Origin: Rhodocyclales bacterium
Lineage (GTDB): Bacteria > Pseudomonadota > Gammaproteobacteria > Burkholderiales > Rhodocyclaceae
Direction of reading: 5' to 3'
NCBI GenBank assembly: GCA_028292505.1
Contig: JAQGMF010000033.1
Coordinates: 1-64,000, forward strand
Length of the DNA stretch: 64,000 nucleotides
Shown: in pieces, positions 1-64,000 of the stretch
Position numbering within the stretch: position 1 is the first letter of the stretch
How the letters are laid out: each line of letters starts with the position of its first letter
The notes under the pieces: generated by a model
Told to the model about the DNA's origin: nothing
The model's input: only the letters and a program-made list of their open reading frames with translations
Database searches by the model: none
Program-made: the position numbers and the translations under genes

Positions 1-187
1 CGTTGAAGCCCTTGATCTGCGAGTTCAGGCGCTCGGAGATCGCCAGACCGGCGGCGTCATCCTTGGCGCTGTTGATGCGCAGGCCCGAAGAGAGCCGTTG
101 CAGCGAAGTGGCCAATGAGGCCTGCGAAGTGTTCAGGTTGCGTTGGGCGTTCAGCGACGCCACGTTGGTATTGATGGTCAGTGCCAT
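1..187 (-). CDS. fliC: Flagellin, N-terminal part (runs off window edge)
   Basis: The 62 visible residues begin [18 protein letters not shown] and continue through the [19 protein letters not shown] block, the conserved D0/D1 helix of bacterial flagellins that packs the filament core and is recognised for export. The start is certain: AAGGAGT lies 6 bases upstream of the ATG at 187. The C-terminal part lies outside the window. It is divergent from the glycosylation operon starting at 684, which fits flagellin being the acceptor of the sugar made there. Confidence 0.95.
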
Positions 188-291
188 TTTGTAACTCCTT
201 ATTGGGTTGCGTTTCTCACTTCAAACTGCACGGTGCGACTTTGATGCAGGTTTCAGCGCAGTCTTTCGAGTGTTTGTCACTCATGCCTGCT

Positions 292-319
292 ACATCGGCC
301 TGCTCATCGGAAAACTTGA
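292..319 (-). promoter_or_regulatory. Sigma-28 (FliA)-like promoter for flagellin
   Basis: Read on the minus strand, TCAAGTTT (312-319) and GCCGATGT (292-299) are separated by 12 bases. The known FliA consensus is TAAAGTTT, an 11-base spacer, then GCCGATAA. Seven of 8 and 6 of 8 bases agree, with one extra spacer base. It would give a leader of about 100 bases before the flagellin ATG at 187. The assignment is by eye. Confidence 0.5.
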
Positions 320-683
320 ATAGCGCTTGTTTTCCCCTGTTTAGTCCGTGTATGAATTCATTTACGGTTCTGCTAGAAATCTCTGCAGGGTGAGCTGGCT
401 TGCTAGGCATTTCCCGTCTCGGAAATGTGCTAAAAGCCCCATAAACAAGGGTCTTTATTGATTTCGGCCGCAAGTGAAAGCGTACTTTTCAAAGCACTTT
501 TGCATCGAACCGCGAGACCAAATCAGAAATAAGAAGGCTTTTACCGGGCATCTAGGCATATGTCTGTTTGCTGCGCCTGCTTAAGATCGGTGTCGTGTAG
601 AACGCACCTTGCAGGATGGCGTCACCCGATGGGGATGCCATAACAACAATACGCAACAATACGCAACGACACGGACCCGGACC
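320..683. other. Divergent intergenic region between fliC and maf
   Basis: AT-richer spacer without a convincing gene. An 85-residue minus-strand frame crosses it (216-473), but it overlaps the predicted fliC promoter and has no family resemblance. A tandem pair of the decamer ACAATACGCA is at 646-665, just before the maf start. The promoter of the maf-pse operon should be here, but I could not identify it. Confidence 0.5.
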
Positions 684-3811
<3,128 letters not shown>

Positions 3812-3839
3812 TTACAACCGGAGCCCTGACAGTCCATCC

Positions 3840-4997
3840 ATGATTCCTTATAGCCGTCAGGTCATTGAAGAAGACGATATCGCCGCGGTCGCAGCTGTGC
3901 TGCGTAGCGACTGGATCACGCAAGGCCCGAGCATTGCGCGTTTCGAGGCGGCCGTCACCGAGCACTGCGGCGCGAAGTATGGCTGCGCAGTGAGCAGCGC
4001 CACCGCCGGCTTGCATTTGGCATGTCTGGCTATGGGGCTCGGGCGCGGCATGCGTTTGTGGACCTCGCCGATCACCTTCGTCGCCTCCGCCAATTGCGGA
4101 CGCTATTGCGGTGCATGGGTGGACTTCGTCGACATTGATCCGCGCACCTATTGCATGAGCATCGAGTCGCTCACCGAAAAATTGACCGAAGCCGAGGCCC
4201 GTGGGCGACTGCCCGACATCATCGTCGCCGTCGATTTCGCTGGCCAGCCATGCCGTTGGGATAGGTTGGCACAGCTCAAGTCCCGCTTCGGCTTTCGCCT
4301 GATTCACGACGCCGCGCACAGCTTCGGCGCCGAGTATCGCGGCCAGCGTGTCGGCAGTCTGGGTGTCGCCGATTGCACCATATTCAGTTTTCACCCGGTC
4401 AAGATCCTGACGACGGGCGAGGGCGGCATGATCGTAACGGACGATCCGGCGCTACATAACGCCGTGTCGATGCTGCGCAGTCACGGCATTACGCGCGAAC
4501 CCGAGCAGATGCAACGCCAGGACGAAGGCGCCTGGTATTACGAACAGCAGGCGTTGGGCTTCAATTACCGCATGACAGATTTCTCCGCGGCACTGGGTAT
4601 TTCCCAACTCGCCAAGGTCGATCGTTTCATCGCGCGCAGACGCGAACTCGCTGCGCGCTACGACGTATTGTTGGCCGACATGGAACTCGAGCCGCCCTGG
4701 CAATCGCCGGATAGCGTATCGTCATACCATCTCTATCCAATCCTGCTGAAAGATTCCGAGACGCGCCACCGTGTTTTCGATCAGCTGCGTGCCGTTGGCA
4801 TACATGTCCAGGTGCACTACATTCCCGTGCATTTGCAACCGGACTTCATGCGTTCCGGTTTCAAGCGCGGCGATTTCCTCCTGGCCGAGGCCTACTATGA
4901 GCGCACCCTGTCGATTCCCTTGCACGCGGCGCTGACGGATGCCGAGCAGGATATGGTCGTTGAAGAATTGAAACGGGCGCTCGATGCAGAAGGCTGA
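3840..4997 (+). CDS. pseC: UDP-4-amino-4,6-dideoxy-N-acetyl-beta-L-altrosamine transaminase
   Basis: PLP-dependent DegT/DnrJ/EryC1-type aminotransferase that aminates C4 of the PseB product. It is 385 residues from the ATG at 3840. The Schiff-base lysine is predicted at K188 in the SFHPVK motif followed by GEGGMI, typical of PseC. The protein from 3840 begins MIPYSRQVIEEDDI like other PseC proteins. A GTG at 3801 with GGAG 5 bases upstream could add 13 residues and overlap pseB by 11 bases, so the start is uncertain. The rest of the assignment is firm. Confidence 0.93.
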   Translation: MIPYSRQVIEEDDIAAVAAVLRSDWITQGPSIARFEAAVTEHCGAKYGCAVSSATAGLHLACLAMGLGRGMRLWTSPITFVASANCGRYCGAWVDFVDIDPRTYCMSIESLTEKLTEAEARGRLPDIIVAVDFAGQPCRWDRLAQLKSRFGFRLIHDAAHSFGAEYRGQRVGSLGVADCTIFSFHPVKILTTGEGGMIVTDDPALHNAVSMLRSHGITREPEQMQRQDEGAWYYEQQALGFNYRMTDFSAALGISQLAKVDRFIARRRELAARYDVLLADMELEPPWQSPDSVSSYHLYPILLKDSETRHRVFDQLRAVGIHVQVHYIPVHLQPDFMRSGFKRGDFLLAEAYYERTLSIPLHAALTDAEQDMVVEELKRALDAEG

Positions 4998-5016
4998 ATG
5001 CAAGTGTATGGGCGGG

Positions 5017-5035
5017 GTGGGCACGGTGTGCCCAC
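5017..5035. repeat. Short perfect hairpin between pseC and the reductase gene
   Basis: GTGGGCAC and GTGCCCAC form an 8-base stem around a 3-base loop in the 49-base gap after pseC. There is no T-run, so it is not a clear terminator. A related GTGGGCA hairpin lies at 13664-13682, so it may belong to a small dispersed repeat family. Confidence 0.5.
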
Positions 5036-5046
5036 GTGTTGGCTAA

Positions 5047-5931
5047 ATGTCGGCCCTGGCACTCGGCACGGTCCAGTTCGGTCTCGACTACGGTCTGACC
5101 AATACGCATGGCCGAATCGCTGAAGCGGAAGCGGTTCGGATTCTGCAGACTGCGCAGGATGCTGGCATAAAATGGCTCGACACCGCCGCTGCTTACGGCA
5201 ATGCCGAAGAGCGTCTCGGCAGCCTCCTGGCGGGCGACAAACACTTCAGCGTTTGCAGCAAGACTCTGCCGACGCCGCCAGAGCACAGCGTGCTTGCCTC
5301 GGCGCAACGCAGTCTGGATGTCAGCCTGACGCGGCTGCGCCGTGATCATGTCGATGCCTTGCTGGTCCACGCCGTGAACGATCTGCTCGGAAGCGAAGGT
5401 GACGCGCTGTGGGCCTGGATGGGTACTGCGCGCGCACAAGGTATGGCACGCAGCATCGGCGTATCGGTCTACGATGCCGATGAAATCGACACCGTGCTCG
5501 CGCGCTACACACCGGACTGGATACAGCTGCCTTGCAGCGTGCTCGATCAACGCTTGATCAGTTCCGGACACCTCGCCAGCCTGGCGGATCGAGGCATCAA
5601 GGTACAGGCGCGCTCGCTATTGTTGCAGGGTGTCGTGAACATCCTGCCGCAGGCCCTGCCGGAGCCTTTGCAGACTTTGCACGAACCTCTGACGCGTTTG
5701 CGGCAGGCGGCGAGTCGGTACAGTATCGGCCCCATCGATATGTCGCTTGCATGGGCTGCCGCGCAACCCGAAATCGATCTCGCGGTGATCGGTGTGACGA
5801 CGGTGGATGAGCTGCGCCAATGTGCCGAAGCGTTTAGCCGCGATGTCGTCGCCGATTGGGTTACATTCGCTTGCGACGATGCTTTGGTAGTGGACCCGCG
5901 AAAATGGCCGCCGAAAATGAAAGCAGCATGA
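5047..5931 (+). CDS. Aldo/keto reductase in the nonulosonate operon
   Basis: A 294-residue NAD(P)H-dependent aldo/keto reductase. The catalytic tetrad is visible: D45 and Y50 in WLDTAAAYGN, K72 in SKTLP and H108 in LLVHAV. It lies between pseC and the nucleotidyltransferase gene with a 7-base gap downstream, so it is almost certainly part of the same operon. None of the six canonical Pse enzymes is an aldo/keto reductase. It may therefore reduce a keto group on the nucleotide sugar or finished nonulosonic acid, but the substrate cannot be read from sequence. Confidence 0.85.
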   Translation: MSALALGTVQFGLDYGLTNTHGRIAEAEAVRILQTAQDAGIKWLDTAAAYGNAEERLGSLLAGDKHFSVCSKTLPTPPEHSVLASAQRSLDVSLTRLRRDHVDALLVHAVNDLLGSEGDALWAWMGTARAQGMARSIGVSVYDADEIDTVLARYTPDWIQLPCSVLDQRLISSGHLASLADRGIKVQARSLLLQGVVNILPQALPEPLQTLHEPLTRLRQAASRYSIGPIDMSLAWAAAQPEIDLAVIGVTTVDELRQCAEAFSRDVVADWVTFACDDALVVDPRKWPPKMKAA

Positions 5932-5938
5932 GGGAAAC

Positions 5939-6706
5939 ATGAGCACGCGCATCCTCGCCATTCTGCAAGCCCGCATGTCCTCTTCGCGACTGCCCGGCAA
6001 GGTATTGTTGCCCCTGTTCGGCGAGCCCATGCTGGCCCGGCAGATCGAACGCTTGCGCCGCGCACGGCGCATCGATCAACTCATCGTTGCCACTTCGTCG
6101 GCACCCAGCGATGATCCGATTGCCGAGCAATGCGCCAAGCTGGGCGTGACCTGCCACCGCGGTTCGCTCGACGACGTGCTCGACCGATTCGAACAAGCCG
6201 CGCGGCCCTATGCGCCTCAGCATGTCGTGCGCCTCACGGCCGATTGCCCGCTGGCAGACCCGGAACTTATCGATCAGCTCATTGCGAAGCATCTCGACAG
6301 CGGCGCGGATTACACCACCAACGCCAATCCACCGAGCTTCCCCGATGGCCTAGATGCTGAAGTCATACGCTATGCCGTGTTGCACATTGCATGGCGCGAA
6401 GCGAAACGCTTGTCCGAGCGCGAGCACGTGACGCTATATATTGCCAGTCAGTCGGATCGCTTTTTCATCGAGACGCTGAGCAGCGAGACGGATTTATCGG
6501 CGCTACGCTGGACCGTGGACGAGGCCGACGATCTGGCGCTGGTCGAGCGCATCTACGCGGCACTGTACCCGCGCAATGCGGCCTTCACCACACGGGATGT
6601 CTTGGCCCTGCTGGAAGAGCAGCCTGAATTGCGCACGATGAATACGTCTCACCGCCGAAACGAGGGTTTGGAAAAATCATTGGAGCAGGAAAAGCACACC
6701 CAATGA
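5939..6706 (+). CDS. SpsF-like cytidylyltransferase family protein, possible PseF substitute
   Basis: A 255-residue protein of the CTP_transf_3 superfamily in its SpsF branch. The N-terminal nucleotide-binding motif QARMSSSRLPGK is at residues 10-21, followed by VVRLTADCPL, where SpsF proteins have the metal-binding Asp. True PseF/NeuA proteins begin with an ARGGSKxIPxKN motif, which is not seen here. Given its position among pse genes, CMP activation of the sugar is the most economical role, but this is inference. The start is supported by AGGGAAAC before the ATG. Only 7 bases separate it from the reductase gene. Confidence 0.8.
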   Translation: MSTRILAILQARMSSSRLPGKVLLPLFGEPMLARQIERLRRARRIDQLIVATSSAPSDDPIAEQCAKLGVTCHRGSLDDVLDRFEQAARPYAPQHVVRLTADCPLADPELIDQLIAKHLDSGADYTTNANPPSFPDGLDAEVIRYAVLHIAWREAKRLSEREHVTLYIASQSDRFFIETLSSETDLSALRWTVDEADDLALVERIYAALYPRNAAFTTRDVLALLEEQPELRTMNTSHRRNEGLEKSLEQEKHTQ

Positions 6707-6709
6707 ATT

Positions 6710-6779
6710 GTCATCCCGGCGAAAGCCGGGATCCAGAGGCGTCCCACCGTACTGGATTCCAGCCTTCGCCGGAATGACG
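6710..6779. repeat. Class A palindromic repeat (GTCATTCCCGC type)
   Basis: Two opposed copies of a GTCATCCCGGCGAAAGCCGG-type unit around a short centre. Other copies in this window are at 11241, 24835, 25408, 38252, 51245, 53041 and 58307. It fills the gap before the aminotransferase gene and creates a false in-frame N-terminal extension of that gene (PAFAGMTAK), which should not be annotated as coding. Confidence 0.85.
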
Positions 6780-6809
6780 GCAAAAATCTTACGCATGTTG
6801 GAGAGTTTC

Positions 6810-8099
6810 ATGTCTGACCGCTATCACCAATCCGAAGCACTGCTCGAACGTGCCTTGCAAACTATTCCGCTGGGCTCGCAGACCTTCAGCAAGAGCAAGA
6901 CGCAATATCCCTATGGCGTGTCGCCGTATTTCATCGAGCATGGCAAAGGCTGCCGCGTGCAGGATGCCGACGGCAATGAGTACATCGATTTCGTGATGAG
7001 TCTTGCCGCAGTCACGCTCGGTTACAGCGACCCCGACGTGACGGCCGCAGTGCGCAGTCAGCTTGATGATGGCGTCATTTTCTCGCTGCCACACCGTCTC
7101 GAAATGGAAGTCGCGGAAAAGCTGCGCGAATGCGTGCCCTGCGCCGAGATGACGCGCTTCGGCAAGAACGGTTCGGATGCCACGTCCGGCGCGATCCGCG
7201 TGGCGCGCGCTTTCACCGGACGCGATCGCGTTGCCACCTGCGGCTACCATGGTTGGCAGGACTGGTATATCGGCTCGACGGCGCGCAACAAGGGCGTGCC
7301 GAAAGCTGTGAGCGAACTGACGCACACATTTCCCTACAACGATGCAGAGGCGCTTGACAGATTGCTGAGCACCCACAAGGGCGAATTTGCCGCTGTCATA
7401 CTCGAACCGATGAATGTGGCCGAGCCGTTGCCGGGTTATCTCGAAGCCTTGCGCGACATCACGCACAGGCACGGCGCCTTGCTGGTCTTCGACGAAACCA
7501 TCACGGGGTTCCGTTACGAACTCGGTGGCGCGCAGGCGCGTTTCGGCGTCACACCCGACCTCGCCACCTTCGGCAAGGGGATGGCCAATGGTTACCCGGT
7601 TTCGGCGGTATGCGGCAAGGCCGAGTACATGCACATGATGGAAGAGATCTTCTTCTCCTTCACTTTTGGTGGTGAATTGCTGTCGCTGGCTGCCGCCAAG
7701 ACGACGATGGAAAAACTGCAGCGCGAGCCGGTGATCGCCACACTCAAGTCGCGTGGTGCGCGCATCAAGACATCGCTTGCTGAGAAGATCGTGCAGCACG
7801 GCGTCGGCGAATTCGCGTCGCTGGCCGGCGATGCAACCTGGTCGTTCTTCGCCTTGCGCGACACGCCGCAATACAGTGCGTGGCATATCAAGACGCTGTT
7901 CCTGCAGGAGATGTTCGCGCGCGGCATCATCACGCTCGGCACGCACAACATCAGTTACGCGCACGGCGAGGCTGACGTGGACCGTCTGCTTGCCGTGTAC
8001 GATGAAGTGCTGCCCATCCTGAATGATGCTGTCATTAACGGCAGACTTGAAAAGCTCTTGCGCTGCGCGCCGCTCGAACCACTCTTCAAGATACGTTGA
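6810..8099 (+). CDS. Class-III PLP aminotransferase, glutamate-1-semialdehyde aminomutase-like
   Basis: A 429-residue fold-type I, class-III aminotransferase resembling glutamate-1-semialdehyde 2,1-aminomutase. Visible are GSDATSGAIRVAR (phosphate-binding region), DETITGFR (cofactor Asp) and the Schiff-base lysine K256 in FGKGMANGYP. The start at 6810 has GGAG a few bases upstream; frame upstream of 6795 is repeat DNA. Its place between the SpsF-like gene and pseG argues for a role in nonulosonate modification rather than haem synthesis, where hemL usually sits elsewhere. Such enzymes recur in nonulosonate clusters but lack a settled role. Confidence 0.8.
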   Translation: MSDRYHQSEALLERALQTIPLGSQTFSKSKTQYPYGVSPYFIEHGKGCRVQDADGNEYIDFVMSLAAVTLGYSDPDVTAAVRSQLDDGVIFSLPHRLEMEVAEKLRECVPCAEMTRFGKNGSDATSGAIRVARAFTGRDRVATCGYHGWQDWYIGSTARNKGVPKAVSELTHTFPYNDAEALDRLLSTHKGEFAAVILEPMNVAEPLPGYLEALRDITHRHGALLVFDETITGFRYELGGAQARFGVTPDLATFGKGMANGYPVSAVCGKAEYMHMMEEIFFSFTFGGELLSLAAAKTTMEKLQREPVIATLKSRGARIKTSLAEKIVQHGVGEFASLAGDATWSFFALRDTPQYSAWHIKTLFLQEMFARGIITLGTHNISYAHGEADVDRLLAVYDEVLPILNDAVINGRLEKLLRCAPLEPLFKIR

Positions 8100-8125
8100 G
8101 CAACAGGTTGAGCAATACGTCGAAC

Positions 8126-9112
8126 ATGCAAGTCGTCATCCGTGCCGATGCATCGCGCGAGATTGGCCACGGCCACGTCATGCGCTGCTTGTCTCTCGCC
8201 GCTTCGCTGCGCAGGCGTGGTGCCGAGGTGCGGTTTTTCTGCCGCTCGCTTGAAGGGCACGCATTCTCGACGGTGGGACAGGCGGGCTTTCATTGCCAGC
8301 CAGTCGGCGAGGACACGCCCATTCCACCCTGCGACTGGCTGGTCGTCGATCACTACGGGCTGGACGCTAGCTGGGAATCGGCTCAGCGCAAGAACGCCAA
8401 GCAAATCCTGGTCATCGACGATCTCGCCAATCGGCCGCACGATTGCGATGTGTTGCTCGACCAGAACCTGAATCCGGAAGGCCCCGCGCGCTATCTGCAG
8501 TGGATTCCGACAGATTGCCAGCAACTGCTTGGCCCGCACTACGCGCTGTTGCACAAGAATTTTGCGATCGAACGTGCCGGGCTGGTGTCACGCACCGGGC
8601 AGATCAGGAAGGTGCTGATCTGCTTTGGGGGCAGCGACGCGCCGGACGCAACCGGCTGTGTTGTCGACGTGCTGGCCGCAGCCTTTCCGCATCTCATCCT
8701 CGACATCGTGGCAGGGCCGGCCAACACGCATGCTGCCCAGTTGCAGGAACGTTGCGTCTGGCATCCGCTGATTACGCTCAGTGTTGCCGTCAATGACATG
8801 GCGCAGCGCATGGCACATGCGGATCTGTTTGTCGGCGCTGGGGGTTCGATGACCTGGGAGCGTGCTGCATTGGCCTTGCCGGGCATCACGCTGTCCATCG
8901 CCAACAATCAGGCGATGCTCTGTGCCGCGCTGGCGGAGCGCGGCGCCGGGATCGATCTCGGCCCCATCGAAGATTTCGATGAAAAGGCCTTGCAGGAACA
9001 AGTTTCCCGCCTGCTCGACGACGCGCCGCGCATGCGCGATATGTCCGAGAAACTTGGTGCGCTCTGCGACGGCCGCGGCGCCGGGCGTGTATCAAAAATC
9101 ATGATGGCTTGA
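8126..9112 (+). CDS. pseG: UDP-2,4-diacetamido-2,4,6-trideoxy-beta-L-altropyranose hydrolase
   Basis: Removes UDP to give 2,4-diacetamido-2,4,6-trideoxy-L-altrose, the substrate of pseudaminic acid synthase. A 328-residue GT-B-fold protein with the diagnostic N-terminus IRADASREIGHGHVMRCL, the RADA..GxGHxxRC signature with catalytic His, and a C-terminal GAGGSMTWE nucleotide-binding motif. The start at 8126 follows the family. A TTG at 8096 overlapping the aminotransferase stop is possible but would add a non-homologous leader. It is the last recognisable pse gene of the operon. Confidence 0.92.
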   Translation: MQVVIRADASREIGHGHVMRCLSLAASLRRRGAEVRFFCRSLEGHAFSTVGQAGFHCQPVGEDTPIPPCDWLVVDHYGLDASWESAQRKNAKQILVIDDLANRPHDCDVLLDQNLNPEGPARYLQWIPTDCQQLLGPHYALLHKNFAIERAGLVSRTGQIRKVLICFGGSDAPDATGCVVDVLAAAFPHLILDIVAGPANTHAAQLQERCVWHPLITLSVAVNDMAQRMAHADLFVGAGGSMTWERAALALPGITLSIANNQAMLCAALAERGAGIDLGPIEDFDEKALQEQVSRLLDDAPRMRDMSEKLGALCDGRGAGRVSKIMMA

Positions 9113-9271
9113 GCGGCGTTGCCAAGCGACGGTCGGCCTCAAACCACGGCAGGATGCAGCCGATAATTTCTGAGCTGCGCTATCGGTTCACGCCATTTTT
9201 TACACGATGAGCTGAACGCGTGTAGCGCTCATCTGTCTTCGTTGTGCCTTTCGCTATAAAGAGTCGCCTGC

Positions 9272-11209
9272 ATGAAAAAAATCCTGCTCAATAAGCTGTC
9301 GCAAAAGCCCTGGCCCCACGTTTTCATCGCTGGCGCGATGGTGGTGTTGGTGGTGTTGGCTTTCGCATTTCACATCAAACCGCAGTCTGCGCAGCCGGTT
9401 GCGCTCAACGCGATGCTGCAGCAGATCCGCAATGCGCCGGACACCTGGAAGGCCACCGAAGGCGACGTGTCCATGCTGATTCTGGACATGCAGAAGAACA
9501 ACGTGGCAGGTGTGGCGGTTGCGCCCTCGGGCATGTTCGTGACGGCCAAATCCGGCAAAAAGTATTTCGTCGCCGACGGCACGGGACGCTTCGCTGCGCT
9601 GGCGCTGGTCTCATATCACAAGGGCGAGACGGATGCGTTTCCGCTGGCCATGCTCGACAAGGACATCGAGCCGCCTTACAACTGGCGCGCCGACGTCGGT
9701 CTGCTGCTGACCTTATCTCTGCTGGGAGTCTTGTTGCTGCAAGGTTTCCGCATGACGGGTGGCGGCTTCAAATTCTCCAAGACCGAAACCCCCGTGACTT
9801 TCGACGATGTGATCGGCGCCAACGAAGCGAAGTCGGCGCTGCGCGACATCATGAGTTACCTCAAGGATGCCAAGGGCTTTACCGAGCTGGGCGCCCGGCC
9901 GCCGAAGGGCGTGTTGCTGTCGGGCCCACCGGGGACGGGCAAGACGCAACTGGCCAAAGCATTGGCGGGGGAGTGCGGTGTCAACTTCATTGCCGCGACT
10001 GGCGGCGATTTCTCGGCGATGTTTCTGGGTGTGGGCTCGTCACGCGTGAAATCGCTTTTCCGCAAAGCACGAAAAAATGCTCCATGCATAGTCTTTCTCG
10101 ACGAAATAGATGGCATCGGTCGTCGTACCACGACGGAAACGGGTGGCCCCGCTGAGTCGGAAGGCAATCGCATCATCAACCAGATTCTTGCCGAGATGGA
10201 TGGCTTCAGCTCCACCAGCGGTGTCATCGTCATCGGTGCGACCAACTATCCGGACCTGGTCGATCCAGCGCTGCTACGCGAAGGGCGCTTCGACCGCAAG
10301 ATACAGGTCGTATTGCCTGACGTATCCGACCGCACTGCGCTGTTCGAGCTGTATGCGAAGAATCTCAAGAGTGTCGGCGAACTCGACTACCCGCAGCTGG
10401 GGCGCATGACCACCGGCTTGACCCCCGCCGCCATCGCCTACGTCGTCAATCACGCGGCGCTGATCACGGCACGCAATCAGGAAAAAGAAGTCTCGATGCG
10501 CAATTTCGTCGAGGCTATCGAAGTATGCAGAATGGGTGAGAAGAACGGCGCCGGTTCGGCACTCACTGAGGCCGAGCGCGAGCGTATCGCCGTGCACGAA
10601 GCGGGTCACGCCATCATGGCGCAGGTGTTGGGCTGTGGTCAGGTCGAGAAGGTGACTATCCTGTCGCGTGGTGCAGCGCTCGGGGTGACGCTGGTGACGC
10701 AGAAGGAAGACAAACATCTGCACCTGAAGTCCGAACTCGAACATCGCATACAGATGCTGCTCGGTGGCCGCGCTGCCGAACTCATCACCTACAACGATGC
10801 GTCGAGCGGTGCGTCGAGCGATCTCAAGGAAGCCTCCAAGCTGGCACTGTCGATGGTCGCCACACTCGGCCTGGGCGACAACGGTACGCTGTTCAGCCTC
10901 GAAGCGCTGACTGCGCTCAATATCAAGCCGGATACGACCATCGCCGTTGCCGAAGCCGAAGCGGTACTGACCACACAAAACGAGCGCTGCCTGGCAACGC
11001 TGCGCGAACTCGAAGGCGCGCTGCAAGACCTCACCGCGCAGCTGCTGGAACACGAAACCATCGACGGCGCAGAAGTGGCCCGTGCCATCGCCGCGGCACG
11101 TGCTGCGCACGAAGAGCGGCGTAGCACCGATAGTCCCATGCGCGGCGCGATGCTGGCGTCGAAACTTTTGCCTGTGGAAGAGATGGTTGTTCAGGGGCGG
11201 GTTGCCTGA
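9272..11209 (+). CDS. FtsH-type membrane AAA+ zinc metalloprotease (paralogue)
   Basis: A 645-residue protein with full FtsH architecture: membrane segment at about 17-35, a periplasmic domain, a second membrane segment near 145-162, then an AAA+ module and an M41 peptidase. Walker A (GPPGTGKT, about 217-225), Walker B (VFLDEID, about 273), the arginine-finger region DPALLREGRFDR and the zinc site HEAGH (442-446) with D517 are intact. The pore loop reads AMFLGVG. The N-terminus and periplasmic part differ from housekeeping FtsH, so this is probably a second copy. It lies 159 bases after pseG; co-transcription is unproven. Confidence 0.88.
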   Translation: MKKILLNKLSQKPWPHVFIAGAMVVLVVLAFAFHIKPQSAQPVALNAMLQQIRNAPDTWKATEGDVSMLILDMQKNNVAGVAVAPSGMFVTAKSGKKYFVADGTGRFAALALVSYHKGETDAFPLAMLDKDIEPPYNWRADVGLLLTLSLLGVLLLQGFRMTGGGFKFSKTETPVTFDDVIGANEAKSALRDIMSYLKDAKGFTELGARPPKGVLLSGPPGTGKTQLAKALAGECGVNFIAATGGDFSAMFLGVGSSRVKSLFRKARKNAPCIVFLDEIDGIGRRTTTETGGPAESEGNRIINQILAEMDGFSSTSGVIVIGATNYPDLVDPALLREGRFDRKIQVVLPDVSDRTALFELYAKNLKSVGELDYPQLGRMTTGLTPAAIAYVVNHAALITARNQEKEVSMRNFVEAIEVCRMGEKNGAGSALTEAERERIAVHEAGHAIMAQVLGCGQVEKVTILSRGAALGVTLVTQKEDKHLHLKSELEHRIQMLLGGRAAELITYNDASSGASSDLKEASKLALSMVATLGLGDNGTLFSLEALTALNIKPDTTIAVAEAEAVLTTQNERCLATLRELEGALQDLTAQLLEHETIDGAEVARAIAAARAAHEERRSTDSPMRGAMLASKLLPVEEMVVQGRVA

Positions 11210-11240
11210 GGTACAGAGCCCGCTACAGTCCTGCACTCCC

Positions 11241-11266
11241 GCCATTCCCGCCTTTGCGGGAATGAC
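11241..11266. repeat. Class A palindromic repeat, single unit
   Basis: Perfect hairpin with stem CATTCCCGC / GCGGGAATG, located between the convergent FtsH-like gene and the DNA glycosylase gene. It may act as a bidirectional terminator, but no T-run is present. Confidence 0.75.
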
Positions 11267-11277
11267 GAGTTTGGGGT

Positions 11278-12084
11278 TCAAGTCGTCTGATCCGATTCGG
11301 TAGGCTCTTGTCCCGCTTCGAAAAGGTCGGGCGTTACGTGAGTGGCATGTTTTGCGACGTATCGTTTCTGGCAGCGCTCGCAAAAAAAGCTTCTCCGGTT
11401 CGTCTTGCCGAGATGTGCCTTGACGAACGGAATATGGCAGCGTGGGCATATGCTCCTGGTATGCGCCAGCCAGTGTTGCTTCAGAACAAAAGCCTTTTTC
11501 CATTCAAGGAATTCGAAGCTGTATTGGCGTGCCTGTTTAACCAGTTCGCGCAGCTTGGCTGCAGGTAAGGCGCCGACGGTGGACAGCGGATGCACCCGAA
11601 TGCGGAACAGCACTTCGTTCTTGATGATATTGCCGACGCCGGCAAATACGTTCTGGTCGAGCAAGGCATCGCATACCAGCGTGGCAGGCATTGCTCGCAA
11701 CTTGGCAAGCGCTGCCACCGCATCCCACGTGTCGGACATTACGTCGCCGCGCCAGTCGTAGCTGACATCCAACGGCCCCTCGATGTACTGCACGGAGCAA
11801 GCGTAGAAGTTCAGTTCGCCGTTGTCGAATGCCAGGCTCAGACGAGGCGGGCTGCTCTTGCGTTCGTCGATGCGGTAGCTGCCGAACAACAAAAAATGGA
11901 TGCGCACCGCAAAACTAGGCAACTCGATCAGAAAGTGCTTGCCCCAACTGCGCAGCGCGACGATGCGTTGCTCGGCGAGCCGCGCTTTGTCGATCTTGCT
12001 GTTACCTGTGACGCCGACGATTTTCTTGCCGGCAAAGCGTGCGGCTTGTTCTCTGAGAATGACGATTGATGGTCCTTCCGGCAC
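11278..12084 (-). CDS. nei: Fpg/Nei family DNA glycosylase/AP lyase
   Basis: Base-excision repair enzyme of the Fpg/endonuclease VIII family, 268 residues. The N-terminus is V/M-PEGPSIV, so Pro2 (Schiff-base nucleophile) and Glu3 are in place only if translation starts at the GTG at 12084. That start has AAGGAG 8 bases upstream, whereas the upstream ATG would bury Pro2. A C-terminal zinc finger CPRC...CERC carries the DNA-binding loop, and the H2TH region QNVFAGVGNIIKNE is clear. Whether it prefers oxidised purines or pyrimidines cannot be read, so the symbol is provisional. Confidence 0.87.
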   Translation of the reverse strand: MPEGPSIVILREQAARFAGKKIVGVTGNSKIDKARLAEQRIVALRSWGKHFLIELPSFAVRIHFLLFGSYRIDERKSSPPRLSLAFDNGELNFYACSVQYIEGPLDVSYDWRGDVMSDTWDAVAALAKLRAMPATLVCDALLDQNVFAGVGNIIKNEVLFRIRVHPLSTVGALPAAKLRELVKQARQYSFEFLEWKKAFVLKQHWLAHTRSICPRCHIPFVKAHLGKTNRRSFFCERCQKRYVAKHATHVTPDLFEAGQEPTESDQTT

Positions 12085-12243
12085 GGTGCGCTCCTTCCGC
12101 ATGCAGGTCTCTGTCGCGTTGCACATGGCGTGCCCACCCTGCGTGGCGCCGTGTCGTCCGCAGCCTCGTCATAAACGTGCAACAAGGCGAGCCCACCATG
12201 TGTCTTGCCTAACGAAGAGCCGTGTCGACAGCGGTCCCACGTC

Positions 12244-12900
12244 ATGAACCAGAATCAGGCACTGTCGCGCGCGCAGTCGGCCCGCGAAGAAATTGCCAAC
12301 AGCCTCAGCCACGGCATCGGCCTGATTGCAGCCGTGCTTGCAGTGCCGGTGCTCATGTTCGCCACCATCAGACAGGGAAATGCTGCCAGCATTGTTGGCG
12401 CGAGCATATTTGCTACGACGATGGTGCTGCTCTACCTCACCTCCACGCTCTATCACGCCTTGCCTGACGGCCGCGCGCGAGAATGCTTGCTCAAGCTCGA
12501 TCACGGCGCCATCTATCTTTTCATCGCGGGCAGTTACACGCCGTTTGCCCTCTGCACAATTCACGGTGTGGGCGGGTGGCTACTGTTCTGCCTCGTGTGG
12601 TTGCTGGCAATCGGCGGCATGTTGCTCAAGGCCTTCGATCGTATCCGGCATCCCGTGCTGTCGACCGGGCTTTACGTGGTGATGGGCTGGGTGGTGCTCA
12701 TGGCGGCTTATCCGCTCGTGGCGTCCATGACGACTTCAGGAATCGAATGGCTGGTGCTGGGTGGCATTGCCTACACGGTCGGCGTGGTGTTCTTCGCCGC
12801 CGATAGCAGGATTCGCTACAGCCATTGCGTGTGGCATGTATTCGTCATGGCTGGCACGTCCTGTCACTTCGTCGCGGTGATGGGCAGCGCGCTGCCGTAA
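12244..12900 (+). CDS. trhA: Hemolysin III / PAQR family membrane protein
   Basis: A 218-residue protein with about seven membrane helices. Conserved PAQR/YqfA features are present: NSLSHGIG near the N-terminus, STLYHALP, DHGAIYLFIAGSYTPF and a C-terminal SHCVWHVFVMAG..CH. These form the putative metal site. Bacterial homologues (TrhA/YqfA) are linked to membrane energetics and fluidity; haemolysin is a historical name. The ATG at 12244 gives the usual length. It is divergent from the DNA glycosylase gene with a 159-base gap. Confidence 0.85.
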   Translation: MNQNQALSRAQSAREEIANSLSHGIGLIAAVLAVPVLMFATIRQGNAASIVGASIFATTMVLLYLTSTLYHALPDGRARECLLKLDHGAIYLFIAGSYTPFALCTIHGVGGWLLFCLVWLLAIGGMLLKAFDRIRHPVLSTGLYVVMGWVVLMAAYPLVASMTTSGIEWLVLGGIAYTVGVVFFAADSRIRYSHCVWHVFVMAGTSCHFVAVMGSALP

Positions 12901-12987
12901 GGTATGCCTTCGCCTTGCAAGCCAGAACACTGGTAGACCAGCACGAGTCCCAGTATATTGGCGGCTTCATCACACGAGGAGCCCGCC

Positions 12988-13623
12988 ATGAGTCGTCCCG
13001 CCAATTCCAGATTCATATCTATGAGCGCATCGAACATGGGCGCCGTCGCGCTATTGCTCGGCTGTCTGATCGGTCCTGCGCATGCGGATACGCCGGCATT
13101 CACGCTATCGAGTCCGGATCTGGCGTCGGGCAGTTTCGACAGGAAATTCATCCTGGGTGGTTTCGGCTGCACCGGCGGGAATGTTTCTCCTGCTCTCCAG
13201 TGGTCGAACCCTCCGGTGGGGACAAAGTCTTTCGCGCTACAAATGCACGACCCGGATGCACCGACGGGCAGCGGCTTCTGGCATTGGGCCATCTACAACT
13301 TGCCCGCAAGCGCAACAGGCCTGCCGCAGGGAGCGGGGAACGCAGCGGCCAGCTTGCCGACACCAGCATTCGGCGGGGCCAGCGACTTTCTCGATACCGG
13401 CGCGACGGGTGGCAACGGCAACTATGGCGGCCCTTGTCCGCCGGTTGGCGACAAACCGCACCACTACATGTTTACGCTGTACGCGCTATCGGTCGACGAC
13501 CTCGAGGCTGCGGGCGGCATTCCCCGTAGTGGCACCGCTGCGCTGCATGCATACATGCTGAACAGGGGCATGACCGACAAGGTCTTGGGCAAGGCAAGCT
13601 TTATGGCGACCTATGGGCGCTGA
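12988..13623 (+). CDS. YbhB/YbcL (Raf kinase inhibitor-like, PEBP) family protein, exported
   Basis: A 211-residue PEBP-fold protein. PEBP motifs are visible: NVSPALQW, the DPDAPTGSGFWHW ligand-site block, YGGPCPP and PHHYMFTLYAL. A signal peptide with predicted cleavage after AHA (about residue 33) places it in the periplasm. GAGGAG lies 8-13 bases upstream of the ATG at 12988. The function of bacterial YbhB proteins is not settled. Transcription is convergent with the methyltransferase gene downstream. Confidence 0.88.
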   Translation: MSRPANSRFISMSASNMGAVALLLGCLIGPAHADTPAFTLSSPDLASGSFDRKFILGGFGCTGGNVSPALQWSNPPVGTKSFALQMHDPDAPTGSGFWHWAIYNLPASATGLPQGAGNAAASLPTPAFGGASDFLDTGATGGNGNYGGPCPPVGDKPHHYMFTLYALSVDDLEAAGGIPRSGTAALHAYMLNRGMTDKVLGKASFMATYGR

Positions 13624-13663
13624 GCCATTTCAGTAGAAATGCTATCGGAATGAAGTACGTGGC

Positions 13664-13682
13664 GTGGGCATATCTTGCCCAC
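13664..13682. repeat. GTGGGCA hairpin between convergent genes
   Basis: GTGGGCA and TGCCCAC enclose TATCT immediately before the end of the minus-strand methyltransferase gene. It is related to the hairpin at 5017-5035. Confidence 0.45.
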
Positions 13683-13683
13683 G

Positions 13684-14517
13684 TTACGCTGCGCTGGTGA
13701 AAAACCTGTCCGACATTTCCTGCAGACCAATACTATCGAGTACCTCCGCCAAGCGCTCTGCAGGGCGCTTGCGCGGCAGGTCCTTGTAACTTGCGACGAT
13801 GAGTTCGTTCTTCATCGAGTGTTCCCAGCCGACGAGTTCGGTGACGCTGACCTGGTAGCCGTGCGCTTCGAGCTGCAGACAGCGCAGCACGTTCGTGATC
13901 TGGCTGCCGAATTCGCGTGTGTGCAACGGGTGACGCCATAGCTCGGTGAGCGCCGATTTGCCGAGCGCGTGTCCCTTGTTCTTGCGCAGCACACTTGCCA
14001 CTTCGGCTTGGCAGCAGGGTACGACAACAATATGCCGTGCGCTTTTTTTAAGTGCGAAGTGGATGGCGTCATCGGTTGCCGTGTTGCAGGCATGCAGTGC
14101 GGTGACGATGTCGATGCGCTCGGGGAGTTCGCTGGAATTGATCGAGTCCGCCACCGATTCGTTGAGAAACGACATGCCCGTAAAACCGAGGTGTGTCGCC
14201 AATGCGCGCGAGCTGGCGACCAGTTCGTCGCGTGTCTCGATGCCCCAGATATGGCCTTGCGGCGCGCTGTCCTTGAAGAACAGGTCGTACAGGATGAAAC
14301 CCAGGTAGGACTTGCCTGCGCCGTGATCGACGAGGCTCACCTCGCCATGCTCCTGCAGCGATTCCTTGAGCAGCGGTTCGATGAACTGGAACAGGTGATA
14401 GACCTGTTTGAGTTTGCGGCGACTGTCCTGGTTCATCTTGCCATCGCGCGTCAGGATGTGCAGCTCCTTGAGCAACTCGACAGACTGGCCGGGGCGGACG
14501 TCGTAGGTCTTTGTCAT
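13684..14517 (-). CDS. Class I SAM-dependent methyltransferase, TRM13/Methyltransf_32-like
   Basis: A 277-residue protein with a SAM-binding motif DHGAGKSYLGF at about residue 63, followed by ALHACNTATDDAI and VVPCC. The GAGKGxL, LHAC and PCC order is characteristic of the Methyltransf_32 group, which includes tRNA 2'-O-methyltransferase-like proteins. The substrate cannot be assigned. It ends 2 bases from a GTGGGCA hairpin. It starts 6 bases after the stop of yhhQ and is likely co-transcribed with that queuosine-precursor transporter, which would fit a tRNA-related role. Confidence 0.75.
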   Translation of the reverse strand: MTKTYDVRPGQSVELLKELHILTRDGKMNQDSRRKLKQVYHLFQFIEPLLKESLQEHGEVSLVDHGAGKSYLGFILYDLFFKDSAPQGHIWGIETRDELVASSRALATHLGFTGMSFLNESVADSINSSELPERIDIVTALHACNTATDDAIHFALKKSARHIVVVPCCQAEVASVLRKNKGHALGKSALTELWRHPLHTREFGSQITNVLRCLQLEAHGYQVSVTELVGWEHSMKNELIVASYKDLPRKRPAERLAEVLDSIGLQEMSDRFFTSAA

Positions 14518-14523
14518 AAATTG

Positions 14524-15237
14524 CTACACGCGCCAGGTGAACGGATTGAATGCGGTGTCGCGGTCATAGTAATCCTCGTGCTCCTTGCGCTTGAGAAAGG
14601 CGACGACGCGGTAGGTGACGGGCGTCATGACGATTTCCCAGGTGGTCTTGAGAACATATTGCGCCAGCGCGACCTTGATGACTTGTTCAAGCGGCCAGAT
14701 GGCATAGAAGGCGATGAAGTAGAAGAGGCCGGAGTCGACGGCCTCGCCGATGATGGTCGAGCCGATCGTTCGGGTCCACAGCCACCTGCCTTGGGTGGCG
14801 ATCTTCATCTTGGCAAGCACATAGCTGTTGGCAAAGCTGCCGCACCAGAAAGCGAGCATCGAGCCGAGAACGATACGCGGCGTGTTGCCGAAGACGGCTT
14901 CAAGGTGTTTCTGATAGCCCTGGTTGAAATCGCCCGGCGCAGCGGGCAAGGCCAGCACGACAAAGGACATGAAGGCGGCGAAGATGAGCGCGGCGAACGC
15001 TGCCCATACGACGCGGCGATCGCGCCCGTAGCCATATACCTCGGTCAGGATGTCGCCGAATATGTATGAGATCGGGAAGAACAGTACGCCGCCGCTAAAG
15101 ATGAAGGTGCCAACGATGGGAAGATCGAGCTGCGCGGTCTTGGCCGCACCGATCAGGTTGGAGCACAGCAGCACGCAGACAAAGGCGGCCATCACGAAAT
15201 CATAGTAGCGGTAAGTGCGGGTGGTTTGAGTTGTCAT
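14524..15237 (-). CDS. yhhQ: Queuosine precursor (preQ0/preQ1) transporter, YhhQ/VUT family
   Basis: A 237-residue inner-membrane protein with about six helices and the family hallmarks SNLIG near residue 27, FPISYIFGDILTEVYGY and the C-terminal SGLFYFIAFY and LKTTWEIVMTPVTY blocks. Family members import 7-deazaguanine precursors for tRNA queuosine. I looked for a preQ1 riboswitch in the short leader and saw none. It is the first gene of a two-gene unit with the methyltransferase. Confidence 0.9.
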   Translation of the reverse strand: MTTQTTRTYRYYDFVMAAFVCVLLCSNLIGAAKTAQLDLPIVGTFIFSGGVLFFPISYIFGDILTEVYGYGRDRRVVWAAFAALIFAAFMSFVVLALPAAPGDFNQGYQKHLEAVFGNTPRIVLGSMLAFWCGSFANSYVLAKMKIATQGRWLWTRTIGSTIIGEAVDSGLFYFIAFYAIWPLEQVIKVALAQYVLKTTWEIVMTPVTYRVVAFLKRKEHEDYYDRDTAFNPFTWRV

Positions 15238-15364
15238 ATTCGGCTATCTCCCTTGAAGCTACGCATTGTACAAGCAGGCAGCGCGGGGCCACGATGTTCG
15301 CCAACGTACAGAGTCTGCAGTGTATTGAGCCTAGATTGGCGCTACCCATCAAGGAGAAGACAAC

Positions 15365-15511
15365 ATGAACATTTCAGTGAGTATCGGCCCGCTCGTAGCG
15401 TTGATCGCGGGTATCCTCATTCTCGTCGCGCCGCGCCTGCTCAACTACATCGTGGCGCTGTACCTGATCATCATCGGTTTGCTGGGACTTTTTGGCGGCC
15501 ATCTGCACTAG
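15365..15511 (+). CDS. DUF3096 small membrane protein
   Basis: A 48-residue protein, almost entirely two hydrophobic helices (PLVALIAGILILVAP, then YIVALYLIIIGLLGLFG). This is the layout of the DUF3096 family of tiny membrane proteins of unknown role. AAGGAG stands 7-8 bases before the ATG at 15365. Its TAG stop overlaps the first bases of a class C repeat. It was too short for routine gene finding but is well supported by the ribosome binding site and composition. Confidence 0.8.
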   Translation: MNISVSIGPLVALIAGILILVAPRLLNYIVALYLIIIGLLGLFGGHLH

Positions 15512-15631
15512 AACGCGCAACAAACGGGCTGCGCACGCGGCTGGCGTTGTTGGCCTGCTCGCCGTGCTTGAGCACTGCTCTGCGCAGGCCGCCTAGCCAG
15601 CCACGCGCTCGCTCCGTTTGTTGCACGTTCT
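15510..15631. repeat. Class C long hairpin repeat, copy 1
   Basis: About 122 bases with imperfect inverted ends (AGAACGCGCAACAAACGGG at one end, its near-complement at 15613-15631) and inner GC-rich arms. A second copy at 29150-29286 shares most of its sequence. Both begin at the TAG stop codon of the upstream gene. There is no coding capacity, so it is a MITE- or REP-like dispersed element. Confidence 0.8.
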
Positions 15632-15692
15632 ACGGGTGCTGTGAATAAAAAGAAGGGGCTGAAAATCGAGACGGTCGCGTCATGCTTGGGGA

Positions 15693-15725
15693 GTAGGTTG
15701 GGGTGAGCGCCAGCGATGCCCAACA
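15693..15725. repeat. Class D repeat, half element
   Basis: GTAGGTTGGGGTGAGCGCC followed by AGCGATGCCCAACA. It matches one arm of the complete inverted repeat at 44098-44208. Confidence 0.7.
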
Positions 15726-15789
15726 CGCACGCGTGAAAGTCTCCGCAGTCGTTTGATCAAGGTGTTGGGCTTCCTGCGCCAGCCCAAGC

Positions 15790-17433
15790 CTACGCCGTTT
15801 GCCTCGTCATGCTCAACGCTACCGCTTCAGCCACCTCGATGCCATCCACCGCCGCAGACAGAATGCCACCTGCATAACTCGCACCTTCGCCAGCCGGAAA
15901 TAATCCCCGCGTATTGAGACTCTGGTAGTCGTCGCCGCGTTTGATGCGGATCGGTGAAGAAGTGCGCGTCTCCACGCCGGTCAGGACGGCGTCATGCATC
16001 GAGAAACCCTTGATCTGCTTGTCGAGGGCTGGCAATGCTTCGCGGATCGCGGCGATGGCGTAGTCGGGCAGGGCGGTGCTGAGATCAGTGGGCTGTACCC
16101 CCGGTTTGTATGACGGCACGACGGAGCCGAACTGCGTCGACGCCCGGCCGACGAGGAAATCGCCTACCAGTTGCCCCGGTGCGTTGTAATTGCGACCGCC
16201 GAGTTCAAACGCACGACTCTCCCACTGGCGCTGGAAGGCTACGCCGGACAGCGGTTTGTTAGGCACGTCCGCAGGATAATCATCTGGCGTGATGCCAACG
16301 ACGATCCCCGCGTTGGCGTTGCGCTCGTTGCGCGAATACTGGCTCATGCCATTGGTGACGACGCGGCCTTCTTCCGAGGTCGCGGCCACCACCGTGCCAC
16401 CGGGGCACATGCAGAAGCTGTAGACCGAGCGGCCGTTGCTGGCGTGATGCACCAGCTTGTAGTCGGCGGCACCGAGCAGTGGATGACCTGCGTTTTTGCC
16501 GAAGCGGCAGCTATCGATGATGGATTGCGGATGCTCGACGCGAAAGCCGATGGAGAAGGGCTTGGCCTCGATATATACGCCGCGCTCATAGAGCATCTGG
16601 AAGGTGTCGCGCGCGCTGTGGCCGATGGCGAGTACGACGTGCGTGGCGGCGAGAAACTCGCTGGCATTGCCTTCGCTTTTTACGACAACGCCGCGCACTT
16701 GTCCGCTCTTGTCACTCCGTTCAATGACAATGTCCTCGACCCTGCTCTTGAAGCGGATCTCGCCGCCTAATGACTCGATTTCGGCACGGATCTTTTCGAC
16801 CATACCGACGAGGCGGAAGGTGCCGATGTGCGGCTTGTTGACGTAAAGAATTTCCGGCGGCGCACCGGCCTTGACGAATTCGAGCAGTACCTTGCGTCCG
16901 AGGTGACGCGGGTCCTTGATCTGGCTGTAAAGCTTGCCATCTGAAAAGGTGCCTGCGCCGCCTTCGCCGAATTGCACGTTCGATTCCGGATCGAGCTTGC
17001 TCTTGCGCCACAGTCCCCAGGTGTCCTGCGTGCGTTCGCGGACTTCCTTGCCGCGCTCCAGTACGATCGGTTTGAAACCCATCTGTGCCAGCGTGAGCGC
17101 GGCCAGGATGCCGCATGGGCCCATGCCGATGACAATCGGCCGCTCTTGCAGATTTGCGGGCGCCTGCGTGACGAAGCGGTACGCCATGTCGGGCGTTGGT
17201 CCGACATGCGCCACACCTTGCAGTCGCGTGAGCAGCGCGGCCTCGTCCCTGACCGTTACATCCACCGAGTAGATCAGCGCGATAGCGGATTTTTTTCGCG
17301 CGTCATGACTGCGTTTGAAGATGCTGAAACTGACAAGCGCTTCGGCCTTGACGCCAAGCCGCTTCAAGATGGCTGCTTGCAGATCTTCTTCAGGGTGGTC
17401 CAGTGGAAGTTTGACTTCGGTTAGTCGCAGCAT
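15790..17433 (-). CDS. NAD(P)/FAD-dependent oxidoreductase (COG2509-like)
   Basis: A 547-residue flavoprotein with an N-terminal domain of about 95 residues, then a Rossmann FAD-binding motif GMGPCGILAAL (G103-x-G105-x-x-G108) and E/R positions in LERGKEV. FGEGGAGTFSDGKL, GHSARDTF, CPGGTVV and a C-terminal GEGASYAGGI follow; this order fits the large uncharacterised FAD-dependent dehydrogenase family. The physiological substrate is unknown. It is monocistronic by spacing, with a 230-base gap to the divergent HD-GYP gene. Confidence 0.85.
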   Translation of the reverse strand: MLRLTEVKLPLDHPEEDLQAAILKRLGVKAEALVSFSIFKRSHDARKKSAIALIYSVDVTVRDEAALLTRLQGVAHVGPTPDMAYRFVTQAPANLQERPIVIGMGPCGILAALTLAQMGFKPIVLERGKEVRERTQDTWGLWRKSKLDPESNVQFGEGGAGTFSDGKLYSQIKDPRHLGRKVLLEFVKAGAPPEILYVNKPHIGTFRLVGMVEKIRAEIESLGGEIRFKSRVEDIVIERSDKSGQVRGVVVKSEGNASEFLAATHVVLAIGHSARDTFQMLYERGVYIEAKPFSIGFRVEHPQSIIDSCRFGKNAGHPLLGAADYKLVHHASNGRSVYSFCMCPGGTVVAATSEEGRVVTNGMSQYSRNERNANAGIVVGITPDDYPADVPNKPLSGVAFQRQWESRAFELGGRNYNAPGQLVGDFLVGRASTQFGSVVPSYKPGVQPTDLSTALPDYAIAAIREALPALDKQIKGFSMHDAVLTGVETRTSSPIRIKRGDDYQSLNTRGLFPAGEGASYAGGILSAAVDGIEVAEAVALSMTRQTA

Positions 17434-17663
17434 GGTGCAGTCGGAGCAGGAGCAGTATGGGACTGGCGGTATGGGCCCGTAGTAAATGAGCGCCGTCGCA
17501 GCCGGGTTTGTGGCCCGGAATTATACGTGCTGCCAATGACGCGACATGGCATGAAACCGGAATTCAGCGGGCCCGACGGAAAGCCCACGTAAACCTCGAC
17601 TACCCTCAAGTTTTGCCGCAGGTGCCGATAAGCCTGCAGTGAGGACAAGCAAGGCCCTTTGCT

Positions 17664-18836
17664 ATGCAAACGCAATTTCAACACCTATCACCGAGCCAGT
17701 TACGTCTGGATACGGCGCTGCCATGGAACCTTTATGACGCGGGGGGTCACCTGCTATTGAGCAAGGGCTTCGTCCTTGTCCGCAATGCGCAGATCGATTC
17801 GCTGATTGAGCGCGGTGTTTTCGTGCGGCCTGACGATCTCAAGCTTTACCACTATCCGAACGCTGCGCCGATCGCCGCTGCGCCTGCACCACCGCCCGCC
17901 GCGCCGCGCCAGATCGATCCTTTCCGCATGCGCGAAGCCATCGCCAGCCGACTCGTGTTGTTACTGCGCGATGCGGCGCAGGACGTTGTCCAGGAAGCCG
18001 ACTTCAGCGCAAAGATTCACGAAATCGCCAGCATGATTCGCATGCTCTGCGACAGCAATGTGGATGCGACGCTGGCGGCGATCTTCCTGCTCGATCACAC
18101 CAAATACCCAATCTCGCACAGCATCGATACGGCCGTGCTCGCCGATCTGCTCGCGCGAAAATTGGAGTGGACCGACGCGCAGCGCCGCACGGTTGTTTGC
18201 GCGGCGCTGACGATGAATACCGGCATGATCGACGCGCAGACCATTCTTGCCCTGCAACGGCAACCCCTCACCGAGGTGCAGAAATCGGTGATTTCCGCGC
18301 ATACGACCGTGGGTGTCAGGATGCTACGTAACGCGGGCGTGACGGACGAATTGTGGCTACGCATCGTCGAGGATCACCACGAGGTGCCGGACGGCTCGGG
18401 TTACCCGAATAAAAAGAAGGAGATCGATGAAGAGACGTTGCTGGTACGCACCCTGGATATTTTCACGGCACTCGTCACGCCGCGCTCCACGCGCAAGGCA
18501 GCCGATCCGGCGCAGGGGCTACGTGCCCTGTACGTGCAAGAGAACAAGTACAACAACAAGCTGGTCGGTCTGTTGATCAAGGAGATCGGTCTCTATCCGC
18601 CAGGCGCTTTCGTCAAGCTCAAGAACGGCGACATTGCGGTCGTCTCCAAGCGCGCCACGGCAAACACACCGCCACTGGTGCACAGCTTCATCAACGGCAA
18701 GGGTTTGCCGATGCTCGAACCCATGTGGCGTGACGCTACCCGTCCCGAATTCGCCATCGTGACCGCCTTGCCGCGCGATGCGGTGGCGACCAAGGCGGAC
18801 CTCGTCAAGATCTGGAACGCGCATACGCGAGCCTGA
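17664..18836 (+). CDS. HD-GYP family protein with degenerate HD pair
   Basis: A 390-residue cytoplasmic protein with an N-terminal DUF3391-like region of about 90 residues, a Pro/Ala-rich linker (74-86) and an HD-GYP domain. Active HD-GYP enzymes hydrolyse cyclic di-GMP. Here H152 (SHSIDT), the HHE at 238-240 and DGSGYP at 243-248 are present. The central HD dyad, normally in a LLHDIGK context, reads LTMNTGM (M184-N185). Loss of the metal-bridging His and Asp predicts weak or no hydrolysis, so a binding or sensing role is more likely. Confidence 0.82.
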   Translation: MQTQFQHLSPSQLRLDTALPWNLYDAGGHLLLSKGFVLVRNAQIDSLIERGVFVRPDDLKLYHYPNAAPIAAAPAPPPAAPRQIDPFRMREAIASRLVLLLRDAAQDVVQEADFSAKIHEIASMIRMLCDSNVDATLAAIFLLDHTKYPISHSIDTAVLADLLARKLEWTDAQRRTVVCAALTMNTGMIDAQTILALQRQPLTEVQKSVISAHTTVGVRMLRNAGVTDELWLRIVEDHHEVPDGSGYPNKKKEIDEETLLVRTLDIFTALVTPRSTRKAADPAQGLRALYVQENKYNNKLVGLLIKEIGLYPPGAFVKLKNGDIAVVSKRATANTPPLVHSFINGKGLPMLEPMWRDATRPEFAIVTALPRDAVATKADLVKIWNAHTRA

Positions 18837-18866
18837 CATCTGGCGGGTGTCGCGCATCGATCTCTG

Positions 18867-18950
18867 GTAGGGTGCAGTAAGCGTAGCGAACTGCACCAGG
18901 TGCGTCGCCAGAGTCCATGGTGCAGTTCGCTGTGCTCACTGACACCCTAC
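18867..18950. repeat. Class E inverted repeat (GCAGTTCGC type)
   Basis: Arms GTAGGGTGCAGTAAGCG and its near-complement ending GACACCCTAC, separated by about 20 bases. Related copies are near 24796, 27937 and 34556. It lies between the HD-GYP gene and yaiI. Confidence 0.75.
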
Positions 18951-18994
18951 AACCATAGCGTCCACTTCGTGTGGCGCCACGTTTCCAAGCCAGC

Positions 18995-19444
18995 ATGCGC
19001 ATCTGGGTAGACGCCGACGCCACGCCTGTGGCCATCAAGGACATCATCTTTCGTGCCGCTGAGCGCAAGCAGGTGCTCACGACCCTTGTGGCAAACCGGA
19101 TGCTGCGCGTGCCCGCTTCGACTTTTCTTCGTGCGGTGCAGGTGCCGTCGGGCTTCGATGTGGCCGACGCTTACATCGTCGAACAGGTTGCGGCGGACGA
19201 TCTTGTGGTCACCGCCGACATACCACTGGCTGCCGCAGTGATCGACAAGGGCGCGCTGGCGCTCAACCCGCGCGGCGAGTTGTACTCCCAGGCGAATATC
19301 CGCGAGAGTCTGTCGATGCGCAACTTCATGGAGAGCCTGCGCAGCAGCGGCGTGCAGACCAGCGGACCGGCCGTCTTCGGCCAGGCCGACAAGCAGGCGT
19401 TTGCCCGGCAACTCGACCGCTTGCTGGCCGGCTTACCCGGCTGA
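18995..19444 (+). CDS. yaiI: YaiI/YqxD family protein (UPF0178, DUF188)
   Basis: A 149-residue protein opening [16 protein letters not shown] with [24 protein letters not shown] and NPRGELY. This is the full set of conserved blocks of the UPF0178 family, a PIN-like fold with unknown substrate. The ATG at 18995 matches the family start; an upstream GTG at 18971 is less likely. It ends 6 bases before arfB and is likely co-transcribed with it. Confidence 0.92.
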
Positions 19445-19450
19445 ATCCTC

Positions 19451-19849
19451 ATGCTTGATATCCCCGCGCACGAAATCGAAATCACCGCAATTCGCGCCCA
19501 GGGTGCAGGTGGACAAAACGTTAACAAGGTGGCGAGCGCCATCCATTTGCGCTTCGATATCCGCGCTTCGTCCTTGTCCGACGCACACAAGGCACGCCTG
19601 CTGCAATTGCGCGATCAGCGCATCACCGCCGAAGGCGTTGTCGTCATCAAGGCGCAGCAGCATCGTAGTCAGGAACTCAACCGCGCGGAAGCCTTACAGC
19701 GTCTGCATGAGCTTGTACAAAGCGTTGCCAAACCGCCGCGCGTACGCACGCCGACCAAGCCCACGCGCAGCTCGCAGCGCAAACGTCTCGAAGGCAAGAG
19801 CCTGCGCGGGCAAGTGAAAGCGCTACGCGGAAAAGTGTCCGATCAGTAA
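19451..19849 (+). CDS. arfB: Alternative ribosome-rescue factor B (peptidyl-tRNA hydrolase)
   Basis: A 132-residue protein with the class-I release-factor GGQ motif (G20-G21-Q22 in GAGGQNVNK) and a Lys/Arg-rich C-terminal tail from about residue 100. ArfB uses that tail to enter the empty mRNA channel of stalled ribosomes. It lacks the codon-recognition domains of RF1/RF2, and its length fits YaeJ/ArfB. It is the second gene after yaiI. Confidence 0.93.
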   Translation: MLDIPAHEIEITAIRAQGAGGQNVNKVASAIHLRFDIRASSLSDAHKARLLQLRDQRITAEGVVVIKAQQHRSQELNRAEALQRLHELVQSVAKPPRVRTPTKPTRSSQRKRLEGKSLRGQVKALRGKVSDQ

Positions 19850-20192
19850 TTCGCAAAATATACCAAAAGCATTAAATAAGATCTGAAAGCGAAGCATTTT
19901 TAGCGCTGTATTTTTTGCCGTGCAGTGTAATAGCTCCCACTTGTAAATCGTGCATTTCAGCGCCTGCCGAGCACGCGTCCGGGAGCGGTTTTTGAATGCT
20001 CGAAGGTATGGAAATTGCAGCGCATGGCATCTGAGCGGGGCGTGTCCCGACGGTGCATTGTGCGCAGGAATTCCTTGCCATTGCGTTAATGGCAAAGTAA
20101 GTAGCGATAATGCATTTGTCATACGCTCCGCCTCCTTTGGCAACTGGGCACCGTTCCCGTTTCTCATCATCTCTCCTTGAAAGGATATCCCC
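19850..20192. other. Intergenic region upstream of the SRPBCC-Hsp20 gene
   Basis: A 343-base stretch, AT-rich at its left end, without a convincing gene on either strand. It should hold the promoter of the downstream chaperone-like gene. I searched for a sigma-32 pair (CTTGAAA with CCCAT at 13-15 bases) and did not find one with correct spacing. CTTGAAAGGA at 20175-20184 functions as the ribosome binding site. Confidence 0.5.
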
Positions 20193-21440
20193 ATGGCGAA
20201 GATCGAAAAATCCATCGCAGTCGACGTGCCGGTACGCACTGCCTACAACCAGATGACGCAGTTCGAGAAATTCCCGGAATTCATGGCCCATGTGCGTGAA
20301 GTTCGCCAGCTCGACGATTCTCACGTGCACTGGCGCGCGGAGGTCGGCGGCAAGGAACTCGAATGGGATGCCGAGATCACCGAGCAAGTGCCCGATCAAC
20401 GCATCGCCTGGCGCAGCACGCAAGGGGCGCGCAACAATGGCGAGGTGACATTTACGCCGCTTGGCGACGACCGTACTGAGATTAGCTATGTGCTCGATCT
20501 GGCTAGTGCGGGAGGTAACCAGGGCGGGAAGGGCGGTTCGGAAGATATTGCGGCGCGCACCGAGCAGGATCTGCAAAGTTTCAAGCGCTTCATCGAGAAC
20601 CGCGGCCAGGACAGCGATGCCTGGCAGCGCGAGGTTCGCCCCGGCCACCAAGCAGGCGATGCCGCGACGCGCGTCGTCGGCACGGCGGCGGAAGAGGCAA
20701 ACCAGTTCGGCAGGAAGTTCGCGCAGACCGCCAGTGAAAATATTGGCCGCGCCGGTCAGCAGGCTGTCGAACTGGGCTCGCAGGCGTTCAAAAGCCAGCA
20801 GGCCATACAGTCCAGTGCTTTCGATGTGGCCAACGCTGCATTGCGTCCGTTCCGCGCGCCGCTGTCGGCGCAACCCTGGCTGTCAGCCATGTTGCATGCA
20901 TTCGACGAGCCCCTTGGCGTGATGCGTCGCTTCTCGGAAGAAATGAACCATGAGCTCGACGCGCTCCTGGCGCGCAATCGCGACTTGCTTGGGCGTGATC
21001 TGGCGCCATCCTGGACACCGCGTGTGGATGTATCGCAGCAGGACGGCCAACTCGTCGTGCAGGCGGACTTGCCGGGCATTCGCAAGGAAGATATCGCCGT
21101 CGAGATCGACGCGGGGCAGCTCATCATTCATGGCGAACGGCGTGCTCAACACGAAAGCGTAGACCAAGGCTACAAGCGCGTGGAATGCAGTTATGGCGGT
21201 TTTACGCGAGTTATCCCCTTGGCCGAGGAGGTCGATGTGCAGGGCGCCCAAGCCACGATGGCGGATGGTGTTTTGCAAATCAAACTGCCGACTATTTCGT
21301 CGCGTCAACGTGGTCATCGCATCGAGGTGCGCAGTCGCGACGAGCAGTCCGAACAGCAGCGTGGCGAGAACGCAAGCCAGGCAGCCGAGCGTGGCAATGC
21401 CAGTAGAAACCAGCCGCAGGCGCAACGTAACGCGGCTTGA
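20193..21440 (+). CDS. SRPBCC domain fused to Hsp20/alpha-crystallin domain
   Basis: A 415-residue two-domain protein. Residues 1-135 form an SRPBCC/COQ10-like cyclase domain (IAVDVPVRTAYNQMTQFEKFPEFM, then WRAEV and ISYVLDLA). Residues 135-265 are an Ala/Gln-rich linker likely to be helical. Residues 270-385 form an alpha-crystallin domain (WTPRVDVSQQDGQLVVQADLPG, LIIHGER, GGFTRVIPL, ADGVLQIKLP). A Gln/Asn/Arg-rich tail closes the protein. Hsp20 domains hold unfolded proteins, while SRPBCC domains bind hydrophobic ligands. AAAGGA precedes the start. No frameshift separates the domains. Confidence 0.85.
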   Translation: MAKIEKSIAVDVPVRTAYNQMTQFEKFPEFMAHVREVRQLDDSHVHWRAEVGGKELEWDAEITEQVPDQRIAWRSTQGARNNGEVTFTPLGDDRTEISYVLDLASAGGNQGGKGGSEDIAARTEQDLQSFKRFIENRGQDSDAWQREVRPGHQAGDAATRVVGTAAEEANQFGRKFAQTASENIGRAGQQAVELGSQAFKSQQAIQSSAFDVANAALRPFRAPLSAQPWLSAMLHAFDEPLGVMRRFSEEMNHELDALLARNRDLLGRDLAPSWTPRVDVSQQDGQLVVQADLPGIRKEDIAVEIDAGQLIIHGERRAQHESVDQGYKRVECSYGGFTRVIPLAEEVDVQGAQATMADGVLQIKLPTISSRQRGHRIEVRSRDEQSEQQRGENASQAAERGNASRNQPQAQRNAA

Positions 21441-21510
21441 GAGCGTTTTTGGAGAGTCTGCGGAGACCAGCAATCTTTGCGGCGCTCTGCGCTTTCGCAT
21501 ATTTCTTCAC

Positions 21511-21687
21511 CGTCATTCCCGCCAGTTTTACAATCGGCGAAGCCGCACTATGCTCCCCTCGCCCGCTTGCGGGGCGTAGCAAGGGTTTCGGGTTGCATGC
21601 AACCCGCTTGCGCAGCCGGTCGGCAATGCAATGCCGACCGTGGGGCGCGGAGCGGGGGTTGGGGGAGAGCGCATCGGCGGGAATGAC
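21511..21687. repeat. Composite repeat: class A arms around GC-rich palindromes
   Basis: GTCATTCCCGCC at 21511 and its complement ending near 21687 enclose further palindromes (GGTTGCATGCAACC near 21591 and GGTCGGCA..TGCCGACC near 21619-21640) and a class B-like CTCCCC / GGGGGAG pair. It fills the spacer after the fusion gene, and no gene is seen in it. Confidence 0.65.
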
Positions 21688-21720
21688 GGGTTTGAAGATA
21701 AGCTGGGCCAAGTATGTTTT

Positions 21721-21855
21721 CTATTTCGCGAGCGCCTCAGTCAGCAATTCATTAATGCCAGCGTCATTAGTCGCACTGCAGGTACGTAATTGTTCTACCA
21801 ACGCGGCAGGCAGCTTGCAGGCGAATGGCAATAGCCCCAGTTCCTGATCTCGCAT
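21721..21855 (-). CDS. Possible small ribbon-helix-helix-like protein
   Basis: A 44-residue frame whose second half reads KLPAALVEQLRTC, then a turn, then INELLTEALAK. This has the spacing and residue types of an Arc/CopG ribbon-helix-helix DNA-binding fold, as in antitoxins. GGAG is directly before the ATG, which is too close to be ideal, and a longer version from an upstream codon would overlap the divergent methyltransferase start. No toxin partner is evident. It may be a remnant or a chance frame. Confidence 0.35.
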   Translation of the reverse strand: MRDQELGLLPFACKLPAALVEQLRTCSATNDAGINELLTEALAK

Positions 21856-21934
21856 TCTCCGCGATGGCAGGCCAGTCGCGGCTTGGCGTGTGTTCGTCCA
21901 TAATCCCGCGAATCCGTCATTGATCGAGAGCGCC

Positions 21935-22813
21935 ATGCCCAGTCCCGCCATGCTGATGAATTTGTTGCTGGATGTGGTATCGCGCCAAGCGCAGGCGCGT
22001 GTTCCCGAGCCGGAGCTGATCATGTCCGATGCGACCAGCGCCGAAGCTTTCATGCGCGCGGGCAGGGAAGACGGCCTGCTGGCGCATACCTATCTCTACC
22101 ACGCCATCCAGGCCAGCGCCGTGATCGCGCCCGGCGCGCGCGTGGTCGACCTCGGCTGCGGCCCGGCGAATCAACTGGCGCTGATTGCTCAGCTCAATCC
22201 GGATGCGCACTTCATTGGCGTGGACGCTTCGGACAGCATGTTGACGCTGGCGCGCGACACGCTCGCACGTTGCGAGCTCGACAATGTGTCGTTGCGCAAA
22301 GCCAGCATGGAAGCGCTACAGGACATGGACGACGCCTCTGTCGACGCCGTGATCTCGACCATGACGCTGCACCACTTACCCGACGTGGCAAGCTTGCAAA
22401 CCGTGATGCGCGAAGCGAAACGAGTGCTCAAGCCTGGTGGCGGTATCTACATCGTCGATTTCGGGCGGCTCAAGCGCGAAAAAGGACAGGCCTTCTTTGC
22501 CAACGATCGCAAAGCCACGCAACCGGCAATATTCACGCAGGACTATTACAACTCGATGCGTGCCGCCTTCAGTCTGACCGACATCAGAAATGCCGCCGGC
22601 ATTTTTGGCGAGGCGGTGAGCGTCAAGCGGACCTTCCTCGTGCCCTTCCTCGTCGCGATTCGCAGCGTGGGTGGTACACCTTTGAGGGTGCCGAGCCAGC
22701 AGCTTGCGAAGGCGAGTTATGCTTCCCTGTCGGCGCTTCAGCGCTACGACTTTCGCGATCTGTCGCGCTTCTTCGCTCACGGCGGCTTCTCACTGGCGTT
22801 CAAGCCCTGGTAA
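21935..22813 (+). CDS. Class I SAM-dependent methyltransferase
   Basis: A 292-residue protein with SAM motif I VVDLGCGPANQLAL (about 70-83), the acidic GVDASDSML of motif II and the post-motif STMTLHHLPD. The conserved LKPGGGIYIVDFGR region and a 100-residue C-terminal part follow. It resembles Methyltransf_25/11 small-molecule enzymes; the substrate cannot be assigned. The start at 21935 has GAGAG upstream. The next gene, an ABC exporter, begins 53 bases downstream on the same strand. Confidence 0.85.
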   Translation: MPSPAMLMNLLLDVVSRQAQARVPEPELIMSDATSAEAFMRAGREDGLLAHTYLYHAIQASAVIAPGARVVDLGCGPANQLALIAQLNPDAHFIGVDASDSMLTLARDTLARCELDNVSLRKASMEALQDMDDASVDAVISTMTLHHLPDVASLQTVMREAKRVLKPGGGIYIVDFGRLKREKGQAFFANDRKATQPAIFTQDYYNSMRAAFSLTDIRNAAGIFGEAVSVKRTFLVPFLVAIRSVGGTPLRVPSQQLAKASYASLSALQRYDFRDLSRFFAHGGFSLAFKPW

Positions 22814-22866
22814 ATGGCAGTAGGCGACGCCCAACGGGTCGCCACACCTCGTGGCACTGAGCGACA

Positions 22867-24759
22867 ATGCGCACCTGCGTTGTGGAGAATCCTGTGCTGA
22901 GCCTGTTCGAAAATCTGTTGCATGCTTACCCCGAAGGCGAGCCCGTAGCGCCGCCACGGGGCTTCTTTGCGTTTGTCTGGGCCTGCACCGCGGGGCTGCG
23001 CCGCTTCGTGCTGGCAATGACGCTGTGCACTGCCGTGATCGGTGCCTTCGAGGCATTGCTGTTCAGCATCCTCGGCCACGTCGTCGATTGGCTCAGCCAC
23101 GTCGACAAGGCCAGCCTGTGGACGGACCACCGGGGCTCGCTCCTGCTGCTGGCGACGGTGCTGGTGAGCAGCCCTTTGCTGGTCGCGTTGCAAACCCTGC
23201 TCAAGCATCAGACGCTGGCCGCGAATTTCCCGATGCGCCTGCGTTGGAATTTCCACCGGCTCATGCTCGGTCAGAGCATGAGTTTCTACCAGGACGAATT
23301 CGCGGGGCGTATCGCCACCAAGGTCATGCAGACTTCGCTGGCGGTGCGCGAGACGGTCCTGATCGTTACCGACATCCTGGTGTTCGTGATCATCTATTTC
23401 ATCACCATGGTGAGCGTGGTCGGTAGCTTCGATCTCTGGCTACTGCTGCCGTTCTTCGCCTGGCTGTCGCTCTATGCAATCTCGTTGAGTTATTTCGTGC
23501 CGCGCCTCGGCAAAGTCTCGCAACAGCAGGCCGATGCGCGCTCGCTGATGACCGGCCGCATCACCGATGCCTACACCAACATCGCCACCGTCAAACTCTT
23601 CTCGCATGGCCGCCGCGAAGCCAGCTACGTGCGCTCGGCGATGCGGGAATTCATGAAAACGGCCTATGCGCAGATGCGTTTCGTGACCGGCGTGCAGATC
23701 GTCAACCATTGCTTGAGTATGTTGCTCATCGTATCGACGGCGGGTATGACATTGTGGTTATGGACCAAGGGTCAGGTTGGCATCGGCGCGGTCGCCGCGG
23801 CCACCGCCATGGCCTTGCGTCTCAACGGCATCTCGCAATGGGTGATGTGGGAGATGACGGCACTGTTCGAACACATCGGCACCGTGCAGGACGGCATGAA
23901 TACGCTGTCGCGCATCCACACCATTACCGACAGACCGGATGCCAAACCACTGCATGTGAGTCGCGGCGAAGTACGCTTCGAGGACGTGAGCTTCGCCTAT
24001 GGCGGTAAGAACACTGTCATCGACAAGCTCTCGCTGAGCATTCGTCCTGGCGAGAAAATCGGTCTGGTCGGCCGCTCCGGCGCAGGCAAGTCCACCATCG
24101 TCAATCTGCTGCTGCGCTTCTATGACGTCGAACAGGGGCGCGTGTTGGTCGACGGGCAGGACGTCGCGCAAGTGACGCAGGACAGCCTGCGCGCGCAGAT
24201 CGGCATGGTCACGCAGGACACTTCGCTGCTGCATCGCTCGGTACGCGACAACATCCTTTACGGCAGGCCGGATGCCCGCGACGAAGACATGATCGCGGCG
24301 GCAAAACGCGCCGAGGCGCATGACTTCATTCTCGGTCTGGCCGATGTGAAGGGCCGCAGCGCTTATGACGCTCACGTAGGCGAGCGTGGCGTGAAACTCT
24401 CCGGTGGTCAGCGCCAGCGCATTGCCATTGCACGCGTCATGCTCAAGGACGCGCCGATCCTGTTGCTCGACGAAGCAACCAGCGCGCTCGATTCCGAAGT
24501 CGAAGCGGCGATCCAGAGCAGCTTGTACCGTCTCATGGAAGGCAAGACGGTGGTGGCGATTGCGCATCGCTTGTCGACCATCGCGGCGATGGATCGTCTC
24601 GTCGTGCTCGACAAGGGTCGCATCGTCGAGGAAGGCAGCCATCGCGAATTGCTCGCACAAGGCGGCATCTACGCAAGGCTGTGGGCGCATCAGAGCGGTG
24701 GTTTCCTGGGTGAAGAAGTGGAGGAGGGCAACGAGCCCGAGCGGGTTCCGGCGATTTGA
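22867..24759 (+). CDS. ABC exporter, fused permease and ATPase (MsbA/MDR type)
   Basis: A 630-residue type IV (former B-family) ABC exporter half-transporter. A six-helix membrane domain spans about residues 40-340. The ATPase has Walker A GRSGAGKST near 403, a Q-loop in TQDTSLLHRSV, signature LSGGQRQRIAIAR near 511, Walker B ILLLDEATSALD and the H-loop IAHRLST. All catalytic residues are present, so it is probably an active homodimer. The substrate cannot be read. GTG or ATG codons slightly inside the N-terminus could be the true start. Confidence 0.9.
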   Translation: MRTCVVENPVLSLFENLLHAYPEGEPVAPPRGFFAFVWACTAGLRRFVLAMTLCTAVIGAFEALLFSILGHVVDWLSHVDKASLWTDHRGSLLLLATVLVSSPLLVALQTLLKHQTLAANFPMRLRWNFHRLMLGQSMSFYQDEFAGRIATKVMQTSLAVRETVLIVTDILVFVIIYFITMVSVVGSFDLWLLLPFFAWLSLYAISLSYFVPRLGKVSQQQADARSLMTGRITDAYTNIATVKLFSHGRREASYVRSAMREFMKTAYAQMRFVTGVQIVNHCLSMLLIVSTAGMTLWLWTKGQVGIGAVAAATAMALRLNGISQWVMWEMTALFEHIGTVQDGMNTLSRIHTITDRPDAKPLHVSRGEVRFEDVSFAYGGKNTVIDKLSLSIRPGEKIGLVGRSGAGKSTIVNLLLRFYDVEQGRVLVDGQDVAQVTQDSLRAQIGMVTQDTSLLHRSVRDNILYGRPDARDEDMIAAAKRAEAHDFILGLADVKGRSAYDAHVGERGVKLSGGQRQRIAIARVMLKDAPILLLDEATSALDSEVEAAIQSSLYRLMEGKTVVAIAHRLSTIAAMDRLVVLDKGRIVEEGSHRELLAQGGIYARLWAHQSGGFLGEEVEEGNEPERVPAI

Positions 24760-24795
24760 CGCATCCAGATTCGGCGACTGGCCGTATGGCATTTG

Positions 24796-24825
24796 TAGAG
24801 TGCAGTGAGCGACGCGAACTGCACT
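24796..24825. repeat. Class E repeat, half element
   Basis: GTAGAGTGCAGTGAGCGACG followed by CGAACTGCAC matches one arm of the class E repeat at 18867-18950. It directly precedes a class A element. Confidence 0.6.
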
Positions 24826-24834
24826 TACGACGTC

Positions 24835-24914
24835 GTCATTCCCGCGAAGGCGGGAATCCAGTGGCTTTGGCAAAGTAACGAACGACACTGGATTCCCGCC
24901 TTCGCGGGAATGAC
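24835..24914. repeat. Class A palindromic repeat, paired units
   Basis: GTCATTCCCGCGAAGGCGGG and its inverted partner (CCCGCCTTCGCGGGAATGAC) enclose about 40 bases. It is the best-preserved copy with 38252-38337. It creates a false open frame upstream of the DUF2177 gene. Confidence 0.88.
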
Positions 24915-24978
24915 GGGGTTCTTTCGCGGTCCGCAGACAATAATTCAGCGCACCGAGTTCTCGCTGATTGGAGTTTCA

Positions 24979-25401
24979 ATGTCACCCACCCGCCTTTCCC
25001 GATCGCAGTTCGCCGCAGCTTATGCCATTGTACTGGTAACCATCGCGGCGCTCGACGCCGTGTGGCTGGGCTGGCTGGCGCTCGACTTCTACAAGCGCGA
25101 AATCGGCCCGTTGATGCTGGCCTCGCCGAACTGGCTGCCCGCCGCGTTGTTCTACCTGCTCTATCCCCTGGGGCTGGTGTTCCTCGCCTTGAACGTAGCC
25201 TTGCGTTCATTGACGGAAGCGGTGTTGCGCTGTGTCGCGATGGGTTTGGTGTCCTACGGCGTATACGACCTTTCCAATCTCGCCACGCTACGCGACTGGA
25301 GTGTCAAGGTATGCATCGTGGATATGGCCTGGGGCGCGTTTGCGTCGGGCTTTGCCGGTTTTCTTGCTTACAGTGTGGCACGCAAGATTCAGAAACGCTG
25401 A
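24979..25401 (+). CDS. DUF2177 family membrane protein
   Basis: A 140-residue protein with four predicted membrane helices. It carries the family features LDAVWLGWLALDFY near residue 23, LFYLLYPLGLVFLAL and SYGVYDLSNLATLRDW. DUF2177 proteins are small inner-membrane proteins of unknown role. TTGGAG precedes the ATG at 24979. The frame upstream to 24805 is repeat DNA and is excluded. Confidence 0.88.
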   Translation: MSPTRLSRSQFAAAYAIVLVTIAALDAVWLGWLALDFYKREIGPLMLASPNWLPAALFYLLYPLGLVFLALNVALRSLTEAVLRCVAMGLVSYGVYDLSNLATLRDWSVKVCIVDMAWGAFASGFAGFLAYSVARKIQKR

Positions 25402-25407
25402 TCGATC

Positions 25408-25433
25408 GTCATGCCAGCTTTTGCCGGCATGAC
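25408..25433. repeat. Class A palindromic repeat, single unit
   Basis: Hairpin GTCATGCCAGC / GCCGGCATGAC directly after the DUF2177 stop codon, a diverged single unit of the class A family. Confidence 0.65.
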
Positions 25434-25452
25434 GAAGGGTTATCTGTGGCGG

Positions 25453-25863
25453 TCAGCTCGGTTTGAAGTTGAAGATCACAGGCTGCTTGCCTGCCGCTTT
25501 ACCGGGTTTGACGTTCAGTGCAGTCGTGCGGTGCTCGTCGCCGTATGTCGCGTCGACCGTGTAGCTGCCCTGCGGCAATTTCAGCAAACAGATTGGCCCT
25601 TGCGCTTGCCAGCTCGCACTGTGCTGTTTATCCGCGCTACGAACCGTTAGCTGCACGTCGCTGAGATAACCACGCTCGGGGCCCGAGGTCAGTACGAGCT
25701 GGGCATTCGAAGCGCCTTCGGCACCCACCATTTGCGCCCGGCTTTCGTCGCCGACACCGGCACACCAATGTGCGATGCCTTGCTCCGAGACCCAGTCGTC
25801 CGCCAGCGCCAGAACGGGCGTGCAGAGCAGGCTCGCGCACAGCAAATGTCTTGTGAATTTCAT
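25453..25863 (-). CDS. Small exported protein of unknown function
   Basis: A 136-residue protein with a signal peptide (MKFTRHLLCASLLCTPVLALA, cleavage likely after ALA) and a mature part ending in a beta-rich region. CLLKLPQGSYTVDATYGDEH resembles transthyretin-like or carboxypeptidase-regulatory folds. Two Cys (CAGV and ICLL) could form a disulphide in the periplasm. AAAGGA lies 6-10 bases upstream of the ATG. No family can be named with confidence. Confidence 0.7.
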   Translation of the reverse strand: MKFTRHLLCASLLCTPVLALADDWVSEQGIAHWCAGVGDESRAQMVGAEGASNAQLVLTSGPERGYLSDVQLTVRSADKQHSASWQAQGPICLLKLPQGSYTVDATYGDEHRTTALNVKPGKAAGKQPVIFNFKPS

Positions 25864-25938
25864 GACTTTTCCTTTGAAGAAGTGGAGGAAGCTTCAAAGG
25901 AAGGCGCAACTCACGTGCCCACGGCGCTGTCGATGCGC

Positions 25939-26406
25939 TCAGACGAGCAGGGTACGGCCTATGATCGCCACGGCGACGGTGAGGAATCCAAGTGCCAGAT
26001 TGAGTGCGACGAGATGACGGATCGTCACCAGCCGGGCTGCTGCTTCGGGCCAGGACTGCGCCGCGACAGCACGCCGCAGACGCGGAAAAACGCCGAACCG
26101 AACATGCCCGAAAATCATCATCATCAACACGCCGAGGCCGATCATGGCGTGCACCGAATTCGGCAAGCGGCCAACGCTTGCCATGATGTGAATCATCCAC
26201 GCGCCTGTTGCCAGCAGCACGATGATCGCGGCGATCACAACGACGAAGAAGCGGCTCAGCGTCGCCGCCATGAAGGGCAGGCGTTGTGGTGGTTCGAGTG
26301 TCTCGACCGCTGCCGGGCGCACTGCAAAATGCATGATCGTCATGCCGCCGACCCAAACGATCACAGCGGTGAAATGGAGGAACAGCAGGATGGCGTGAGT
26401 GGTCAT
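25939..26406 (-). CDS. CopD-like four-helix membrane protein
   Basis: A 155-residue protein with four hydrophobic helices. It opens HAILLFLHFTAVIVWVGGM, the His-containing first helix of the CopD superfamily, and has HAMIGLGVLMMMIFGHVRF in the third. CopD-type proteins are linked to copper handling or haem-like ligands. This short form lacks the fused periplasmic parts, so copper import should not be assumed. The next gene upstream on the same strand ends 24 bases away. Confidence 0.7.
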   Translation of the reverse strand: MTTHAILLFLHFTAVIVWVGGMTIMHFAVRPAAVETLEPPQRLPFMAATLSRFFVVVIAAIIVLLATGAWMIHIMASVGRLPNSVHAMIGLGVLMMMIFGHVRFGVFPRLRRAVAAQSWPEAAARLVTIRHLVALNLALGFLTVAVAIIGRTLLV

Positions 26407-26430
26407 GACAATGGAATTGTCCGGTTCGAG

Positions 26431-27597
26431 TTATAGGGAAGCCATGCCCAGGCGCCACAGCGAGGTGACTTCTGCGGCACGTGCGAGATGAAGTGCGTCG
26501 GCATCGTCGGCGGCTTTGGGGTGAGTCGGTTTGGCGTCGATGCGCCCGAGCACTTTGAGTCCAGCCGATTCGATCCACCCCTGCAACGCCTCGCGCGAGC
26601 GCAAACCCAGATGCTCGGCCAGATCGGAGAGTATCAGCCAGCCTTCGCCACGCGGCGCCAGATGTTCTGCGAGCCCGTTGAGAAATCCATGCAGCATGCG
26701 GCTTTCCGGATCATAAATGGCGTGTTCCAGCGGCGAGCTCGGGCGCGCCGGTACCCAGGGTGGGTTGCAGACGATCAGCGGTGCGCGGCCCGGCGGAAAC
26801 AGATCGGCCTGCACGGCACTGGCCTGCTTGTTCACGCGCAGACGCTTGAAGTTTTCATTGGCGCATACCAGGGCGCGGGGCTCGTTGTCGGTGGCAATGA
26901 TCTGCGCGACACCGCGACGCGCCAACACTGCCGCCAGCACGCCGGTGCCCGTACCGATATCGAAAGCCAGTTCCGTGGAGGGTAGGGGGGCGTTCGCCAC
27001 GAGGTCGATATATTCCGAACGGGTAGGCGCGAAGACACCGTAATGCGGATGGATACGCTCGCTTAGTGCAGCGATTTCTACACCCTTGCGATGCCATTCG
27101 TGAGCGCCGATCAGGCCGAGCAGCTCGCGCATCGATGCCACGAAGGGTGACGTCACCTGACCATAGGCTTCGAGACAGGCCTGACGCACGTCCGGCGCAC
27201 GGCGCAGCGGCACGCTGAAGTCCGCCTCGAAGGGCAGGAGCAACATGCCGAGGGTACGGGCACGTTGTGATTGCGCCAGACGATGCTTGTTGAAGGCATC
27301 GGCAGTGGAAATATTCTCGACTGTCTTGGCCGCCTTAGCGGTTTTAGTGGCCTTGGGTTGGGGCTTGCGATCGATGCGGCGCGCGATGGCCAGCAACAGC
27401 TGGCGCGCATTCTGGAAATCGCCGCGCCACAGGATAGCCGTGCCCTCGCAGGCGAGGCGATAAGCGGAGTCGGCGCTGAGGGTGTCGTCGGCGATCACTA
27501 CGCGTTTGGGTGGTGGTGTGCCGGCTTCCGAGTGCCAGTTGGCGCTGCGTGTTTCATCTGCTTCGGTCCAACTGATGACGGGGTGCGGTTCGTTCAT
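26431..27597 (-). CDS. Class I SAM-dependent methyltransferase with NPPW motif
   Basis: A 388-residue protein. The catalytic half has motif I DIGTGTGVLA (213-222), IATDNEPRA and NPPW (278-281), the signature of enzymes that methylate exocyclic or amide nitrogens (HemK/PrmB and RNA or DNA N-methyltransferases). The N-terminal half holds a conserved region around CEGTAILWRGDFQNARQLL and a Lys/Ala-rich stretch (77-94). The start is set at 27597 (MNEPHPVISW); an ATG 63 bases upstream is possible. The substrate is unknown. Confidence 0.82.
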   Translation of the reverse strand: MNEPHPVISWTEADETRSANWHSEAGTPPPKRVVIADDTLSADSAYRLACEGTAILWRGDFQNARQLLLAIARRIDRKPQPKATKTAKAAKTVENISTADAFNKHRLAQSQRARTLGMLLLPFEADFSVPLRRAPDVRQACLEAYGQVTSPFVASMRELLGLIGAHEWHRKGVEIAALSERIHPHYGVFAPTRSEYIDLVANAPLPSTELAFDIGTGTGVLAAVLARRGVAQIIATDNEPRALVCANENFKRLRVNKQASAVQADLFPPGRAPLIVCNPPWVPARPSSPLEHAIYDPESRMLHGFLNGLAEHLAPRGEGWLILSDLAEHLGLRSREALQGWIESAGLKVLGRIDAKPTHPKAADDADALHLARAAEVTSLWRLGMASL

Positions 27598-27735
27598 TGG
27601 GGTCACGCTTTTCTGGGGGATTGGCCCCGATGTTAATTCAGCGCTCACCAGTTGCTGCATAAATCTGTCGGTCCGATCTCAAAGTAGGTTTGGGCTGCGA
27701 TGCTGGCGATGTTGATGTAATGCGCGGTGCTTGCT

Positions 27736-27886
27736 GTCCCCTCCCCGTGCGGGGAGGGTGGCTCGTCAGAGCCGGGAGAGGCGAAAGCGTAGTTGCAGGG
27801 TCAGCTCAAAAATAAAGGGATCAATGCACGAACGCTCCCCCCGCTCCCGGCTCTGACGAGCCACCCTCTCCCCAGGGAGAGGGGAC
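27736..27886. repeat. Class B palindromic repeat with long arms
   Basis: Inverted arms of about 40 bases (left arm from GTCCCCTCCCCGTGCGGGGA through GGCTCGTCAGAGCC, right arm its near-exact complement ending AGAGGGGAC) flank about 65 bases. With a class E repeat it accounts for much of the 508-base gap between the methyltransferase gene and pseI. No gene is seen in the rest of that gap. Confidence 0.85.
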
Positions 27887-27936
27887 AACTGCGGTAAGCG
27901 GGTGCTGATCCTTACGGAGCACTCGGACGGCGTCGC

Positions 27937-27971
27937 GTAGGGCGCAGTTCGCTGCGCTCCTGGCGCCCTAC
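27937..27971. repeat. Class E short hairpin
   Basis: GTAGGGCGCAG and its complement ending GGCGCCCTAC around TTCGCTGCGC-type sequence, a compact copy of the class E family upstream of pseI. Confidence 0.65.
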
Positions 27972-28105
27972 GCTTTTCATCAACCTGCCGATTGCTCAAG
28001 CGATAAGCCCGGCAAAGCGCTAGCAAATCCGCCGATGCCGCGCGTGGTCCCGGCCTAAGATGACACCATCGCCGCCAATGGGCGGACATTCATTGCGAGG
28101 TCAGC

Positions 28106-29152
28106 ATGTTCGAAATCGGAGGCCGCCCGGTCGGCCTGCAAGCGGCGCCCTTCTTCATCGCCGAAATGAGCGGTAATCACAACGGCTCGCTGGATCGTGC
28201 GCTGGAAATCGTCGACGCCATTGCCAATGCCGGCGCGCACGCGCTGAAGCTGCAGACCTACACCGCCGACACGATGACGCTCAACATCCCGCACGGCGAG
28301 TTTCTGATCCAGGACGAGAAGAGCCTCTGGAACGGCCGCACCTTGTACGATCTCTACGAGGAAGCACACACTCCCTGGGCCTGGCATGCGCCGATCTTCG
28401 AGCGCGCCCGCAAGCGCGGCATGCTGGCCTTCTCGACGCCGTTCGATACCACTGCCGTGGATTTTCTCGCCGGCTTGGACGTGCCTTGCTACAAGGTTGC
28501 CAGTTTCGAAAATATTGATTTGCCATTGATCCGCAAAGTCGCCTCGATGGGTAAACCGATGATCATCTCGACGGGCCTCGCATCGCTCGTCGAAATTGCC
28601 GAAGCGGTGGACGCCGCACGCGGTGCCGGTTGCAAGGATCTGGTGATACTCAAATGCACCAGTACCTATCCGGCATCTCCAGCGGATAGCAATCTGCGCA
28701 CGATTCCGTACATGCGCGAAGTGCTCGGCGTGGAAGTCGGCTTGTCGGATCACACCTTGGGCATCGGCGCAGCGGTTGCCGCCGTGGCAATGGGCGCGAC
28801 CGTCATCGAGAAACACGTGACGCTGCGGCGCGCCGATGGCGGCGTGGACAGCGCCTTCTCACTGGAGCCGCAAGAGGTACGCATGCTGGTTGACGAGACC
28901 GAACGCGCACGCCAGGCCATGGGCATCGTGCGTTTCGGCGCCACCGAACGCGAGCGCGAGTCGCTGGTCTTCCGGCGTTCGTTGTATGTGGTGAAGGACG
29001 TGGCAGCGGGCGAAGTGTTCAGCGCGGAAAATATGCGCGCCATCCGCCCCGGTCTGGGTCTGCCGCCCAAGCACCAGGAACACATCACCGGCCGGCGCGC
29101 GTCACGCGACATTGCACGCGGTACGCCGATGAGCTGGGAGTTGCTGGCCTAG
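28106..29152 (+). CDS. pseI: Pseudaminic acid synthase
   Basis: Condenses 2,4-diacetamido-2,4,6-trideoxy-L-altrose with phosphoenolpyruvate to pseudaminic acid. A 348-residue protein: NeuB-type TIM barrel (residues 1-280, with EMSGNHNGSL, LKLQTYTADT, KCTSTYPA, GLSDHTLG, EKHVTL) and a C-terminal SAF/antifreeze-like domain (about 290-348, RRSLYVVKDVAAGE). The GAGGT ribosome site is close to the ATG. The gene is separated from pseBCG by about 19 kb, stands alone, and must be co-expressed for the pathway to work. The stop codon starts a class C repeat. Confidence 0.95.
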   Translation: MFEIGGRPVGLQAAPFFIAEMSGNHNGSLDRALEIVDAIANAGAHALKLQTYTADTMTLNIPHGEFLIQDEKSLWNGRTLYDLYEEAHTPWAWHAPIFERARKRGMLAFSTPFDTTAVDFLAGLDVPCYKVASFENIDLPLIRKVASMGKPMIISTGLASLVEIAEAVDAARGAGCKDLVILKCTSTYPASPADSNLRTIPYMREVLGVEVGLSDHTLGIGAAVAAVAMGATVIEKHVTLRRADGGVDSAFSLEPQEVRMLVDETERARQAMGIVRFGATERERESLVFRRSLYVVKDVAAGEVFSAENMRAIRPGLGLPPKHQEHITGRRASRDIARGTPMSWELLA

Positions 29153-29286
29153 AACCCGCAACAAAGTGGGCTGCGCACGCGCCTAGCGTTGTTGGCTCGC
29201 TCGCCGTGCTTTAGCACTGCTCTGCGCGAGCCCTCAGGTGGCAACATCGGCCAGCCACGTGCTCGCTCCATTTTGTTGCGGATTCT
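29150..29286. repeat. Class C long hairpin repeat, copy 2
   Basis: Starts at the TAG stop of pseI with TAGAACCCGCAACAAA and ends with a near-complement TTTTGTTGCGGATTCT. The interior shares GGGCTGCGCACGCG and GCCGTGCTT.AGCACTGC with copy 1 at 15510-15631. It carries a short internal insertion relative to copy 1. Confidence 0.8.
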
Positions 29287-29292
29287 TAGAAC

Positions 29293-29359
29293 GTAGGGCG
29301 GAGTGAAACTCCGCCGAAAAATGACAAATACATACGGCGGAGTTGGTACTCCGCCCTAC
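29293..29359. repeat. Inverted repeat downstream of pseI
   Basis: GTAGGGCGGAGT..ACTCCGCC and GGCGGAGT..ACTCCGCCCTAC form two nested stems, with about 20 AT-rich bases between. It may end pseI transcription, although no T-run follows. Confidence 0.65.
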
Positions 29360-29381
29360 AAAGACGTAGGTGATTCGTCGT

Positions 29382-29756
29382 TCAATTCCGCCCGATCCGC
29401 ACGCGTACTTTCGACGAATCGCCCAGCGCCATGTCCACCAGCCAGCTCAATAGGCTGTAAATCAGCGCGCCCCAGAACGCGCCGCCGAAGCTCGCGATCT
29501 GCACCCCTGGCACCAGCCCTGAGGCGGCCCAGAACAGCAGGCCGTTGATAACCAGTGCGAATATGCCGAGACTCAGGATGGTCACCGGCAGCGTGAGAAT
29601 GATCAGGATGGGCCGCAGCAGGGCATTGAGCAGCGCGATGACCACTGCCGCGAGTAGCGCGGGGACGAAGCCGGCGACGGTGATCGAACTCACCAGCGCG
29701 GGCAGAACCATCAGGGCCAGCGCATTCAGCGCCCAGCGTAGCAGTAGTTTTAACAT
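29382..29756 (-). CDS. Phage-holin-like four-helix membrane protein (PF04020-type)
   Basis: A 124-residue protein with four membrane helices; it carries LRPILIILTLPVTILSLGIFALVIN, typical of the bacterial Phage_holin_4_2 family, which despite its name is chromosomal and widespread. The ATG at 29756 overlaps the hemH stop as TGATG, so its translation depends on hemH termination. Upstream in-frame codons lie inside hemH and are rejected. Function unknown. Confidence 0.85.
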   Translation of the reverse strand: MLKLLLRWALNALALMVLPALVSSITVAGFVPALLAAVVIALLNALLRPILIILTLPVTILSLGIFALVINGLLFWAASGLVPGVQIASFGGAFWGALIYSLLSWLVDMALGDSSKVRVRIGRN

Positions 29757-30853
29757 CAGGTTTTTGCTCCAGAAGTTTTTGCACGAACCGCGCTGGCTTG
29801 CACAGCTGCGGCACTCGGTACAGGTTGCATTAGCCAGTCCTGCATATGGCGTCGGCATAGTGCCACGAGGGCCTCGATGAAATCATGCCTCTCGTTCAGG
29901 CAGGGAATGTAGTTCAGTGCTTTGCCCCCCTGCGCAATGAAGGCTGTGCGACATTCGATGGCGATCTCCTCCAGCGTTTCGAGGCAGTCGGCGACGAAGC
30001 CGGGGCACATCACATCGACGGACTTCACACCGTCCTGCGCCATCTTCTCCAGTGTAGGCTGCGTGTAGGGCTTGAGCCACTCGGCCTTGCCGAAGCGCGA
30101 CTGGAAGGTGACGACGTATTGTTCGGCTTTCAGCCCCAGATGCTCGGCGACGAGGCGGGCGGTCTTTTGGCATTCGCAGAAATAGGGGTCGCCTTTGTCC
30201 AGCGTGAAGCGCGGTACGCCGTGAAAACTCATCACCAGCCGCTCGGCACGGCCATTGACCTGCCAGTGTGCCTGCACGCTGGCGACCAGTGAACGTATGT
30301 AGCCGGGATCGTCATGAAAGCTGCGCACCAGGCGCAGCTCGGGCAGATTGCGCATGTGCTTGAGGCAATCGGCCAGCGCGTCGAAGGCACTGGCTGTTGT
30401 GCTGGCGGCATATTGCGGATAGAGCGGTAGCACCAGGATGCGATTGCAGCCGCGTTCCTTGAAGCGCGTCAGCGCAGCTTCGACGCTGGGTGCGCCATAG
30501 CGCATGGCAAAGTCGACCATGACATTGTTCTGCCCGGCGTGAGCGAAATAACCCTGCACAAGCTTGGCCTGCTTCTCGGTATGCACACGTAATGGCGAAC
30601 CCTCCGAGGTCCATACCATCGCGTATTTTTTTGCCGAAGCCTTGGGACGCGTATTGAGGATGAAGCCGTTTAGAATCAGCCACCATAGCGCACGGGGAAT
30701 TTCGACGACACGTGGGTCGGACAGGAATTGTTTCAGATAGGGGCGCACGGCCTGTGCCGTCGCTGCGGCAGGCGTGCCGAGGTTGATCAGCAGTATGCCG
30801 ATGTTGGGCGCCGCTTGATGGTCGTGTTTCGGTTCGGGGAGGAAGCGGGGCAT
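29756..30853 (-). CDS. hemH: Ferrochelatase
   Basis: Inserts Fe2+ into protoporphyrin IX as the last step of haem synthesis, at the inner face of the membrane. A 365-residue protein with GILLINLGTP near the N-terminus, the catalytic His in VMSFHGVP (about residue 210), TFQSRFG and CPGFVADCLETLEEI. The Ala-rich C-terminal tail is longer than in E. coli. It is followed by a coupled holin-like gene. The hrcA gene lies 1.6 kb upstream on the same strand, with two exported-protein genes between. Confidence 0.95.
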   Translation of the reverse strand: MPRFLPEPKHDHQAAPNIGILLINLGTPAAATAQAVRPYLKQFLSDPRVVEIPRALWWLILNGFILNTRPKASAKKYAMVWTSEGSPLRVHTEKQAKLVQGYFAHAGQNNVMVDFAMRYGAPSVEAALTRFKERGCNRILVLPLYPQYAASTTASAFDALADCLKHMRNLPELRLVRSFHDDPGYIRSLVASVQAHWQVNGRAERLVMSFHGVPRFTLDKGDPYFCECQKTARLVAEHLGLKAEQYVVTFQSRFGKAEWLKPYTQPTLEKMAQDGVKSVDVMCPGFVADCLETLEEIAIECRTAFIAQGGKALNYIPCLNERHDFIEALVALCRRHMQDWLMQPVPSAAAVQASAVRAKTSGAKT

Positions 30854-30903
30854 CGGGCTCGGTTGTCTGTTCTTGTTATTTTTTTGTCATTGTTGTGGTG
30901 CGG

Positions 30904-31683
30904 TTACTGCGCCAGGACCCACGTTGCAATCCTGTCGGCCACCTTGGCCTCGATGCCATTGTAGCCATGATGGGCGAGAGCCTCGCAAGGATCGCCCTCG
31001 CTGATGCCACCTTCGAAGGTCACCAGCTCACGGCGCGAAGCATGGCTGAGTTTGTTCATCAGATCCGGCAATTCTTCCGGATTGCAGATGCGGCAAGTGT
31101 CCTGTTGGTGGTGTACGACCAGCGTCGGCACGGTGATTTTTTCAAGGGGCATGGCAGGCACCGAGCGGCTCTTCGGGTCGTTGAGAATCGTCGAGGTCAG
31201 CACCAGTCCGTCCGGGCCATCGGGCCTGTCCAGGGACGTCGCCACGAAAGCGACGGACTGCGTGCCGCGGCTCGTGCCGACCAGCCAGATCGGCAGCTTC
31301 GTACTTTGTCGGAGCGTGGCAATGACCGCCTTTATGTCAGTGACATGTTCCGTCGTTTGCCGAAAGCCACTCAGAAAGGGATAGCTTTGACGATCCGAAG
31401 GGGAATCGACCAGCGCCACGACGAAGCCCTTGTCGACCCATTGCTGACGTGTGCGAATCAGGAAGTTTCCCTTGCCCATGCTCAGTTCGCCGGAGGGGCT
31501 GATGCGCAACACGCCATCGCCGCCCGTAAATAGCACGAGGACTGCTTTGGGTTGGTCGGGCGTGATGACCAGCAGGCGTTGCGTGACGCCAGGGCGGGTG
31601 GGAATGTCGAGAGTTTGCGTGGTTTCTGCGCCCACCGACCCGCTTGCGAGCGCGAATAGCAATACGGCAAGCACTCTATACAT
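30904..31683 (-). CDS. Exported alpha/beta hydrolase
   Basis: A 259-residue protein with a signal peptide (about 19 residues, cleavage near SVGA) and an alpha/beta-hydrolase fold. The nucleophile elbow GTSRG places Ser at 138, the acid is likely in VHHQQDTC and the His in ALAHHGYNGIE (about 238). FTGGDGVL near residue 53 may form the oxyanion region. Substrate unknown. AAGGAG precedes the ATG. The next gene on the same strand ends 55 bases upstream. Confidence 0.82.
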   Translation of the reverse strand: MYRVLAVLLFALASGSVGAETTQTLDIPTRPGVTQRLLVITPDQPKAVLVLFTGGDGVLRISPSGELSMGKGNFLIRTRQQWVDKGFVVALVDSPSDRQSYPFLSGFRQTTEHVTDIKAVIATLRQSTKLPIWLVGTSRGTQSVAFVATSLDRPDGPDGLVLTSTILNDPKSRSVPAMPLEKITVPTLVVHHQQDTCRICNPEELPDLMNKLSHASRRELVTFEGGISEGDPCEALAHHGYNGIEAKVADRIATWVLAQ

Positions 31684-31737
31684 GATGACTCCTTCTAAAG
31701 AGAGGGTCAGACATCCGCAATGGCAGTGGTAATGCCA

Positions 31738-32424
31738 TCAGCATCCCAGTGCATGTCTCTGATTTTCCAGGTCGTGCATCTGCCGGTTCAATCCATCCAT
31801 TGCCGCAATACCGCCACCAGCACGCTGCGAAGCTTTCGTGGAATTGATTTGATCCACCAGCGCGTGACACTGTTCTTCTTTGTGCTTGCGCGCTTGGTCG
31901 TCCTGGTAAGTTTTCTCTGCAGCCGCGTTGCTCGGAGCGCTTGCCTGTTGCGGAGCTTCTAGCTTGGCTGTGTTCGATGGCACGGTCTGACCGGCGAGCA
32001 TGCCTGCTGCGGCAGCCAGCTTGGCGGCTTGAACCTTGCGTTCCTGGTCGGCTGCGCAGTCCGCTTCGACAAGCGTGCGAACTTCTGTGGCTGTGCCACG
32101 CTTGCCATAGACGTAATGGATGAACTCGGGCGAGCCACCCTTGCTGCGTGCTTCCGTAATCTGTTCCTGTTCGGTCCGCCCGGCCTCCTTCATCCACATG
32201 AGCTTGAGCGCGTCGTTGCCTTGTTGCGTACAGACGGCATCTGTCGGTGCCGTTTGCGCGGTCGGACGAACTTTTGCCGTACCGATTGCCATGCCTTCTA
32301 CAGGGCCTTCACAGGGGCGGTCCTGGAACGTTTTGCCGCAGCGATAAAGGGTCTGGGCATGGCCTTGAGACAGGAATATGAGTGTGAGCACGAAGGCAGT
32401 GAAAGTAAGGCAGATTCTACGCAT
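31738..32424 (-). CDS. Exported DUF4124-like protein
   Basis: A 228-residue protein with a signal peptide (MRRICLTFTAFVLTLIFLSQ, cut after GHA) and an N-terminal YRCGKTFQDRPC stretch like the DUF4124 domain common in betaproteobacteria. A charged, Ala/Gln-rich helical part and a short Cys-ended tail follow. The start at 32424 was chosen for its signal peptide, with GGA 8 bases upstream; upstream ATG codons at 32430 and 32448 are possible. Function unknown. Confidence 0.72.
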   Translation of the reverse strand: MRRICLTFTAFVLTLIFLSQGHAQTLYRCGKTFQDRPCEGPVEGMAIGTAKVRPTAQTAPTDAVCTQQGNDALKLMWMKEAGRTEQEQITEARSKGGSPEFIHYVYGKRGTATEVRTLVEADCAADQERKVQAAKLAAAAGMLAGQTVPSNTAKLEAPQQASAPSNAAAEKTYQDDQARKHKEEQCHALVDQINSTKASQRAGGGIAAMDGLNRQMHDLENQRHALGC

Positions 32425-32460
32425 GACCATCGTCCAGAAATAAAACATGATGTATGGGTA

Positions 32461-33489
32461 TCAGATGTTGTGCGACAAGGCGCCGCTCAACAACTTTGCC
32501 GTGATATCCACAATAGGTATGACGCGTTCATACGCCATGCGCGTGGGGCCGATGACGCCGACGGTGCCGACGATCTTGCCGTCGACCTCGTAAGGTGCCG
32601 TGATGACGCTGCACTCGTCCAGCGAATTGATGCCCGATTCGCCGCCGATGAATATCTGCACGCCTTCGGCGCGATGCGACAGGTCGAGCAATTGCACCAG
32701 TCCCGACTTCTGTTCGAACAGCCTGAAAAGCTCGCGCATGCGGCCCATATTCGAAGACAAGTCGTTCACTTCCAACAGCTTGCGTTCGCCTGAAAGCACG
32801 TATGCCCCCGTATTTTCCTCCAGCGCATCGCTGCCGGCATTGATGGTGGCCGTCATCAGCTCGACCATGTCGGAGCGCAGTTGCACCAAGTCTTCGCGCA
32901 GATGGCCGAGCATGTCGCTGAAGCCGAGGCCGGCACAATGATGATTGAGATAGTTGGCGGCGGTGACCAGCTCGGACGGCGAGTAGGGCCGCTGGGTGTG
33001 GACGATGCGGTTCTGCACGTCGCCGGACAAGGTGACGATGATGAGCAGCACGCGCGTTTCGGAGAGACTGACGAATTCGATCTGGCGAACCTTGTCGGCC
33101 TCCTTGCGCGGGGTGACGACCACACCGGCGAACTGGGTAAGTTCCGACAGTAGTTGCGAGGCCGCGGCTATGACGCGCTTGGGTTCATTCGGCCGGAAAT
33201 GTGTTTTCAGCTCGCGCACTTCTTCCTGTTCGAGCGGTTTGACGGTGAGCAGGGTGTCGACAAACAGGCGGTAGCCAAGGGGTGTCGGTATGCGGCCCGC
33301 CGACGTGTGGGGGCTGGTGATGAAGCCGAGTTCTTCGAGGTCGGCCATGACATTGCGGATTGTCGCCGGCGACAGTTCCAGCCCCGATTGCCGCGACAGG
33401 GCACGTGAGCCGACGGGCTGGCCCTCGCTGATGTAGCGCTCCACCAGCGTCTTCAGCAGGATGCGGGCGCGTTGATCAAGTTGGTTCAT
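32461..33489 (-). CDS. hrcA: Heat-inducible transcription repressor HrcA
   Basis: Repressor that binds CIRCE operators upstream of groESL and dnaK-type operons. A 342-residue protein: N-terminal winged helix-turn-helix (residues 1-90, with [19 protein letters not shown] and HTSAGRIPT), then the GAF-like HrcA domain ending [18 protein letters not shown]. Length is normal. I searched the upstream region for the CIRCE inverted repeat (TTAGCACTC-N9-GAGTGCTAA) and did not see it, so autoregulation is not supported here. It is divergent from nadK. Confidence 0.95.
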
Positions 33490-33628
33490 CTGGGGCAGAC
33501 TGCGATGGCATGCGCCGATTCTAGTTCACTTCGGCCGGGGCGGGCGCTGCGTTCGAGATGTGCGCCGATTGTTCATTATCAAGCCAGCCTGGGTGGACAG
33601 GGCGGCCGCATGTGGTTAAATCCTGGTC

Positions 33629-34537
33629 ATGGAAAATGATTCAATGAGTAATTCAGCCAGCGAATTCAGGACGGTCGCGCTCGTCGGCAAATATCAGAGC
33701 GCCGAGGTGGCAGAGGCGCTGGGCCGTTTGTCGGCCTATCTGCAGACGCGTGGCGTGAGCGTGCTCGTCGATGAAGACACTGCGCGCGTGGTCGGCGGCG
33801 TGGGCGGTGCCCGTGCCGTGACTTTCGAGCAAATCGCAGAGCGCGCCGATCTGGCCGTGGTCGTGGGCGGGGATGGCACCATGCTAACTGCGGCGCGTAG
33901 GCTGGGCAGCTACACCGTTCCGTTACTTGGCATCAACCAGGGACGCCTGGGCTTCCTGACCGATGTCGGCCGTGGCGAGATGATCGATCGGGTCGGTGAG
34001 ATCCTCGATGGAAAGTATCTGCGCGAGCGGCGTGTGCTGCTCGAAGCCGAGGTGCTCCGCGACGGTGTACCGGTATTCAGTTCGGTGGCGCTCAACGATG
34101 TGGTGGTGAGCCGCGGCGAAGTCGGCCGCATGATCGAATTCGAGCTTACGGTGGATGGGGAATATATCTATTCGCAGCGCTCCGACGGCATCATCGTCGC
34201 CACGCCGACCGGCTCGACTGCGTACGCTTTATCCGCCAACGGCCCCATCTTGCATCCGCGTCTGGCGGGCATGGTGCTGGTGCCGCTGTCGCCGCATGGC
34301 CTGACCTATCGCCCGATTGCCCTGTCGCATGACAGCGTCGTGGATATCATGGTTGTCGCGCCGCATGACGCCCGCATTCACTTCGACGGGCAGACTTTGT
34401 TCGATGCTCACGGCGGTGACTGTGTACGGGTGCGCCGTTCCTTTCAATCCGTGACTTTGTTGCACCCGCCGGGGTACAGCTATTTCGCCGTGCTGCGCGA
34501 AAAGTTGCATTGGAGCGCCACGCCGCGATTGTCCTGA
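33629..34537 (+). CDS. nadK: NAD kinase
   Basis: Phosphorylates NAD to NADP. A 302-residue protein with the GGDGT motif at 80-84, the ALNDVVVSRGE block and TPTGSTAYALSANGP with LHP; these are the NAD-binding and catalytic elements of the family. An ATG at 33644 (five residues shorter) has GGAA better spaced upstream and may be the real start. The hrcA / nadK / recN neighbourhood is characteristic of betaproteobacteria. Confidence 0.95.
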   Translation: MENDSMSNSASEFRTVALVGKYQSAEVAEALGRLSAYLQTRGVSVLVDEDTARVVGGVGGARAVTFEQIAERADLAVVVGGDGTMLTAARRLGSYTVPLLGINQGRLGFLTDVGRGEMIDRVGEILDGKYLRERRVLLEAEVLRDGVPVFSSVALNDVVVSRGEVGRMIEFELTVDGEYIYSQRSDGIIVATPTGSTAYALSANGPILHPRLAGMVLVPLSPHGLTYRPIALSHDSVVDIMVVAPHDARIHFDGQTLFDAHGGDCVRVRRSFQSVTLLHPPGYSYFAVLREKLHWSATPRLS

Positions 34538-34555
34538 CGAACCACTCCCTGAAAT

Positions 34556-34604
34556 GTAGCTGACGGTGCAGTTCGCTTAGCTCACTGGCACCCTACCGCC
34601 CTAC
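34556..34604. repeat. Class E repeat between nadK and recN
   Basis: GTAGCTGACGGTGCAGTTCG and a following CTCACTGGCACCCTAC resemble one arm of the class E repeat at 18867-18950. Confidence 0.55.
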
Positions 34605-34642
34605 GTTAGAATAAGCGCCTGCCACGACATCCCCGACGACAC

Positions 34643-36298
34643 ATGCTGCGCCGCCTTCTCATTTCCGATTTCGTACTGGTCGACCGCATCGAACTCGATT
34701 TTCGTATCGGCTTCGGTGCGCTGACGGGCGAGACGGGCGCGGGCAAATCCATTCTGCTCGATGCGCTGTCGTTGCTGCTCGGCGAACGTGCCGATGCCAA
34801 CGTCGTACGCAATGGCTGCGAGAAAGCCGACCTGGCGGCAGAGTTCGAGCTGGCGGCCGATTCGCCGGTGCGGGCATGGTTGCTGAGCCAGGACCTGGAA
34901 GCCAGTGAAGATGTGTTGCTGATACGCCGCGTCGTCGATAGCGGCGGCCGTTCGCGCGCTTATGTGAATGGCATGCCTGCCACGGCCACGCAGTTGCGCG
35001 AACTCGGCGAATTCCTGGCGGATATTCACGGGCAGCATGCGCATCAGGCGTTGCTGCGGCCCGATGCACAACGCATTCTGCTCGACGAGCACGCTGGCCT
35101 TGCGCCGCTCGCGAAGGAGGTCGGCAAGCTGTGGCGCGAACTCGTCGCGGCACGTCGCGCGCGTGAAGAGGCGCAACAACAACAGGCCGGTCTGGCGCGC
35201 GAGCAGGAGATGCTCGCCTTCCAGGTGCAGGAGCTTGACGGACTCAATTTCGGCGTCGGCGAGTGGGAGCCGCTCAATCAGGAACACGCGCGGCTCACCC
35301 ATGCTGCGAGCCTGATCGAAGGTGCCGGCGTGGCGCTGGAGGCTGTCAGCGAAAGCGAGCAACCGCTGACGACGCAGACCGAGCGACTCGCCGCCAAGCT
35401 GTTCGAACTCGCCGAATTCGATGCGACGCTCAAGGACATTGCCGAGTTGCTGAGCGAAGCGGCGATCCGCCTCGACGAAGCCGGCCATGCGCTCAAGCGC
35501 TACCAGGAACGTGTCGATCTCGACCCCGAACGGCTATCGCAACTCGATCAGCGACTTGCCGATGTCATGATGCTGACGCGCAAGTACCGCGTGCAGCCCG
35601 ACGAGTTGCCGAACTTCTTGATGGAAAGTCGCACGCGCCTCGACAGTCTCGCGGCGCTGGGCGATCCGGCCTTGCTTGCCGAGCGCGAACGCGCCGCCGA
35701 AAATGCTTTCCGCAAGGCTGCCCTACAGCTCTCGGAGAAGCGCGCTGTCGCCGCAAGGAAACTCGGCAGCGCCGTGACCGAAGCCATGCAGGAACTGGCC
35801 ATGCTGGGCGGCCGCTTCGAGATCGCGTTGCAGCCGGAGCCCGAAGGCAGTGCGCACGGTCTCGAAAAAATCGAATTCCAGGTGGCCGCCAATCCCAGCC
35901 AGCCACTGCGCCCGCTCGCCAAGGTGGCGTCGGGCGGCGAGTTGTCGCGCATCGGCTTGTCGATCCAGGTCATCGCCAGCGCCTCGCAAGCGGTGCCGAC
36001 ATTGATCTTCGACGAAGTGGATGTCGGCATCGGCGGTGGTGTGGCGGAAATTGTCGGGCGCCGTCTGCGCGAGCTGGGTAGCAAGCGGCAAGTGCTGTGC
36101 GTGACCCATCTGCCGCAGATTGCCGCGCAAGCGAACTGGCAGTGGAAGGTCGTCAAGGAGAACAAGGATGGCGTGACGCTATCGCGCCTCGTCGACCTCG
36201 ATCGAGGTGGCCGCGTCGAAGAGATCGCACGCATGCTCGGCGGCGTGAATATCACCGAGACGACGCGCAGTCATGCGGCGGAGTTGCTTGGAGGCTAG
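34643..36298 (+). CDS. recN: DNA repair protein RecN
   Basis: SMC-like ATPase for double-strand-break repair. A 551-residue protein: Walker A GETGAGKS at 29-36, DIHGQHAHQ, long coiled-coil arms (about 150-350), signature ASGGELSRIGLS, Walker B LIFDEVDVGIGG and the H-loop CVTHLPQIAA. The gene is intact. A diverged second copy of its last about 95 codons is at 37954-38238, beyond the oppositely oriented phoD. Confidence 0.95.
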   Translation: MLRRLLISDFVLVDRIELDFRIGFGALTGETGAGKSILLDALSLLLGERADANVVRNGCEKADLAAEFELAADSPVRAWLLSQDLEASEDVLLIRRVVDSGGRSRAYVNGMPATATQLRELGEFLADIHGQHAHQALLRPDAQRILLDEHAGLAPLAKEVGKLWRELVAARRAREEAQQQQAGLAREQEMLAFQVQELDGLNFGVGEWEPLNQEHARLTHAASLIEGAGVALEAVSESEQPLTTQTERLAAKLFELAEFDATLKDIAELLSEAAIRLDEAGHALKRYQERVDLDPERLSQLDQRLADVMMLTRKYRVQPDELPNFLMESRTRLDSLAALGDPALLAERERAAENAFRKAALQLSEKRAVAARKLGSAVTEAMQELAMLGGRFEIALQPEPEGSAHGLEKIEFQVAANPSQPLRPLAKVASGGELSRIGLSIQVIASASQAVPTLIFDEVDVGIGGGVAEIVGRRLRELGSKRQVLCVTHLPQIAAQANWQWKVVKENKDGVTLSRLVDLDRGGRVEEIARMLGGVNITETTRSHAAELLGG

Positions 36299-36326
36299 GC
36301 GACGCGCCGGCTCGCGCCATACTGCG

Positions 36327-37898
36327 TCAGAGCTTCTCCACCACCGAACGCCCCGCTTCCACGGCAAAGCTGGCCAGCGTTTCGATACCTGCATCGGGTT
36401 TTGTCACGTCGCTGACCACGCGCAATTTTGTCGTCAGATGTTTGGGCGTCAGCTCCACGACGCCATAGCCACGCCGGTAGCCATCGCCGAAGATGAAATG
36501 CGGGTTCTGAGCGACGAGGGCCGGGATGTGCTCCGGGTTGTTGTGGTTGGAACTGATGCTGGTACCGCAGAATTCGACGCCGACATTGGCGCTGTGCGGG
36601 TCGGCATAGTTTGACTTGATGTGGCCTACCCAATTGGAATGGACGTCGCCGCCCAGCATGACGGGGTTGGCACTCTTGCAGCGGACCAGGCTGTCGACGA
36701 TGCGCTGACGATTGTCCGGATATCCATCCCAGGCATCGTTGCTCACCGTGACTGTCTTGCCATGCGATTCGCGTAAGCCGAAAAGTGTTGCCTGCACAAG
36801 CACGGTCCAGCGCGGTGGCTGGGAGCCTGCGGCCTGCAGTCCGGCGTCCAGCCATTTTTCCTGTTCGGCGCCGAGCAGGCTGCGGCCGCTCTCGTGCAGC
36901 GCCGCGCAGGTATCGGCACGAACGGTGCTGCCGCCGCCCTGGCCGTCCTTGCTGCAGGCTTGCAAGCTGCGATATTGACGATTGTCGAGGATATGAAAAT
37001 CGGCCAGATCGCCGAAAGAGGTGCGGTCGTAAAGACGCATTTCTGCGCCCGCGCCCACCTGGGTGGCGCCCTGCAGCGCGCGCGACAGCACACTTGCGCG
37101 CAGCGGCATGTTTTCGTAATAGGCCTGGTAGGCAGCGGCGCGTTGCGCGGGGAATTCCGCCGGCAGCCCCGGCGCTTGCAATCCGGCATAGTCGTTGATG
37201 ACTTCGTGATCGTCCCAGGTGAGCAGCCACGGGCAGCGGGCGTGCATGCCTTGCAGGTTTTCGTCGCTCTTGTAAAGCGCATAGCGCGCGCGGTAACCGG
37301 CAAGATCGACGGGCTTGCCCAGCGTATGCGAGCGCACATCTTTCTTGTTCTTGCCGTATTCGTATATGTAGTCGCCGACGAAAAACACGGCATCGAGTTC
37401 CTCGTCCTGCATGTGCCGCCAGGCGCTGTAGTAGCCATGCTCCCAGCGTTGGCACGAGGCATAGGCCAGCCGCATTTTTGCAGCCGCCGAGCCGGGTGCC
37501 GGGAAGGTGCGCGTGCGACCGACATGGCTGTCATGACCTTGGGTGTGGAAGCGGTAGAAGTACCAGTGGTCTGGCTGCAGATCGGAGAGTTCCACATGAA
37601 TGGAGTGGCCGAACTGGGGCAGTGCAGGGGCACTGCCCTTCTGCACGATGTGGCGGAACTGCTCGTCATGGGCGACTTCCCAATCGACGCCTATGGGCTT
37701 GCTGTCGAAGGCTCCTTCGGCTGCGATCAGTCGCGTCCACAACACGACGCTGTCGTGGCGCGGCGAGCCGCTCGCTATGCCGAGGGCGAATGGATTTTCG
37801 CCGAGGGGGGCACCGATGGAGGCACCCAACAGGCTGCGTGGCAAACTTTGGGCAACCGCTGCGGCAGAAGCCAGCTTGATGAGTTCGCGACGATTCAT
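36327..37898 (-). CDS. phoD: PhoD-type alkaline phosphatase/phosphodiesterase, Tat-exported
   Basis: A 523-residue protein with a twin-arginine-like leader (MNRRELIKLASAAAVAQSLP), an N-terminal Ig-like domain (about 40-140) and a metallophosphatase domain. Visible are the SCQRWEHGYY block, DAVFFVGDYIYEYG, TWDDHEVINDYAG, VMLGGDVHSNWVG and a C-terminal EFCGTSISS; these carry the Fe/Ca ligands of PhoD. AGGGAGG precedes the ATG at 37898. It is nested between recN and a relic of the recN tail, so it probably arrived by insertion. Confidence 0.9.
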   Translation of the reverse strand: MNRRELIKLASAAAVAQSLPRSLLGASIGAPLGENPFALGIASGSPRHDSVVLWTRLIAAEGAFDSKPIGVDWEVAHDEQFRHIVQKGSAPALPQFGHSIHVELSDLQPDHWYFYRFHTQGHDSHVGRTRTFPAPGSAAAKMRLAYASCQRWEHGYYSAWRHMQDEELDAVFFVGDYIYEYGKNKKDVRSHTLGKPVDLAGYRARYALYKSDENLQGMHARCPWLLTWDDHEVINDYAGLQAPGLPAEFPAQRAAAYQAYYENMPLRASVLSRALQGATQVGAGAEMRLYDRTSFGDLADFHILDNRQYRSLQACSKDGQGGGSTVRADTCAALHESGRSLLGAEQEKWLDAGLQAAGSQPPRWTVLVQATLFGLRESHGKTVTVSNDAWDGYPDNRQRIVDSLVRCKSANPVMLGGDVHSNWVGHIKSNYADPHSANVGVEFCGTSISSNHNNPEHIPALVAQNPHFIFGDGYRRGYGVVELTPKHLTTKLRVVSDVTKPDAGIETLASFAVEAGRSVVEKL

Positions 37899-37953
37899 GG
37901 AACCTCCCTGTGGTCGGGAATCGATTGTCGCATGCCGTTGTGGCTCGAACATT

Positions 37954-38238
37954 GCCGTAGGTATTCGCGTAGGAGGGAGTGTCGCGGAGATTGTCGGCCG
38001 CCGCCTGCGTGAGCTCGGCAGCAATCGCCAAGTTATATGCGTAATGCATTTTCAGCAGGTCGCAGCCCAGGCAAATTGGCAGTGGAAGGTCGTCAAGAAA
38101 AACAAGGATGGCGTGACGCTGTCGCGCCTCGTCGACCTCGATCGAGGCGGCCGCGTAGAAGAGATTGCACGCATGCTCGGTGGTGTGAATATCACGGAGA
38201 CGACGCGCAGCCATGCGGCGGAGTTACTCGGTTCCTGA
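37954..38238 (+). pseudogene. recN 3'-end relic (about 95 codons)
   Basis: The translation VAEIVGRRLRELGS..QWKVVK and onward to SHAAELLGS matches the C-terminus of RecN (residues about 458-551), including the same stop region. The H-loop CVTHLPQIAAQ is altered to CVMHFQQVAAQ. Identity is high over 38090-38230 and lower before that. There is no start codon, no ATPase N-terminal half and no Walker A. The intact tail lies 1.9 kb away on the same strand, on the other side of phoD. Confidence 0.85.
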
Positions 38239-38251
38239 ACCATTCCCGTCC

Positions 38252-38337
38252 GTCATTCCCCGCGAAGGCGGGAATCCAGCGACGTTAACCAACGGACAAG
38301 GGCAAAGCCACTGGATTCCCGCCTTCGCGGGAATGAC
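38252..38337. repeat. Class A palindromic repeat, paired units
   Basis: GTCATTCCCCGCGAAGGCGG and the inverted partner CCCGCCTTCGCGGGAATGAC flank about 45 bases. It lies between the recN relic and the convergent metallophosphoesterase gene. Confidence 0.88.
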
Positions 38338-38352
38338 ATTGTGATATGAGCC

Positions 38353-39534
38353 TCATTCTGAGGCCGCGGCGATCAGCCTCAGCCGCGTAATTTCAGCTGG
38401 CGCGCCGAAGCGTTTGGGCGGGCCCCAATAACCTGTGCCCCGGCTCGTATAAATCCACAACTGGTTCAGACGATGCAGTCCCGCCGTGTAAGGCTGCTGC
38501 AGGCGGACGAATAGGTTCCAAGGCCAGAACTGGCCACCATGCGTGTGCCCCGAAAGTTGCAGATCGAAGCCTGCGTCGGCAGCTGCCTGTGCTGAGCGTG
38601 GCTGATGTGCGAGCAGTATTCTTGGCATGCCCGCAGGGCTGCCGACGAGAGCGCGTTGCGGGTCGCTGCGTTGGGCAACATCAAACTGATACGCGGTGTA
38701 ATCAGTCACGCCTGCCACTACGAGCGAGGCGCCAGCGTGCTGCACGACCCGGTGCTCATTCATCAAAGCGTCCATGCCAAGCCGCTGATATTCCACGACC
38801 CACTGCGACGCACCGGAGTAATACTCGTGGTTGCCGGTGACGACGTAGGAACCGTGCCGCGAGCTCAGTTTTCCAAGCGGCGCGATATCCGCCGACAACT
38901 CCTCGACGCTGCCGTCGATCAGGTCGCCGGTGAGCGCGATCAGGTCGGCGCCAAGCGCGTTGACGCGCCTGACAATCGCTTCAACCTTCGCCGCCTTGAT
39001 GGTCGGGCCGACATGCAGGTCACTGATCTGCACGATGGTAAAACCTTCCAGCGCAGGCGGCAGGTCGCGTAAAGGGACGTCCACATCGACGACACTCGGC
39101 AAGCGGCGCGCATTGATGAAGCCGACCAGAGTCACCACAAATGCCAGCATGGGTACTGCGGCTGCGGTCACGTGGGCCAAGTGTGCTGAGCCCGCAAACG
39201 CCAGCACGAAGTCACGCGCCAGCGTCAGCACCAGCAGCGACGAAAACAGCCCCATGGACAGGAAGCCCACCCAAGCCAGCCGGTCCGTCAGCGCCTGAGG
39301 CCAAGTAAAAAAGCGGCTGAGTGTGCCGAGTGGAATCAGTAAGGCCGATAAGACCAGAAGGCCGATGCCAAGGCCTAAGCCGGTGCTGTCAAGCGCCAGG
39401 TCTGGCAGCAGGCGAATGCCGATGTAGGCGTGCAGGCCCGCAAGGATCAGAATGATGACGGACAACACACGTGCGGGCCGTCCTCTACGTGGTGGCGTTA
39501 CCTCGTCTTGCAATACGTCGGTTTGCTGCGACAT
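38353..39534 (-). CDS. Membrane-anchored metallophosphoesterase
   Basis: A 393-residue protein with an N-terminal membrane domain of about four helices (residues 22-145) followed by a calcineurin-like phosphoesterase domain. The dimetal-site motifs appear in order: SDLHVG, GDLIDG, GNHEYY, then GHTHGGQFW. YaeI-like enzymes of this layout cleave phosphodiester or pyrophosphate bonds, in some cases of lipids. The start at 39534 has CGGAG 6 bases upstream. Substrate unknown. Confidence 0.87.
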   Translation of the reverse strand: MSQQTDVLQDEVTPPRRGRPARVLSVIILILAGLHAYIGIRLLPDLALDSTGLGLGIGLLVLSALLIPLGTLSRFFTWPQALTDRLAWVGFLSMGLFSSLLVLTLARDFVLAFAGSAHLAHVTAAAVPMLAFVVTLVGFINARRLPSVVDVDVPLRDLPPALEGFTIVQISDLHVGPTIKAAKVEAIVRRVNALGADLIALTGDLIDGSVEELSADIAPLGKLSSRHGSYVVTGNHEYYSGASQWVVEYQRLGMDALMNEHRVVQHAGASLVVAGVTDYTAYQFDVAQRSDPQRALVGSPAGMPRILLAHQPRSAQAAADAGFDLQLSGHTHGGQFWPWNLFVRLQQPYTAGLHRLNQLWIYTSRGTGYWGPPKRFGAPAEITRLRLIAAASE

Positions 39535-39722
39535 GGTTCTCCGATTTTCGTGAAGCATGAGTGTTCGCAGTTTGCATCAGCAGCGAATTTTTCAAGTCGC
39601 ACTTACGTAAAGATGAGGTAAAGAAATGTGGCGATTTCCTGAGTCTGCCGCATGCTGTCCCTCATCCCGCTAGCCTGCAAACCAAGAAGATAGCGAAAGA
39701 AGATTCCACGTTGTCACGTAAA

Positions 39723-42700
39723 ATGGCGGGCTTCTCTCCGCATCCATTTTTGCATCATTCTCCCTTGGCTTCCTTGCTCGATCTCCTGCTTTCCAAAGAC
39801 CGGCCCGCTTTGCATCGCGCACTGCGGACGCTGCCTGCTCGCATCGAAAGCTTGCAGGATATGCCAGATGTATTAAGGGAAAGGTTCGAACGCAGTATCG
39901 CCAACCGGGCAACGCGGCGTGCGGGTTTGCCGAAGCCGACCTTTCCGGCAGATCTTCCGGTCAACCAGCGACGCGATGAAATCGCCGCGGCCATCCGCGA
40001 CAATCAGGTGGTGATCGTCTGTGGCGAAACGGGATCGGGAAAAACCACGCAGATTCCAAAGATATGTCTGGAGCTTGAGCGTGGTGAAGCAGGGCTGATT
40101 GGTCACACCCAGCCACGCCGCATCGCAGCGCGCGCAACGGCGGCGCGCATCGCCGAGGAACTGGACACCGAACTCGGCGGCGTGGTCGGTTACAAGATTC
40201 GCTTCACCGATCACACCAAGCCGGACAGCTACGTCAAGGTAATGACAGATGGCATCCTGCTGGCGGAAACGCAGGGCGACCCCCTGTTGTCGGCGTATGA
40301 CACGCTCATTATCGATGAAGCACACGAACGCAGTCTGAACATCGATTTTCTGCTTGGCTATTTGCGCACGCTGTTGTCAAAACGGCCCGACCTGAAGGTC
40401 ATCGTCACGTCGGCAACGCTGGATGCAGAGCGCTTTGCGAATCACTTCGCGCATGATGGCAAGCCTGCCCCGGTCATCGAAGTCTCGGGGCGCTTGTATC
40501 CCATCGAGGTGCGCTACCGGCCCATCGAGGACGAGACCAAGCCCGGCTTCGTTGCACAACAGAGCCAGCGCGAACGCGAACTGGCGGCCCAACGCGCAGC
40601 GCGTCGGCAAGACAAGGACTTGTACGAAGCCATCGTCGATGCCGTCGATGAGCTGCAAGGCGAGGGCTCCGGCGACGTGCTGGTATTTCTGCCCGGCGAG
40701 CGGGAGATCCGCGAAGCGGCCGAGGCGCTGCGCAAACATGCCTTCGGTGGCGCGGGGCGAGGCACGGAGATACTGACCTTGTTCGCGCGTCAGTCGGCGC
40801 AGGAGCAGCAGCGGGTATTCGGCCGATCCAACGGTCGGCGCGTCGTGTTGTCGACCAATGTGGCCGAGACATCGCTGACCGTGCCCGGCATTCGCTACGT
40901 GGTCGATGCGGGTCTGGCGCGCATGAATCGCTATTCGGTGCGCAACAAGGTCGAGTTGTTGCAGGTCGAAAAGATCGCGCAAAGTGCTGCCAAGCAAAGG
41001 GCAGGGCGCTGCGGTCGTGTGCAGGATGGCATTTGCATACGCCTGTATGCCGAAGACGACTTCAACCGACGACTGGAACATACGGAGCCCGAGATTTTGC
41101 GCTCGTCACTGGCCGGTGTGATCCTGCGCATGAAGTCGCTGCATCTTGGCGCGGTGGAGGAATTTCCCTTCATCGATGCGCCGACGCCGCGTGCCATTGG
41201 CGATGGTTATCAATTGCTGCAGGAACTGGGCGCAGTGGATGAAGTCCCCGCTGCCCAGGGAGAGGGTGCCCCGGAGGGGCGGGAGAGGGGAAAGGGCGGC
41301 GAAGCAACGCGTTCCCCTCTCCCGGCCCACAGGGCCACCCTCCCCCGAGGGGGAGGGGACAGCAACGTGCAAAGCGCGGCTGACAGATTTGAGCTTACGG
41401 CCATAGGAAAGGAACTCGCCAAGCTACCCCTCGACCCCAAGATTGGCCGCATGTTGCTGGCGGCACGTGACCGTAATTGCCTGCATGAAGTGCTGGTGAT
41501 TGCCGCTGCGCTGTCGACGCAAGATCCGCGCGAGCGTCCACCCGAGCAGAGCGGCACGGCCGATCAGGCACATGCGAAATTTCGCGTCGCCCCTGACGAC
41601 AAGCAGGAGCCGCGCTCGGAGTTCCTGTGGTACTGCAATCTGTGGCGCATAGCCGACGAAATCTGGAAGCACGAGTCCTCGTCAAAACAGAAAGCCTGGT
41701 GCAAGCAGCACTTCCTGTCGTGGATGCGCATGCGCGAATGGCGTGACGTGCACAGCCAGTTGCATGTGTTATGCACCGAGCATGGCTGGAAAGAAAACAC
41801 GGAGCCGGCCGATTACGAGCAATTGCACAAGGCCTTGCTGACGGGTTTGCTCGGGCATATCGGCGTGAAGCAGGAAGAAACAGTCGGGCAGAACGCGGGC
41901 GCTTATCTTGGCGCGCGCGCCATTCGCTTCTGGCCGCACCCGAGCTCATATCTGGCGAAGAAAGCCGGCAAGTGGCTGATGGCGGCTGAACTGATCGACA
42001 CATCGCGACTATATGCACGTTGCATTGCGCGCATCGAACCGGAATGGATCGAAGAGGTTGGCGGCCATCTCGTCAAGAAGCAGGTGTACGAGCCGCACTG
42101 GGAGAAGAAGCACGGTGCCGTGCGCGCCTACGAGCGCGGCGTCCTGTACGGCATCACGCTGTATGCGCGGCGATCCGTGGGTTACGCGCATGTCGATCCG
42201 GCGGCGTGCCGAGAGATATTCATCCGCGAGGCGCTGGTAGAAGGCGATCTGGATGATGCTCATGCCAAAGGCATGCCCTTCTTCCAGCACAACGAGCGTT
42301 TGATGGTCGAGATCGAACGTCTCGAACACAAGATGCGCCGTCCCGATCTGCTGGTTGACAAGTCCTTGATCGAAGCCTTTTATGACGCGCAGATACCGCA
42401 GGATGTGACCGACGTGCGCAGCTTCGAGGCGTGGCGCAAGAAGGCCGAGCGCGAGCAACCGCGTCGTTTGCACCTTGAGCGCGAGCAGTTGATGCGTCAC
42501 GAGGCGGCGGGTGTGACCAGCGATAATTTTCCCGCATCAATGATGGTGCTGGGGCAGAAGCTCAAGCTGAGCTATGTGCACGAGCCGCGCGATCCCGAAG
42601 ACGGTGTGACTTTGGGCGTGCCCTTGGCGATGCTCAACCAGGTGCCCATCAATCGTTGCGAGTGGCTTGTGCCTGGCTTGCTTGAAGAGAAGGTCGCCTC

Positions 42701-44093
42701 GCTGATGAAGAGCGTGCCGCCCAAGCATCGGCATCGTCTGCAACCGATCAGTGAGAGCGCGCGCGAATTCATGGTGGCGTTCAACGAGAAGAAGTTTGAT
42801 ACCGAGCAGCCGTTGCTGCGCGTATTGCAGACCTTCGTCGAGGAGCGTGTGCAGTTGAAATTGCCGCTGGAGAGTTTTCGCACTGAAAACCTGAATCCGC
42901 ATTGCTTCATGAACTTCCGCGTGATCGATGAACATGGTCGCGCGCTGGGACAGTCGCGCAACCTGATGGATCTGCGCTTGCGTTTGAAGGATCAGGTGCT
43001 GGCGGCGTTTCGTGCGGGGCAGGTGGAAGGGGCGATCGGGGCGCAGTTGGCTGGATTGAACTTGAAGGGCAATGCCGAAGCGGATGTAAGTGAAGGGGTT
43101 GACGTTACTGCCCTCTCCCCCAGCCCCTCTCCCGCAGGCGGGCGAGGGGAGGCACAGCACCCTCTCCCGCTTGCGGGAGAGGGTGGCCCGCAGGGCCGGG
43201 AGAGGGAAGTCACGCAGGCCGCGCCACAATCAGAAGCAGTGCTCTCCGGTCTCACCACCTGGTCCTTCGGCGAACTCCCTGAACTGCTCGAAGTAAAAGT
43301 CGGCAACCGTATGCTGATTGGTTTTCCGGCTTTGAATGACGACGGCAATTCTGTGAGTCTGCGTCCATTCGATACCGAGGAAGAAGCGACACGCATGCAT
43401 CGCAGGGGGCTGGCGCGGTTGTTTGCATTGACGCTCAAGGATCAGGTCAAAGGCATCGAACGTCTGCCCGGCCTGCGCGATCTGGCTCTGAAGTTTCTGC
43501 CCTTTGGCAACGAGGCCGAACTCAAGGCACAGCTTATCGAGGCAACACTGACGCGCACCTGTCTGCTGCCGCCGTGGCCGAGCGATGCCGAATCATTTGA
43601 CTTGCGCGCGCGGCAGGCCAAGCCGCGCATCATGCTCGTGGCACAGGAGCTGATGCGCTTGGTGGGTTCGCTTCTTACCGAGCATGCGGTGGTGACGAAG
43701 AAGCTCGTCGGCTTGAAGGGGGGTAACGAACTGGCCGCAGATATTCATGCGCAGCTCGAACGCCTTATGACAAAGGACTTTCTGGTGGCCCAGCCCTACG
43801 AGCGTTTGACGCACTTCGCCCGCTACCTGAAAGCGGCGGCGGTGCGTGTCGACAAATGGCGCAACGATCCCGCCCGCGATGCGCAGCTGCTCGGCGAATG
43901 GCGCTCGGTGGCAGCACCTTTCGAGCGCGAGCATCTGGCCAAACTGAAAGCTGGCGTGGTCGATCCGCAATTGGAGGAATTTCGCTGGCTGCTGGAGGAA
44001 CTGCGCGTGAGTCTCTTCGCGCAAGAACTCAAGACGCCCGTGCCCGTGAGCGCGAAGCGCTTGCAGAAAATCTGGTCAGGTAGGCCGAGGTAG
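39723..44093 (+). CDS. hrpA: DEAH-box ATP-dependent RNA helicase HrpA, with two repeat-derived insertions
   Basis: A 1456-residue helicase, longer than the about 1300 of E. coli HrpA. Walker A GETGSGKT is near 101-108, DEAH at 198-201, SAT in VTSATLD, NVAETSLTVPG and QRAGRCGR near 425. HA2/OB and the DUF3418 C-terminal domain follow. Two in-frame segments (about residues 509-548 and 1129-1164) are low-complexity Gly/Arg/Pro/Glu stretches encoded by class B repeats. The first sits between the ELGAVDE and FELTAIGKEL blocks that are adjacent in E. coli. HrpA resolves stalled ribosomes. The ATG at 39723 is preferred over upstream codons. Confidence 0.93.
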   Translation: MAGFSPHPFLHHSPLASLLDLLLSKDRPALHRALRTLPARIESLQDMPDVLRERFERSIANRATRRAGLPKPTFPADLPVNQRRDEIAAAIRDNQVVIVCGETGSGKTTQIPKICLELERGEAGLIGHTQPRRIAARATAARIAEELDTELGGVVGYKIRFTDHTKPDSYVKVMTDGILLAETQGDPLLSAYDTLIIDEAHERSLNIDFLLGYLRTLLSKRPDLKVIVTSATLDAERFANHFAHDGKPAPVIEVSGRLYPIEVRYRPIEDETKPGFVAQQSQRERELAAQRAARRQDKDLYEAIVDAVDELQGEGSGDVLVFLPGEREIREAAEALRKHAFGGAGRGTEILTLFARQSAQEQQRVFGRSNGRRVVLSTNVAETSLTVPGIRYVVDAGLARMNRYSVRNKVELLQVEKIAQSAAKQRAGRCGRVQDGICIRLYAEDDFNRRLEHTEPEILRSSLAGVILRMKSLHLGAVEEFPFIDAPTPRAIGDGYQLLQELGAVDEVPAAQGEGAPEGRERGKGGEATRSPLPAHRATLPRGGGDSNVQSAADRFELTAIGKELAKLPLDPKIGRMLLAARDRNCLHEVLVIAAALSTQDPRERPPEQSGTADQAHAKFRVAPDDKQEPRSEFLWYCNLWRIADEIWKHESSSKQKAWCKQHFLSWMRMREWRDVHSQLHVLCTEHGWKENTEPADYEQLHKALLTGLLGHIGVKQEETVGQNAGAYLGARAIRFWPHPSSYLAKKAGKWLMAAELIDTSRLYARCIARIEPEWIEEVGGHLVKKQVYEPHWEKKHGAVRAYERGVLYGITLYARRSVGYAHVDPAACREIFIREALVEGDLDDAHAKGMPFFQHNERLMVEIERLEHKMRRPDLLVDKSLIEAFYDAQIPQDVTDVRSFEAWRKKAEREQPRRLHLEREQLMRHEAAGVTSDNFPASMMVLGQKLKLSYVHEPRDPEDGVTLGVPLAMLNQVPINRCEWLVPGLLEEKVASLMKSVPPKHRHRLQPISESAREFMVAFNEKKFDTEQPLLRVLQTFVEERVQLKLPLESFRTENLNPHCFMNFRVIDEHGRALGQSRNLMDLRLRLKDQVLAAFRAGQVEGAIGAQLAGLNLKGNAEADVSEGVDVTALSPSPSPAGGRGEAQHPLPLAGEGGPQGREREVTQAAPQSEAVLSGLTTWSFGELPELLEVKVGNRMLIGFPALNDDGNSVSLRPFDTEEEATRMHRRGLARLFALTLKDQVKGIERLPGLRDLALKFLPFGNEAELKAQLIEATLTRTCLLPPWPSDAESFDLRARQAKPRIMLVAQELMRLVGSLLTEHAVVTKKLVGLKGGNELAADIHAQLERLMTKDFLVAQPYERLTHFARYLKAAAVRVDKWRNDPARDAQLLGEWRSVAAPFEREHLAKLKAGVVDPQLEEFRWLLEELRVSLFAQELKTPVPVSAKRLQKIWSGRPR
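41247..41363. repeat. Class B repeat inserted in frame in hrpA (first)
   Basis: CCCAGGGAGAGGGTGCCCCG and GGGAGAGGGGA on one side pair with TCCCCTCTCCCGG and GGGCCACCCTCCCCCG on the other; together these form the class B palindrome. The element keeps the reading frame open and is expected to be translated within the HA2/winged-helix part of HrpA. Confidence 0.85.
43108..43210. repeat. Class B repeat inserted in frame in hrpA (second)
   Basis: CCCTCTCCCCCAGCCCCTCT, GCAGGCGGGCGAGGGGAGG, and then the hairpin CCCTCTCCCGCTTGCGGGAG, ending CGGGAGAGGGAAG. It is translated as a Pro/Ser/Gly/Arg-rich stretch within the C-terminal DUF3418 region. Confidence 0.85.
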
Positions 44094-44097
44094 GGTC

Positions 44098-44208
44098 GTA
44101 GGTCGGGGTGAGCGCTAGCGATGCCCAACATCGGTCGCGGCAAACGAAACGTATAGAGAGATCGATCAATGTTTCGTGTTGGGCATCGCGTTGCTCACCC
44201 CGACCTAC
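44098..44208. repeat. Class D inverted repeat
   Basis: Arms GTAGGTCGGGGTGAGCG plus GATGCCCAACA and the complementary TGTTGGGCATCGCG plus CTCACCCCGACCTAC, each about 32 bases, around 46 AT-richer bases. A half copy is at 15693-15725. It lies between hrpA and flgK. Confidence 0.85.
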
Positions 44209-44250
44209 AACGCCATGCGGGATCGCCGCCCTACACGAATTGCCGGTTTC

Positions 44251-44406
44251 ATGACCATGCCAGCGGCAAATCTTGCCGCATTGCCGTTGCCCGCAGATCC
44301 AATGAACAAGCGCCTCTCGCGCGAAGTGCCGTCGCTGTTGGTTCTTGCGCAACTGGCAGAGGACTTGCTATCTCCTGAGCAAACAGTTCAGGAGTTCGCT
44401 CGATGA
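44251..44406 (+). CDS. Possible small protein coupled to flgK
   Basis: A 51-residue frame from the ATG at 44251 to a TGA that overlaps the flgK start as ATGA. Its second half (LSREVPSLLVLAQLAEDLLS) has a normal helical protein composition. No similarity is recognised; it does not look like the end of FlgJ, which often precedes flgK, nor like FlgM. The flgK ribosome binding site lies inside it. It could be a leader peptide or a chance frame. Confidence 0.35.
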   Translation: MTMPAANLAALPLPADPMNKRLSREVPSLLVLAQLAEDLLSPEQTVQEFAR

Positions 44407-46454
44407 GCCTAATGAGTATCAGTCTCACAGCCCTCAATGCCGCGCAGGCAGGGCTGACGACGACCGGCCACAACATCGCGAACGCTTCGACCGCGGGTTA
44501 CAACCGTCAGGAAGTAGTCCAGTCCACACAGACTCCGCAATTCTCGGGAGTAGGGTTCTTCGGTCAAGGGACGCAGATCGATACCGTGAAGCGCGTCTAC
44601 AGCCAGTTCTTAGGTAGTCAGGTACTGACAGCGGATAGCGCCAAGACGGATTTTTCCGCCTACAACGCCGAGATCAAGCAGATCGACAATCTGTTGTCGG
44701 ACAACACCACGGGTTTGTCGCCTGCCATGCAGAGTTTCTTCGCCGGCATGCAGGATGTGTCGACCAATCCGTCGAGTATTCCATCGAGGCAGTCCCTGTT
44801 GTCATCGAGCGAATCGCTGGTCGATGAATTTCATTCTCTCAGTCAGCGTTTGACGGAAATCCGTAGCGGCGTTCAAACGCAGCTCTCCACTTCGGCGCAG
44901 AACGTGACTGCATTGGCCAAACAGGTCGCGGATCTCAATTATCGCATCGGCATAACAGAGACGGGTGGCACTACGCAGCCCGCCAACGATCTGCATGATC
45001 AGCGCGATGGTCTCATCGCTCAGATCAACCAGGAGGTGGGCGTTACTTCCTCCGTACAAGCCGATGGTTCGATCAATCTGTTCTTCGGTTCCGGGCAACC
45101 GCTGGTTGTCGGGCAGACAGCATATGGTTTGAGTGTCGGGCAATCGCCCACCAATCCGCAGGAACAGGCAGTGTTCTCAACGGTGGGCGCGGCGCAAATA
45201 CTGGTCTCGGACGATCTGATCACCGGCGGCCGCATGGGCGGGCTGATCCGCTTTCGCAATGGCGCACTGGACACCGCACAAAACGAGCTGGGTCGTATGG
45301 CGGTAACCATCTCGAAAAACGTCAATGACCAAAACGCACTCGGTCAGGACCTCGACGGCAAACTGGGTGGCAAGTTCTTCAATGTGCTGACGCCCGATGT
45401 GAAGCAGTTGACCGGTTCGACGACGCTGGGCCTCACCGCACAATATACGCAAGCTCAGGATCTCAAGAACGAGGACTACACGCTGACTTTCCGGACCGCG
45501 ACGGGTTATACCCTGCGTCGCAATTCCGATGGCGTTACTGTTTATAACGGTGCGACGCCGCCGGACGGCACCACGACCGACCCGACCAATACCGATCAGA
45601 CTCTGCGCTATGGTTTTTCGTTGAGCGTCGCTGGCGTGCCAGTCGACGGCACCACCATCCTGATCCAACCGACACGCAATGCGGCGCAGAACGTGCAACT
45701 GGCGATCCAAGACACCCGCAAGATCGCTGCTGGCGCACCGTTCGCGCTGGCGGCCGAACCGAGCAACACTGGCACGGCGAAAATCGGCAACGGTGCGACT
45801 GTGGCCACTACCGGTTTCGACACGGTCGGTGCAGATGGCAAGTCAGACTTCGGCGACATCACCGTAACTTTCAACGCGGCAACGAAGACCTTCAAGGCGG
45901 TGAACTCGGCGGGTACGGTCGTGCCGTTGTTGGTGCGCAGCGGCGTCAGTACGACTGACCCGGCAGATCCGGGAACGCCCTCAGGTTCATTGGCGGCCGA
46001 CAATTCATACGACCCGACTGTTAACTCTGCAGGCAAGACATTCGAAATCGGCTCGCCGGCGCTTTCCTTCCAGATCAGCGGCGATCCCAGCAATGGCGAC
46101 ACCTTTCGCATCTCGATCAATCCGCAAGGCACCTCGGACAACCGCAACGCCGTCGCAATGGGGGCGCTACAAAATGCCAAGACGATGCTCAATGGCGGCG
46201 CTAACTATGGCTACGCCTATGCGCAACTGGTGAGCAATATAGGTACCTTGTCGCGCGATGCGGATGTGGGCCAAAGTGCGCAGCAAGGCCTCTACGATCA
46301 AGCAGTTGCCAACCAGCAAAGTTTGTCGGGGGTAAATCTGGATGAAGAAGCAGCCAATTTGCTCCGTTATCAACAGGCATACCAAGCCGCAGCGCGCGCC
46401 ATGAGCGTCGCAAAGAGCTTGTTCGACACCATTCTGGCCGTTGCTCAAGGCTAA
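44403..46454 (+). CDS. flgK: Flagellar hook-associated protein 1 (HAP1)
   Basis: Forms the first hook-filament junction layer. A 683-residue protein with the N-terminal flg_bb_rod block MSISLTALNAAQAGLTTTGH and NIANASTAGYNRQ, plus the C-terminal helix VNLDEEAANLLRYQQAYQA. It is longer than the 547 residues of E. coli, the surplus being a Thr/Gly/Ala-rich central domain (about 330-590). AGGAG stands upstream of the ATG. It starts a flgK-flgL unit detached from the flgB-J genes. Confidence 0.95.
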   Translation: MSLMSISLTALNAAQAGLTTTGHNIANASTAGYNRQEVVQSTQTPQFSGVGFFGQGTQIDTVKRVYSQFLGSQVLTADSAKTDFSAYNAEIKQIDNLLSDNTTGLSPAMQSFFAGMQDVSTNPSSIPSRQSLLSSSESLVDEFHSLSQRLTEIRSGVQTQLSTSAQNVTALAKQVADLNYRIGITETGGTTQPANDLHDQRDGLIAQINQEVGVTSSVQADGSINLFFGSGQPLVVGQTAYGLSVGQSPTNPQEQAVFSTVGAAQILVSDDLITGGRMGGLIRFRNGALDTAQNELGRMAVTISKNVNDQNALGQDLDGKLGGKFFNVLTPDVKQLTGSTTLGLTAQYTQAQDLKNEDYTLTFRTATGYTLRRNSDGVTVYNGATPPDGTTTDPTNTDQTLRYGFSLSVAGVPVDGTTILIQPTRNAAQNVQLAIQDTRKIAAGAPFALAAEPSNTGTAKIGNGATVATTGFDTVGADGKSDFGDITVTFNAATKTFKAVNSAGTVVPLLVRSGVSTTDPADPGTPSGSLAADNSYDPTVNSAGKTFEIGSPALSFQISGDPSNGDTFRISINPQGTSDNRNAVAMGALQNAKTMLNGGANYGYAYAQLVSNIGTLSRDADVGQSAQQGLYDQAVANQQSLSGVNLDEEAANLLRYQQAYQAAARAMSVAKSLFDTILAVAQG

Positions 46455-46481
46455 GCGCAGGGAGCAGGAAGAGGTAATGCC

Positions 46482-47699
46482 ATGAGAATCAGTACATCGC
46501 AAATCTACAACGTTAATGTCGGCAACATCACGCGGCAGCAGGGCGATCTGCTCAAACTGCAAACTCAGTTGTCGACCGGCAACCGCGTCGTATTGCCAAG
46601 CGACGATCCGGTTGCAGCGGCCGGCGCGCTGGAGGTATCGCAGGCCACGGCGCAGGTGGCGCTGAACAAGAATGCACAAGGCTCGGCGAACGATACGCTC
46701 AGCTCACTGGACAGCACGCTCAGTTCGGTCGGCGATCTGGTTTCTTACGTGCACGAACGGGCCATCCAGGCTGGCAGCGCCGCGCTGAGCCAGGCGGATC
46801 GCAATTCGCTCGCCTCCGATATGCAGGCGCAATTCGATAGCCTCATGTCGATCGCGAACTCGACGGATGCAAACGGTCAGCATCTTTTTGCAGGATTCAA
46901 GGGTGACGTGCAACCATTCAATGGCACGCTGTCGGGCGTCACTTATGCGGGTGACCAGGGTCAGCGCACGGTGCCGGTATCGAACACACGTAATATGCCG
47001 GTGAGTTTGAACGGCCAAGAAGTGTTCATGGATATCCCGACGTCCGGACAAACCTTCAGTGCCCTGCCTTCGCTGGGTAACACGGGCACCGGCACTGTCT
47101 CTTCGACAGCTACCGTCGGCGCCTATGCGGGTGGGCAATACGGCATCCGCTTTACGTCGGCGACGACCTACAACGTTTTCGATCGCGCCGCCGATCCGGC
47201 CATGACCGGCGTGCCACTGGCAAGCGGCGCCTATACCGCAGGCTCGCCGATCAACCTGCCGCCAGCACCGGCGACGGCGCAAATCCAGGTCACGCTCAAT
47301 GGCACGCCGGCCACCTCGGACACATTTTCGGTCAACCCGAGCAGCGGTGTCACGAATGCATTCAAGATGATCTCCGACTTCATTACGAATCTGAAAACCG
47401 GCGGTACGGGTCCGGCTTATTACGCCAGCATTCAGGACACCATGTCGCAAGCCGACAGTGCACAGCAGAATGTCTTGCGGCTGCGCGCGCAAACCGGCTC
47501 GCGCCAGGTCGAGCTGCAATCGCTGGGCAACGTCTCGGACAATCTCACGCTGCAATATGCCGACACCACACAGCGACTGGTGGGGCTGGACTATGCAAAA
47601 ACCATATCCGACTACCAATTGCAGCAGACCTATCTTGACGCTTCACGCAACAGCTTCGTGAAGACCACCAGCCTTAGCCTGTTCAGCTTTCTGACATGA
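46482..47699 (+). CDS. flgL: Flagellar hook-associated protein 3 (HAP3)
   Basis: Second junction protein between hook and flagellin. A 405-residue protein of flagellin-like architecture: MRISTSQIYNVNVGNITRQQ and LQTQLSTGNRVVLPSDDPVAA at the N-terminus, and a C-terminal helix with VGLDYAKTISDYQLQQTYLDA. It is longer than the 317 residues of E. coli because of an enlarged central domain (about 150-320). It begins 27 bases after flgK. Confidence 0.95.
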   Translation: MRISTSQIYNVNVGNITRQQGDLLKLQTQLSTGNRVVLPSDDPVAAAGALEVSQATAQVALNKNAQGSANDTLSSLDSTLSSVGDLVSYVHERAIQAGSAALSQADRNSLASDMQAQFDSLMSIANSTDANGQHLFAGFKGDVQPFNGTLSGVTYAGDQGQRTVPVSNTRNMPVSLNGQEVFMDIPTSGQTFSALPSLGNTGTGTVSSTATVGAYAGGQYGIRFTSATTYNVFDRAADPAMTGVPLASGAYTAGSPINLPPAPATAQIQVTLNGTPATSDTFSVNPSSGVTNAFKMISDFITNLKTGGTGPAYYASIQDTMSQADSAQQNVLRLRAQTGSRQVELQSLGNVSDNLTLQYADTTQRLVGLDYAKTISDYQLQQTYLDASRNSFVKTTSLSLFSFLT

Positions 47700-47710
47700 G
47701 GACCAGAGTC

Positions 47711-48250
47711 ATGTTCAAGACAGCAGTTGCGAGCATGTTCAGCGTTGCGCTGCTGGCGGCATGCAGTACGCATAACGAAGGGGGCAAGCTCGATGCGAGC
47801 CTGGCCGCGCGCGGCATCAACCGGCCTGGCTTCAACGGCAGCTTACTGCCGAGCGGCTCCTTCAATCTCACACCGAAGTACGGTATTACCTACGTGGACA
47901 TGATCCTCATCGCCGGCGCGGTGGCGCTCGTCTATCAAGTAGTCGATCCCGCTGCGCCAGCCTGGGACATTCTCGAAAAGCGTCTGCCTGACCGGCGCGT
48001 GCAATACAGCCTGCGCATGCAGCTGATTCACAATGGTGGCGAAGGTGAGGCGCGCGAGGTGTTGGCACGCCGAGCCACCGAACTGGCTCGCGAAGAGGGC
48101 ATGACGGGCTACCAGATCAAGAGCTACACCGAATCGATCGACTCGCGCCTGTTCCTGCCACGTCGCACGGCTGAAGCCGAGGTCGTCATGCAGCTCGCCG
48201 AACCTGTAAAAAACGTCCCCGAAGCAAGACCTCCCCTTGCTGCGATGTGA
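47711..48250 (+). CDS. Lipoprotein of unknown function downstream of flgL
   Basis: A 179-residue protein with a lipoprotein signal (lipobox LLAAC, Cys at 18) followed by a short linker, a hydrophobic stretch (YVDMILIAGAVALVYQVVD) and a C-terminal alpha/beta domain of about 90 residues. GAGGA precedes the ATG at 47711 by 8 bases. Another ATG at 47696 overlaps the flgL stop (ATGA). The close spacing suggests co-transcription with flgKL. No family is recognised. Confidence 0.72.
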   Translation: MFKTAVASMFSVALLAACSTHNEGGKLDASLAARGINRPGFNGSLLPSGSFNLTPKYGITYVDMILIAGAVALVYQVVDPAAPAWDILEKRLPDRRVQYSLRMQLIHNGGEGEAREVLARRATELAREEGMTGYQIKSYTESIDSRLFLPRRTAEAEVVMQLAEPVKNVPEARPPLAAM

Positions 48251-48494
48251 TTGGCCGCGCAGCGCTGCCGCGTGACATTGTTGGCAGAATTTGTGCGCCT
48301 GCCGAGCAGAAGATTGACCCCCGTCATTGCACTGCAGCGTAAAGCGTGAATTCCATCACTGCGTCATGGAATTGGGCCTTGCGCGACATGATCCTATCCG
48401 CTGAAGTGTAGCCATAGAGATTGTGTGCGTGGTTTGGCAGCATTTCGTCGATTACGCAAACTGAATATTCTTGTCATCGCTGCGGGAGGTTTTC

Positions 48495-48716
48495 ATGTTC
48501 GAGCGTCGTCATCGTACTGCCGATTCACTCAATTTCGTTCAGGTAAAACGCCGCCTCAAGGCAAACGAAACGCTTCCTGCCTTGCCCGGCCTGGCCGCTC
48601 AGCTGATGGCCTGCCATTCAGAGATCAGCCGTCGCCAACGCGTGGAAAACATCGAGCCCACGGACGAAATGAATATCTGGGCAGATCGCGAATCGGACGA
48701 CGATTTCGACGACTGA
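48495..48716 (+). CDS. Small acidic-tailed protein of unknown function
   Basis: A 73-residue protein with a basic N-terminal half (RRHRTADSLNFVQVKRRLK) and an acidic tail (DRESDDDFDD). GGGAGG lies 6-7 bases before the ATG, supporting real translation. A 7-base inverted repeat GGAACTT / AAGTTCC begins directly after the stop (48717-48744). No family recognised. The 244 bases upstream contain no other gene. Confidence 0.6.
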   Translation: MFERRHRTADSLNFVQVKRRLKANETLPALPGLAAQLMACHSEISRRQRVENIEPTDEMNIWADRESDDDFDD

Positions 48717-48794
48717 GGAACTTGGGCGATCTGGATGAAGTTCCGATCGCTCCGTCTTTACCCGGTTTTTTCCGAATGCTGTCTCACGCGTTCA

Positions 48795-49451
48795 TCATTC
48801 GCGCATGAGACCCTGCTTCTCGATGAAGCTGATGATGTCGGCCAGGCCTTGACCGGTTTTCAGATTGCTGAAGACGAAGGGTTTGATACCGCGCATCTTC
48901 TTCGAGTCGCGATCCATCACTTCCAGCGAAGCGCCGACCATCGGCGCCAGGTCGATCTTGTTGATCACCAGCAGATCGCTCTTCGTAATGCCCGGCCCGC
49001 CCTTGCGCGGAATCTTGTCTCCGGCCGATACGTCAATGACATAAAGCGTCAGATCCGATAACTCCGGCGAAAACGTCGCGGCCAGATTGTCGCCGCCCGA
49101 TTCCACAAAAATGATTTCCAGTCCCGGAAAGGCGCGATTCAGACGATCGACCGCCTCGAGGTTGATCGATGCATCTTCGCGGATCGCCGTGTGCGGACAG
49201 CCGCCCGTTTCCACGCCGAGGATACGCTCCGGCGCTAACGCTTCGTTGCGCACGAGGAACTGTGCATCTTCGGCCGTGTAGATATCGTTCGTCACGACGG
49301 CGATGTTGTACTTGTCGCGCAGCGCCAGGCATAGCGCCAGCGTCAGCGCAGTTTTGCCGGATCCGACAGGGCCGCCGATGCCGACGCGCAGCGGGCCTTT
49401 GGTACTTGCGAGTTGCGCGTGGGATGTTGCAAACGCTTCTGTGGTGCTCAT
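48795..49451 (-). CDS. ureG: Urease accessory GTPase UreG
   Basis: SIMIBI-class GTPase that delivers nickel to urease together with UreF and UreD. A 218-residue protein: P-loop GGPVGSGKT at 26-34, the nickel-binding CPH at 85-87, [15 protein letters not shown], and the guanine-specificity motif NKIDLAP. GAGGA precedes the ATG. It is the last gene of the urt/ure block and starts 45 bases after the ureF stop. Confidence 0.97.
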
Positions 49452-49496
49452 GACTTCCTCTTCATCGCTTCGCTTGCGTTAGACCTGTCGTCGATC

Positions 49497-50180
49497 TCAG
49501 GACCGGAACAGGCGCGTGTATTGTGTCTCGTGCAGACAGCTTGCCAACGTCATGCCCGGCGTGAAATTCTCCCAGTCGCCGCTGGCGCGTTCAATCGCGG
49601 CGCTGGCGAGTTGTGGCAGATCGACAGCAAGCGCTGAGAGCATGCGCTGTCCCGAGGTCTGGCCAAGCGGCACCAGCTTGACCGCCGCCATCACTTGGTT
49701 TTCGAGCCAGGCCCACAGATAACTCGTGGCGGCGTCGTGCTCGTCCAGTTGCCAGGTCGCTGCGGCAGCTGCCCAAGCCATCGGAAAAGCGATCTCGCTC
49801 GACTCCGTCAGCGTGTCTTTTAACTCCTTTGGCATATCCTCCAGGTCGCGTAACAAGCGCGCCAGCGAATAGCCCATCTGTAATGTTTCTGCGCGAATTT
49901 CTGCAGTCTCGCGCGTGGCGATGAACTCGGCGTTGAGGCGTTTTATCTCATCACGGTCAGCCACCGACCAGGCACGCATCAGCGCGATCAAGGCAGGCGC
50001 TTCGCAGCGCGCGAGCGCAAAGTGCAGCGCATCGCCGATCCACTGCTTGGCTGCGGCCTCAGTCGTAATCGTGCCGCTCTCCACGGCCCATTCCAGCCCT
50101 TGCGAATACGAAAATGCGCCGACAGGCAGGGCGGGGCTAGCGAGGTGAAGCAAGCGTATGAGTGAGAGATCAGTTTTCAC
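49497..50180 (-). CDS. ureF: Urease accessory protein UreF
   Basis: Bridges UreD and UreG in the urease activation complex. A 227-residue all-helical protein with the family N-terminus LLHLASPALPVGAFSYSQGLEWAVE and a C-terminal QTSGQRMLSAL block. Translation starts at a GTG at 50180 that overlaps the end of the preceding unknown gene by 11 bases. Confidence 0.95.
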   Translation of the reverse strand: MKTDLSLIRLLHLASPALPVGAFSYSQGLEWAVESGTITTEAAAKQWIGDALHFALARCEAPALIALMRAWSVADRDEIKRLNAEFIATRETAEIRAETLQMGYSLARLLRDLEDMPKELKDTLTESSEIAFPMAWAAAAATWQLDEHDAATSYLWAWLENQVMAAVKLVPLGQTSGQRMLSALAVDLPQLASAAIERASGDWENFTPGMTLASCLHETQYTRLFRS

Positions 50181-50724
50181 CGTGGGCGCTCGCTAATAGA
50201 TGAGTTTTTTGTATGGCTTCCAACTGCAAAGACAGAAACTCGTACCACTCGGCACGCTCCTCGAAAGCTGCCCTGACCCAAATGAGCAATCCGACGATTA
50301 GGATCGCAGTGAGTGACATAACTATCAAAGGTCCGATAGGCCGGTTCTTTTCAACTGCAATCAATATGGCGACGAGTGCGGAGGCCCATTGAAGCGCTTG
50401 GACAAGCGTTCCGACAAAAAGCGACCAGTATTTCATCGCTCTGATCTTGGACCTTAAGAGAAGTGTCCATCTGACTATCAATAAATCCGGTATTGGATAT
50501 ACAGAAAAAACCGTCCAAATCTTCCTTCTCAGGTTCTCGAGTTCGATCAATTCATTGCTCAGTTCATGCTTTGAGATTTCGTCAGACTTTCGCGCCCTTA
50601 TTATTTTCCCAAGGCCTTGACGATTGATTCCGAAAGAACCGATAGGGGGCTTGTTGATAAGCTCGGCCATGTACGTAAATACATGATCACCTCCTTTGTC
50701 GTCGTGGATGCGTTCGCGATTCAC
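50170..50724 (-). CDS. Unknown two-helix membrane protein inside the urease operon
   Basis: A 184-residue protein with a charged N-terminal helical region (about 1-95), two membrane helices (about 101-123 and 129-150) and a C-terminal amphipathic helix. The layout is like SLATT-type 2TM proteins, but I see no diagnostic motif. The GTG start at 50724 overlaps the ureE stop (TAGTG), and the stop overlaps the ureF start by 11 bases. Base composition is visibly AT-richer than its neighbours, suggesting acquisition. A strong AAAGGAGG lies inside the 5' part. Not a known urease accessory gene. Confidence 0.7.
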   Translation of the reverse strand: MNRERIHDDKGGDHVFTYMAELINKPPIGSFGINRQGLGKIIRARKSDEISKHELSNELIELENLRRKIWTVFSVYPIPDLLIVRWTLLLRSKIRAMKYWSLFVGTLVQALQWASALVAILIAVEKNRPIGPLIVMSLTAILIVGLLIWVRAAFEERAEWYEFLSLQLEAIQKTHLLASAHGEN

Positions 50725-51218
50725 TATGTGTGGCTCATTATGTGAATTTTCGCTTCCGTGGCGCCACGCTCGGCATGGTGATGGCCCGGCGCATAAGCAC
50801 CTGCTTCCGGCTCGAAGGGTGACGAGAGCTTGCGAACGCGCGCGCCGAGCCCGATCAACATGGTTTCCAGCACATGATCAGCCTGGATGCGGATCCAGTC
50901 AGACTCTGCGTCGCCACCTACTTCCACAGCCACATGGCGATTGCCGAGGTGATAGGCGGCACGCGTGAGTTCGCGCGCATTGTTGCTGCGTGCTTCAAGC
51001 AACTCTTCTGGCGCGGCGACGACCTCCACGACACGACCATCCGCGCTTTGCAATTTGTCGCCACCGCGCAGGATCGTGCCGCGCTGAAGGAACAGACCGA
51101 CTTCTTCGCCAGATGACAAACGCGTACGAAGACGGCTCTTCGTGCGAGCGTCGAAGTCGAGAACGAGTTGCTCGGTGGCGGGAGTTTCGCCGGAGTAGAG
51201 GGTCTCAATCAATAGCAT
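50724..51218 (-). CDS. ureE: Urease accessory nickel metallochaperone UreE
   Basis: Carries nickel to the urease maturation complex. A 164-residue protein with the N-terminal peptide-binding domain ([19 protein letters not shown]) and a C-terminal metal-binding domain containing [14 protein letters not shown], the conserved interface His, and a short His-rich end ([10 protein letters not shown]). The His tail is modest compared with Klebsiella UreE. Its stop overlaps the start of the unknown membrane gene. Confidence 0.95.
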
Positions 51219-51244
51219 CTATAGCAAAGGCCTATTTTCAGATC

Positions 51245-51312
51245 GTCATTCCGGCGAAGGCCGGAATCCAGTGTCGCGTGCAATCTGGATCCCGGCCTTC
51301 GCCGAGATGACG
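51245..51312. repeat. Class A palindromic repeat, paired units
   Basis: GTCATTCCGGCGAAGGCCGG and the inverted ATCCCGGCCTTCGCCGAGAT unit fill the gap between ureC and ureE. Confidence 0.85.
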
Positions 51313-51319
51313 GCAAAGA

Positions 51320-53020
51320 TCAGAATAAGAAGTAACGCTGAGCCATGGGCAAACTGGTAGCCGGTTCGCAAGTCAGCAACTCGCCATCAGCACGAACCTG
51401 GTACGTCTCAGGATCGACTTCGATATTGCCGCACCAGCCGTTGTGCACCATGTCGGTTTTGTTGACGCCGCGAATGTTCTTCACGGCAACGAGTGGCTTG
51501 TTCAGACCCAGTCCGGCAAGCGAGCCTGTGTCGAGTGCCGCTTGCGATACGAAGGTCAATGAGGTTTTCAGGCCACCACCGAATGCGCCGAACATCGGAC
51601 GGTAATGCACGGGTTGTGGCGTCGGGATCGAGGCATTGGCGTCACCCATTGCGGCGGCGGCGATCATGCCGCCCTTGAGGATGGTGGTGGGCTTCACGCC
51701 GAAGAAAGCAGGGCGCCACAGTACAAGGTCGGCGAACTTGCCTACTTCGATTGAACCGACAACGTGCGATATGCCATGCGCAATTGCAGGATTGATCGTG
51801 TATTTGGCGATGTAGCGCTTGGCGCGGAAATTATCATTGCGTGGGCCATCTCCCTTTAGCGCGGCACGCTGGGTTTTCATCTTGTGTGCGGTTTGCCAGG
51901 TGCGGATCACGACTTCGCCAACGCGGCCCATGGCTTGCGAATCGGATGAGAACATCGATAGCGCGCCGATGTCGTGCAGGATGTCCTCGGCGGCAATTGT
52001 CTCGCGGCGAATGCGCGATTCGGCGAAGGCCACGTCCTCGGCAATGCTCGGGTCAAGGTGGTGACATACCATCAGCATATCCAGATGCTCGTCGATGGTA
52101 TTGACCGTGTAGGGCCGTGTCGGATTGGTTGACGACGGCAGCACGTTCTTCATGCCGGCCAGCTTGACGATGTCCGGTGCGTGACCGCCGCCAGCGCCTT
52201 CGGTGTGGAAGGTATGGATGGTGCGGCCCTTGAATGCGGCAGCCGTGTCTTCGACGAAGCCGGATTCGTTGAGCGTGTCGGAGTGAATGGCGACCTGCAC
52301 ATCCATTTCTTCAGCAACGGTCAGACAATTGTCGATGGCGGCGGGTGTCGTGCCCCAGTCCTCGTGCAGCTTCAGACCTATGACGCCAGCATTCACTTGT
52401 TCGCGCAATGGCTCGGGTAGGCTCACGTTTCCCTTGCCGAGAAAGCCGATATTCATCGGAAAGGCATCTGCCGCTTGCAGCATCCTGGCGATGTGCCATG
52501 GGCCCGGTGTGCAGGTCGTGGCGTAGGTGCCCGTTGCCGGTCCGGTGCCGCCACCGATCATGGTGGTGACGCCCGACATGAGCGCTTCTTCGATCTGCTG
52601 CGGGCAGATGAAGTGAATGTGCGTGTCGATGCCGCCGGCGGTGATGATCATGCCCTCGCCGGCGATGACCTCAGTGGCTGCGCCGATGGCGATGGTCACG
52701 TTCGGTTGTACATCGGGATTGCCTGCCTTGCCGATGCCCGAGATGAAGCCGCCCTTGATGCCGATATCAGCCTTGACGATGCCCCAGTGATCGATGATCA
52801 GCGCATTGGTGATGACCGTGTCGGCGACTTCGGCAGCGACGCGCTGGCTTTGCCCCATGCCGTCGCGGATGACTTTGCCGCCGCCGAACTTCACTTCCTC
52901 GCCGTAGAAGGTGAAGTCTTTTTCGACTTCGATGATGAGGTCCGTGTCGGCGAGACGGACGCGGTCGCCTGTCGTCGGACCGAACATTTCCGCGTAAGCG
53001 CGGCGGGAAATCTTGCTCAT
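51320..53020 (-). CDS. ureC: Urease alpha subunit
   Basis: Catalytic subunit hydrolysing urea to ammonia and carbamate. A 566-residue amidohydrolase with all dinickel-site residues in place: H134 and H136 (DTHIHFICP), carbamylated K217 and H219 (GLKLHEDWG), H246, H272 ([15 protein letters not shown]), the flap C319-H320 and D360. Length is standard. The leader to ureB contains a class A repeat; AGAGGA precedes the ATG. Confidence 0.98.
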
Positions 53021-53040
53021 AACGAAAATCCTCTGATTGC

Positions 53041-53066
53041 GTCATTCCCGCTTTCGCGGGAATGAC
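53041..53066. repeat. Class A palindromic repeat, single unit
   Basis: GTCATTCCCGC / GCGGGAATGAC hairpin in the ureB-ureC gap (ureB is upstream in transcription). Confidence 0.8.
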
Positions 53067-53072
53067 GATCTG

Positions 53073-53378
53073 CTACAACGCGCCCTGCACCATGCCGCGA
53101 AAGCCATACACCTTGCGGCCGCCAGCGTAGTCCACTAGTTCAACCGTGCGGCTCTGGCCAGGCTCGAAACGCACGGCCGTGCCGCTGGCAATATTCAAAC
53201 GCATGCCGCGCGCTGCTTCACGATCGAACTTGAGTGCCGCGTTGGTTTCGGCAAAGTGATAATGCGAACCGACCTGGATCGGACGGTCGCCGGTGTTCTC
53301 GACACCGACAGTCAGTGTGCGGCGGCCGACGTTGAGTTCTATGTCGCCGTCATCTACGAAAAGTTCGCCTGGAATCAT
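53073..53378 (-). CDS. ureB: Urease beta subunit
   Basis: A 101-residue structural subunit opening [16 protein letters not shown] with [10 protein letters not shown] and the C-terminal [11 protein letters not shown], all typical of UreB. TTGGAG precedes the ATG at 53378; an in-frame extension to 53402 has no homologous counterpart. It is separated from ureA by the ureJ gene and a class B repeat. Confidence 0.95.
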
Positions 53379-53417
53379 GTGTTCTCCAAATTCCAACCGC
53401 ATACGCGGTTTGTTAAG

Positions 53418-53518
53418 TTCCCTCTCCCGCTTGCGGGAGAGGGGCTGGGGAGAGGGATATCACAAGCCTTCCCTCTCCCGGCCTATCGGCCACCCTCTCC
53501 CGCAAGCGGGAGAGGGAA
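53418..53518. repeat. Class B palindromic repeat between ureJ and ureB
   Basis: Two hairpins CCCTCTCCCGCTTGCGGGAG and CCCTCTCCCGCAAGCGGGAG, themselves inverted relative to each other, around CTTCCCTCTCCCGGCC. Confidence 0.88.
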
Positions 53519-53523
53519 CGGCA

Positions 53524-54114
53524 TCAAAGTGCGCCGGTCAACAAACCGATACCGAGCAAAGCCACGGCGGCTCCGGCAACGCGCGGCAGCCACTCGTTGC
53601 GTTGCAAGACAAGGCGGCCTGCAAGAATGCCAATAGCATGAATACTCATCGTGCCCAACACCATGCCGGCAAGCGTTGCGAATGCCTGCGTAGCGGGCAG
53701 TTCGCTGCCGTGTGTGAAACCGTGGAAGATGGCGAAGGTGCCGACGACTGCAGCGCCGACTGCAACAGGAAGCTTGATCTGCGTGGCAACCATGACGCCG
53801 AGCACCAGCAGGGAGGCGGCAATCATCGGTTCGACGAGGGGCAGCGAGGCATCAGCCATGCCCGCCATGCCTCCCGCCAGCAGCAAGGCAGCAAAGGCGA
53901 TCACGACGGCCCACATGCGGCGCGCCGAATGCTTGAATGCCAGCGCGCTCCAGGCGCCGACGGCGAGCATGGCAGCGAGGTGATCGAAGCCCGTGAAGGG
54001 ATGGATCAGACCTTCCATGAAGGCTGAACCATGATGTGCACCACCATCGGCGCCGGGATGAGCCAGAGCCAATGTTGGCAACAGCAAGATAGCAACAGAG
54101 AGTGCGCGCTTCAT
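53524..54114 (-). CDS. ureJ: HupE/UreJ family nickel permease
   Basis: A 196-residue membrane protein with a signal-like first helix, HPGADGGAHHGS after it, and the HupE/UreJ hallmark HPFTGFDHLAAMLAVGAW. Further helices carry FAIFHGFTHGSELP. Homologues take up nickel for urease or hydrogenase. It sits between ureA and ureB with a 10-base gap to ureA. Confidence 0.9.
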   Translation of the reverse strand: MKRALSVAILLLPTLALAHPGADGGAHHGSAFMEGLIHPFTGFDHLAAMLAVGAWSALAFKHSARRMWAVVIAFAALLLAGGMAGMADASLPLVEPMIAASLLVLGVMVATQIKLPVAVGAAVVGTFAIFHGFTHGSELPATQAFATLAGMVLGTMSIHAIGILAGRLVLQRNEWLPRVAGAAVALLGIGLLTGAL

Positions 54115-54124
54115 GGATGACTCC

Positions 54125-54427
54125 TCAGATGATGGGGTGGTGAACGGTGACGAGCTTGGTGCCGTCCGGAAAGGTGGCTTCCACCTGGATTTCGGGAATC
54201 AGCTCGGCGATACCGTCCATGACATCGTCACGGCTCAGCAGGGTCGTGCCGTAGTGCATCAGGTCGGCTACGCTGCGACCGTCGCGCGCACCTTCCATGA
54301 TGGCGGCACTGATGAAGGCGACGGCTTCCGGGTAGTTGAGTTTGAGGCCGCGCGCTTTGCGGCGTTCGGCAACGAGACCTGCCGTGAAAATCAGCAGCTT
54401 GTCTTTTTCGCGGGGCGTCAGTTCCAT
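54125..54427 (-). CDS. ureA: Urease gamma subunit
   Basis: A 100-residue subunit starting [20 protein letters not shown] with [20 protein letters not shown] and the C-terminal VTVHHPI, matching UreA. It begins 4 bases after ureD. Confidence 0.97.
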
Positions 54428-54431
54428 GTGT

Positions 54432-55295
54432 TCAGGTTCTCCAGATGCGCGGCGTTACGGCCTCGCGTTGCAGAATGTGTTTGCGGGCAATTGCCCAGGC
54501 GGCTTCAAAATACTGGCGTACAGCTTCGCTGGAGTTTGACACGAGGCGCACGACCGTGACATCGGGAAGGCTTGATAATCCGCATACGCCCTGCGAGATG
54601 GATAAGCCTCGCAAAGCTTCAAGCAGCGCCGCATCAGGCTTGATGCCAGCGAGCCAGAGCGTGCCGAAGACGGTGTGATCGGCGAGGCCGAGTTTCGATG
54701 ACATGGCTGCGTCACTGCCTTGCAGCTTGATGGTCTCGCGCCAGATCGGCGATTGGTCTGGACGCTGCAAGCGAAAGCTCTGGCGATAACTGCCCTGATC
54801 GAAGGTCTCGCCACTTGCGGTGCGGCCAAGACACACAATGTCCCAGCCGATCGCCTTGGCGTTCGGCGCAAGTGTGACGGTTGTTTCCGTGTCGGCAATG
54901 GCGCGGTTGAAGACGATGACTTCCTGCGGCAGCCATTCGAGCACTGCGTTCTCTGCGACATCCAGATGAATGCGTTGATTGGCCGTTGCCCCGAGACTGC
55001 GATACCACTTGCCCGCACCAGGCGTGGTGATCTGCGCATGCGCGCCGCTGCCGACATCGAGATTGATGCGTAGCTGATCGCCACCGGCGATACCAGCGGG
55101 CGGATGCAAGATAAGTATCTGGCAGACATCGTCACCCTCCGGATGCAGGGCTTTCTGCACGCGCAACGGGCCGTTGTGCAGGTTGTGGGTGAGGGCGCAG
55201 CGAGTGCCGCGTCGTTCGACGCGCAGGTTCAGCGAGGCTTGCCAGCCGGTGCTGTACTGCTGTTTGGTCACGAGGGGTGGCAAGGGGGCGTTCAT
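54432..55295 (-). CDS. ureD: Urease accessory protein UreD
   Basis: Scaffold of the urease activation complex (UreD/UreH). A 287-residue beta-rich protein with [46 protein letters not shown] and ARASGETF-like blocks. The ATG at 55295 is used; the frame continues upstream through class B repeat DNA, which is not coding. Confidence 0.94.
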
Positions 55296-55345
55296 GATGT
55301 TGGTGATTATGCCGTTTGCTGTTGGGCTTGGGCGGTAATGGGCGC

Positions 55346-55470
55346 TTTCCCCTCTCTCGGCCTCCGTCCACCCTCCCCCGAGGGGGAGGGAACTGCATGG
55401 CGTAGTCGGATCGTTGCTGTTTCCTCGCCCTGAGGGAGAGGGTGGCCCGTCAGGGCCGGGAGAGGGGGAA
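55346..55470. repeat. Class B palindromic repeat between urtE and ureD
   Basis: TTTCCCCTCTCTCGG and CCACCCTCCCCCGAGGGGGA, then GAGGGAGAGGGTGGCCCGTC and a final CCGGGAGAGGGGGAA. The outer arms are inverted. It separates the transporter and urease halves of the locus. Confidence 0.82.
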
Positions 55471-55491
55471 TGCGTCAATCATTGACGAGCC

Positions 55492-56184
55492 TCAGATTGC
55501 AACAAGACTCTGCACATTCTCCGCAGCCATCTCACTACCAGGCCCCGCCTTGACAATCTCTCCACGCGCCATGACAGCGTATTGATCCGCAAGCGACTGT
55601 GCAAAATCGTAGTATTGCTCAACTAGCAGGATCGCCATTTCTCCACCTTCCGCCAGTTTGCGGATCGCATTGCCGATGTCCTTGATGTTCGAGGGCTGGA
55701 TGCCCTCGGTCGGCTCGTCGAGGATTAGCACCTTCGGTCGCATCGTCAGCGCGCGTGCAATGGCGAGCTGCTGCTGTTGCCCACCTGACAGATCGCCGCC
55801 ACGGCGCTTAAGCATGTCCTTGAGCACCGGGAACATCTCGTAGATGTAGCCGGGAATGCCGCGTGAAGCCTTGCCGTTGGCCAGACCCATGATGATGTTT
55901 TCTTCCACGGTGAGGCGCGGAAAAATTTCGCGGCCTTGCGGCACGTAGGCCATGCCCATCGCAGCGCGAGCGTACGCGGGGCTCTTCGTGATGGCCTTGC
56001 CGTCGAACGACACCGAGCCCTTTGCGACAGGCAGCAAGCCCATCAGGCATTTGAGCAGGGTAGTCTTGCCGACACCATTACGGCCGAGCAGGGTGGTGAC
56101 TTCGCCTTGCTTGAGCGAGAGTGAGACGCCACGCAGGGTGTGGCTACCGCCGTAGTATTGGTTGAGATTTTCGACTGTCAGCAT
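55492..56184 (-). CDS. urtE: Urea ABC transporter ATP-binding protein UrtE
   Basis: A 230-residue LivF-type ATPase: Walker A GRNGVGKT at 34-41, YVPQGREIFPRLTVEEN, signature LSGGQQQQLAIARAL and Walker B VLILDEPTEGIQ. The GIQPSNI variant and the urt order assign it to urea rather than amino acids. It lies after a 146-base gap containing a palindrome. Confidence 0.94.
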   Translation of the reverse strand: MLTVENLNQYYGGSHTLRGVSLSLKQGEVTTLLGRNGVGKTTLLKCLMGLLPVAKGSVSFDGKAITKSPAYARAAMGMAYVPQGREIFPRLTVEENIIMGLANGKASRGIPGYIYEMFPVLKDMLKRRGGDLSGGQQQQLAIARALTMRPKVLILDEPTEGIQPSNIKDIGNAIRKLAEGGEMAILLVEQYYDFAQSLADQYAVMARGEIVKAGPGSEMAAENVQSLVAI

Positions 56185-56207
56185 ATTAATTCCAGTGAGG
56201 AGGAAGG

Positions 56208-56323
56208 AGTGATGAGTGAGGAGTAAAACCTTCGCTCGCCACCTTCGGTTACCGTAAATGCCACTGTGCTGGCGATTCGTCGGTGTGGGGTTTCCTCCTC
56301 ACTCCTTACTCCTCACTCATCAC
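56208..56323. repeat. Large inverted repeat between urtD and urtE
   Basis: AGTGATGAGTGAGGAGTAA (56208-56226) is complementary to TTACTCCTCACTCATCAC (56306-56323), around about 80 bases. It is unrelated to repeat classes A-E in this window. Confidence 0.8.
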
Positions 56324-56330
56324 CGGGCCG

Positions 56331-57200
56331 CTAGCGGCCCAAATACACTTCGATTACGCGTTCGTCATTTTGCACCTGATCCAGCGTGCCTTCGGCCAGG
56401 ACACTGCCTTCGTGCAGACACGTGACCTTGCTGGATATCTGCTTGATGAATTCCATGTCATGCTCGACAACGACCAGCGTGTACTGGCCAGCCAGCGAGA
56501 GGAACAGCTCGCCGCTGCGCTCGGTTTCGGCATCGGTCATGCCAGCTGCCGGTTCGTCGAGCAGTAGCAGTTGCGGCTCCTGCATCAGCAGCATTCCGAT
56601 TTCCAGCCATTGCTTCTGACCGTGCGATAGCAAGCCGGCCGGGCGATGCGCCTGGTCTTCGAGCTGGATCAGCTTGAGATTCGCGGCGATCTTGTCGCGC
56701 TGCTCACCACTCAGTTTGGCGCGCAGGCTGGCCCACACGCCCTTGTCCATCTTCATCGCCAGTTCGAGATTCTCGAAGACGCTCAACTGCTCGAACACGG
56801 TCGGCTTCTGGAACTTGCGACCAATGCCGATGTGCGCGATCTCTGCTTCGCTCAGCTTGGTCAGATCAATCGTCTGGCCGAAGAACGCTGTGCCGTTGTC
56901 GGGGCGTGTCTTGCCGGTGATGACGTCCATCATCGTCGTCTTGCCGGCGCCGTTCGGGCCGATCACGCAACGCAGCTCGCCGCGGTCGATGGTCAGGTTC
57001 AGATTGTTGATGGCCTTGAAACCATCGAAGCTGACATTTATGCTTTCCAGATAAAGGATGACGCCATGCGTTGTATCCAGCAGGCTGGGATCAGTTGGGC
57101 GTCCCATGCCGACGGCGCTTGATTGCGTGCTGCCCTCGCCGGTGATCTGGCTGCTATTGGTCGATGGACCACTTGCTTCTTCTTTCACTGCGGCGTTCAT
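56331..57200 (-). CDS. urtD: Urea ABC transporter ATP-binding protein UrtD
   Basis: A 289-residue LivG-type ATPase with Walker A GPNGAGKT at 81-88, IGRKFQKPTVFEQLSV, the family signature LLSHGQKQWLEIGM and Walker B LLLLDEPAAGMTD. The first about 45 residues are a Ser/Thr-rich extension. The ATG overlaps the urtC stop by 4 bases. Confidence 0.94.
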   Translation of the reverse strand: MNAAVKEEASGPSTNSSQITGEGSTQSSAVGMGRPTDPSLLDTTHGVILYLESINVSFDGFKAINNLNLTIDRGELRCVIGPNGAGKTTMMDVITGKTRPDNGTAFFGQTIDLTKLSEAEIAHIGIGRKFQKPTVFEQLSVFENLELAMKMDKGVWASLRAKLSGEQRDKIAANLKLIQLEDQAHRPAGLLSHGQKQWLEIGMLLMQEPQLLLLDEPAAGMTDAETERSGELFLSLAGQYTLVVVEHDMEFIKQISSKVTCLHEGSVLAEGTLDQVQNDERVIEVYLGR

Positions 57201-58300
57201 GGCCGCTCTCCACGTTTTTGCAGCAGGGCTCGTGCTTCGCCGAGTACGCCGCGCGGCAGATACAAAGTAACCAACACGAAGATCAGACCAAGGAAAAACA
57301 ACCAGTATTCGGGGAAAGCCATCGTGAACCAGCTCTTCACGCCATTGATGAGGCCCGCGCCGATCAGCGGACCGATCAGGCTGCCACGCCCGCCGACGGC
57401 GACCCAGATGGCGATCTCGATGGAATTGGCCGGCGACATCTCGCTCGGGTTGATGATGCCTACCTGTGGCACGAACAGCGCGCCGGCAATGGCGCAGATC
57501 ACCGCCGACATGACCCAGATGAACAGCTTGTATGGCAGCGGGTTGTAGCCGGAGAACATGACGCGCGTCTCGGCATCGCGAATCGCGGCGAGCACGCGAC
57601 CCAGCTTGCTGGTAACGATGTAACGCGCCAGCAGCAGGAAGCCGATCAGGAAAGCTGCAGTAAGAACGAATAGCACGACGCGCGTTATCGGCGACGTGAT
57701 GTGATAACCGAGAATGCGCTTGAAATCCGTAAAGCCGTTATTGCCGCCAAAGCCGGTTTCATTGCGGAAGAACAGCAGCATGGTGGCGAAGGTCAGCGCC
57801 TGCGTGATGATCGAGAAATACACCCCCTTGATGCGTGAGCGGAAGGCGAAGAAACCGAAGATCAGCGCCAGCAAGCCGGGCACCAGGATCACTAACAGCA
57901 GCGCCCACAGGAAGTGCTGCGTGCCTTCCCAATACCAAGGCAGCGTCTTCCAGTTGAGAAACACCATGAAGTCGGGCAGGTCGCTCTGGTAGTTGCCGTC
58001 GTGGCCGATGGCGCGCATCAGATACATGCCCATGGCATAGCCGCCAAGCGCGAAGAAAATACCGTGGCCGAGCGACAAGATGCCGGTGTAGCCCCACACG
58101 AGGTCCATGGCCAGCGCGACGATGGCGTAGCACATGATCTTGGCGATCAGCGTTACCCAATACGTTGGCATATGGAATACGCTGCTCTCGGGCACGGCGA
58201 GATTGAGGATCGGTACGAGGATTAGCGTGATCGCAGCGAAGACCGCGAGGGCTGCCCAGGCTTTGGGCCCGAAGATGCGTTCGATGAGTGTCTTGTTCAT
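57197..58300 (-). CDS. urtC: Urea ABC transporter permease UrtC
   Basis: A 367-residue LivM-type inner-membrane permease of about ten helices with ALAMDLVWGYTGILSLGHG, FFALGGYAMGMYLM and a C-terminal GGRGSLIGPLIGAG. The start at 58300 follows the family; the frame above it is class A repeat DNA. Confidence 0.94.
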   Translation of the reverse strand: MNKTLIERIFGPKAWAALAVFAAITLILVPILNLAVPESSVFHMPTYWVTLIAKIMCYAIVALAMDLVWGYTGILSLGHGIFFALGGYAMGMYLMRAIGHDGNYQSDLPDFMVFLNWKTLPWYWEGTQHFLWALLLVILVPGLLALIFGFFAFRSRIKGVYFSIITQALTFATMLLFFRNETGFGGNNGFTDFKRILGYHITSPITRVVLFVLTAAFLIGFLLLARYIVTSKLGRVLAAIRDAETRVMFSGYNPLPYKLFIWVMSAVICAIAGALFVPQVGIINPSEMSPANSIEIAIWVAVGGRGSLIGPLIGAGLINGVKSWFTMAFPEYWLFFLGLIFVLVTLYLPRGVLGEARALLQKRGERP

Positions 58301-58306
58301 GATTTC

Positions 58307-58385
58307 GTCATTCCCGCGAACGCGGGAATCCACTTGATAAGCAAGACTTGTGGGGCACGTGGATTCCCGTTTGCACGGGAATGAC
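58307..58385. repeat. Class A palindromic repeat, paired units
   Basis: GTCATTCCCGCGAACGCGGG and the inverted TGGATTCCCGTTTGCACGGG-type partner fill the urtB-urtC gap. Confidence 0.85.
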
Positions 58386-58407
58386 GCACGAGGAGGGTTG
58401 GCTTGCG

Positions 58408-60051
58408 TTACGCATCCACAAACCTCCCCTTGATCGCGAACAGACCTTGCGGGCGTTTCTGGATGAATACGATGATGAACACGAGCACAGCAATCTTGGC
58501 GAGCACCGCGCCAGCCCAGCCTTCAAGGAACTTGTTGAGAATGCCCAAGCCCAGCGCCGCGTAAATCGTGCCGGATAGCTGACCGACGCCGCCGAGCACC
58601 ACCACCATGAATGAGTCGACGATGTAGCCCTGGCCGAGATCCGGCCCGACGTTGGTGACTTGCGACAGCGCGCAACCGGCAAGACCTGCGATGCCTGCAC
58701 CGAGACCAAACGCAACGGTGTCGATGCGCGGCGTGGCCACGCCAACGCAGCTTGCCATCTGGCGGTTCTGCGTCACGGCGCGCACGAAAAGTCCAAGCCT
58801 CGTCTTCGTCAGGATCAGCGTCATGCCGATCACGACGAGCGCCGCGAACAGGATGATGGCGAGGCGATTCCACGGCAGGATCAGATTGCTCATCACCTGT
58901 ATGCCACCCGAGAGCCACTGCGGATTTTCGACGAGCACATTCTGCGCGCCGAAGAACGTGCGCACGGTCTGGATCAGGATGAGGCTGATACCCCACGTGG
59001 CAAGCAATGTCTCAAGCGGACGGCCGTAGAGATGCTTGATGACGAGTCGCTCCATGAGCACGCCGATCAGGCCAGAAGTGAGAAAGGCAACGGGCAGGGC
59101 AAACAGCGGGTAGAACTCGATGAGCCCCGGAAAGTGCGCGTGAATGACATTCTGCGTTACGTATGTGGCATAAGCACCGATCATGATCAGCTCGCCGTGC
59201 GCCATGTTGATGACGCCCATCAGTCCGTAGGTGATGGCGAGTCCGAGCGCGGCCAGGAGCAGGATGCTGCCCAATGAGATGCCGGTGAAGATGCTGCCGA
59301 GCCACTCGCCACGGCGCAGGCGCGAGCTGATGGCATTGATGCCATTCTGTGCGGCGAGGCGCACGCTCTCGTCGGGCTCCTTGAATTTGTCTCCGTCCTT
59401 GTCCAGCAGGCCGGCGAGTAGCTGCTTCATGGCAGCGTCGTCACTTGTGCCCAATGTTTCGATGGCGGCCATGCGTACGGCCTTGTCCTTGTTATGCAAT
59501 TGTGCTGCGGCTTGCGTCATGCGCAACATGTCGAGGATCTGCGGATCTTTCTCGATCTTTTGCGCTTTGTCGAGCAGTGGCACGATGGCTTCGTCGGGCG
59601 CGTCCTGCAGTTTCTTCACCGCTTCGAAACGCGTCTTCCTGTCGGGCGAAGTCAGGTCGAGCGCGGCAAATGCATCTTGCAACGCAAGCGTGACGCGGTT
59701 GTTCGTCACCACGTCTTCAGCATTTTCCGGCAGTGCGGGCAGCGTGGCGCCGGTTACGGCATCGGTCACCTTGTCGCCGTCGACGATCAGTACCTGTTTG
59801 CCGTCGACCACTTTCAGTGCATCGTTGCCAAGCGCTTGCAGCAGCGGCAGGGCTTCAGGGTCGGCGCTGCCGGCGATGGCGTTGAGCGCCTCGACCTTGG
59901 CATCGTTGTCACCCGCTGCGAGCTTGAGAATCAGCGCCGGCGAAGGCTTGGCAAGCGCAAGCGGAGCGGCACAGAGAATCAGCAAGAACAATGCCGAATG
60001 AATAATCTGTGAAGCGAGGCGAGAACGAGATGAAGTCCGGGATGATGTCAT
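58408..60051 (-). CDS. urtB: Urea ABC transporter permease UrtB
   Basis: A 547-residue LivH-type permease: a signal-like helix (about 20-40), an N-terminal HEAT-like exported region (about 45-250, with RKTRFEAVKKLQDAP and RMAAIETLGTS) and then the membrane domain (GLAITYGLMGVINMAHGELIMIGAY, TKTRLGLFVRAVTQN). The long N-terminal extension is a known property of UrtB. The start at 60051 was chosen. Confidence 0.93.
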   Translation of the reverse strand: MTSSRTSSRSRLASQIIHSALFLLILCAAPLALAKPSPALILKLAAGDNDAKVEALNAIAGSADPEALPLLQALGNDALKVVDGKQVLIVDGDKVTDAVTGATLPALPENAEDVVTNNRVTLALQDAFAALDLTSPDRKTRFEAVKKLQDAPDEAIVPLLDKAQKIEKDPQILDMLRMTQAAAQLHNKDKAVRMAAIETLGTSDDAAMKQLLAGLLDKDGDKFKEPDESVRLAAQNGINAISSRLRRGEWLGSIFTGISLGSILLLAALGLAITYGLMGVINMAHGELIMIGAYATYVTQNVIHAHFPGLIEFYPLFALPVAFLTSGLIGVLMERLVIKHLYGRPLETLLATWGISLILIQTVRTFFGAQNVLVENPQWLSGGIQVMSNLILPWNRLAIILFAALVVIGMTLILTKTRLGLFVRAVTQNRQMASCVGVATPRIDTVAFGLGAGIAGLAGCALSQVTNVGPDLGQGYIVDSFMVVVLGGVGQLSGTIYAALGLGILNKFLEGWAGAVLAKIAVLVFIIVFIQKRPQGLFAIKGRFVDA

Positions 60052-60137
60052 GGCGTGGAATTCATGATGAGGAAAAAACAATACTGCGCGTGCTTCCAAG
60101 TATGTACTTGCGTGAGGCGTCTTCTTTGAGCCGTTGG

Positions 60138-60199
60138 GCAGGACCGCCCCCGGCGGCCCTGCTTTGCCTTTTTGCCGTAGCAGCGCGGAGCCGCTACGG
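60138..60199 (-). terminator. Two hairpins between urtA and urtB, possible attenuator
   Basis: In the 171-base urtA-urtB gap, GCAGG-x-CCGCC pairs with GGCGG-x-CCTGC (60138-60162), and CCGTAGC pairs with GCTACGG (60175-60199). In the direction of transcription the second hairpin is followed by CAAAAAGG, not a T-run. Such hairpins often give a higher level of binding protein than permease transcripts. That role is inference. Confidence 0.4.
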
Positions 60200-60222
60200 T
60201 CATTCCCTGAGGGTGTTACGTC

Positions 60223-61494
60223 TTACTTCTTCTCAGGCTCATCCTTCTTGCCCTTGTCTTCAGGGATGTATGGGCTCCACGGTTGGGCCTTGATCGGGCC
60301 CGGCGTCTTCCATACAACCTTGAACTGACCATCAGCCTTGATTTCGCCGATGAACACTGGCTTGTGCAGGTGATGGTTTTTCGCGTCCATGGTGGAAGTG
60401 AAACCACCCGGTGCCTTGAAGGTCTGGCCTGCCATGGCGGCGATCACCTTGTCGGTATCGGTCGACTTGGCCTTGGTCACGGCTTGTGCCCACATGTTGA
60501 CGCCGATGTAGGTTGCTTCCATCGGGTCATTGGTCAGAGGCTTGTCTTTGTGGCCGGGGATGTTGTGCGCCTTGGCATACGCGCTCCACTTCTTGATGAA
60601 GGCGTCATTGGTCGGGTTCTTGATGCTCATGAAGTAATTCCATGCAGCAAGGTGACCCACCAGCGGCTTGGCATCGACGCCACGCAGCTCTTCTTCACCC
60701 ACCGAGAACGCCACGACCGGCACGTCGGTCGCCTTCAGGCCTTGATTGCCGAGTTCCTTGTAGTAGGGCACGTTGGAGTCGCCATTGATCGTCGACACCA
60801 CGGCGGTCTTCTTGCCTTCTGAAGAGAACTTCTTGATCTTGGCGATGATGGTTTGATAATCGCTATGACCGAACGGCGTGTACTCTTCCATGATGTCGTC
60901 ATCTGTCACACCCTTGCTATGCAGGAACGAACGCAGAATCTTGTTCGTGGTGCGCGGATAGACATAGTCGGTACCGAGTAGCACGAAGCGCTTGGCCGAG
61001 CCGCCGTCCTTGCTCATCAGGTATTCGACTGCCGGGATGGCTTGCTGGTTAGGCGCAGCGCCCGTGTAGAACACGTTCTTGGAGAGCTCTTCGCCTTCGT
61101 ACTGAACCGGGTAGAAGAGCAGGCTGTTGAGTTCTTCAAAGACCGGCAGCACCGACTTGCGCGACACCGAAGTCCAGCAACCGAAGGTCACGGCAACTTT
61201 GTCGTTGGAGATGAGCTGACGCGCTTTTTCAGCGAACAGCGGCCAGTTGGAAGCCGGGTCGACAACGACGGGTTCGAGTTTCTTGCCGAGCAGACCGCCC
61301 TTGGCATTGATCTCGTCGATCGCCATCAGCACAGTATCTTTCAGCACGGTTTCGGAAATGGCCATCGTGCCCGACAGCGAGTGCAGCACGCCCACCTTGA
61401 TGGTGTCGGCAGCCGAAGCTGTCATGGTGGCAAACCCTGCGGTGGCCAGAGCGATGGTCATCGCCGTGGCTTTGATGAAGGAACGACGTTGCAT
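60223..61494 (-). CDS. urtA: Urea ABC transporter substrate-binding protein UrtA
   Basis: A 423-residue periplasmic type-I binding protein with a Tat-type leader (MQRRSFIKATAMTIALATAG, cleavage near ASA) and the UrtA body VGVLHSLSGTMAISE, NAKGGLLGKKLEPVVVDPAS, FYPVQYEGEE and NGDSNVPYYKELGNQG. It is the first gene of the urea locus and is divergent from the cfa-like operon; AGGGGG stands a few bases upstream. Confidence 0.96.
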   Translation of the reverse strand: MQRRSFIKATAMTIALATAGFATMTASAADTIKVGVLHSLSGTMAISETVLKDTVLMAIDEINAKGGLLGKKLEPVVVDPASNWPLFAEKARQLISNDKVAVTFGCWTSVSRKSVLPVFEELNSLLFYPVQYEGEELSKNVFYTGAAPNQQAIPAVEYLMSKDGGSAKRFVLLGTDYVYPRTTNKILRSFLHSKGVTDDDIMEEYTPFGHSDYQTIIAKIKKFSSEGKKTAVVSTINGDSNVPYYKELGNQGLKATDVPVVAFSVGEEELRGVDAKPLVGHLAAWNYFMSIKNPTNDAFIKKWSAYAKAHNIPGHKDKPLTNDPMEATYIGVNMWAQAVTKAKSTDTDKVIAAMAGQTFKAPGGFTSTMDAKNHHLHKPVFIGEIKADGQFKVVWKTPGPIKAQPWSPYIPEDKGKKDEPEKK

Positions 61495-61706
61495 GTGTGA
61501 GACCCCCTGATAGAAGTTTTGAGCGGCTCCGGTAACTTATTTGCAAACGGGATTGCCGATTGCGCCGGGTGCCTTAAATGTAGGGAGCTATCTGGTCTAC
61601 AGGAATACGCCAGATTGCGTAGGGTTGCTTCTTGCTAAATGCTGGATCCGCATCTGGAATCATTTCCCTTGCGTAAGCCTGTTAACAAGACACGCAGGAG
61701 AACGCA

Positions 61707-62768
61707 ATGGACTTCGCGACAAAGCTGGGTTTGAAATGGGTGGAGCAGGGCATGTTGCCCGACGCCGTGACACGCGCCGGCATACGCCAGCTCCTGCGTG
61801 AGCGCCTGACTGAAATCCAGGCCGACGACGCGGCAGCCAGTGCCGAGACGATAGCGAATTTCATCGCCGCCATGCGCGAGGCGCCCGTCGCGCTGGTGCC
61901 CGACAAAGCCAACGAACAGCATTACGAAGTCCCTGCCGAATTCTTCGCGCAGGTGCTGGGCAAGCATCGCAAATACAGCGGCTGTTATTTTCCCGATGAC
62001 GTGTACGCGCTCGACAAGGCCGAGGAGCATGCCGTTGCCATAACTTGCGAGCGAGCCGGCATTGCAGACGGGCAAGACGTACTCGAGCTCGGCTGCGGCT
62101 GGGGATCGCTGACGCTGTGGATGGCAGAACATTTCCCCAACTGCCGCATCACTGCCGTATCCAACTCACAATCTCAACGTGCCCATATCGAAGCACAGGC
62201 CTTGCAGCGTGGTCTCGCCAACATACGTGTCGTCACCTGCGACATGAACGAGTTCGTAACGGAGTCGCGTTTTGATCGCATCATATCCGTCGAGATGTTC
62301 GAACACATGCGCAACTGGCAGGACCTCTTCCGCCGCGTCAATGGCTGGCTCAAGCCTGATGGCAATTTCTTCATGCACGTGTTCGCGCATCGCTCCACGC
62401 CTTATGCATTTGTCGTGCGCGACGAGAGCGACTGGATGAGCAAGCATTTCTTCTCCGGCGGCATAATGCCCAGCGACGATCTGGCGCTGCACTTTCAGGA
62501 CGATCTGCGCATCGTCAATCGCTGGCGCTGGGACGGCAGACACTACGAGCGCACGGCCAACGCATGGTTGCGCAATATGGATGAGCGTCGCGAGGTGGTC
62601 TATCCGATCCTCGAGCAAGCCTATGGCAAGGAGCAGGCGGCAGTGTGGTGGACGCGCTGGCGTCTGTTCTTCATGTCCTGCGCCGAGCTGTTTGGTTTCA
62701 ACAAAGGTCAGGAGTGGTGGGTCAATCACTACCTGTTCGCGGCGACTCCCTCTCCTGCATTGCCATGA
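61707..62768 (+). CDS. Cyclopropane-fatty-acid synthase-like SAM methyltransferase
   Basis: A 353-residue enzyme of the CFA/mycolic-acid methyltransferase family. Visible are QHYEVPAEFF (71-80) and LGKHRKYSGCYF, motif I LELGCGWGS (126-134), VSNSQSQRAHI, SVEMFEHMRNW and HVFAHRSTPY. It acts on unsaturated acyl chains of membrane lipids. The N-terminal extension of classical CfaA is short here. GCAGGAG precedes the ATG. Its stop overlaps the next start by 4 bases. Confidence 0.88.
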   Translation: MDFATKLGLKWVEQGMLPDAVTRAGIRQLLRERLTEIQADDAAASAETIANFIAAMREAPVALVPDKANEQHYEVPAEFFAQVLGKHRKYSGCYFPDDVYALDKAEEHAVAITCERAGIADGQDVLELGCGWGSLTLWMAEHFPNCRITAVSNSQSQRAHIEAQALQRGLANIRVVTCDMNEFVTESRFDRIISVEMFEHMRNWQDLFRRVNGWLKPDGNFFMHVFAHRSTPYAFVVRDESDWMSKHFFSGGIMPSDDLALHFQDDLRIVNRWRWDGRHYERTANAWLRNMDERREVVYPILEQAYGKEQAAVWWTRWRLFFMSCAELFGFNKGQEWWVNHYLFAATPSPALP

Positions 62769-63373
62769 GCGAGCCGGTTCTCGCGCCCGTGCTAATCGAT
62801 CTCTCTCCGACACGGCTCGCAGCCCCGGGCACGGCGAGAGTAGTCGGAAATTTCGTGTTTTTCCAGATCGCATGGTTCGCCTGCGTGCTTGGTGCCGCGC
62901 ACGATATGGCATGGTTGGGCGTGCTCGTCATCGCACTTGTATGCGCATGGCATTGCACCGTCTCCATACGATCCAAGCCCGAGTTCTACCTTATCCTGAC
63001 GGCAATGTTCGTTGGTGCGGTGTGGGAGAGCGCACTCGTCAGCGCCGGCCTGATGCACTACACGTACGGCACGCTGGTCGAGGGCCTCGCGCCAGCGTGG
63101 ATCGTGGCCATGTGGGCCTTGCTCGCCATTACGCTGAATGTCTCGATGCGCTGGCTAAAGAATCGCTGGTTGCTTTCCGCAGCCATGGGCGCAGTCGCGG
63201 GCCCCCTGTCATTTCTTGCAGGCCAGCGGCTTGGCGCCGCCACCTTTACGGGTGGGACACATACCATCGTGGCGTTGTCCGCTGGCTGGGCAGCGCTCAT
63301 GCCGCTGATGATGTGCCTGTCGCAGCGTTATGACGGCGTCGTTCTCACCGATGAGGACATTGGCCGTGTCTGA
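62765..63373 (+). CDS. DUF2878 family membrane protein
   Basis: A 202-residue protein with about five membrane helices. [27 protein letters not shown] and [16 protein letters not shown] are DUF2878 features. The ATG at 62765 overlaps the cfa-like stop (ATGA). In other proteobacteria this family accompanies cfa-like and DUF1295 genes in membrane-lipid stress operons. Its reaction is unknown. Confidence 0.85.
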
Positions 63374-64000
63374 GATCCAGCCGTTGCTGCATGCTGGGCT
63401 CGCGGGTTTCGCGGTCATCGTCGCGATTGGCTTCATTACCTGGCTGATCAGCCTTGCCTGCAAGGACGTCAGCATCGTCGACCGCGTCTGGCCGATCTTC
63501 ATGCTGGCAGCGGGGCTGACCTACGCATGCAGCCTCGGCGCAAGTAGTTCCCGTGCGGTCGTTACGCTGACGCTTGCCGCGATCTGGGACTTGCGTCTGT
63601 CCGGCTACATCACCTGGCGCAACTGGGGCGGCGAGGAAGATCGTCGCTATCAGGAAATTCGCGCGCGCAATCAGCCGAACTTTGCCTTCAAGAGCCTGTA
63701 CCTAATCTTTGCCTTGCAGGCCATGCTTGCATGGATCATCGCTGCGCCGCTTCTCATCGCCGTCGCCGGAAAAAATACGTTAGGCTGGCTGGATGCAATT
63801 GGCATGTTTGTGGCGGCGTTCGGCATCGCCTTCGAGGGCATCGCCGATACACAGATGGCGCGCTTCAAATCACGGCCCGAGAACAAGGGCGTCGTCATGG
63901 ATCGCGGCCTGTGGCGTTACACACGGCATCCCAACTACTTCGGCGAGAGTTGCACGTGGTGGGGTTTCTTTCTCGTTGCGCTAGGCGCGGGTGGTGGCTG
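63366..64000 (+). CDS. DUF1295 family membrane enzyme (steroid 5-alpha-reductase-like), incomplete
   Basis: About 211 residues are visible before the window ends. Membrane helices and the family motifs [28 protein letters not shown] and [13 protein letters not shown] are present; the last resembles the NADPH-binding end of steroid 5-alpha-reductases and isoprenyl-cysteine methyltransferases. A GTG at 63366 with GAGGA 8 bases upstream is the likely start, overlapping the DUF2878 stop; an ATG at 63351 is an alternative. Confidence 0.85.

Follow-up and report, generated by a model that had tools for sequence, protein, structure and literature searches.

A candidate C8-amination module for pseudaminic acid in a flagellin glycosylation operon of a Rhodocyclales bacterium

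In Acinetobacter baumannii prophages, EpaA, in which a cytidylyltransferase (CTP_transf_3) is fused to an aldo/keto reductase (AKR), and EpaB, an SDR, act on pseudaminate; NMR established that the pair together converts Pse5Ac7Ac to its C8 epimer (PMC12053666). Among flagellin islands, Aeromonas Group IA was described in 2021 with the order pseB, pseC, keto reductase, pseF, class III aminotransferase and pseG, no function or reaction being proposed in the text available to us (PMC7874193). In the same text, subgroup IA lacks pseH and has maf adjoining the flagellin genes, PseI lies within the Group IA island, and the genes for the AKR, the cytidylyltransferase and the aminotransferase (hereafter the trio) are present in 90 of 96 Group I strains, i.e. 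all but the six of subgroups IF and IG (PMC7874193). Trio genes recur in flagellin islands and nonulosonate clusters of several phyla, with no reaction assigned to them in the portions of the literature consulted.

Two further clusters share parts of this set. The pse cluster of Vibrio B9-25K2 holds an SpsF-like cytidylyltransferase-AKR fusion beside PseB, PseC and PseG, but a dehydrogenase comes next and an aminotransferase is unmentioned; the fragmentation of its PseAc2 differs from that of M. viscosa (PMC7371886) and would fit an 8-epimer. Bacillus subtilis SpsF, also a CTP_transf_3 protein, is needed for passing a nonulosonate to the spore surface, but belongs to a legionaminic acid pathway for which the accessible text describes neither an AKR nor a class III aminotransferase (PMC7439481). 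The acinetaminic-acid module (aciABCD) was considered and set aside, as it consists of different enzymes, AciB and AciE being SDRs according to the part of its description at hand.

In the Shewanella Kdo8N pathway (KdnA/KdnB and KdsB), an ulosonic acid has its hydroxyl at C8 exchanged for an amine by an oxidoreductase and a PLP transaminase before CMP activation. Its likeness to the trio is one of outline only, i.e. that of an analogue and not of a homologue. KdnA is a DegT-family protein, whereas the aminotransferase studied here (AT) belongs to class III (PF00202), which ruled out homology between them; KdnA (structure 5k8b) is a relative of our PseC (DegT family) and is absent among the 60 best matches of the AT.

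The DNA analysed here (the window) is a stretch of 64,000 nucleotides from a Rhodocyclales bacterium. Open reading frames and domain and equivalog profile searches of the window revealed an operon, entirely on the plus strand, with the order Maf-PseB-PseC-AKR-SpsF-AT-PseG. The features considered are the following:

2..187, minus strand: flagellin N-terminus, cut by the contig end (PF00669 over cut-off, C8:8-175; translation)
609..2801, plus strand: Maf-like flagellin nonulosonate transferase (PF20157, 62 bits; PF01973, MptE-like, 113 bits)
2798..3811, plus strand: PseB, UDP-GlcNAc 4,6-dehydratase (inverting) (TIGR03589, 549 bits, cut-off 408)
3801..4997, plus strand: PseC, C4 aminotransferase (TIGR03588, 513 bits, cut-off 424)
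5047..5931, plus strand: AKR, proposed nonulosonate C8 oxidase (PF00248, 116 bits)
5939..6706, plus strand: SpsF-type CTP_transf_3 protein, proposed CMP-nonulosonate synthetase (PF02348, 112.5 bits)
6710..6778, no strand: REP-like palindrome between the SpsF and AT genes (two arms of the pattern)
6810..8099, plus strand: class III AT of glutamate-1-semialdehyde aminomutase (GSAM) type, 429 aa, proposed to convert 8-keto to 8-amino (PF00202, 172 bits)
8096..9112, plus strand: PseG, UDP-sugar hydrolase (TIGR03590, 263.5 bits, cut-off 154)
28106..29152, plus strand: PseI, pseudaminic acid synthase (TIGR03586, 486 bits, over cut-off)

The original prediction, of canonical PseB, PseC and PseG with an AKR and a GSAM-like aminotransferase in the same operon beside Maf, agrees with these matches and with their order. 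Its description of the operon as tightly spaced holds in general but not at the gap between the SpsF and AT genes, where the palindromic repeat sits; the REP-like pattern has 12 matches in the window against 0.00 expected, two of them being the arms of this element. Scans of positions 1-9400 for promoters (5 sites vs 4.2 in shuffles) and terminators (11 vs 9.0) were hardly above background. From the translation, the AT starts at ATG 6810 or alternatively at ATG 6795, 6708 being wrong, and the reading frame of PseG makes ATG 8126 its likely start. As the flagellin N-terminus lies on the minus strand, the operon is divergent from the flagellin gene, whose product is the likely acceptor of the sugar. 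The Maf-like protein, the sole PF20157 match in the genome, scored 59 bits against the PseD model, under the cut-off of 670.

Of the canonical CMP-pseudaminate pathway (PseBCHGIF), PseB, PseC, PseG and PseI all exceeded their equivalog cut-offs, and family membership shows that they are the enzymes making a pseudaminate-type nonulosonic acid. PseI, encoded 19 kb downstream of the operon, is the single PF03102 match in the genome. No PseF equivalog was found in this genome (about 93 % complete), the best matches reaching 37 and 26 bits against a cut-off of 205.7, nor a PseH equivalog (92.7 % complete; best 46.5 bits, cut-off 93.1). The locus resembles the published description of Aeromonas Group IA in gene order, lack of pseH and proximity of maf to flagellin, and differs from it in the remote position of PseI (PMC7874193). 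The SpsF in PseF's place, the absence of PseH, the distant PseI and the Aeromonas order already in print had all escaped the original prediction.

The SpsF-type protein itself scored only 26 bits against the PseF model. Among 57 related loci (those of at least 15 kb among 80), 44 had SpsF without PseF, six PseF without SpsF, one had both and six had neither; as the two are almost mutually exclusive, SpsF is well supported as a stand-in for PseF. PseC lay near the AT in 52 of these 57 loci. Gene fusions were observed at related loci, i.e. AKR-SpsF-AT (L027), SpsF-AT (L035 and L070) and AKR-SpsF (L074). In a sample of 398 Pseudomonadota genomes, at least one of PseB, PseC, PseG and PseI was encoded no farther than about 9.5 kb from 11 of 14 close AT relatives, so that the predicted co-occurrence of the trio with pse genes is supported and the trio does not occur mainly without them; the association of AKR and AT with pse genes recurs across several phyla.

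The AKR retains the tetrad D45, Y50, K72 and H108, which is kept in both AT-type and SDR-type loci according to a residue table in which only five non-nonulosonate AKRs were entered, with poorly aligned columns. Its identification as KidO (PRK14863) was rejected (168.7 bits, curated cut-off 244). The PLP lysine of the AT is conserved in 112 of 112 sequences. Against PRK06209 the AT scored 422 bits, short of the cut-off of 486. It is not the housekeeping HemL (TIGR00713, 250 bits, cut-off 527), since the genuine HemL lies elsewhere, on C51, with 611 bits.

The partner of the AKR and cytidylyltransferase genes varies. In 32 loci found via AKR or SpsF, an AKR and a cytidylyltransferase lie no more than 6.5 kb apart; a class III AT alone was present in 21 of them, an EpaB-like SDR alone in six, both in none and neither in five. 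These 32 were drawn from 71 loci, comprising those retrieved through AKR or SpsF and their listed neighbourhoods, some of which the AT also matched; the remaining 39 lacked an AKR accompanied by a nearby cytidylyltransferase. Counted over all loci (n=92), 80 had only the AT, six only the SDR, one both and five neither; this count holds duplicates, as some loci carry two identifiers (L070/L171, L036/L169 and L039/L167 lie at zero branch length in the AKR tree). The AT-type set owes part of its size to the search itself, the AT having led to 80 of the loci. SDR-type loci number just six, and one of the five neither-partner loci among the 32 ends at a contig edge. In L239 a 545 aa CTP_transf_3-AKR fusion is followed by a 263 aa adh_short_C2 protein, and in both L239 and Priestia the SDR occupies the position of the window's AT, between the AKR/SpsF genes and PseG.

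A tree of AKR domains longer than 220 aa was built with one domain per locus and partner label (101 from loci plus the window, of 104 AKR rows). AKRs from AKR + cytidylyltransferase loci formed one clade (support 1.0), with the exception of L148 and L151. SDR-type AKRs were nested within the trio AKR clade, including those of the EpaA-like loci L239, L253, L254 and L255, so that the window AKR shares a clade with AKRs of EpaA-like loci. The Priestia SDR-type AKR was sister to two Bacillaceae AT-type AKRs (support 0.96; 43-46 % identity). L151, which lacks pse genes and whose AKR falls outside the clade, was counted among the AT-type loci.

By analogy with these systems, we lean slightly towards reading the trio as a C8-amination module for pseudaminic acid, with SpsF in PseF's place and 8-amino-8-deoxypseudaminate (5,7,8-triamino-3,5,7,8,9-pentadeoxynonulosonate) as product. 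PseB, PseC, PseG and PseI would supply the pseudaminate-type acid. Since EpaA/EpaB convert Pse5Ac7Ac to its C8 epimer, a C8 ketone is required there, and in the simplest reading the AKR would give the 8-keto sugar, which an SDR would reduce (8-epimer) or an AT aminate (8-amino). In the window, the AKR may thus oxidise the C8 hydroxyl, on either the free or the CMP-bound sugar, the AT may aminate the resulting ketone, the SpsF-type enzyme probably provides the CMP-activated form, and the Maf-like enzyme would transfer the 8-amino sugar to flagellin. The original prediction had the two enzymes reduce and aminate a further position: change at a further position is supported, but reduction is probably to be replaced by C8 oxidation followed by amination. 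The locus shares with EpaA/EpaB the CTP_transf_3 and AKR pair and differs by a class III AT as third partner instead of an SDR and by unfused domains (PMC12053666).

Product masses bear on these readings. An exchange of one hydroxyl for an amine would leave a signature of -0.984 Da per sugar and odd nominal masses. In Aeromonas hydrophila AH-1, the flagellin glycan is 403 Da, not 316, with Pse-like fragments, some shifted by one m/z unit; the authors' top formula, based on a low-resolution mass, contains no nitrogen (PMC4691044). A third nitrogen would account for the odd mass, and the anticipated departure from the mass of Pse5Ac7Ac is seen in AH-1, the one presumed trio carrier found for which a flagellin glycan has been measured. 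The same mass equals Pse5Ac7Ac + 87 and is compatible with a nitrogen-bearing acyl group, as would be expected if the AKR and AT supplied an amino-acyl or other N-acyl donor decorating an otherwise unaltered pseudaminate. Acyl, formyl and methyl transferases do occur as neighbours, but the window's operon contains neither a ligase nor an acyltransferase among its ORFs and profile matches, and the AKR-SpsF-AT fusion and the SDR/AT swap better match sugar chemistry, which makes such a donor role distinctly unlikely. If the AKR and AT acted instead on another carbon, e.g. C4 of the nonulosonate, or on an earlier intermediate, e.g. a hexose, some other amino sugar or epimer would result. We consider this unlikely, although Legionella gives it some ground: AKR, SpsF-like, GSAM-like, PseG and NeuB genes occur together in the O-antigen cluster of serogroup 6 (PMC3694923), a paper title names a 4-epilegionaminic homopolymer, with no C8 amine, for L. 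pneumophila 'non-1 serogroups', and serogroup 6 may be a counterexample to C8 amination. Against this, the sole tested system with this AKR + cytidylyltransferase pair works at C8 (PMC12053666), the trio clade includes AKRs of EpaA-like loci, and fusion of AKR or AT to the cytidylyltransferase argues for action after PseI.

Canonical PseB, PseC, PseG and PseI could also make ordinary Pse5Ac7Ac, or a mono-acetyl form given the missing PseH, with the AKR and AT as unrelated passengers. A mono-N-acetyl Pse of 274 Da was indeed proposed for Shewanella flagellin (PMC3765264), in S. oneidensis, whose reported set includes PseB and PseC, without clear counterparts of PseH, PseG, PseI or PseF. The catalytic residues kept in both enzymes, their fusion to the cytidylyltransferase and their presence with pse genes across phyla render a passenger role highly improbable. 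Still harder to credit is an AT that forms the 8-keto intermediate only reversibly, with the 8-epimer or the 8-keto sugar as end product: EpaA/EpaB do yield an 8-epimer (PMC12053666), but a transaminase is superfluous for epimerisation, ORFs and domain searches of the window's operon showed no EpaB-like SDR, and SDR matches in its own genome all lie away from the operon, at 87 bits or less.

Returning to C8 amination, the gene arrangement itself is not unique, its order having been published for Aeromonas in 2021 (PMC7874193); what is new here is the partner-swap argument, i.e. SDR versus AT beside AKR/SpsF. For its general form we see an even chance: a widespread AKR + SpsF + AT module, having arisen by exchange between an AT and an EpaB-type reductase, in either direction, would lead through an 8-keto sugar to CMP-8-amino-8-deoxypseudaminate, placing a triamino nonulosonate on flagella and other surface glycans in many phyla and offering a route to 8-amino nonulosonates of the type known from Flexibacter maritimus (PMC3210612). 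A literature search on the O-antigen cluster of Tenacibaculum maritimum returned no paper naming the species among those listed. If true, this scheme would assign a reaction to both AKR and AT, explain the absence of PseF from such clusters and let one ketone intermediate branch to epimer or amine through a single-enzyme exchange, providing a pathway, previously not worked out, for making an 8-amino flagellar sugar; a free amine on the filament exterior would alter filament charge.

Searches for EpaA-like genes gave no full-length relative in phage records and viral contigs and, in 85 genomes of one order, only the already known genome of L239. The scan of viral contigs for the AT matched one contig, at 48 % identity.

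Seven genes in one direction (all on the plus strand), separated by overlaps or short gaps, were found in the order Maf-like, PseB, PseC, AKR (aldo/keto reductase), SpsF-type cytidylyltransferase, AT (class III aminotransferase of the GSAM type) and PseG. The original prediction of an operon with a reductase and a GSAM-like enzyme among PseB, PseC and PseG beside Maf was thus borne out. As a flagellin N-terminus lies on the minus strand, the operon is divergent from the flagellin gene.

2-187, minus strand: flagellin N-terminus, divergent from the operon
609-2801, plus strand: Maf-like gene, first of the operon
ending at 9112, plus strand: PseG, last of the operon, equivalog cut-off passed
28106-29152: PseI, isolated from the operon
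44403-47699: FlgK and FlgL
6710-6778, 11242-11266, 24835-24914, 38313-38337, 51245-51311, 53042-53066, 58307-58385: REP-like repeats (pattern search of the window)

In profile searches, PseB and PseC likewise passed equivalog cut-offs. The AKR (PF00248) and the AT (PF00202) were assigned at broad-family level only, and remained below the cut-offs of the closest named models, KidO (169 bits, cut-off 244) and PRK06209 (422 bits, cut-off 486), respectively. No PseF or PseH over cut-off was found in the window's genome, and its housekeeping HemL lies on a different contig. The AT most likely starts at ATG 6810; a longer frame from 6708 crosses the palindromic repeat 6710-6778.

A scan with the AT (one genome per species) retrieved 486 relatives, of which the best 80 were kept. 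Of these best 80 of 486, 57 loci span 15 kb or more; among them, with all gene counts ascertained on the AT, we found PseC (52/57), PseB (49/57), AKR (48/57), PseI (47/57), SpsF (45/57), PseG (43/57) and a PseH-like acetyltransferase (22/57). When 398 Pseudomonadota genomes were sampled, an AT with an E value of 1e-120 or lower was encoded in 14 of them, not counting the genome of the window. PseB, PseC, PseG or PseI lay within ~9.5 kb of the AT in 11 of the 14, in agreement with the predicted co-occurrence of the trio (AKR, SpsF, AT) with pse genes in many genomes; the remaining three carried nearby a PseF-type protein, an SpsF, or Maf with AKR and SpsF.

At the same 57 loci, SpsF occurred without PseF in 44, PseF without SpsF in 6, both in 1 and neither in 6. 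Because SpsF and canonical PseF hardly ever co-occur, SpsF is here most likely a CMP-nonulosonate synthetase, as already proposed for a Vibrio cluster (PMC7371886, excerpt); spsF mutants of B. subtilis, in which legionaminic acid is made and not transferred, suggest the same (PMC7439481, excerpt). The trio genes work together: in one related locus (L027) a continuous frame of 982 aa spans AKR, SpsF and AT, and SpsF-AT fusions (L035, L070; in sampled genomes L163, L217, L218, L220, L224 and others) and an AKR-SpsF fusion (L074) were also found. Two further loci show an additional fusion of synthase with activating enzyme, i.e. PseI in frame with an SpsF-type domain (L231, 3565-5415, 616 aa; L232, 6200-8077, 625 aa).

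Epimerisation at C8, as by the Acinetobacter baumannii prophage pair EpaA/EpaB, requires a ketone at C8, and we therefore surveyed the partners of AKR/cytidylyltransferase pairs, at loci located by way of the AKR or SpsF rather than the AT, plasmid records included. EpaA (CTP_transf_3 then AKR, 542 aa) and EpaB (SDR, adh_short_C2, 262 aa) convert Pse5Ac7Ac to 8-epi-Pse5Ac7Ac, by NMR after introduction of both genes (PMC12053666, excerpt). At 32 such loci, the partner was a class III AT in 21, an EpaB-like SDR in 6, both in none and neither in 5 (L213, which stops at a contig end right after SpsF; L159 and L160, each related as a sibling to loci with an SDR, two in all; L148 and L149, different clusters). 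Over all 92 loci, which take in AT-found loci and duplicates, the counts were 80 AT only, 6 SDR only, 1 both (L033, weak SDR) and 5 neither. One locus (L239) has the EpaA/EpaB architecture (545 aa fusion and 263 aa adh_short_C2) between PseC and PseG. The order is pseC, SpsF, AKR, SDR, pseG, pseH, pseI on a Priestia megaterium plasmid and PseC, AKR, SpsF, AT, PseG, PseI in Bacillus litorisediminis (L053).

Four loci (L161, L165 and the siblings L159, L160) are EpaA/EpaB-like sets with separate genes: a PseI-like protein in a 794-844 aa frame and an AKR, with a PseF-type protein in at least three of the four and an EpaB-like SDR in two. Adjacent genes for an SpsF-type protein, a transketolase or DXS-like TPP enzyme and a class III aminotransferase (L222, 6413-10430; L257, 5235-11073, a Methylomagnum ishizawai plasmid where SDR and NeuB-family synthase come next) possibly represent another undescribed sugar acid pathway.

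The AKRs of these loci formed one clade (local support 1.0) against five other AKRs included; the AKR of L148, which has no partner, and that of L151, which has an AT and lacks pse genes, fell outside. SDR-type AKRs were nested within it, the Priestia one grouping as sister with two AT-type AKRs from Bacillaceae (support 0.96), to which it is 43-46% identical, in a tree with weak support at deep nodes. What we take from its motif to be the AKR tetrad was retained in 83 or 84 of the 84 AT-type sequences and in all nine SDR-type ones (L159, L160 and the mixed L033 among them), and the presumed PLP lysine and its aspartate, also assigned by motif, in 112/112 ATs. As the same AKR has two exchangeable partners, an 8-keto intermediate in common is suggested, from which an SDR would give the 8-epimer and a transaminase the 8-amine.

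Equivalent logic operates on an octulosonate in Shewanella Kdo8N, with a DegT-like transaminase (KdnA) unrelated to the window's AT. An 8-amino-3,5,7,8,9-pentadeoxynonulosonic acid (manno assigned, L tentative) occurs in the O-polysaccharide of Flexibacter maritimus (PMC3210612, excerpt). This sugar is an aminated pseudaminate. A compound of odd nominal mass must have an odd nitrogen count, and pseudaminate has two nitrogens. A. hydrophila AH-1, cited as an example of small Aeromonas islands, should carry the trio, as deduced from this and the subgroup listing (PMC7874193, excerpt). Its flagellin glycan is of 403 Da with Pse-like fragments, and three fragments differ by one m/z unit from their counterparts in a Pse derivative of A. 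caviae; against an odd-nitrogen reading, the authors' top-ranked formula is nitrogen-free and the masses are low-resolution (PMC4691044, excerpt). A. caviae Sch3N, whose pse genes adjoin the O-antigen locus, gave m/z 317.1 for flagellin (PMC9290775, excerpt).

We consider the operon real, recurrent and only partly known, and lean slightly towards a variant of nonulosonate biosynthesis in which the trio would most likely aminate pseudaminate at C8. Absence of PseH counts against this, the acyl group on the 7-amine having no assigned source; Aeromonas subgroup IA likewise lacks PseH (PMC7874193, excerpt). The Legionella serogroup 6 O-antigen cluster holds AKR, SpsF-like, GSAM-like, PseG, NeuB, HisH and HisF genes (PMC3694923, excerpt), and a homopolymer of 5-acetamidino-7-acetamido-4-epilegionaminic acid is reported in a paper title for non-1 serogroups. 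Were that the sole polymer of serogroup 6, the trio would make no 8-amine there, which would count against the 8-amine reading. The gene order (2021, PMC7874193, excerpt) and the EpaA/EpaB reaction (2025, PMC12053666, excerpt) are already published; no proposal of a C8-amination pathway for the trio was found in the openly accessible, partly excerpted literature searched, including with '8-amino' and 'pseudaminic'.

The window has 12 matches of the REP-like palindrome pattern (0.00 expected), of which a pair lies inside the operon between SpsF and AT (6710-6778). An FtsH-like AAA protease paralogue (9272-11209; 464.5 bits, FtsH cut-off 600) directly follows PseG; PseG is also followed by an AAA/M41 protease in the closest relative found (L002, AT 95% identical), whose methyltransferase gene between AKR and SpsF (6220-6903) is absent from the window. 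Flagellin N-terminal pieces open two contigs of the window's genome at the same offset (G000:C8:8-175, G000:C36:8-175), and the assembly breaks there are therefore probably due to repeated flagellin genes.

Follow-up and report, generated by a model that had tools for sequence, protein, structure and literature searches.

A doubled recN 3' end around an inverted phoD gene in an uncultured Rhodocyclales bacterium, with probable replacement of the gene end between lineages

Introduction

Homology-facilitated illegitimate recombination has been described in the competent species Acinetobacter baylyi, Streptococcus pneumoniae and Pseudomonas stutzeri, and rarely in Escherichia coli conjugation (PMC3240628). 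Single crossovers of incoming circles, for their part, have produced mostly partial duplications, of 109-950 bp (PMC3240628). Displacement of gene ends is also on record, with circles proposed for the displacement of Rhs tips (PMC2935791) and one-sided recombination proposed for displaced type VI effectors (PMC5361080). Our literature searches on partial duplication with transformation, and on recN together with phoD, found nothing.

Here we describe a locus in which the end of recN stands twice on one strand, with an inverted phoD gene in between. The host is an uncultured Rhodocyclales bacterium with a draft genome of 57 contigs, and the window analyzed is a stretch of 64,000 nucleotides of one of these (JAQGMF010000033.1).

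The Doubled recN End and Its Surroundings

A BLASTN search of the region against the window matched 36039-36291 to 37979-38231 on the same strand, with 85.4% nucleotide identity over 253 bp and an E value of 2e-79, the top-scoring repeat of the whole window. This bears out a preliminary description of the locus, which had reported a doubled recN end on one strand around an inverted phoD. The doubled part comprises the last ~86 codons of recN (36039-36298 and 37979-38238), with an intact, inverted phoD separating the copies, and a whole-genome search found exactly two recN loci, namely the intact gene and the relic. The features of the region are as follows, with the role given to each tail being the one argued for below.

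34643..36298, plus strand: intact recN, 551 aa (open reading frame with SMC_N/RecN match), with the phoD-joined tail as its end
36039..36298, plus strand: recN tail, first copy of the direct repeat (BLASTN, codon analysis)
36299..36326, no strand: recN-phoD spacer of 28 bp between convergent genes, lacking the palindromic repeat found after the sister-species recN
36327..37898, minus strand: phoD, an intact gene whose product, alkaline phosphatase D, has a twin-arginine-like leader plus the domains PhoD_N and PhoD
37899..37978, no strand: phoD upstream region with the putative illegitimate junction, most likely near 37955
37979..38238, plus strand: relic recN tail, the putative displaced resident end (BLASTN, synteny with the sister species, branch counts)
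38250..38337, no strand: palindromic REP-like repeat, aligning with 6458-6540 of the sister-species locus L004 and with more copies in the window
38353..39558, minus strand: metallophosphoesterase gene, a colinear match (81% aa) to the gene directly next after recN and the repeat in the sister species

The intact RecN has Walker A, Walker B/D-loop and H-loop, and aligns up to its last residue with the Deinococcus RecN structures 4ad8 and 4aby, the 4ad8 alignment spanning TGETGAGKS, FDEVDVGIGG and VTHLPQ. It is 91% identical in amino acids to the RecN of Rhodocyclales bacterium RYN_555 (G001), the sole other sampled species of the genus and hereafter the sister species. The relic is no RecN by these features: it has no start, Walker A or Walker B, and ~86 terminal codons are left. 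Its translation (VAEIVGRRLRELGSNRQVICVMHFQQVAAQ...HAAELLGS*) contains no internal stop, so that the open frame is indeed kept through the stop, as had been claimed. Equally real is the reported change of the H-loop from CVTHLPQ in recN to CVMHFQQ in the relic (THLPQ to MHFQQ), at a site where THL and the final Q are conserved in every aligned relative and in Deinococcus RecN.

The start at 37954 given earlier for the relic is plausible, though soft. Ungapped homology to recN begins at 37979, and a gapped stretch, GTAGGTATT plus 6 nt plus GGAGGGAGTGTC, which resembles VGI--GGGVA, may extend the homology to ~37955. The segment 37899..37978 is unique within the genus, with no match >14 bp in the fetched loci, and Rfam gave no match over 36200-38450.

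The conserved H-loop also bears on whether contigs of two strains were misjoined near 37955. The draft state of the assembly leaves room for such an artefact, as does the fact that the junction is backed by no other genome. The functional tail of another strain would not, however, carry MHFQQ, given that THL and the final Q are universal among the aligned relatives and Deinococcus RecN, and the junction has no long shared repeat that might mislead an assembler. We thus regard a misassembly as improbable.

Ancestral Gene Order

The sister species has the order hrcA-nadK-recN-palindromic repeat-metallophosphoesterase-hrpA, colinear with the window, with a single recN and no phoD; the earlier expectation that a relative without phoD has a single tail thus holds true for this species. 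In the window, the same repeat and metallophosphoesterase gene come after the relic, and not after the intact recN tail. Since the relic has the ancestral right-hand repeat and gene, synteny points to it as the resident recN end, an old 3' end retained downstream with its ancestral neighbor. A recN tail match was obtained in 190 genomes of the family, and of these only the host genome has two adjacent tails. Three other double matches were rejected: one reflects a contig break (G135), another a pair of full-length copies lying on different contigs (G160), and the third is weak and contains stops (G036).

Integrative elements restore the ends of the genes that they enter, leaving a displaced copy behind. 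One could accordingly suppose that a small site-specific element integrated at the recN 3' end and that the tails are its attachment repeats. Yet the 1.94-kb stretch between the repeats carries phoD only and no integrase, the repeats (253 bp at 85%) are neither short nor near identical, and the arrangement occurs in no other sampled genome. We give this explanation hardly any credence.

phoD and Its Distribution

The phoD frame opens at 37898 (MNRREL) and closes at 36327, with 28 bp separating it from the stop of recN. Both of its Pfam domains (PF09423, 4e-98; PF16655, 7e-30) score above the curated cut-off, and judging from this family its product should be a secreted phosphodiesterase/alkaline phosphatase. 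At E 1e-130, phoD was detected in 14 other genomes out of the 399 of the family, in a scattered distribution. The closest family relative shares 55% of amino acids, the best match outside the family 58% (in a phylum sample), and no plasmid-borne phoD exceeded 46%. Missing in the congener and patchy in the family, phoD is, by its distribution, foreign to the lineage. Its GC content of 0.62 and GC3 of 0.74 are like those of the neighboring genes, which makes composition uninformative as a marker of foreign origin.

None of the 21 other phoD genomes has phoD adjoining recN, so the donor is unsampled. In the nearest case the two genes share a contig (G051:C58, with phoD inside locus L040), where the pair, at 42538-44103 and 57780-59447, lies 13.7 kb apart, possibly by coincidence.

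Divergence of the Two Tails

Between recN and the relic we counted 30 synonymous and 10 nonsynonymous changes (dS 0.75, dN 0.054, dN/dS 0.07), and third codon positions hold 32 of the 40 differences, in agreement with the earlier remark that many of them are synonymous. When the sister species is taken as reference, recN and the relic each have 17 private changes. Those of the relic comprise 11 synonymous and 6 nonsynonymous ones, of which 13 fall at third positions (p=3e-4), and those of recN 13 synonymous and 4 nonsynonymous ones. Four of the five private amino-acid replacements of the relic fall in codons 485-491 and may therefore be non-independent, making any age estimate rough.

The preliminary description had named tandem duplication and decay as the alternative. 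These counts can be set against such an origin, in which a duplication in the host's own lineage gave recN a second tail that decayed from the outset, and phoD was later inserted between the copies. The relic is adjacent and in direct orientation, as such a duplication would leave it, and the tails share 27 sites with each other versus 15 and 17 with the congener. Simulations of a tandem duplication with a second copy free from the start, run at the observed synonymous divergence, nevertheless yielded a median of 53 nonsynonymous changes (5-95% range 34-75), as against the 10 observed with no stops. Only 13% of the simulated neutrally decaying relics were stop-free, and 10 or fewer nonsynonymous changes arose in 0 of 627 runs. 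The relic-private changes, moreover, are mainly synonymous and do not outnumber those private to recN. Rescuing this alternative would take a second functional, full-length recN that persisted in the lineage through the greater part of the divergence period, and an adjacent second recN was present in no sampled family genome. Contradicted by branch counts and simulation alike, tandem duplication appears very unlikely.

In the simulations, the data were fitted by orthologue-like divergence under constraint, followed by ~8 neutral mutations in the relic. Together with the low dN/dS, this indicates that the tails are alleles which diverged in two lineages, mostly while functional, and that the relic died late.

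Distance to the Congener and a Mosaic Tail

The preliminary description had expected one tail to group with vertical relatives and the other with a different lineage, and this was not seen with the genomes sampled. The two tails are 80.4% and 79.6% identical to the sister species, and in the tree the recN tail, the relic and the congener form an unresolved trio. With both tails equally distant from the congener, the tree cannot tell which of them is foreign, and the direction of transfer rests on synteny. Equal closeness of both tails to all relatives had been put forward as a result that would speak against replacement. It was observed with respect to the only congener, and we read it as a sign that, on these distances, this species may be an outgroup to both tails rather than as a refutation.

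Divergence is also uneven along the tail. In the first 40 tail codons, recN and the relic have a pS of 0.68, which falls to 0.31 in the last 45 (p=0.0005 for the break). Over the last 45 codons, both tails are far from the sister species (pS 0.71-0.82), and the last 50 codons of recN differ from it at pS 0.78, compared to 0.45-0.59 elsewhere in the gene. Such a mosaic makes one clean replacement too simple; going by the pattern of differences, contributions may have come from a crossover inside the tail, from exchange at an earlier date, or from a segment of foreign origin in the sister species.

A crossover inside the tail would be expected under one mechanistic variant of end replacement, namely a Campbell-type single crossover of a circle carrying the recN end and phoD. 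The intact recN would then be resident before the crossover and incoming after it, with the relic reversed. The outlying last 50 codons of recN are consistent with this variant, target-gene partial duplications of 109-950 bp arose in this way in E. coli (PMC3240628), and circular intermediates have a precedent in the proposal for Rhs tip displacement (PMC2935791). A simple crossover, however, predicts equal divergence on both sides, unlike the 0.68 and 0.31 observed, and the last part of the relic is likewise far from the congener (0.71). We consider the variant possible but somewhat doubtful; its probability forms a share of that of end replacement as a whole and does not add to it.

Proposed Event

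Given these results, the locus probably arose by replacement of the recN end between lineages and displacement of the old end, by either a linear or a circular route. The incoming fragment would have come from a close relative outside the sample, and on it that relative's own recN 3' end would have been joined to a convergent phoD. At the left joint, homologous exchange within recN would have produced an intact recN with the incoming end, and the left side is indeed continuous recN. At the right joint, near 37955, the phoD upstream region would have been joined to the resident recN just past Walker B without long homology, and none was found there in comparisons within the genus and with the fetched loci. 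The last ~90 codons of the resident gene would thereby have been kept, moved 1.94 kb downstream and deprived of their start, and would now be starting to decay. In a single exchange of this kind, the incoming DNA may have been a linear fragment that entered by homology-facilitated illegitimate recombination, or a circle that integrated by a single crossover. The preliminary description had likewise proposed insertion of phoD with a replacement tail and survival of the original end; synteny and the substitution pattern uphold this, while identification of the foreign tail by tree did not succeed. A ComEC-type competence protein is encoded in the genome, but as the same is true of 10 of 14 control genomes, it says little about the route.

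A far more speculative reading would make the recN 3' end a recurrent, integrase-free landing place for foreign genes in Rhodocyclales through tail replacement, with the kept tail still serving some purpose, perhaps within the phoD promoter region or as a reservoir for gene conversion with recN, there being no private nonsynonymous change in the last 45 relic codons. We think this highly improbable; if true, it would mean that whole foreign genes enter Rhodocyclales repeatedly without an integrase.

Other Repeats in the Window

The palindromic REP-like family (CATTCCCGC...GCGGGAATGAC) occurs at 6707-6788, 24834-24916, 38250-38337, 51243-51276 and 58305-58386, and is also present in the sister species. 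There, at ~10005-10139 of locus L004, a copy seems to lie in frame within hrpA (VIPAKAGIQ...LDSGFRRND). At the corresponding place in the window (41795-41826), hrpA is without this in-frame repeat, a situation reminiscent of palindromic elements that have inserted into open reading frames. Short repeats internal to hrpA were observed at 41307-41367 and 43111-43209, in coding frame as PSPAGGRGE / PLAGEGGPQGRER peptides, with related copies at 27731-27882, 53420-53516 and 55397-55475. A further direct repeat pairs 15508-15624 with 29149-29279 (131 bp, 79% identity).

Comparison With Known Systems

The kind of event is already known, and recN/phoD is a new example of it. Homology-facilitated illegitimate recombination would be alike in having homology at one joint only and in the gain of ~1 kb of foreign DNA, and its products bear a hallmark microhomology of 3-10 bp at the illegitimate joint. 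Laboratory events of this type usually delete a similar-sized piece of resident DNA, whereas here the resident DNA was retained and the gene end was thus doubled. In the partial duplications left by single crossovers of circles, the end of the target gene is similarly duplicated around foreign DNA (PMC3240628). The recN case differs in being natural, with alleles ~15% diverged and a second copy that is decaying.

Rhs C-terminal ends (PMC2935791) and type VI effector/immunity ends (PMC5361080) share with recN an acquired 3' end that takes over while the old end is orphaned downstream. Their new tips, however, differ from the old ones and owe their selection to toxin or immunity functions, whereas recN is a housekeeping gene with two tails of one and the same function, so that any advantage under selection would lie in phoD. 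The locus preserves, outside the laboratory, what is probably a one-sided integration into a housekeeping gene, and it shows how a single gene can be gained without a mobile element. Since both end alleles are preserved side by side, one genome is enough to read off the divergence between donor and recipient and, roughly, how old the event is.
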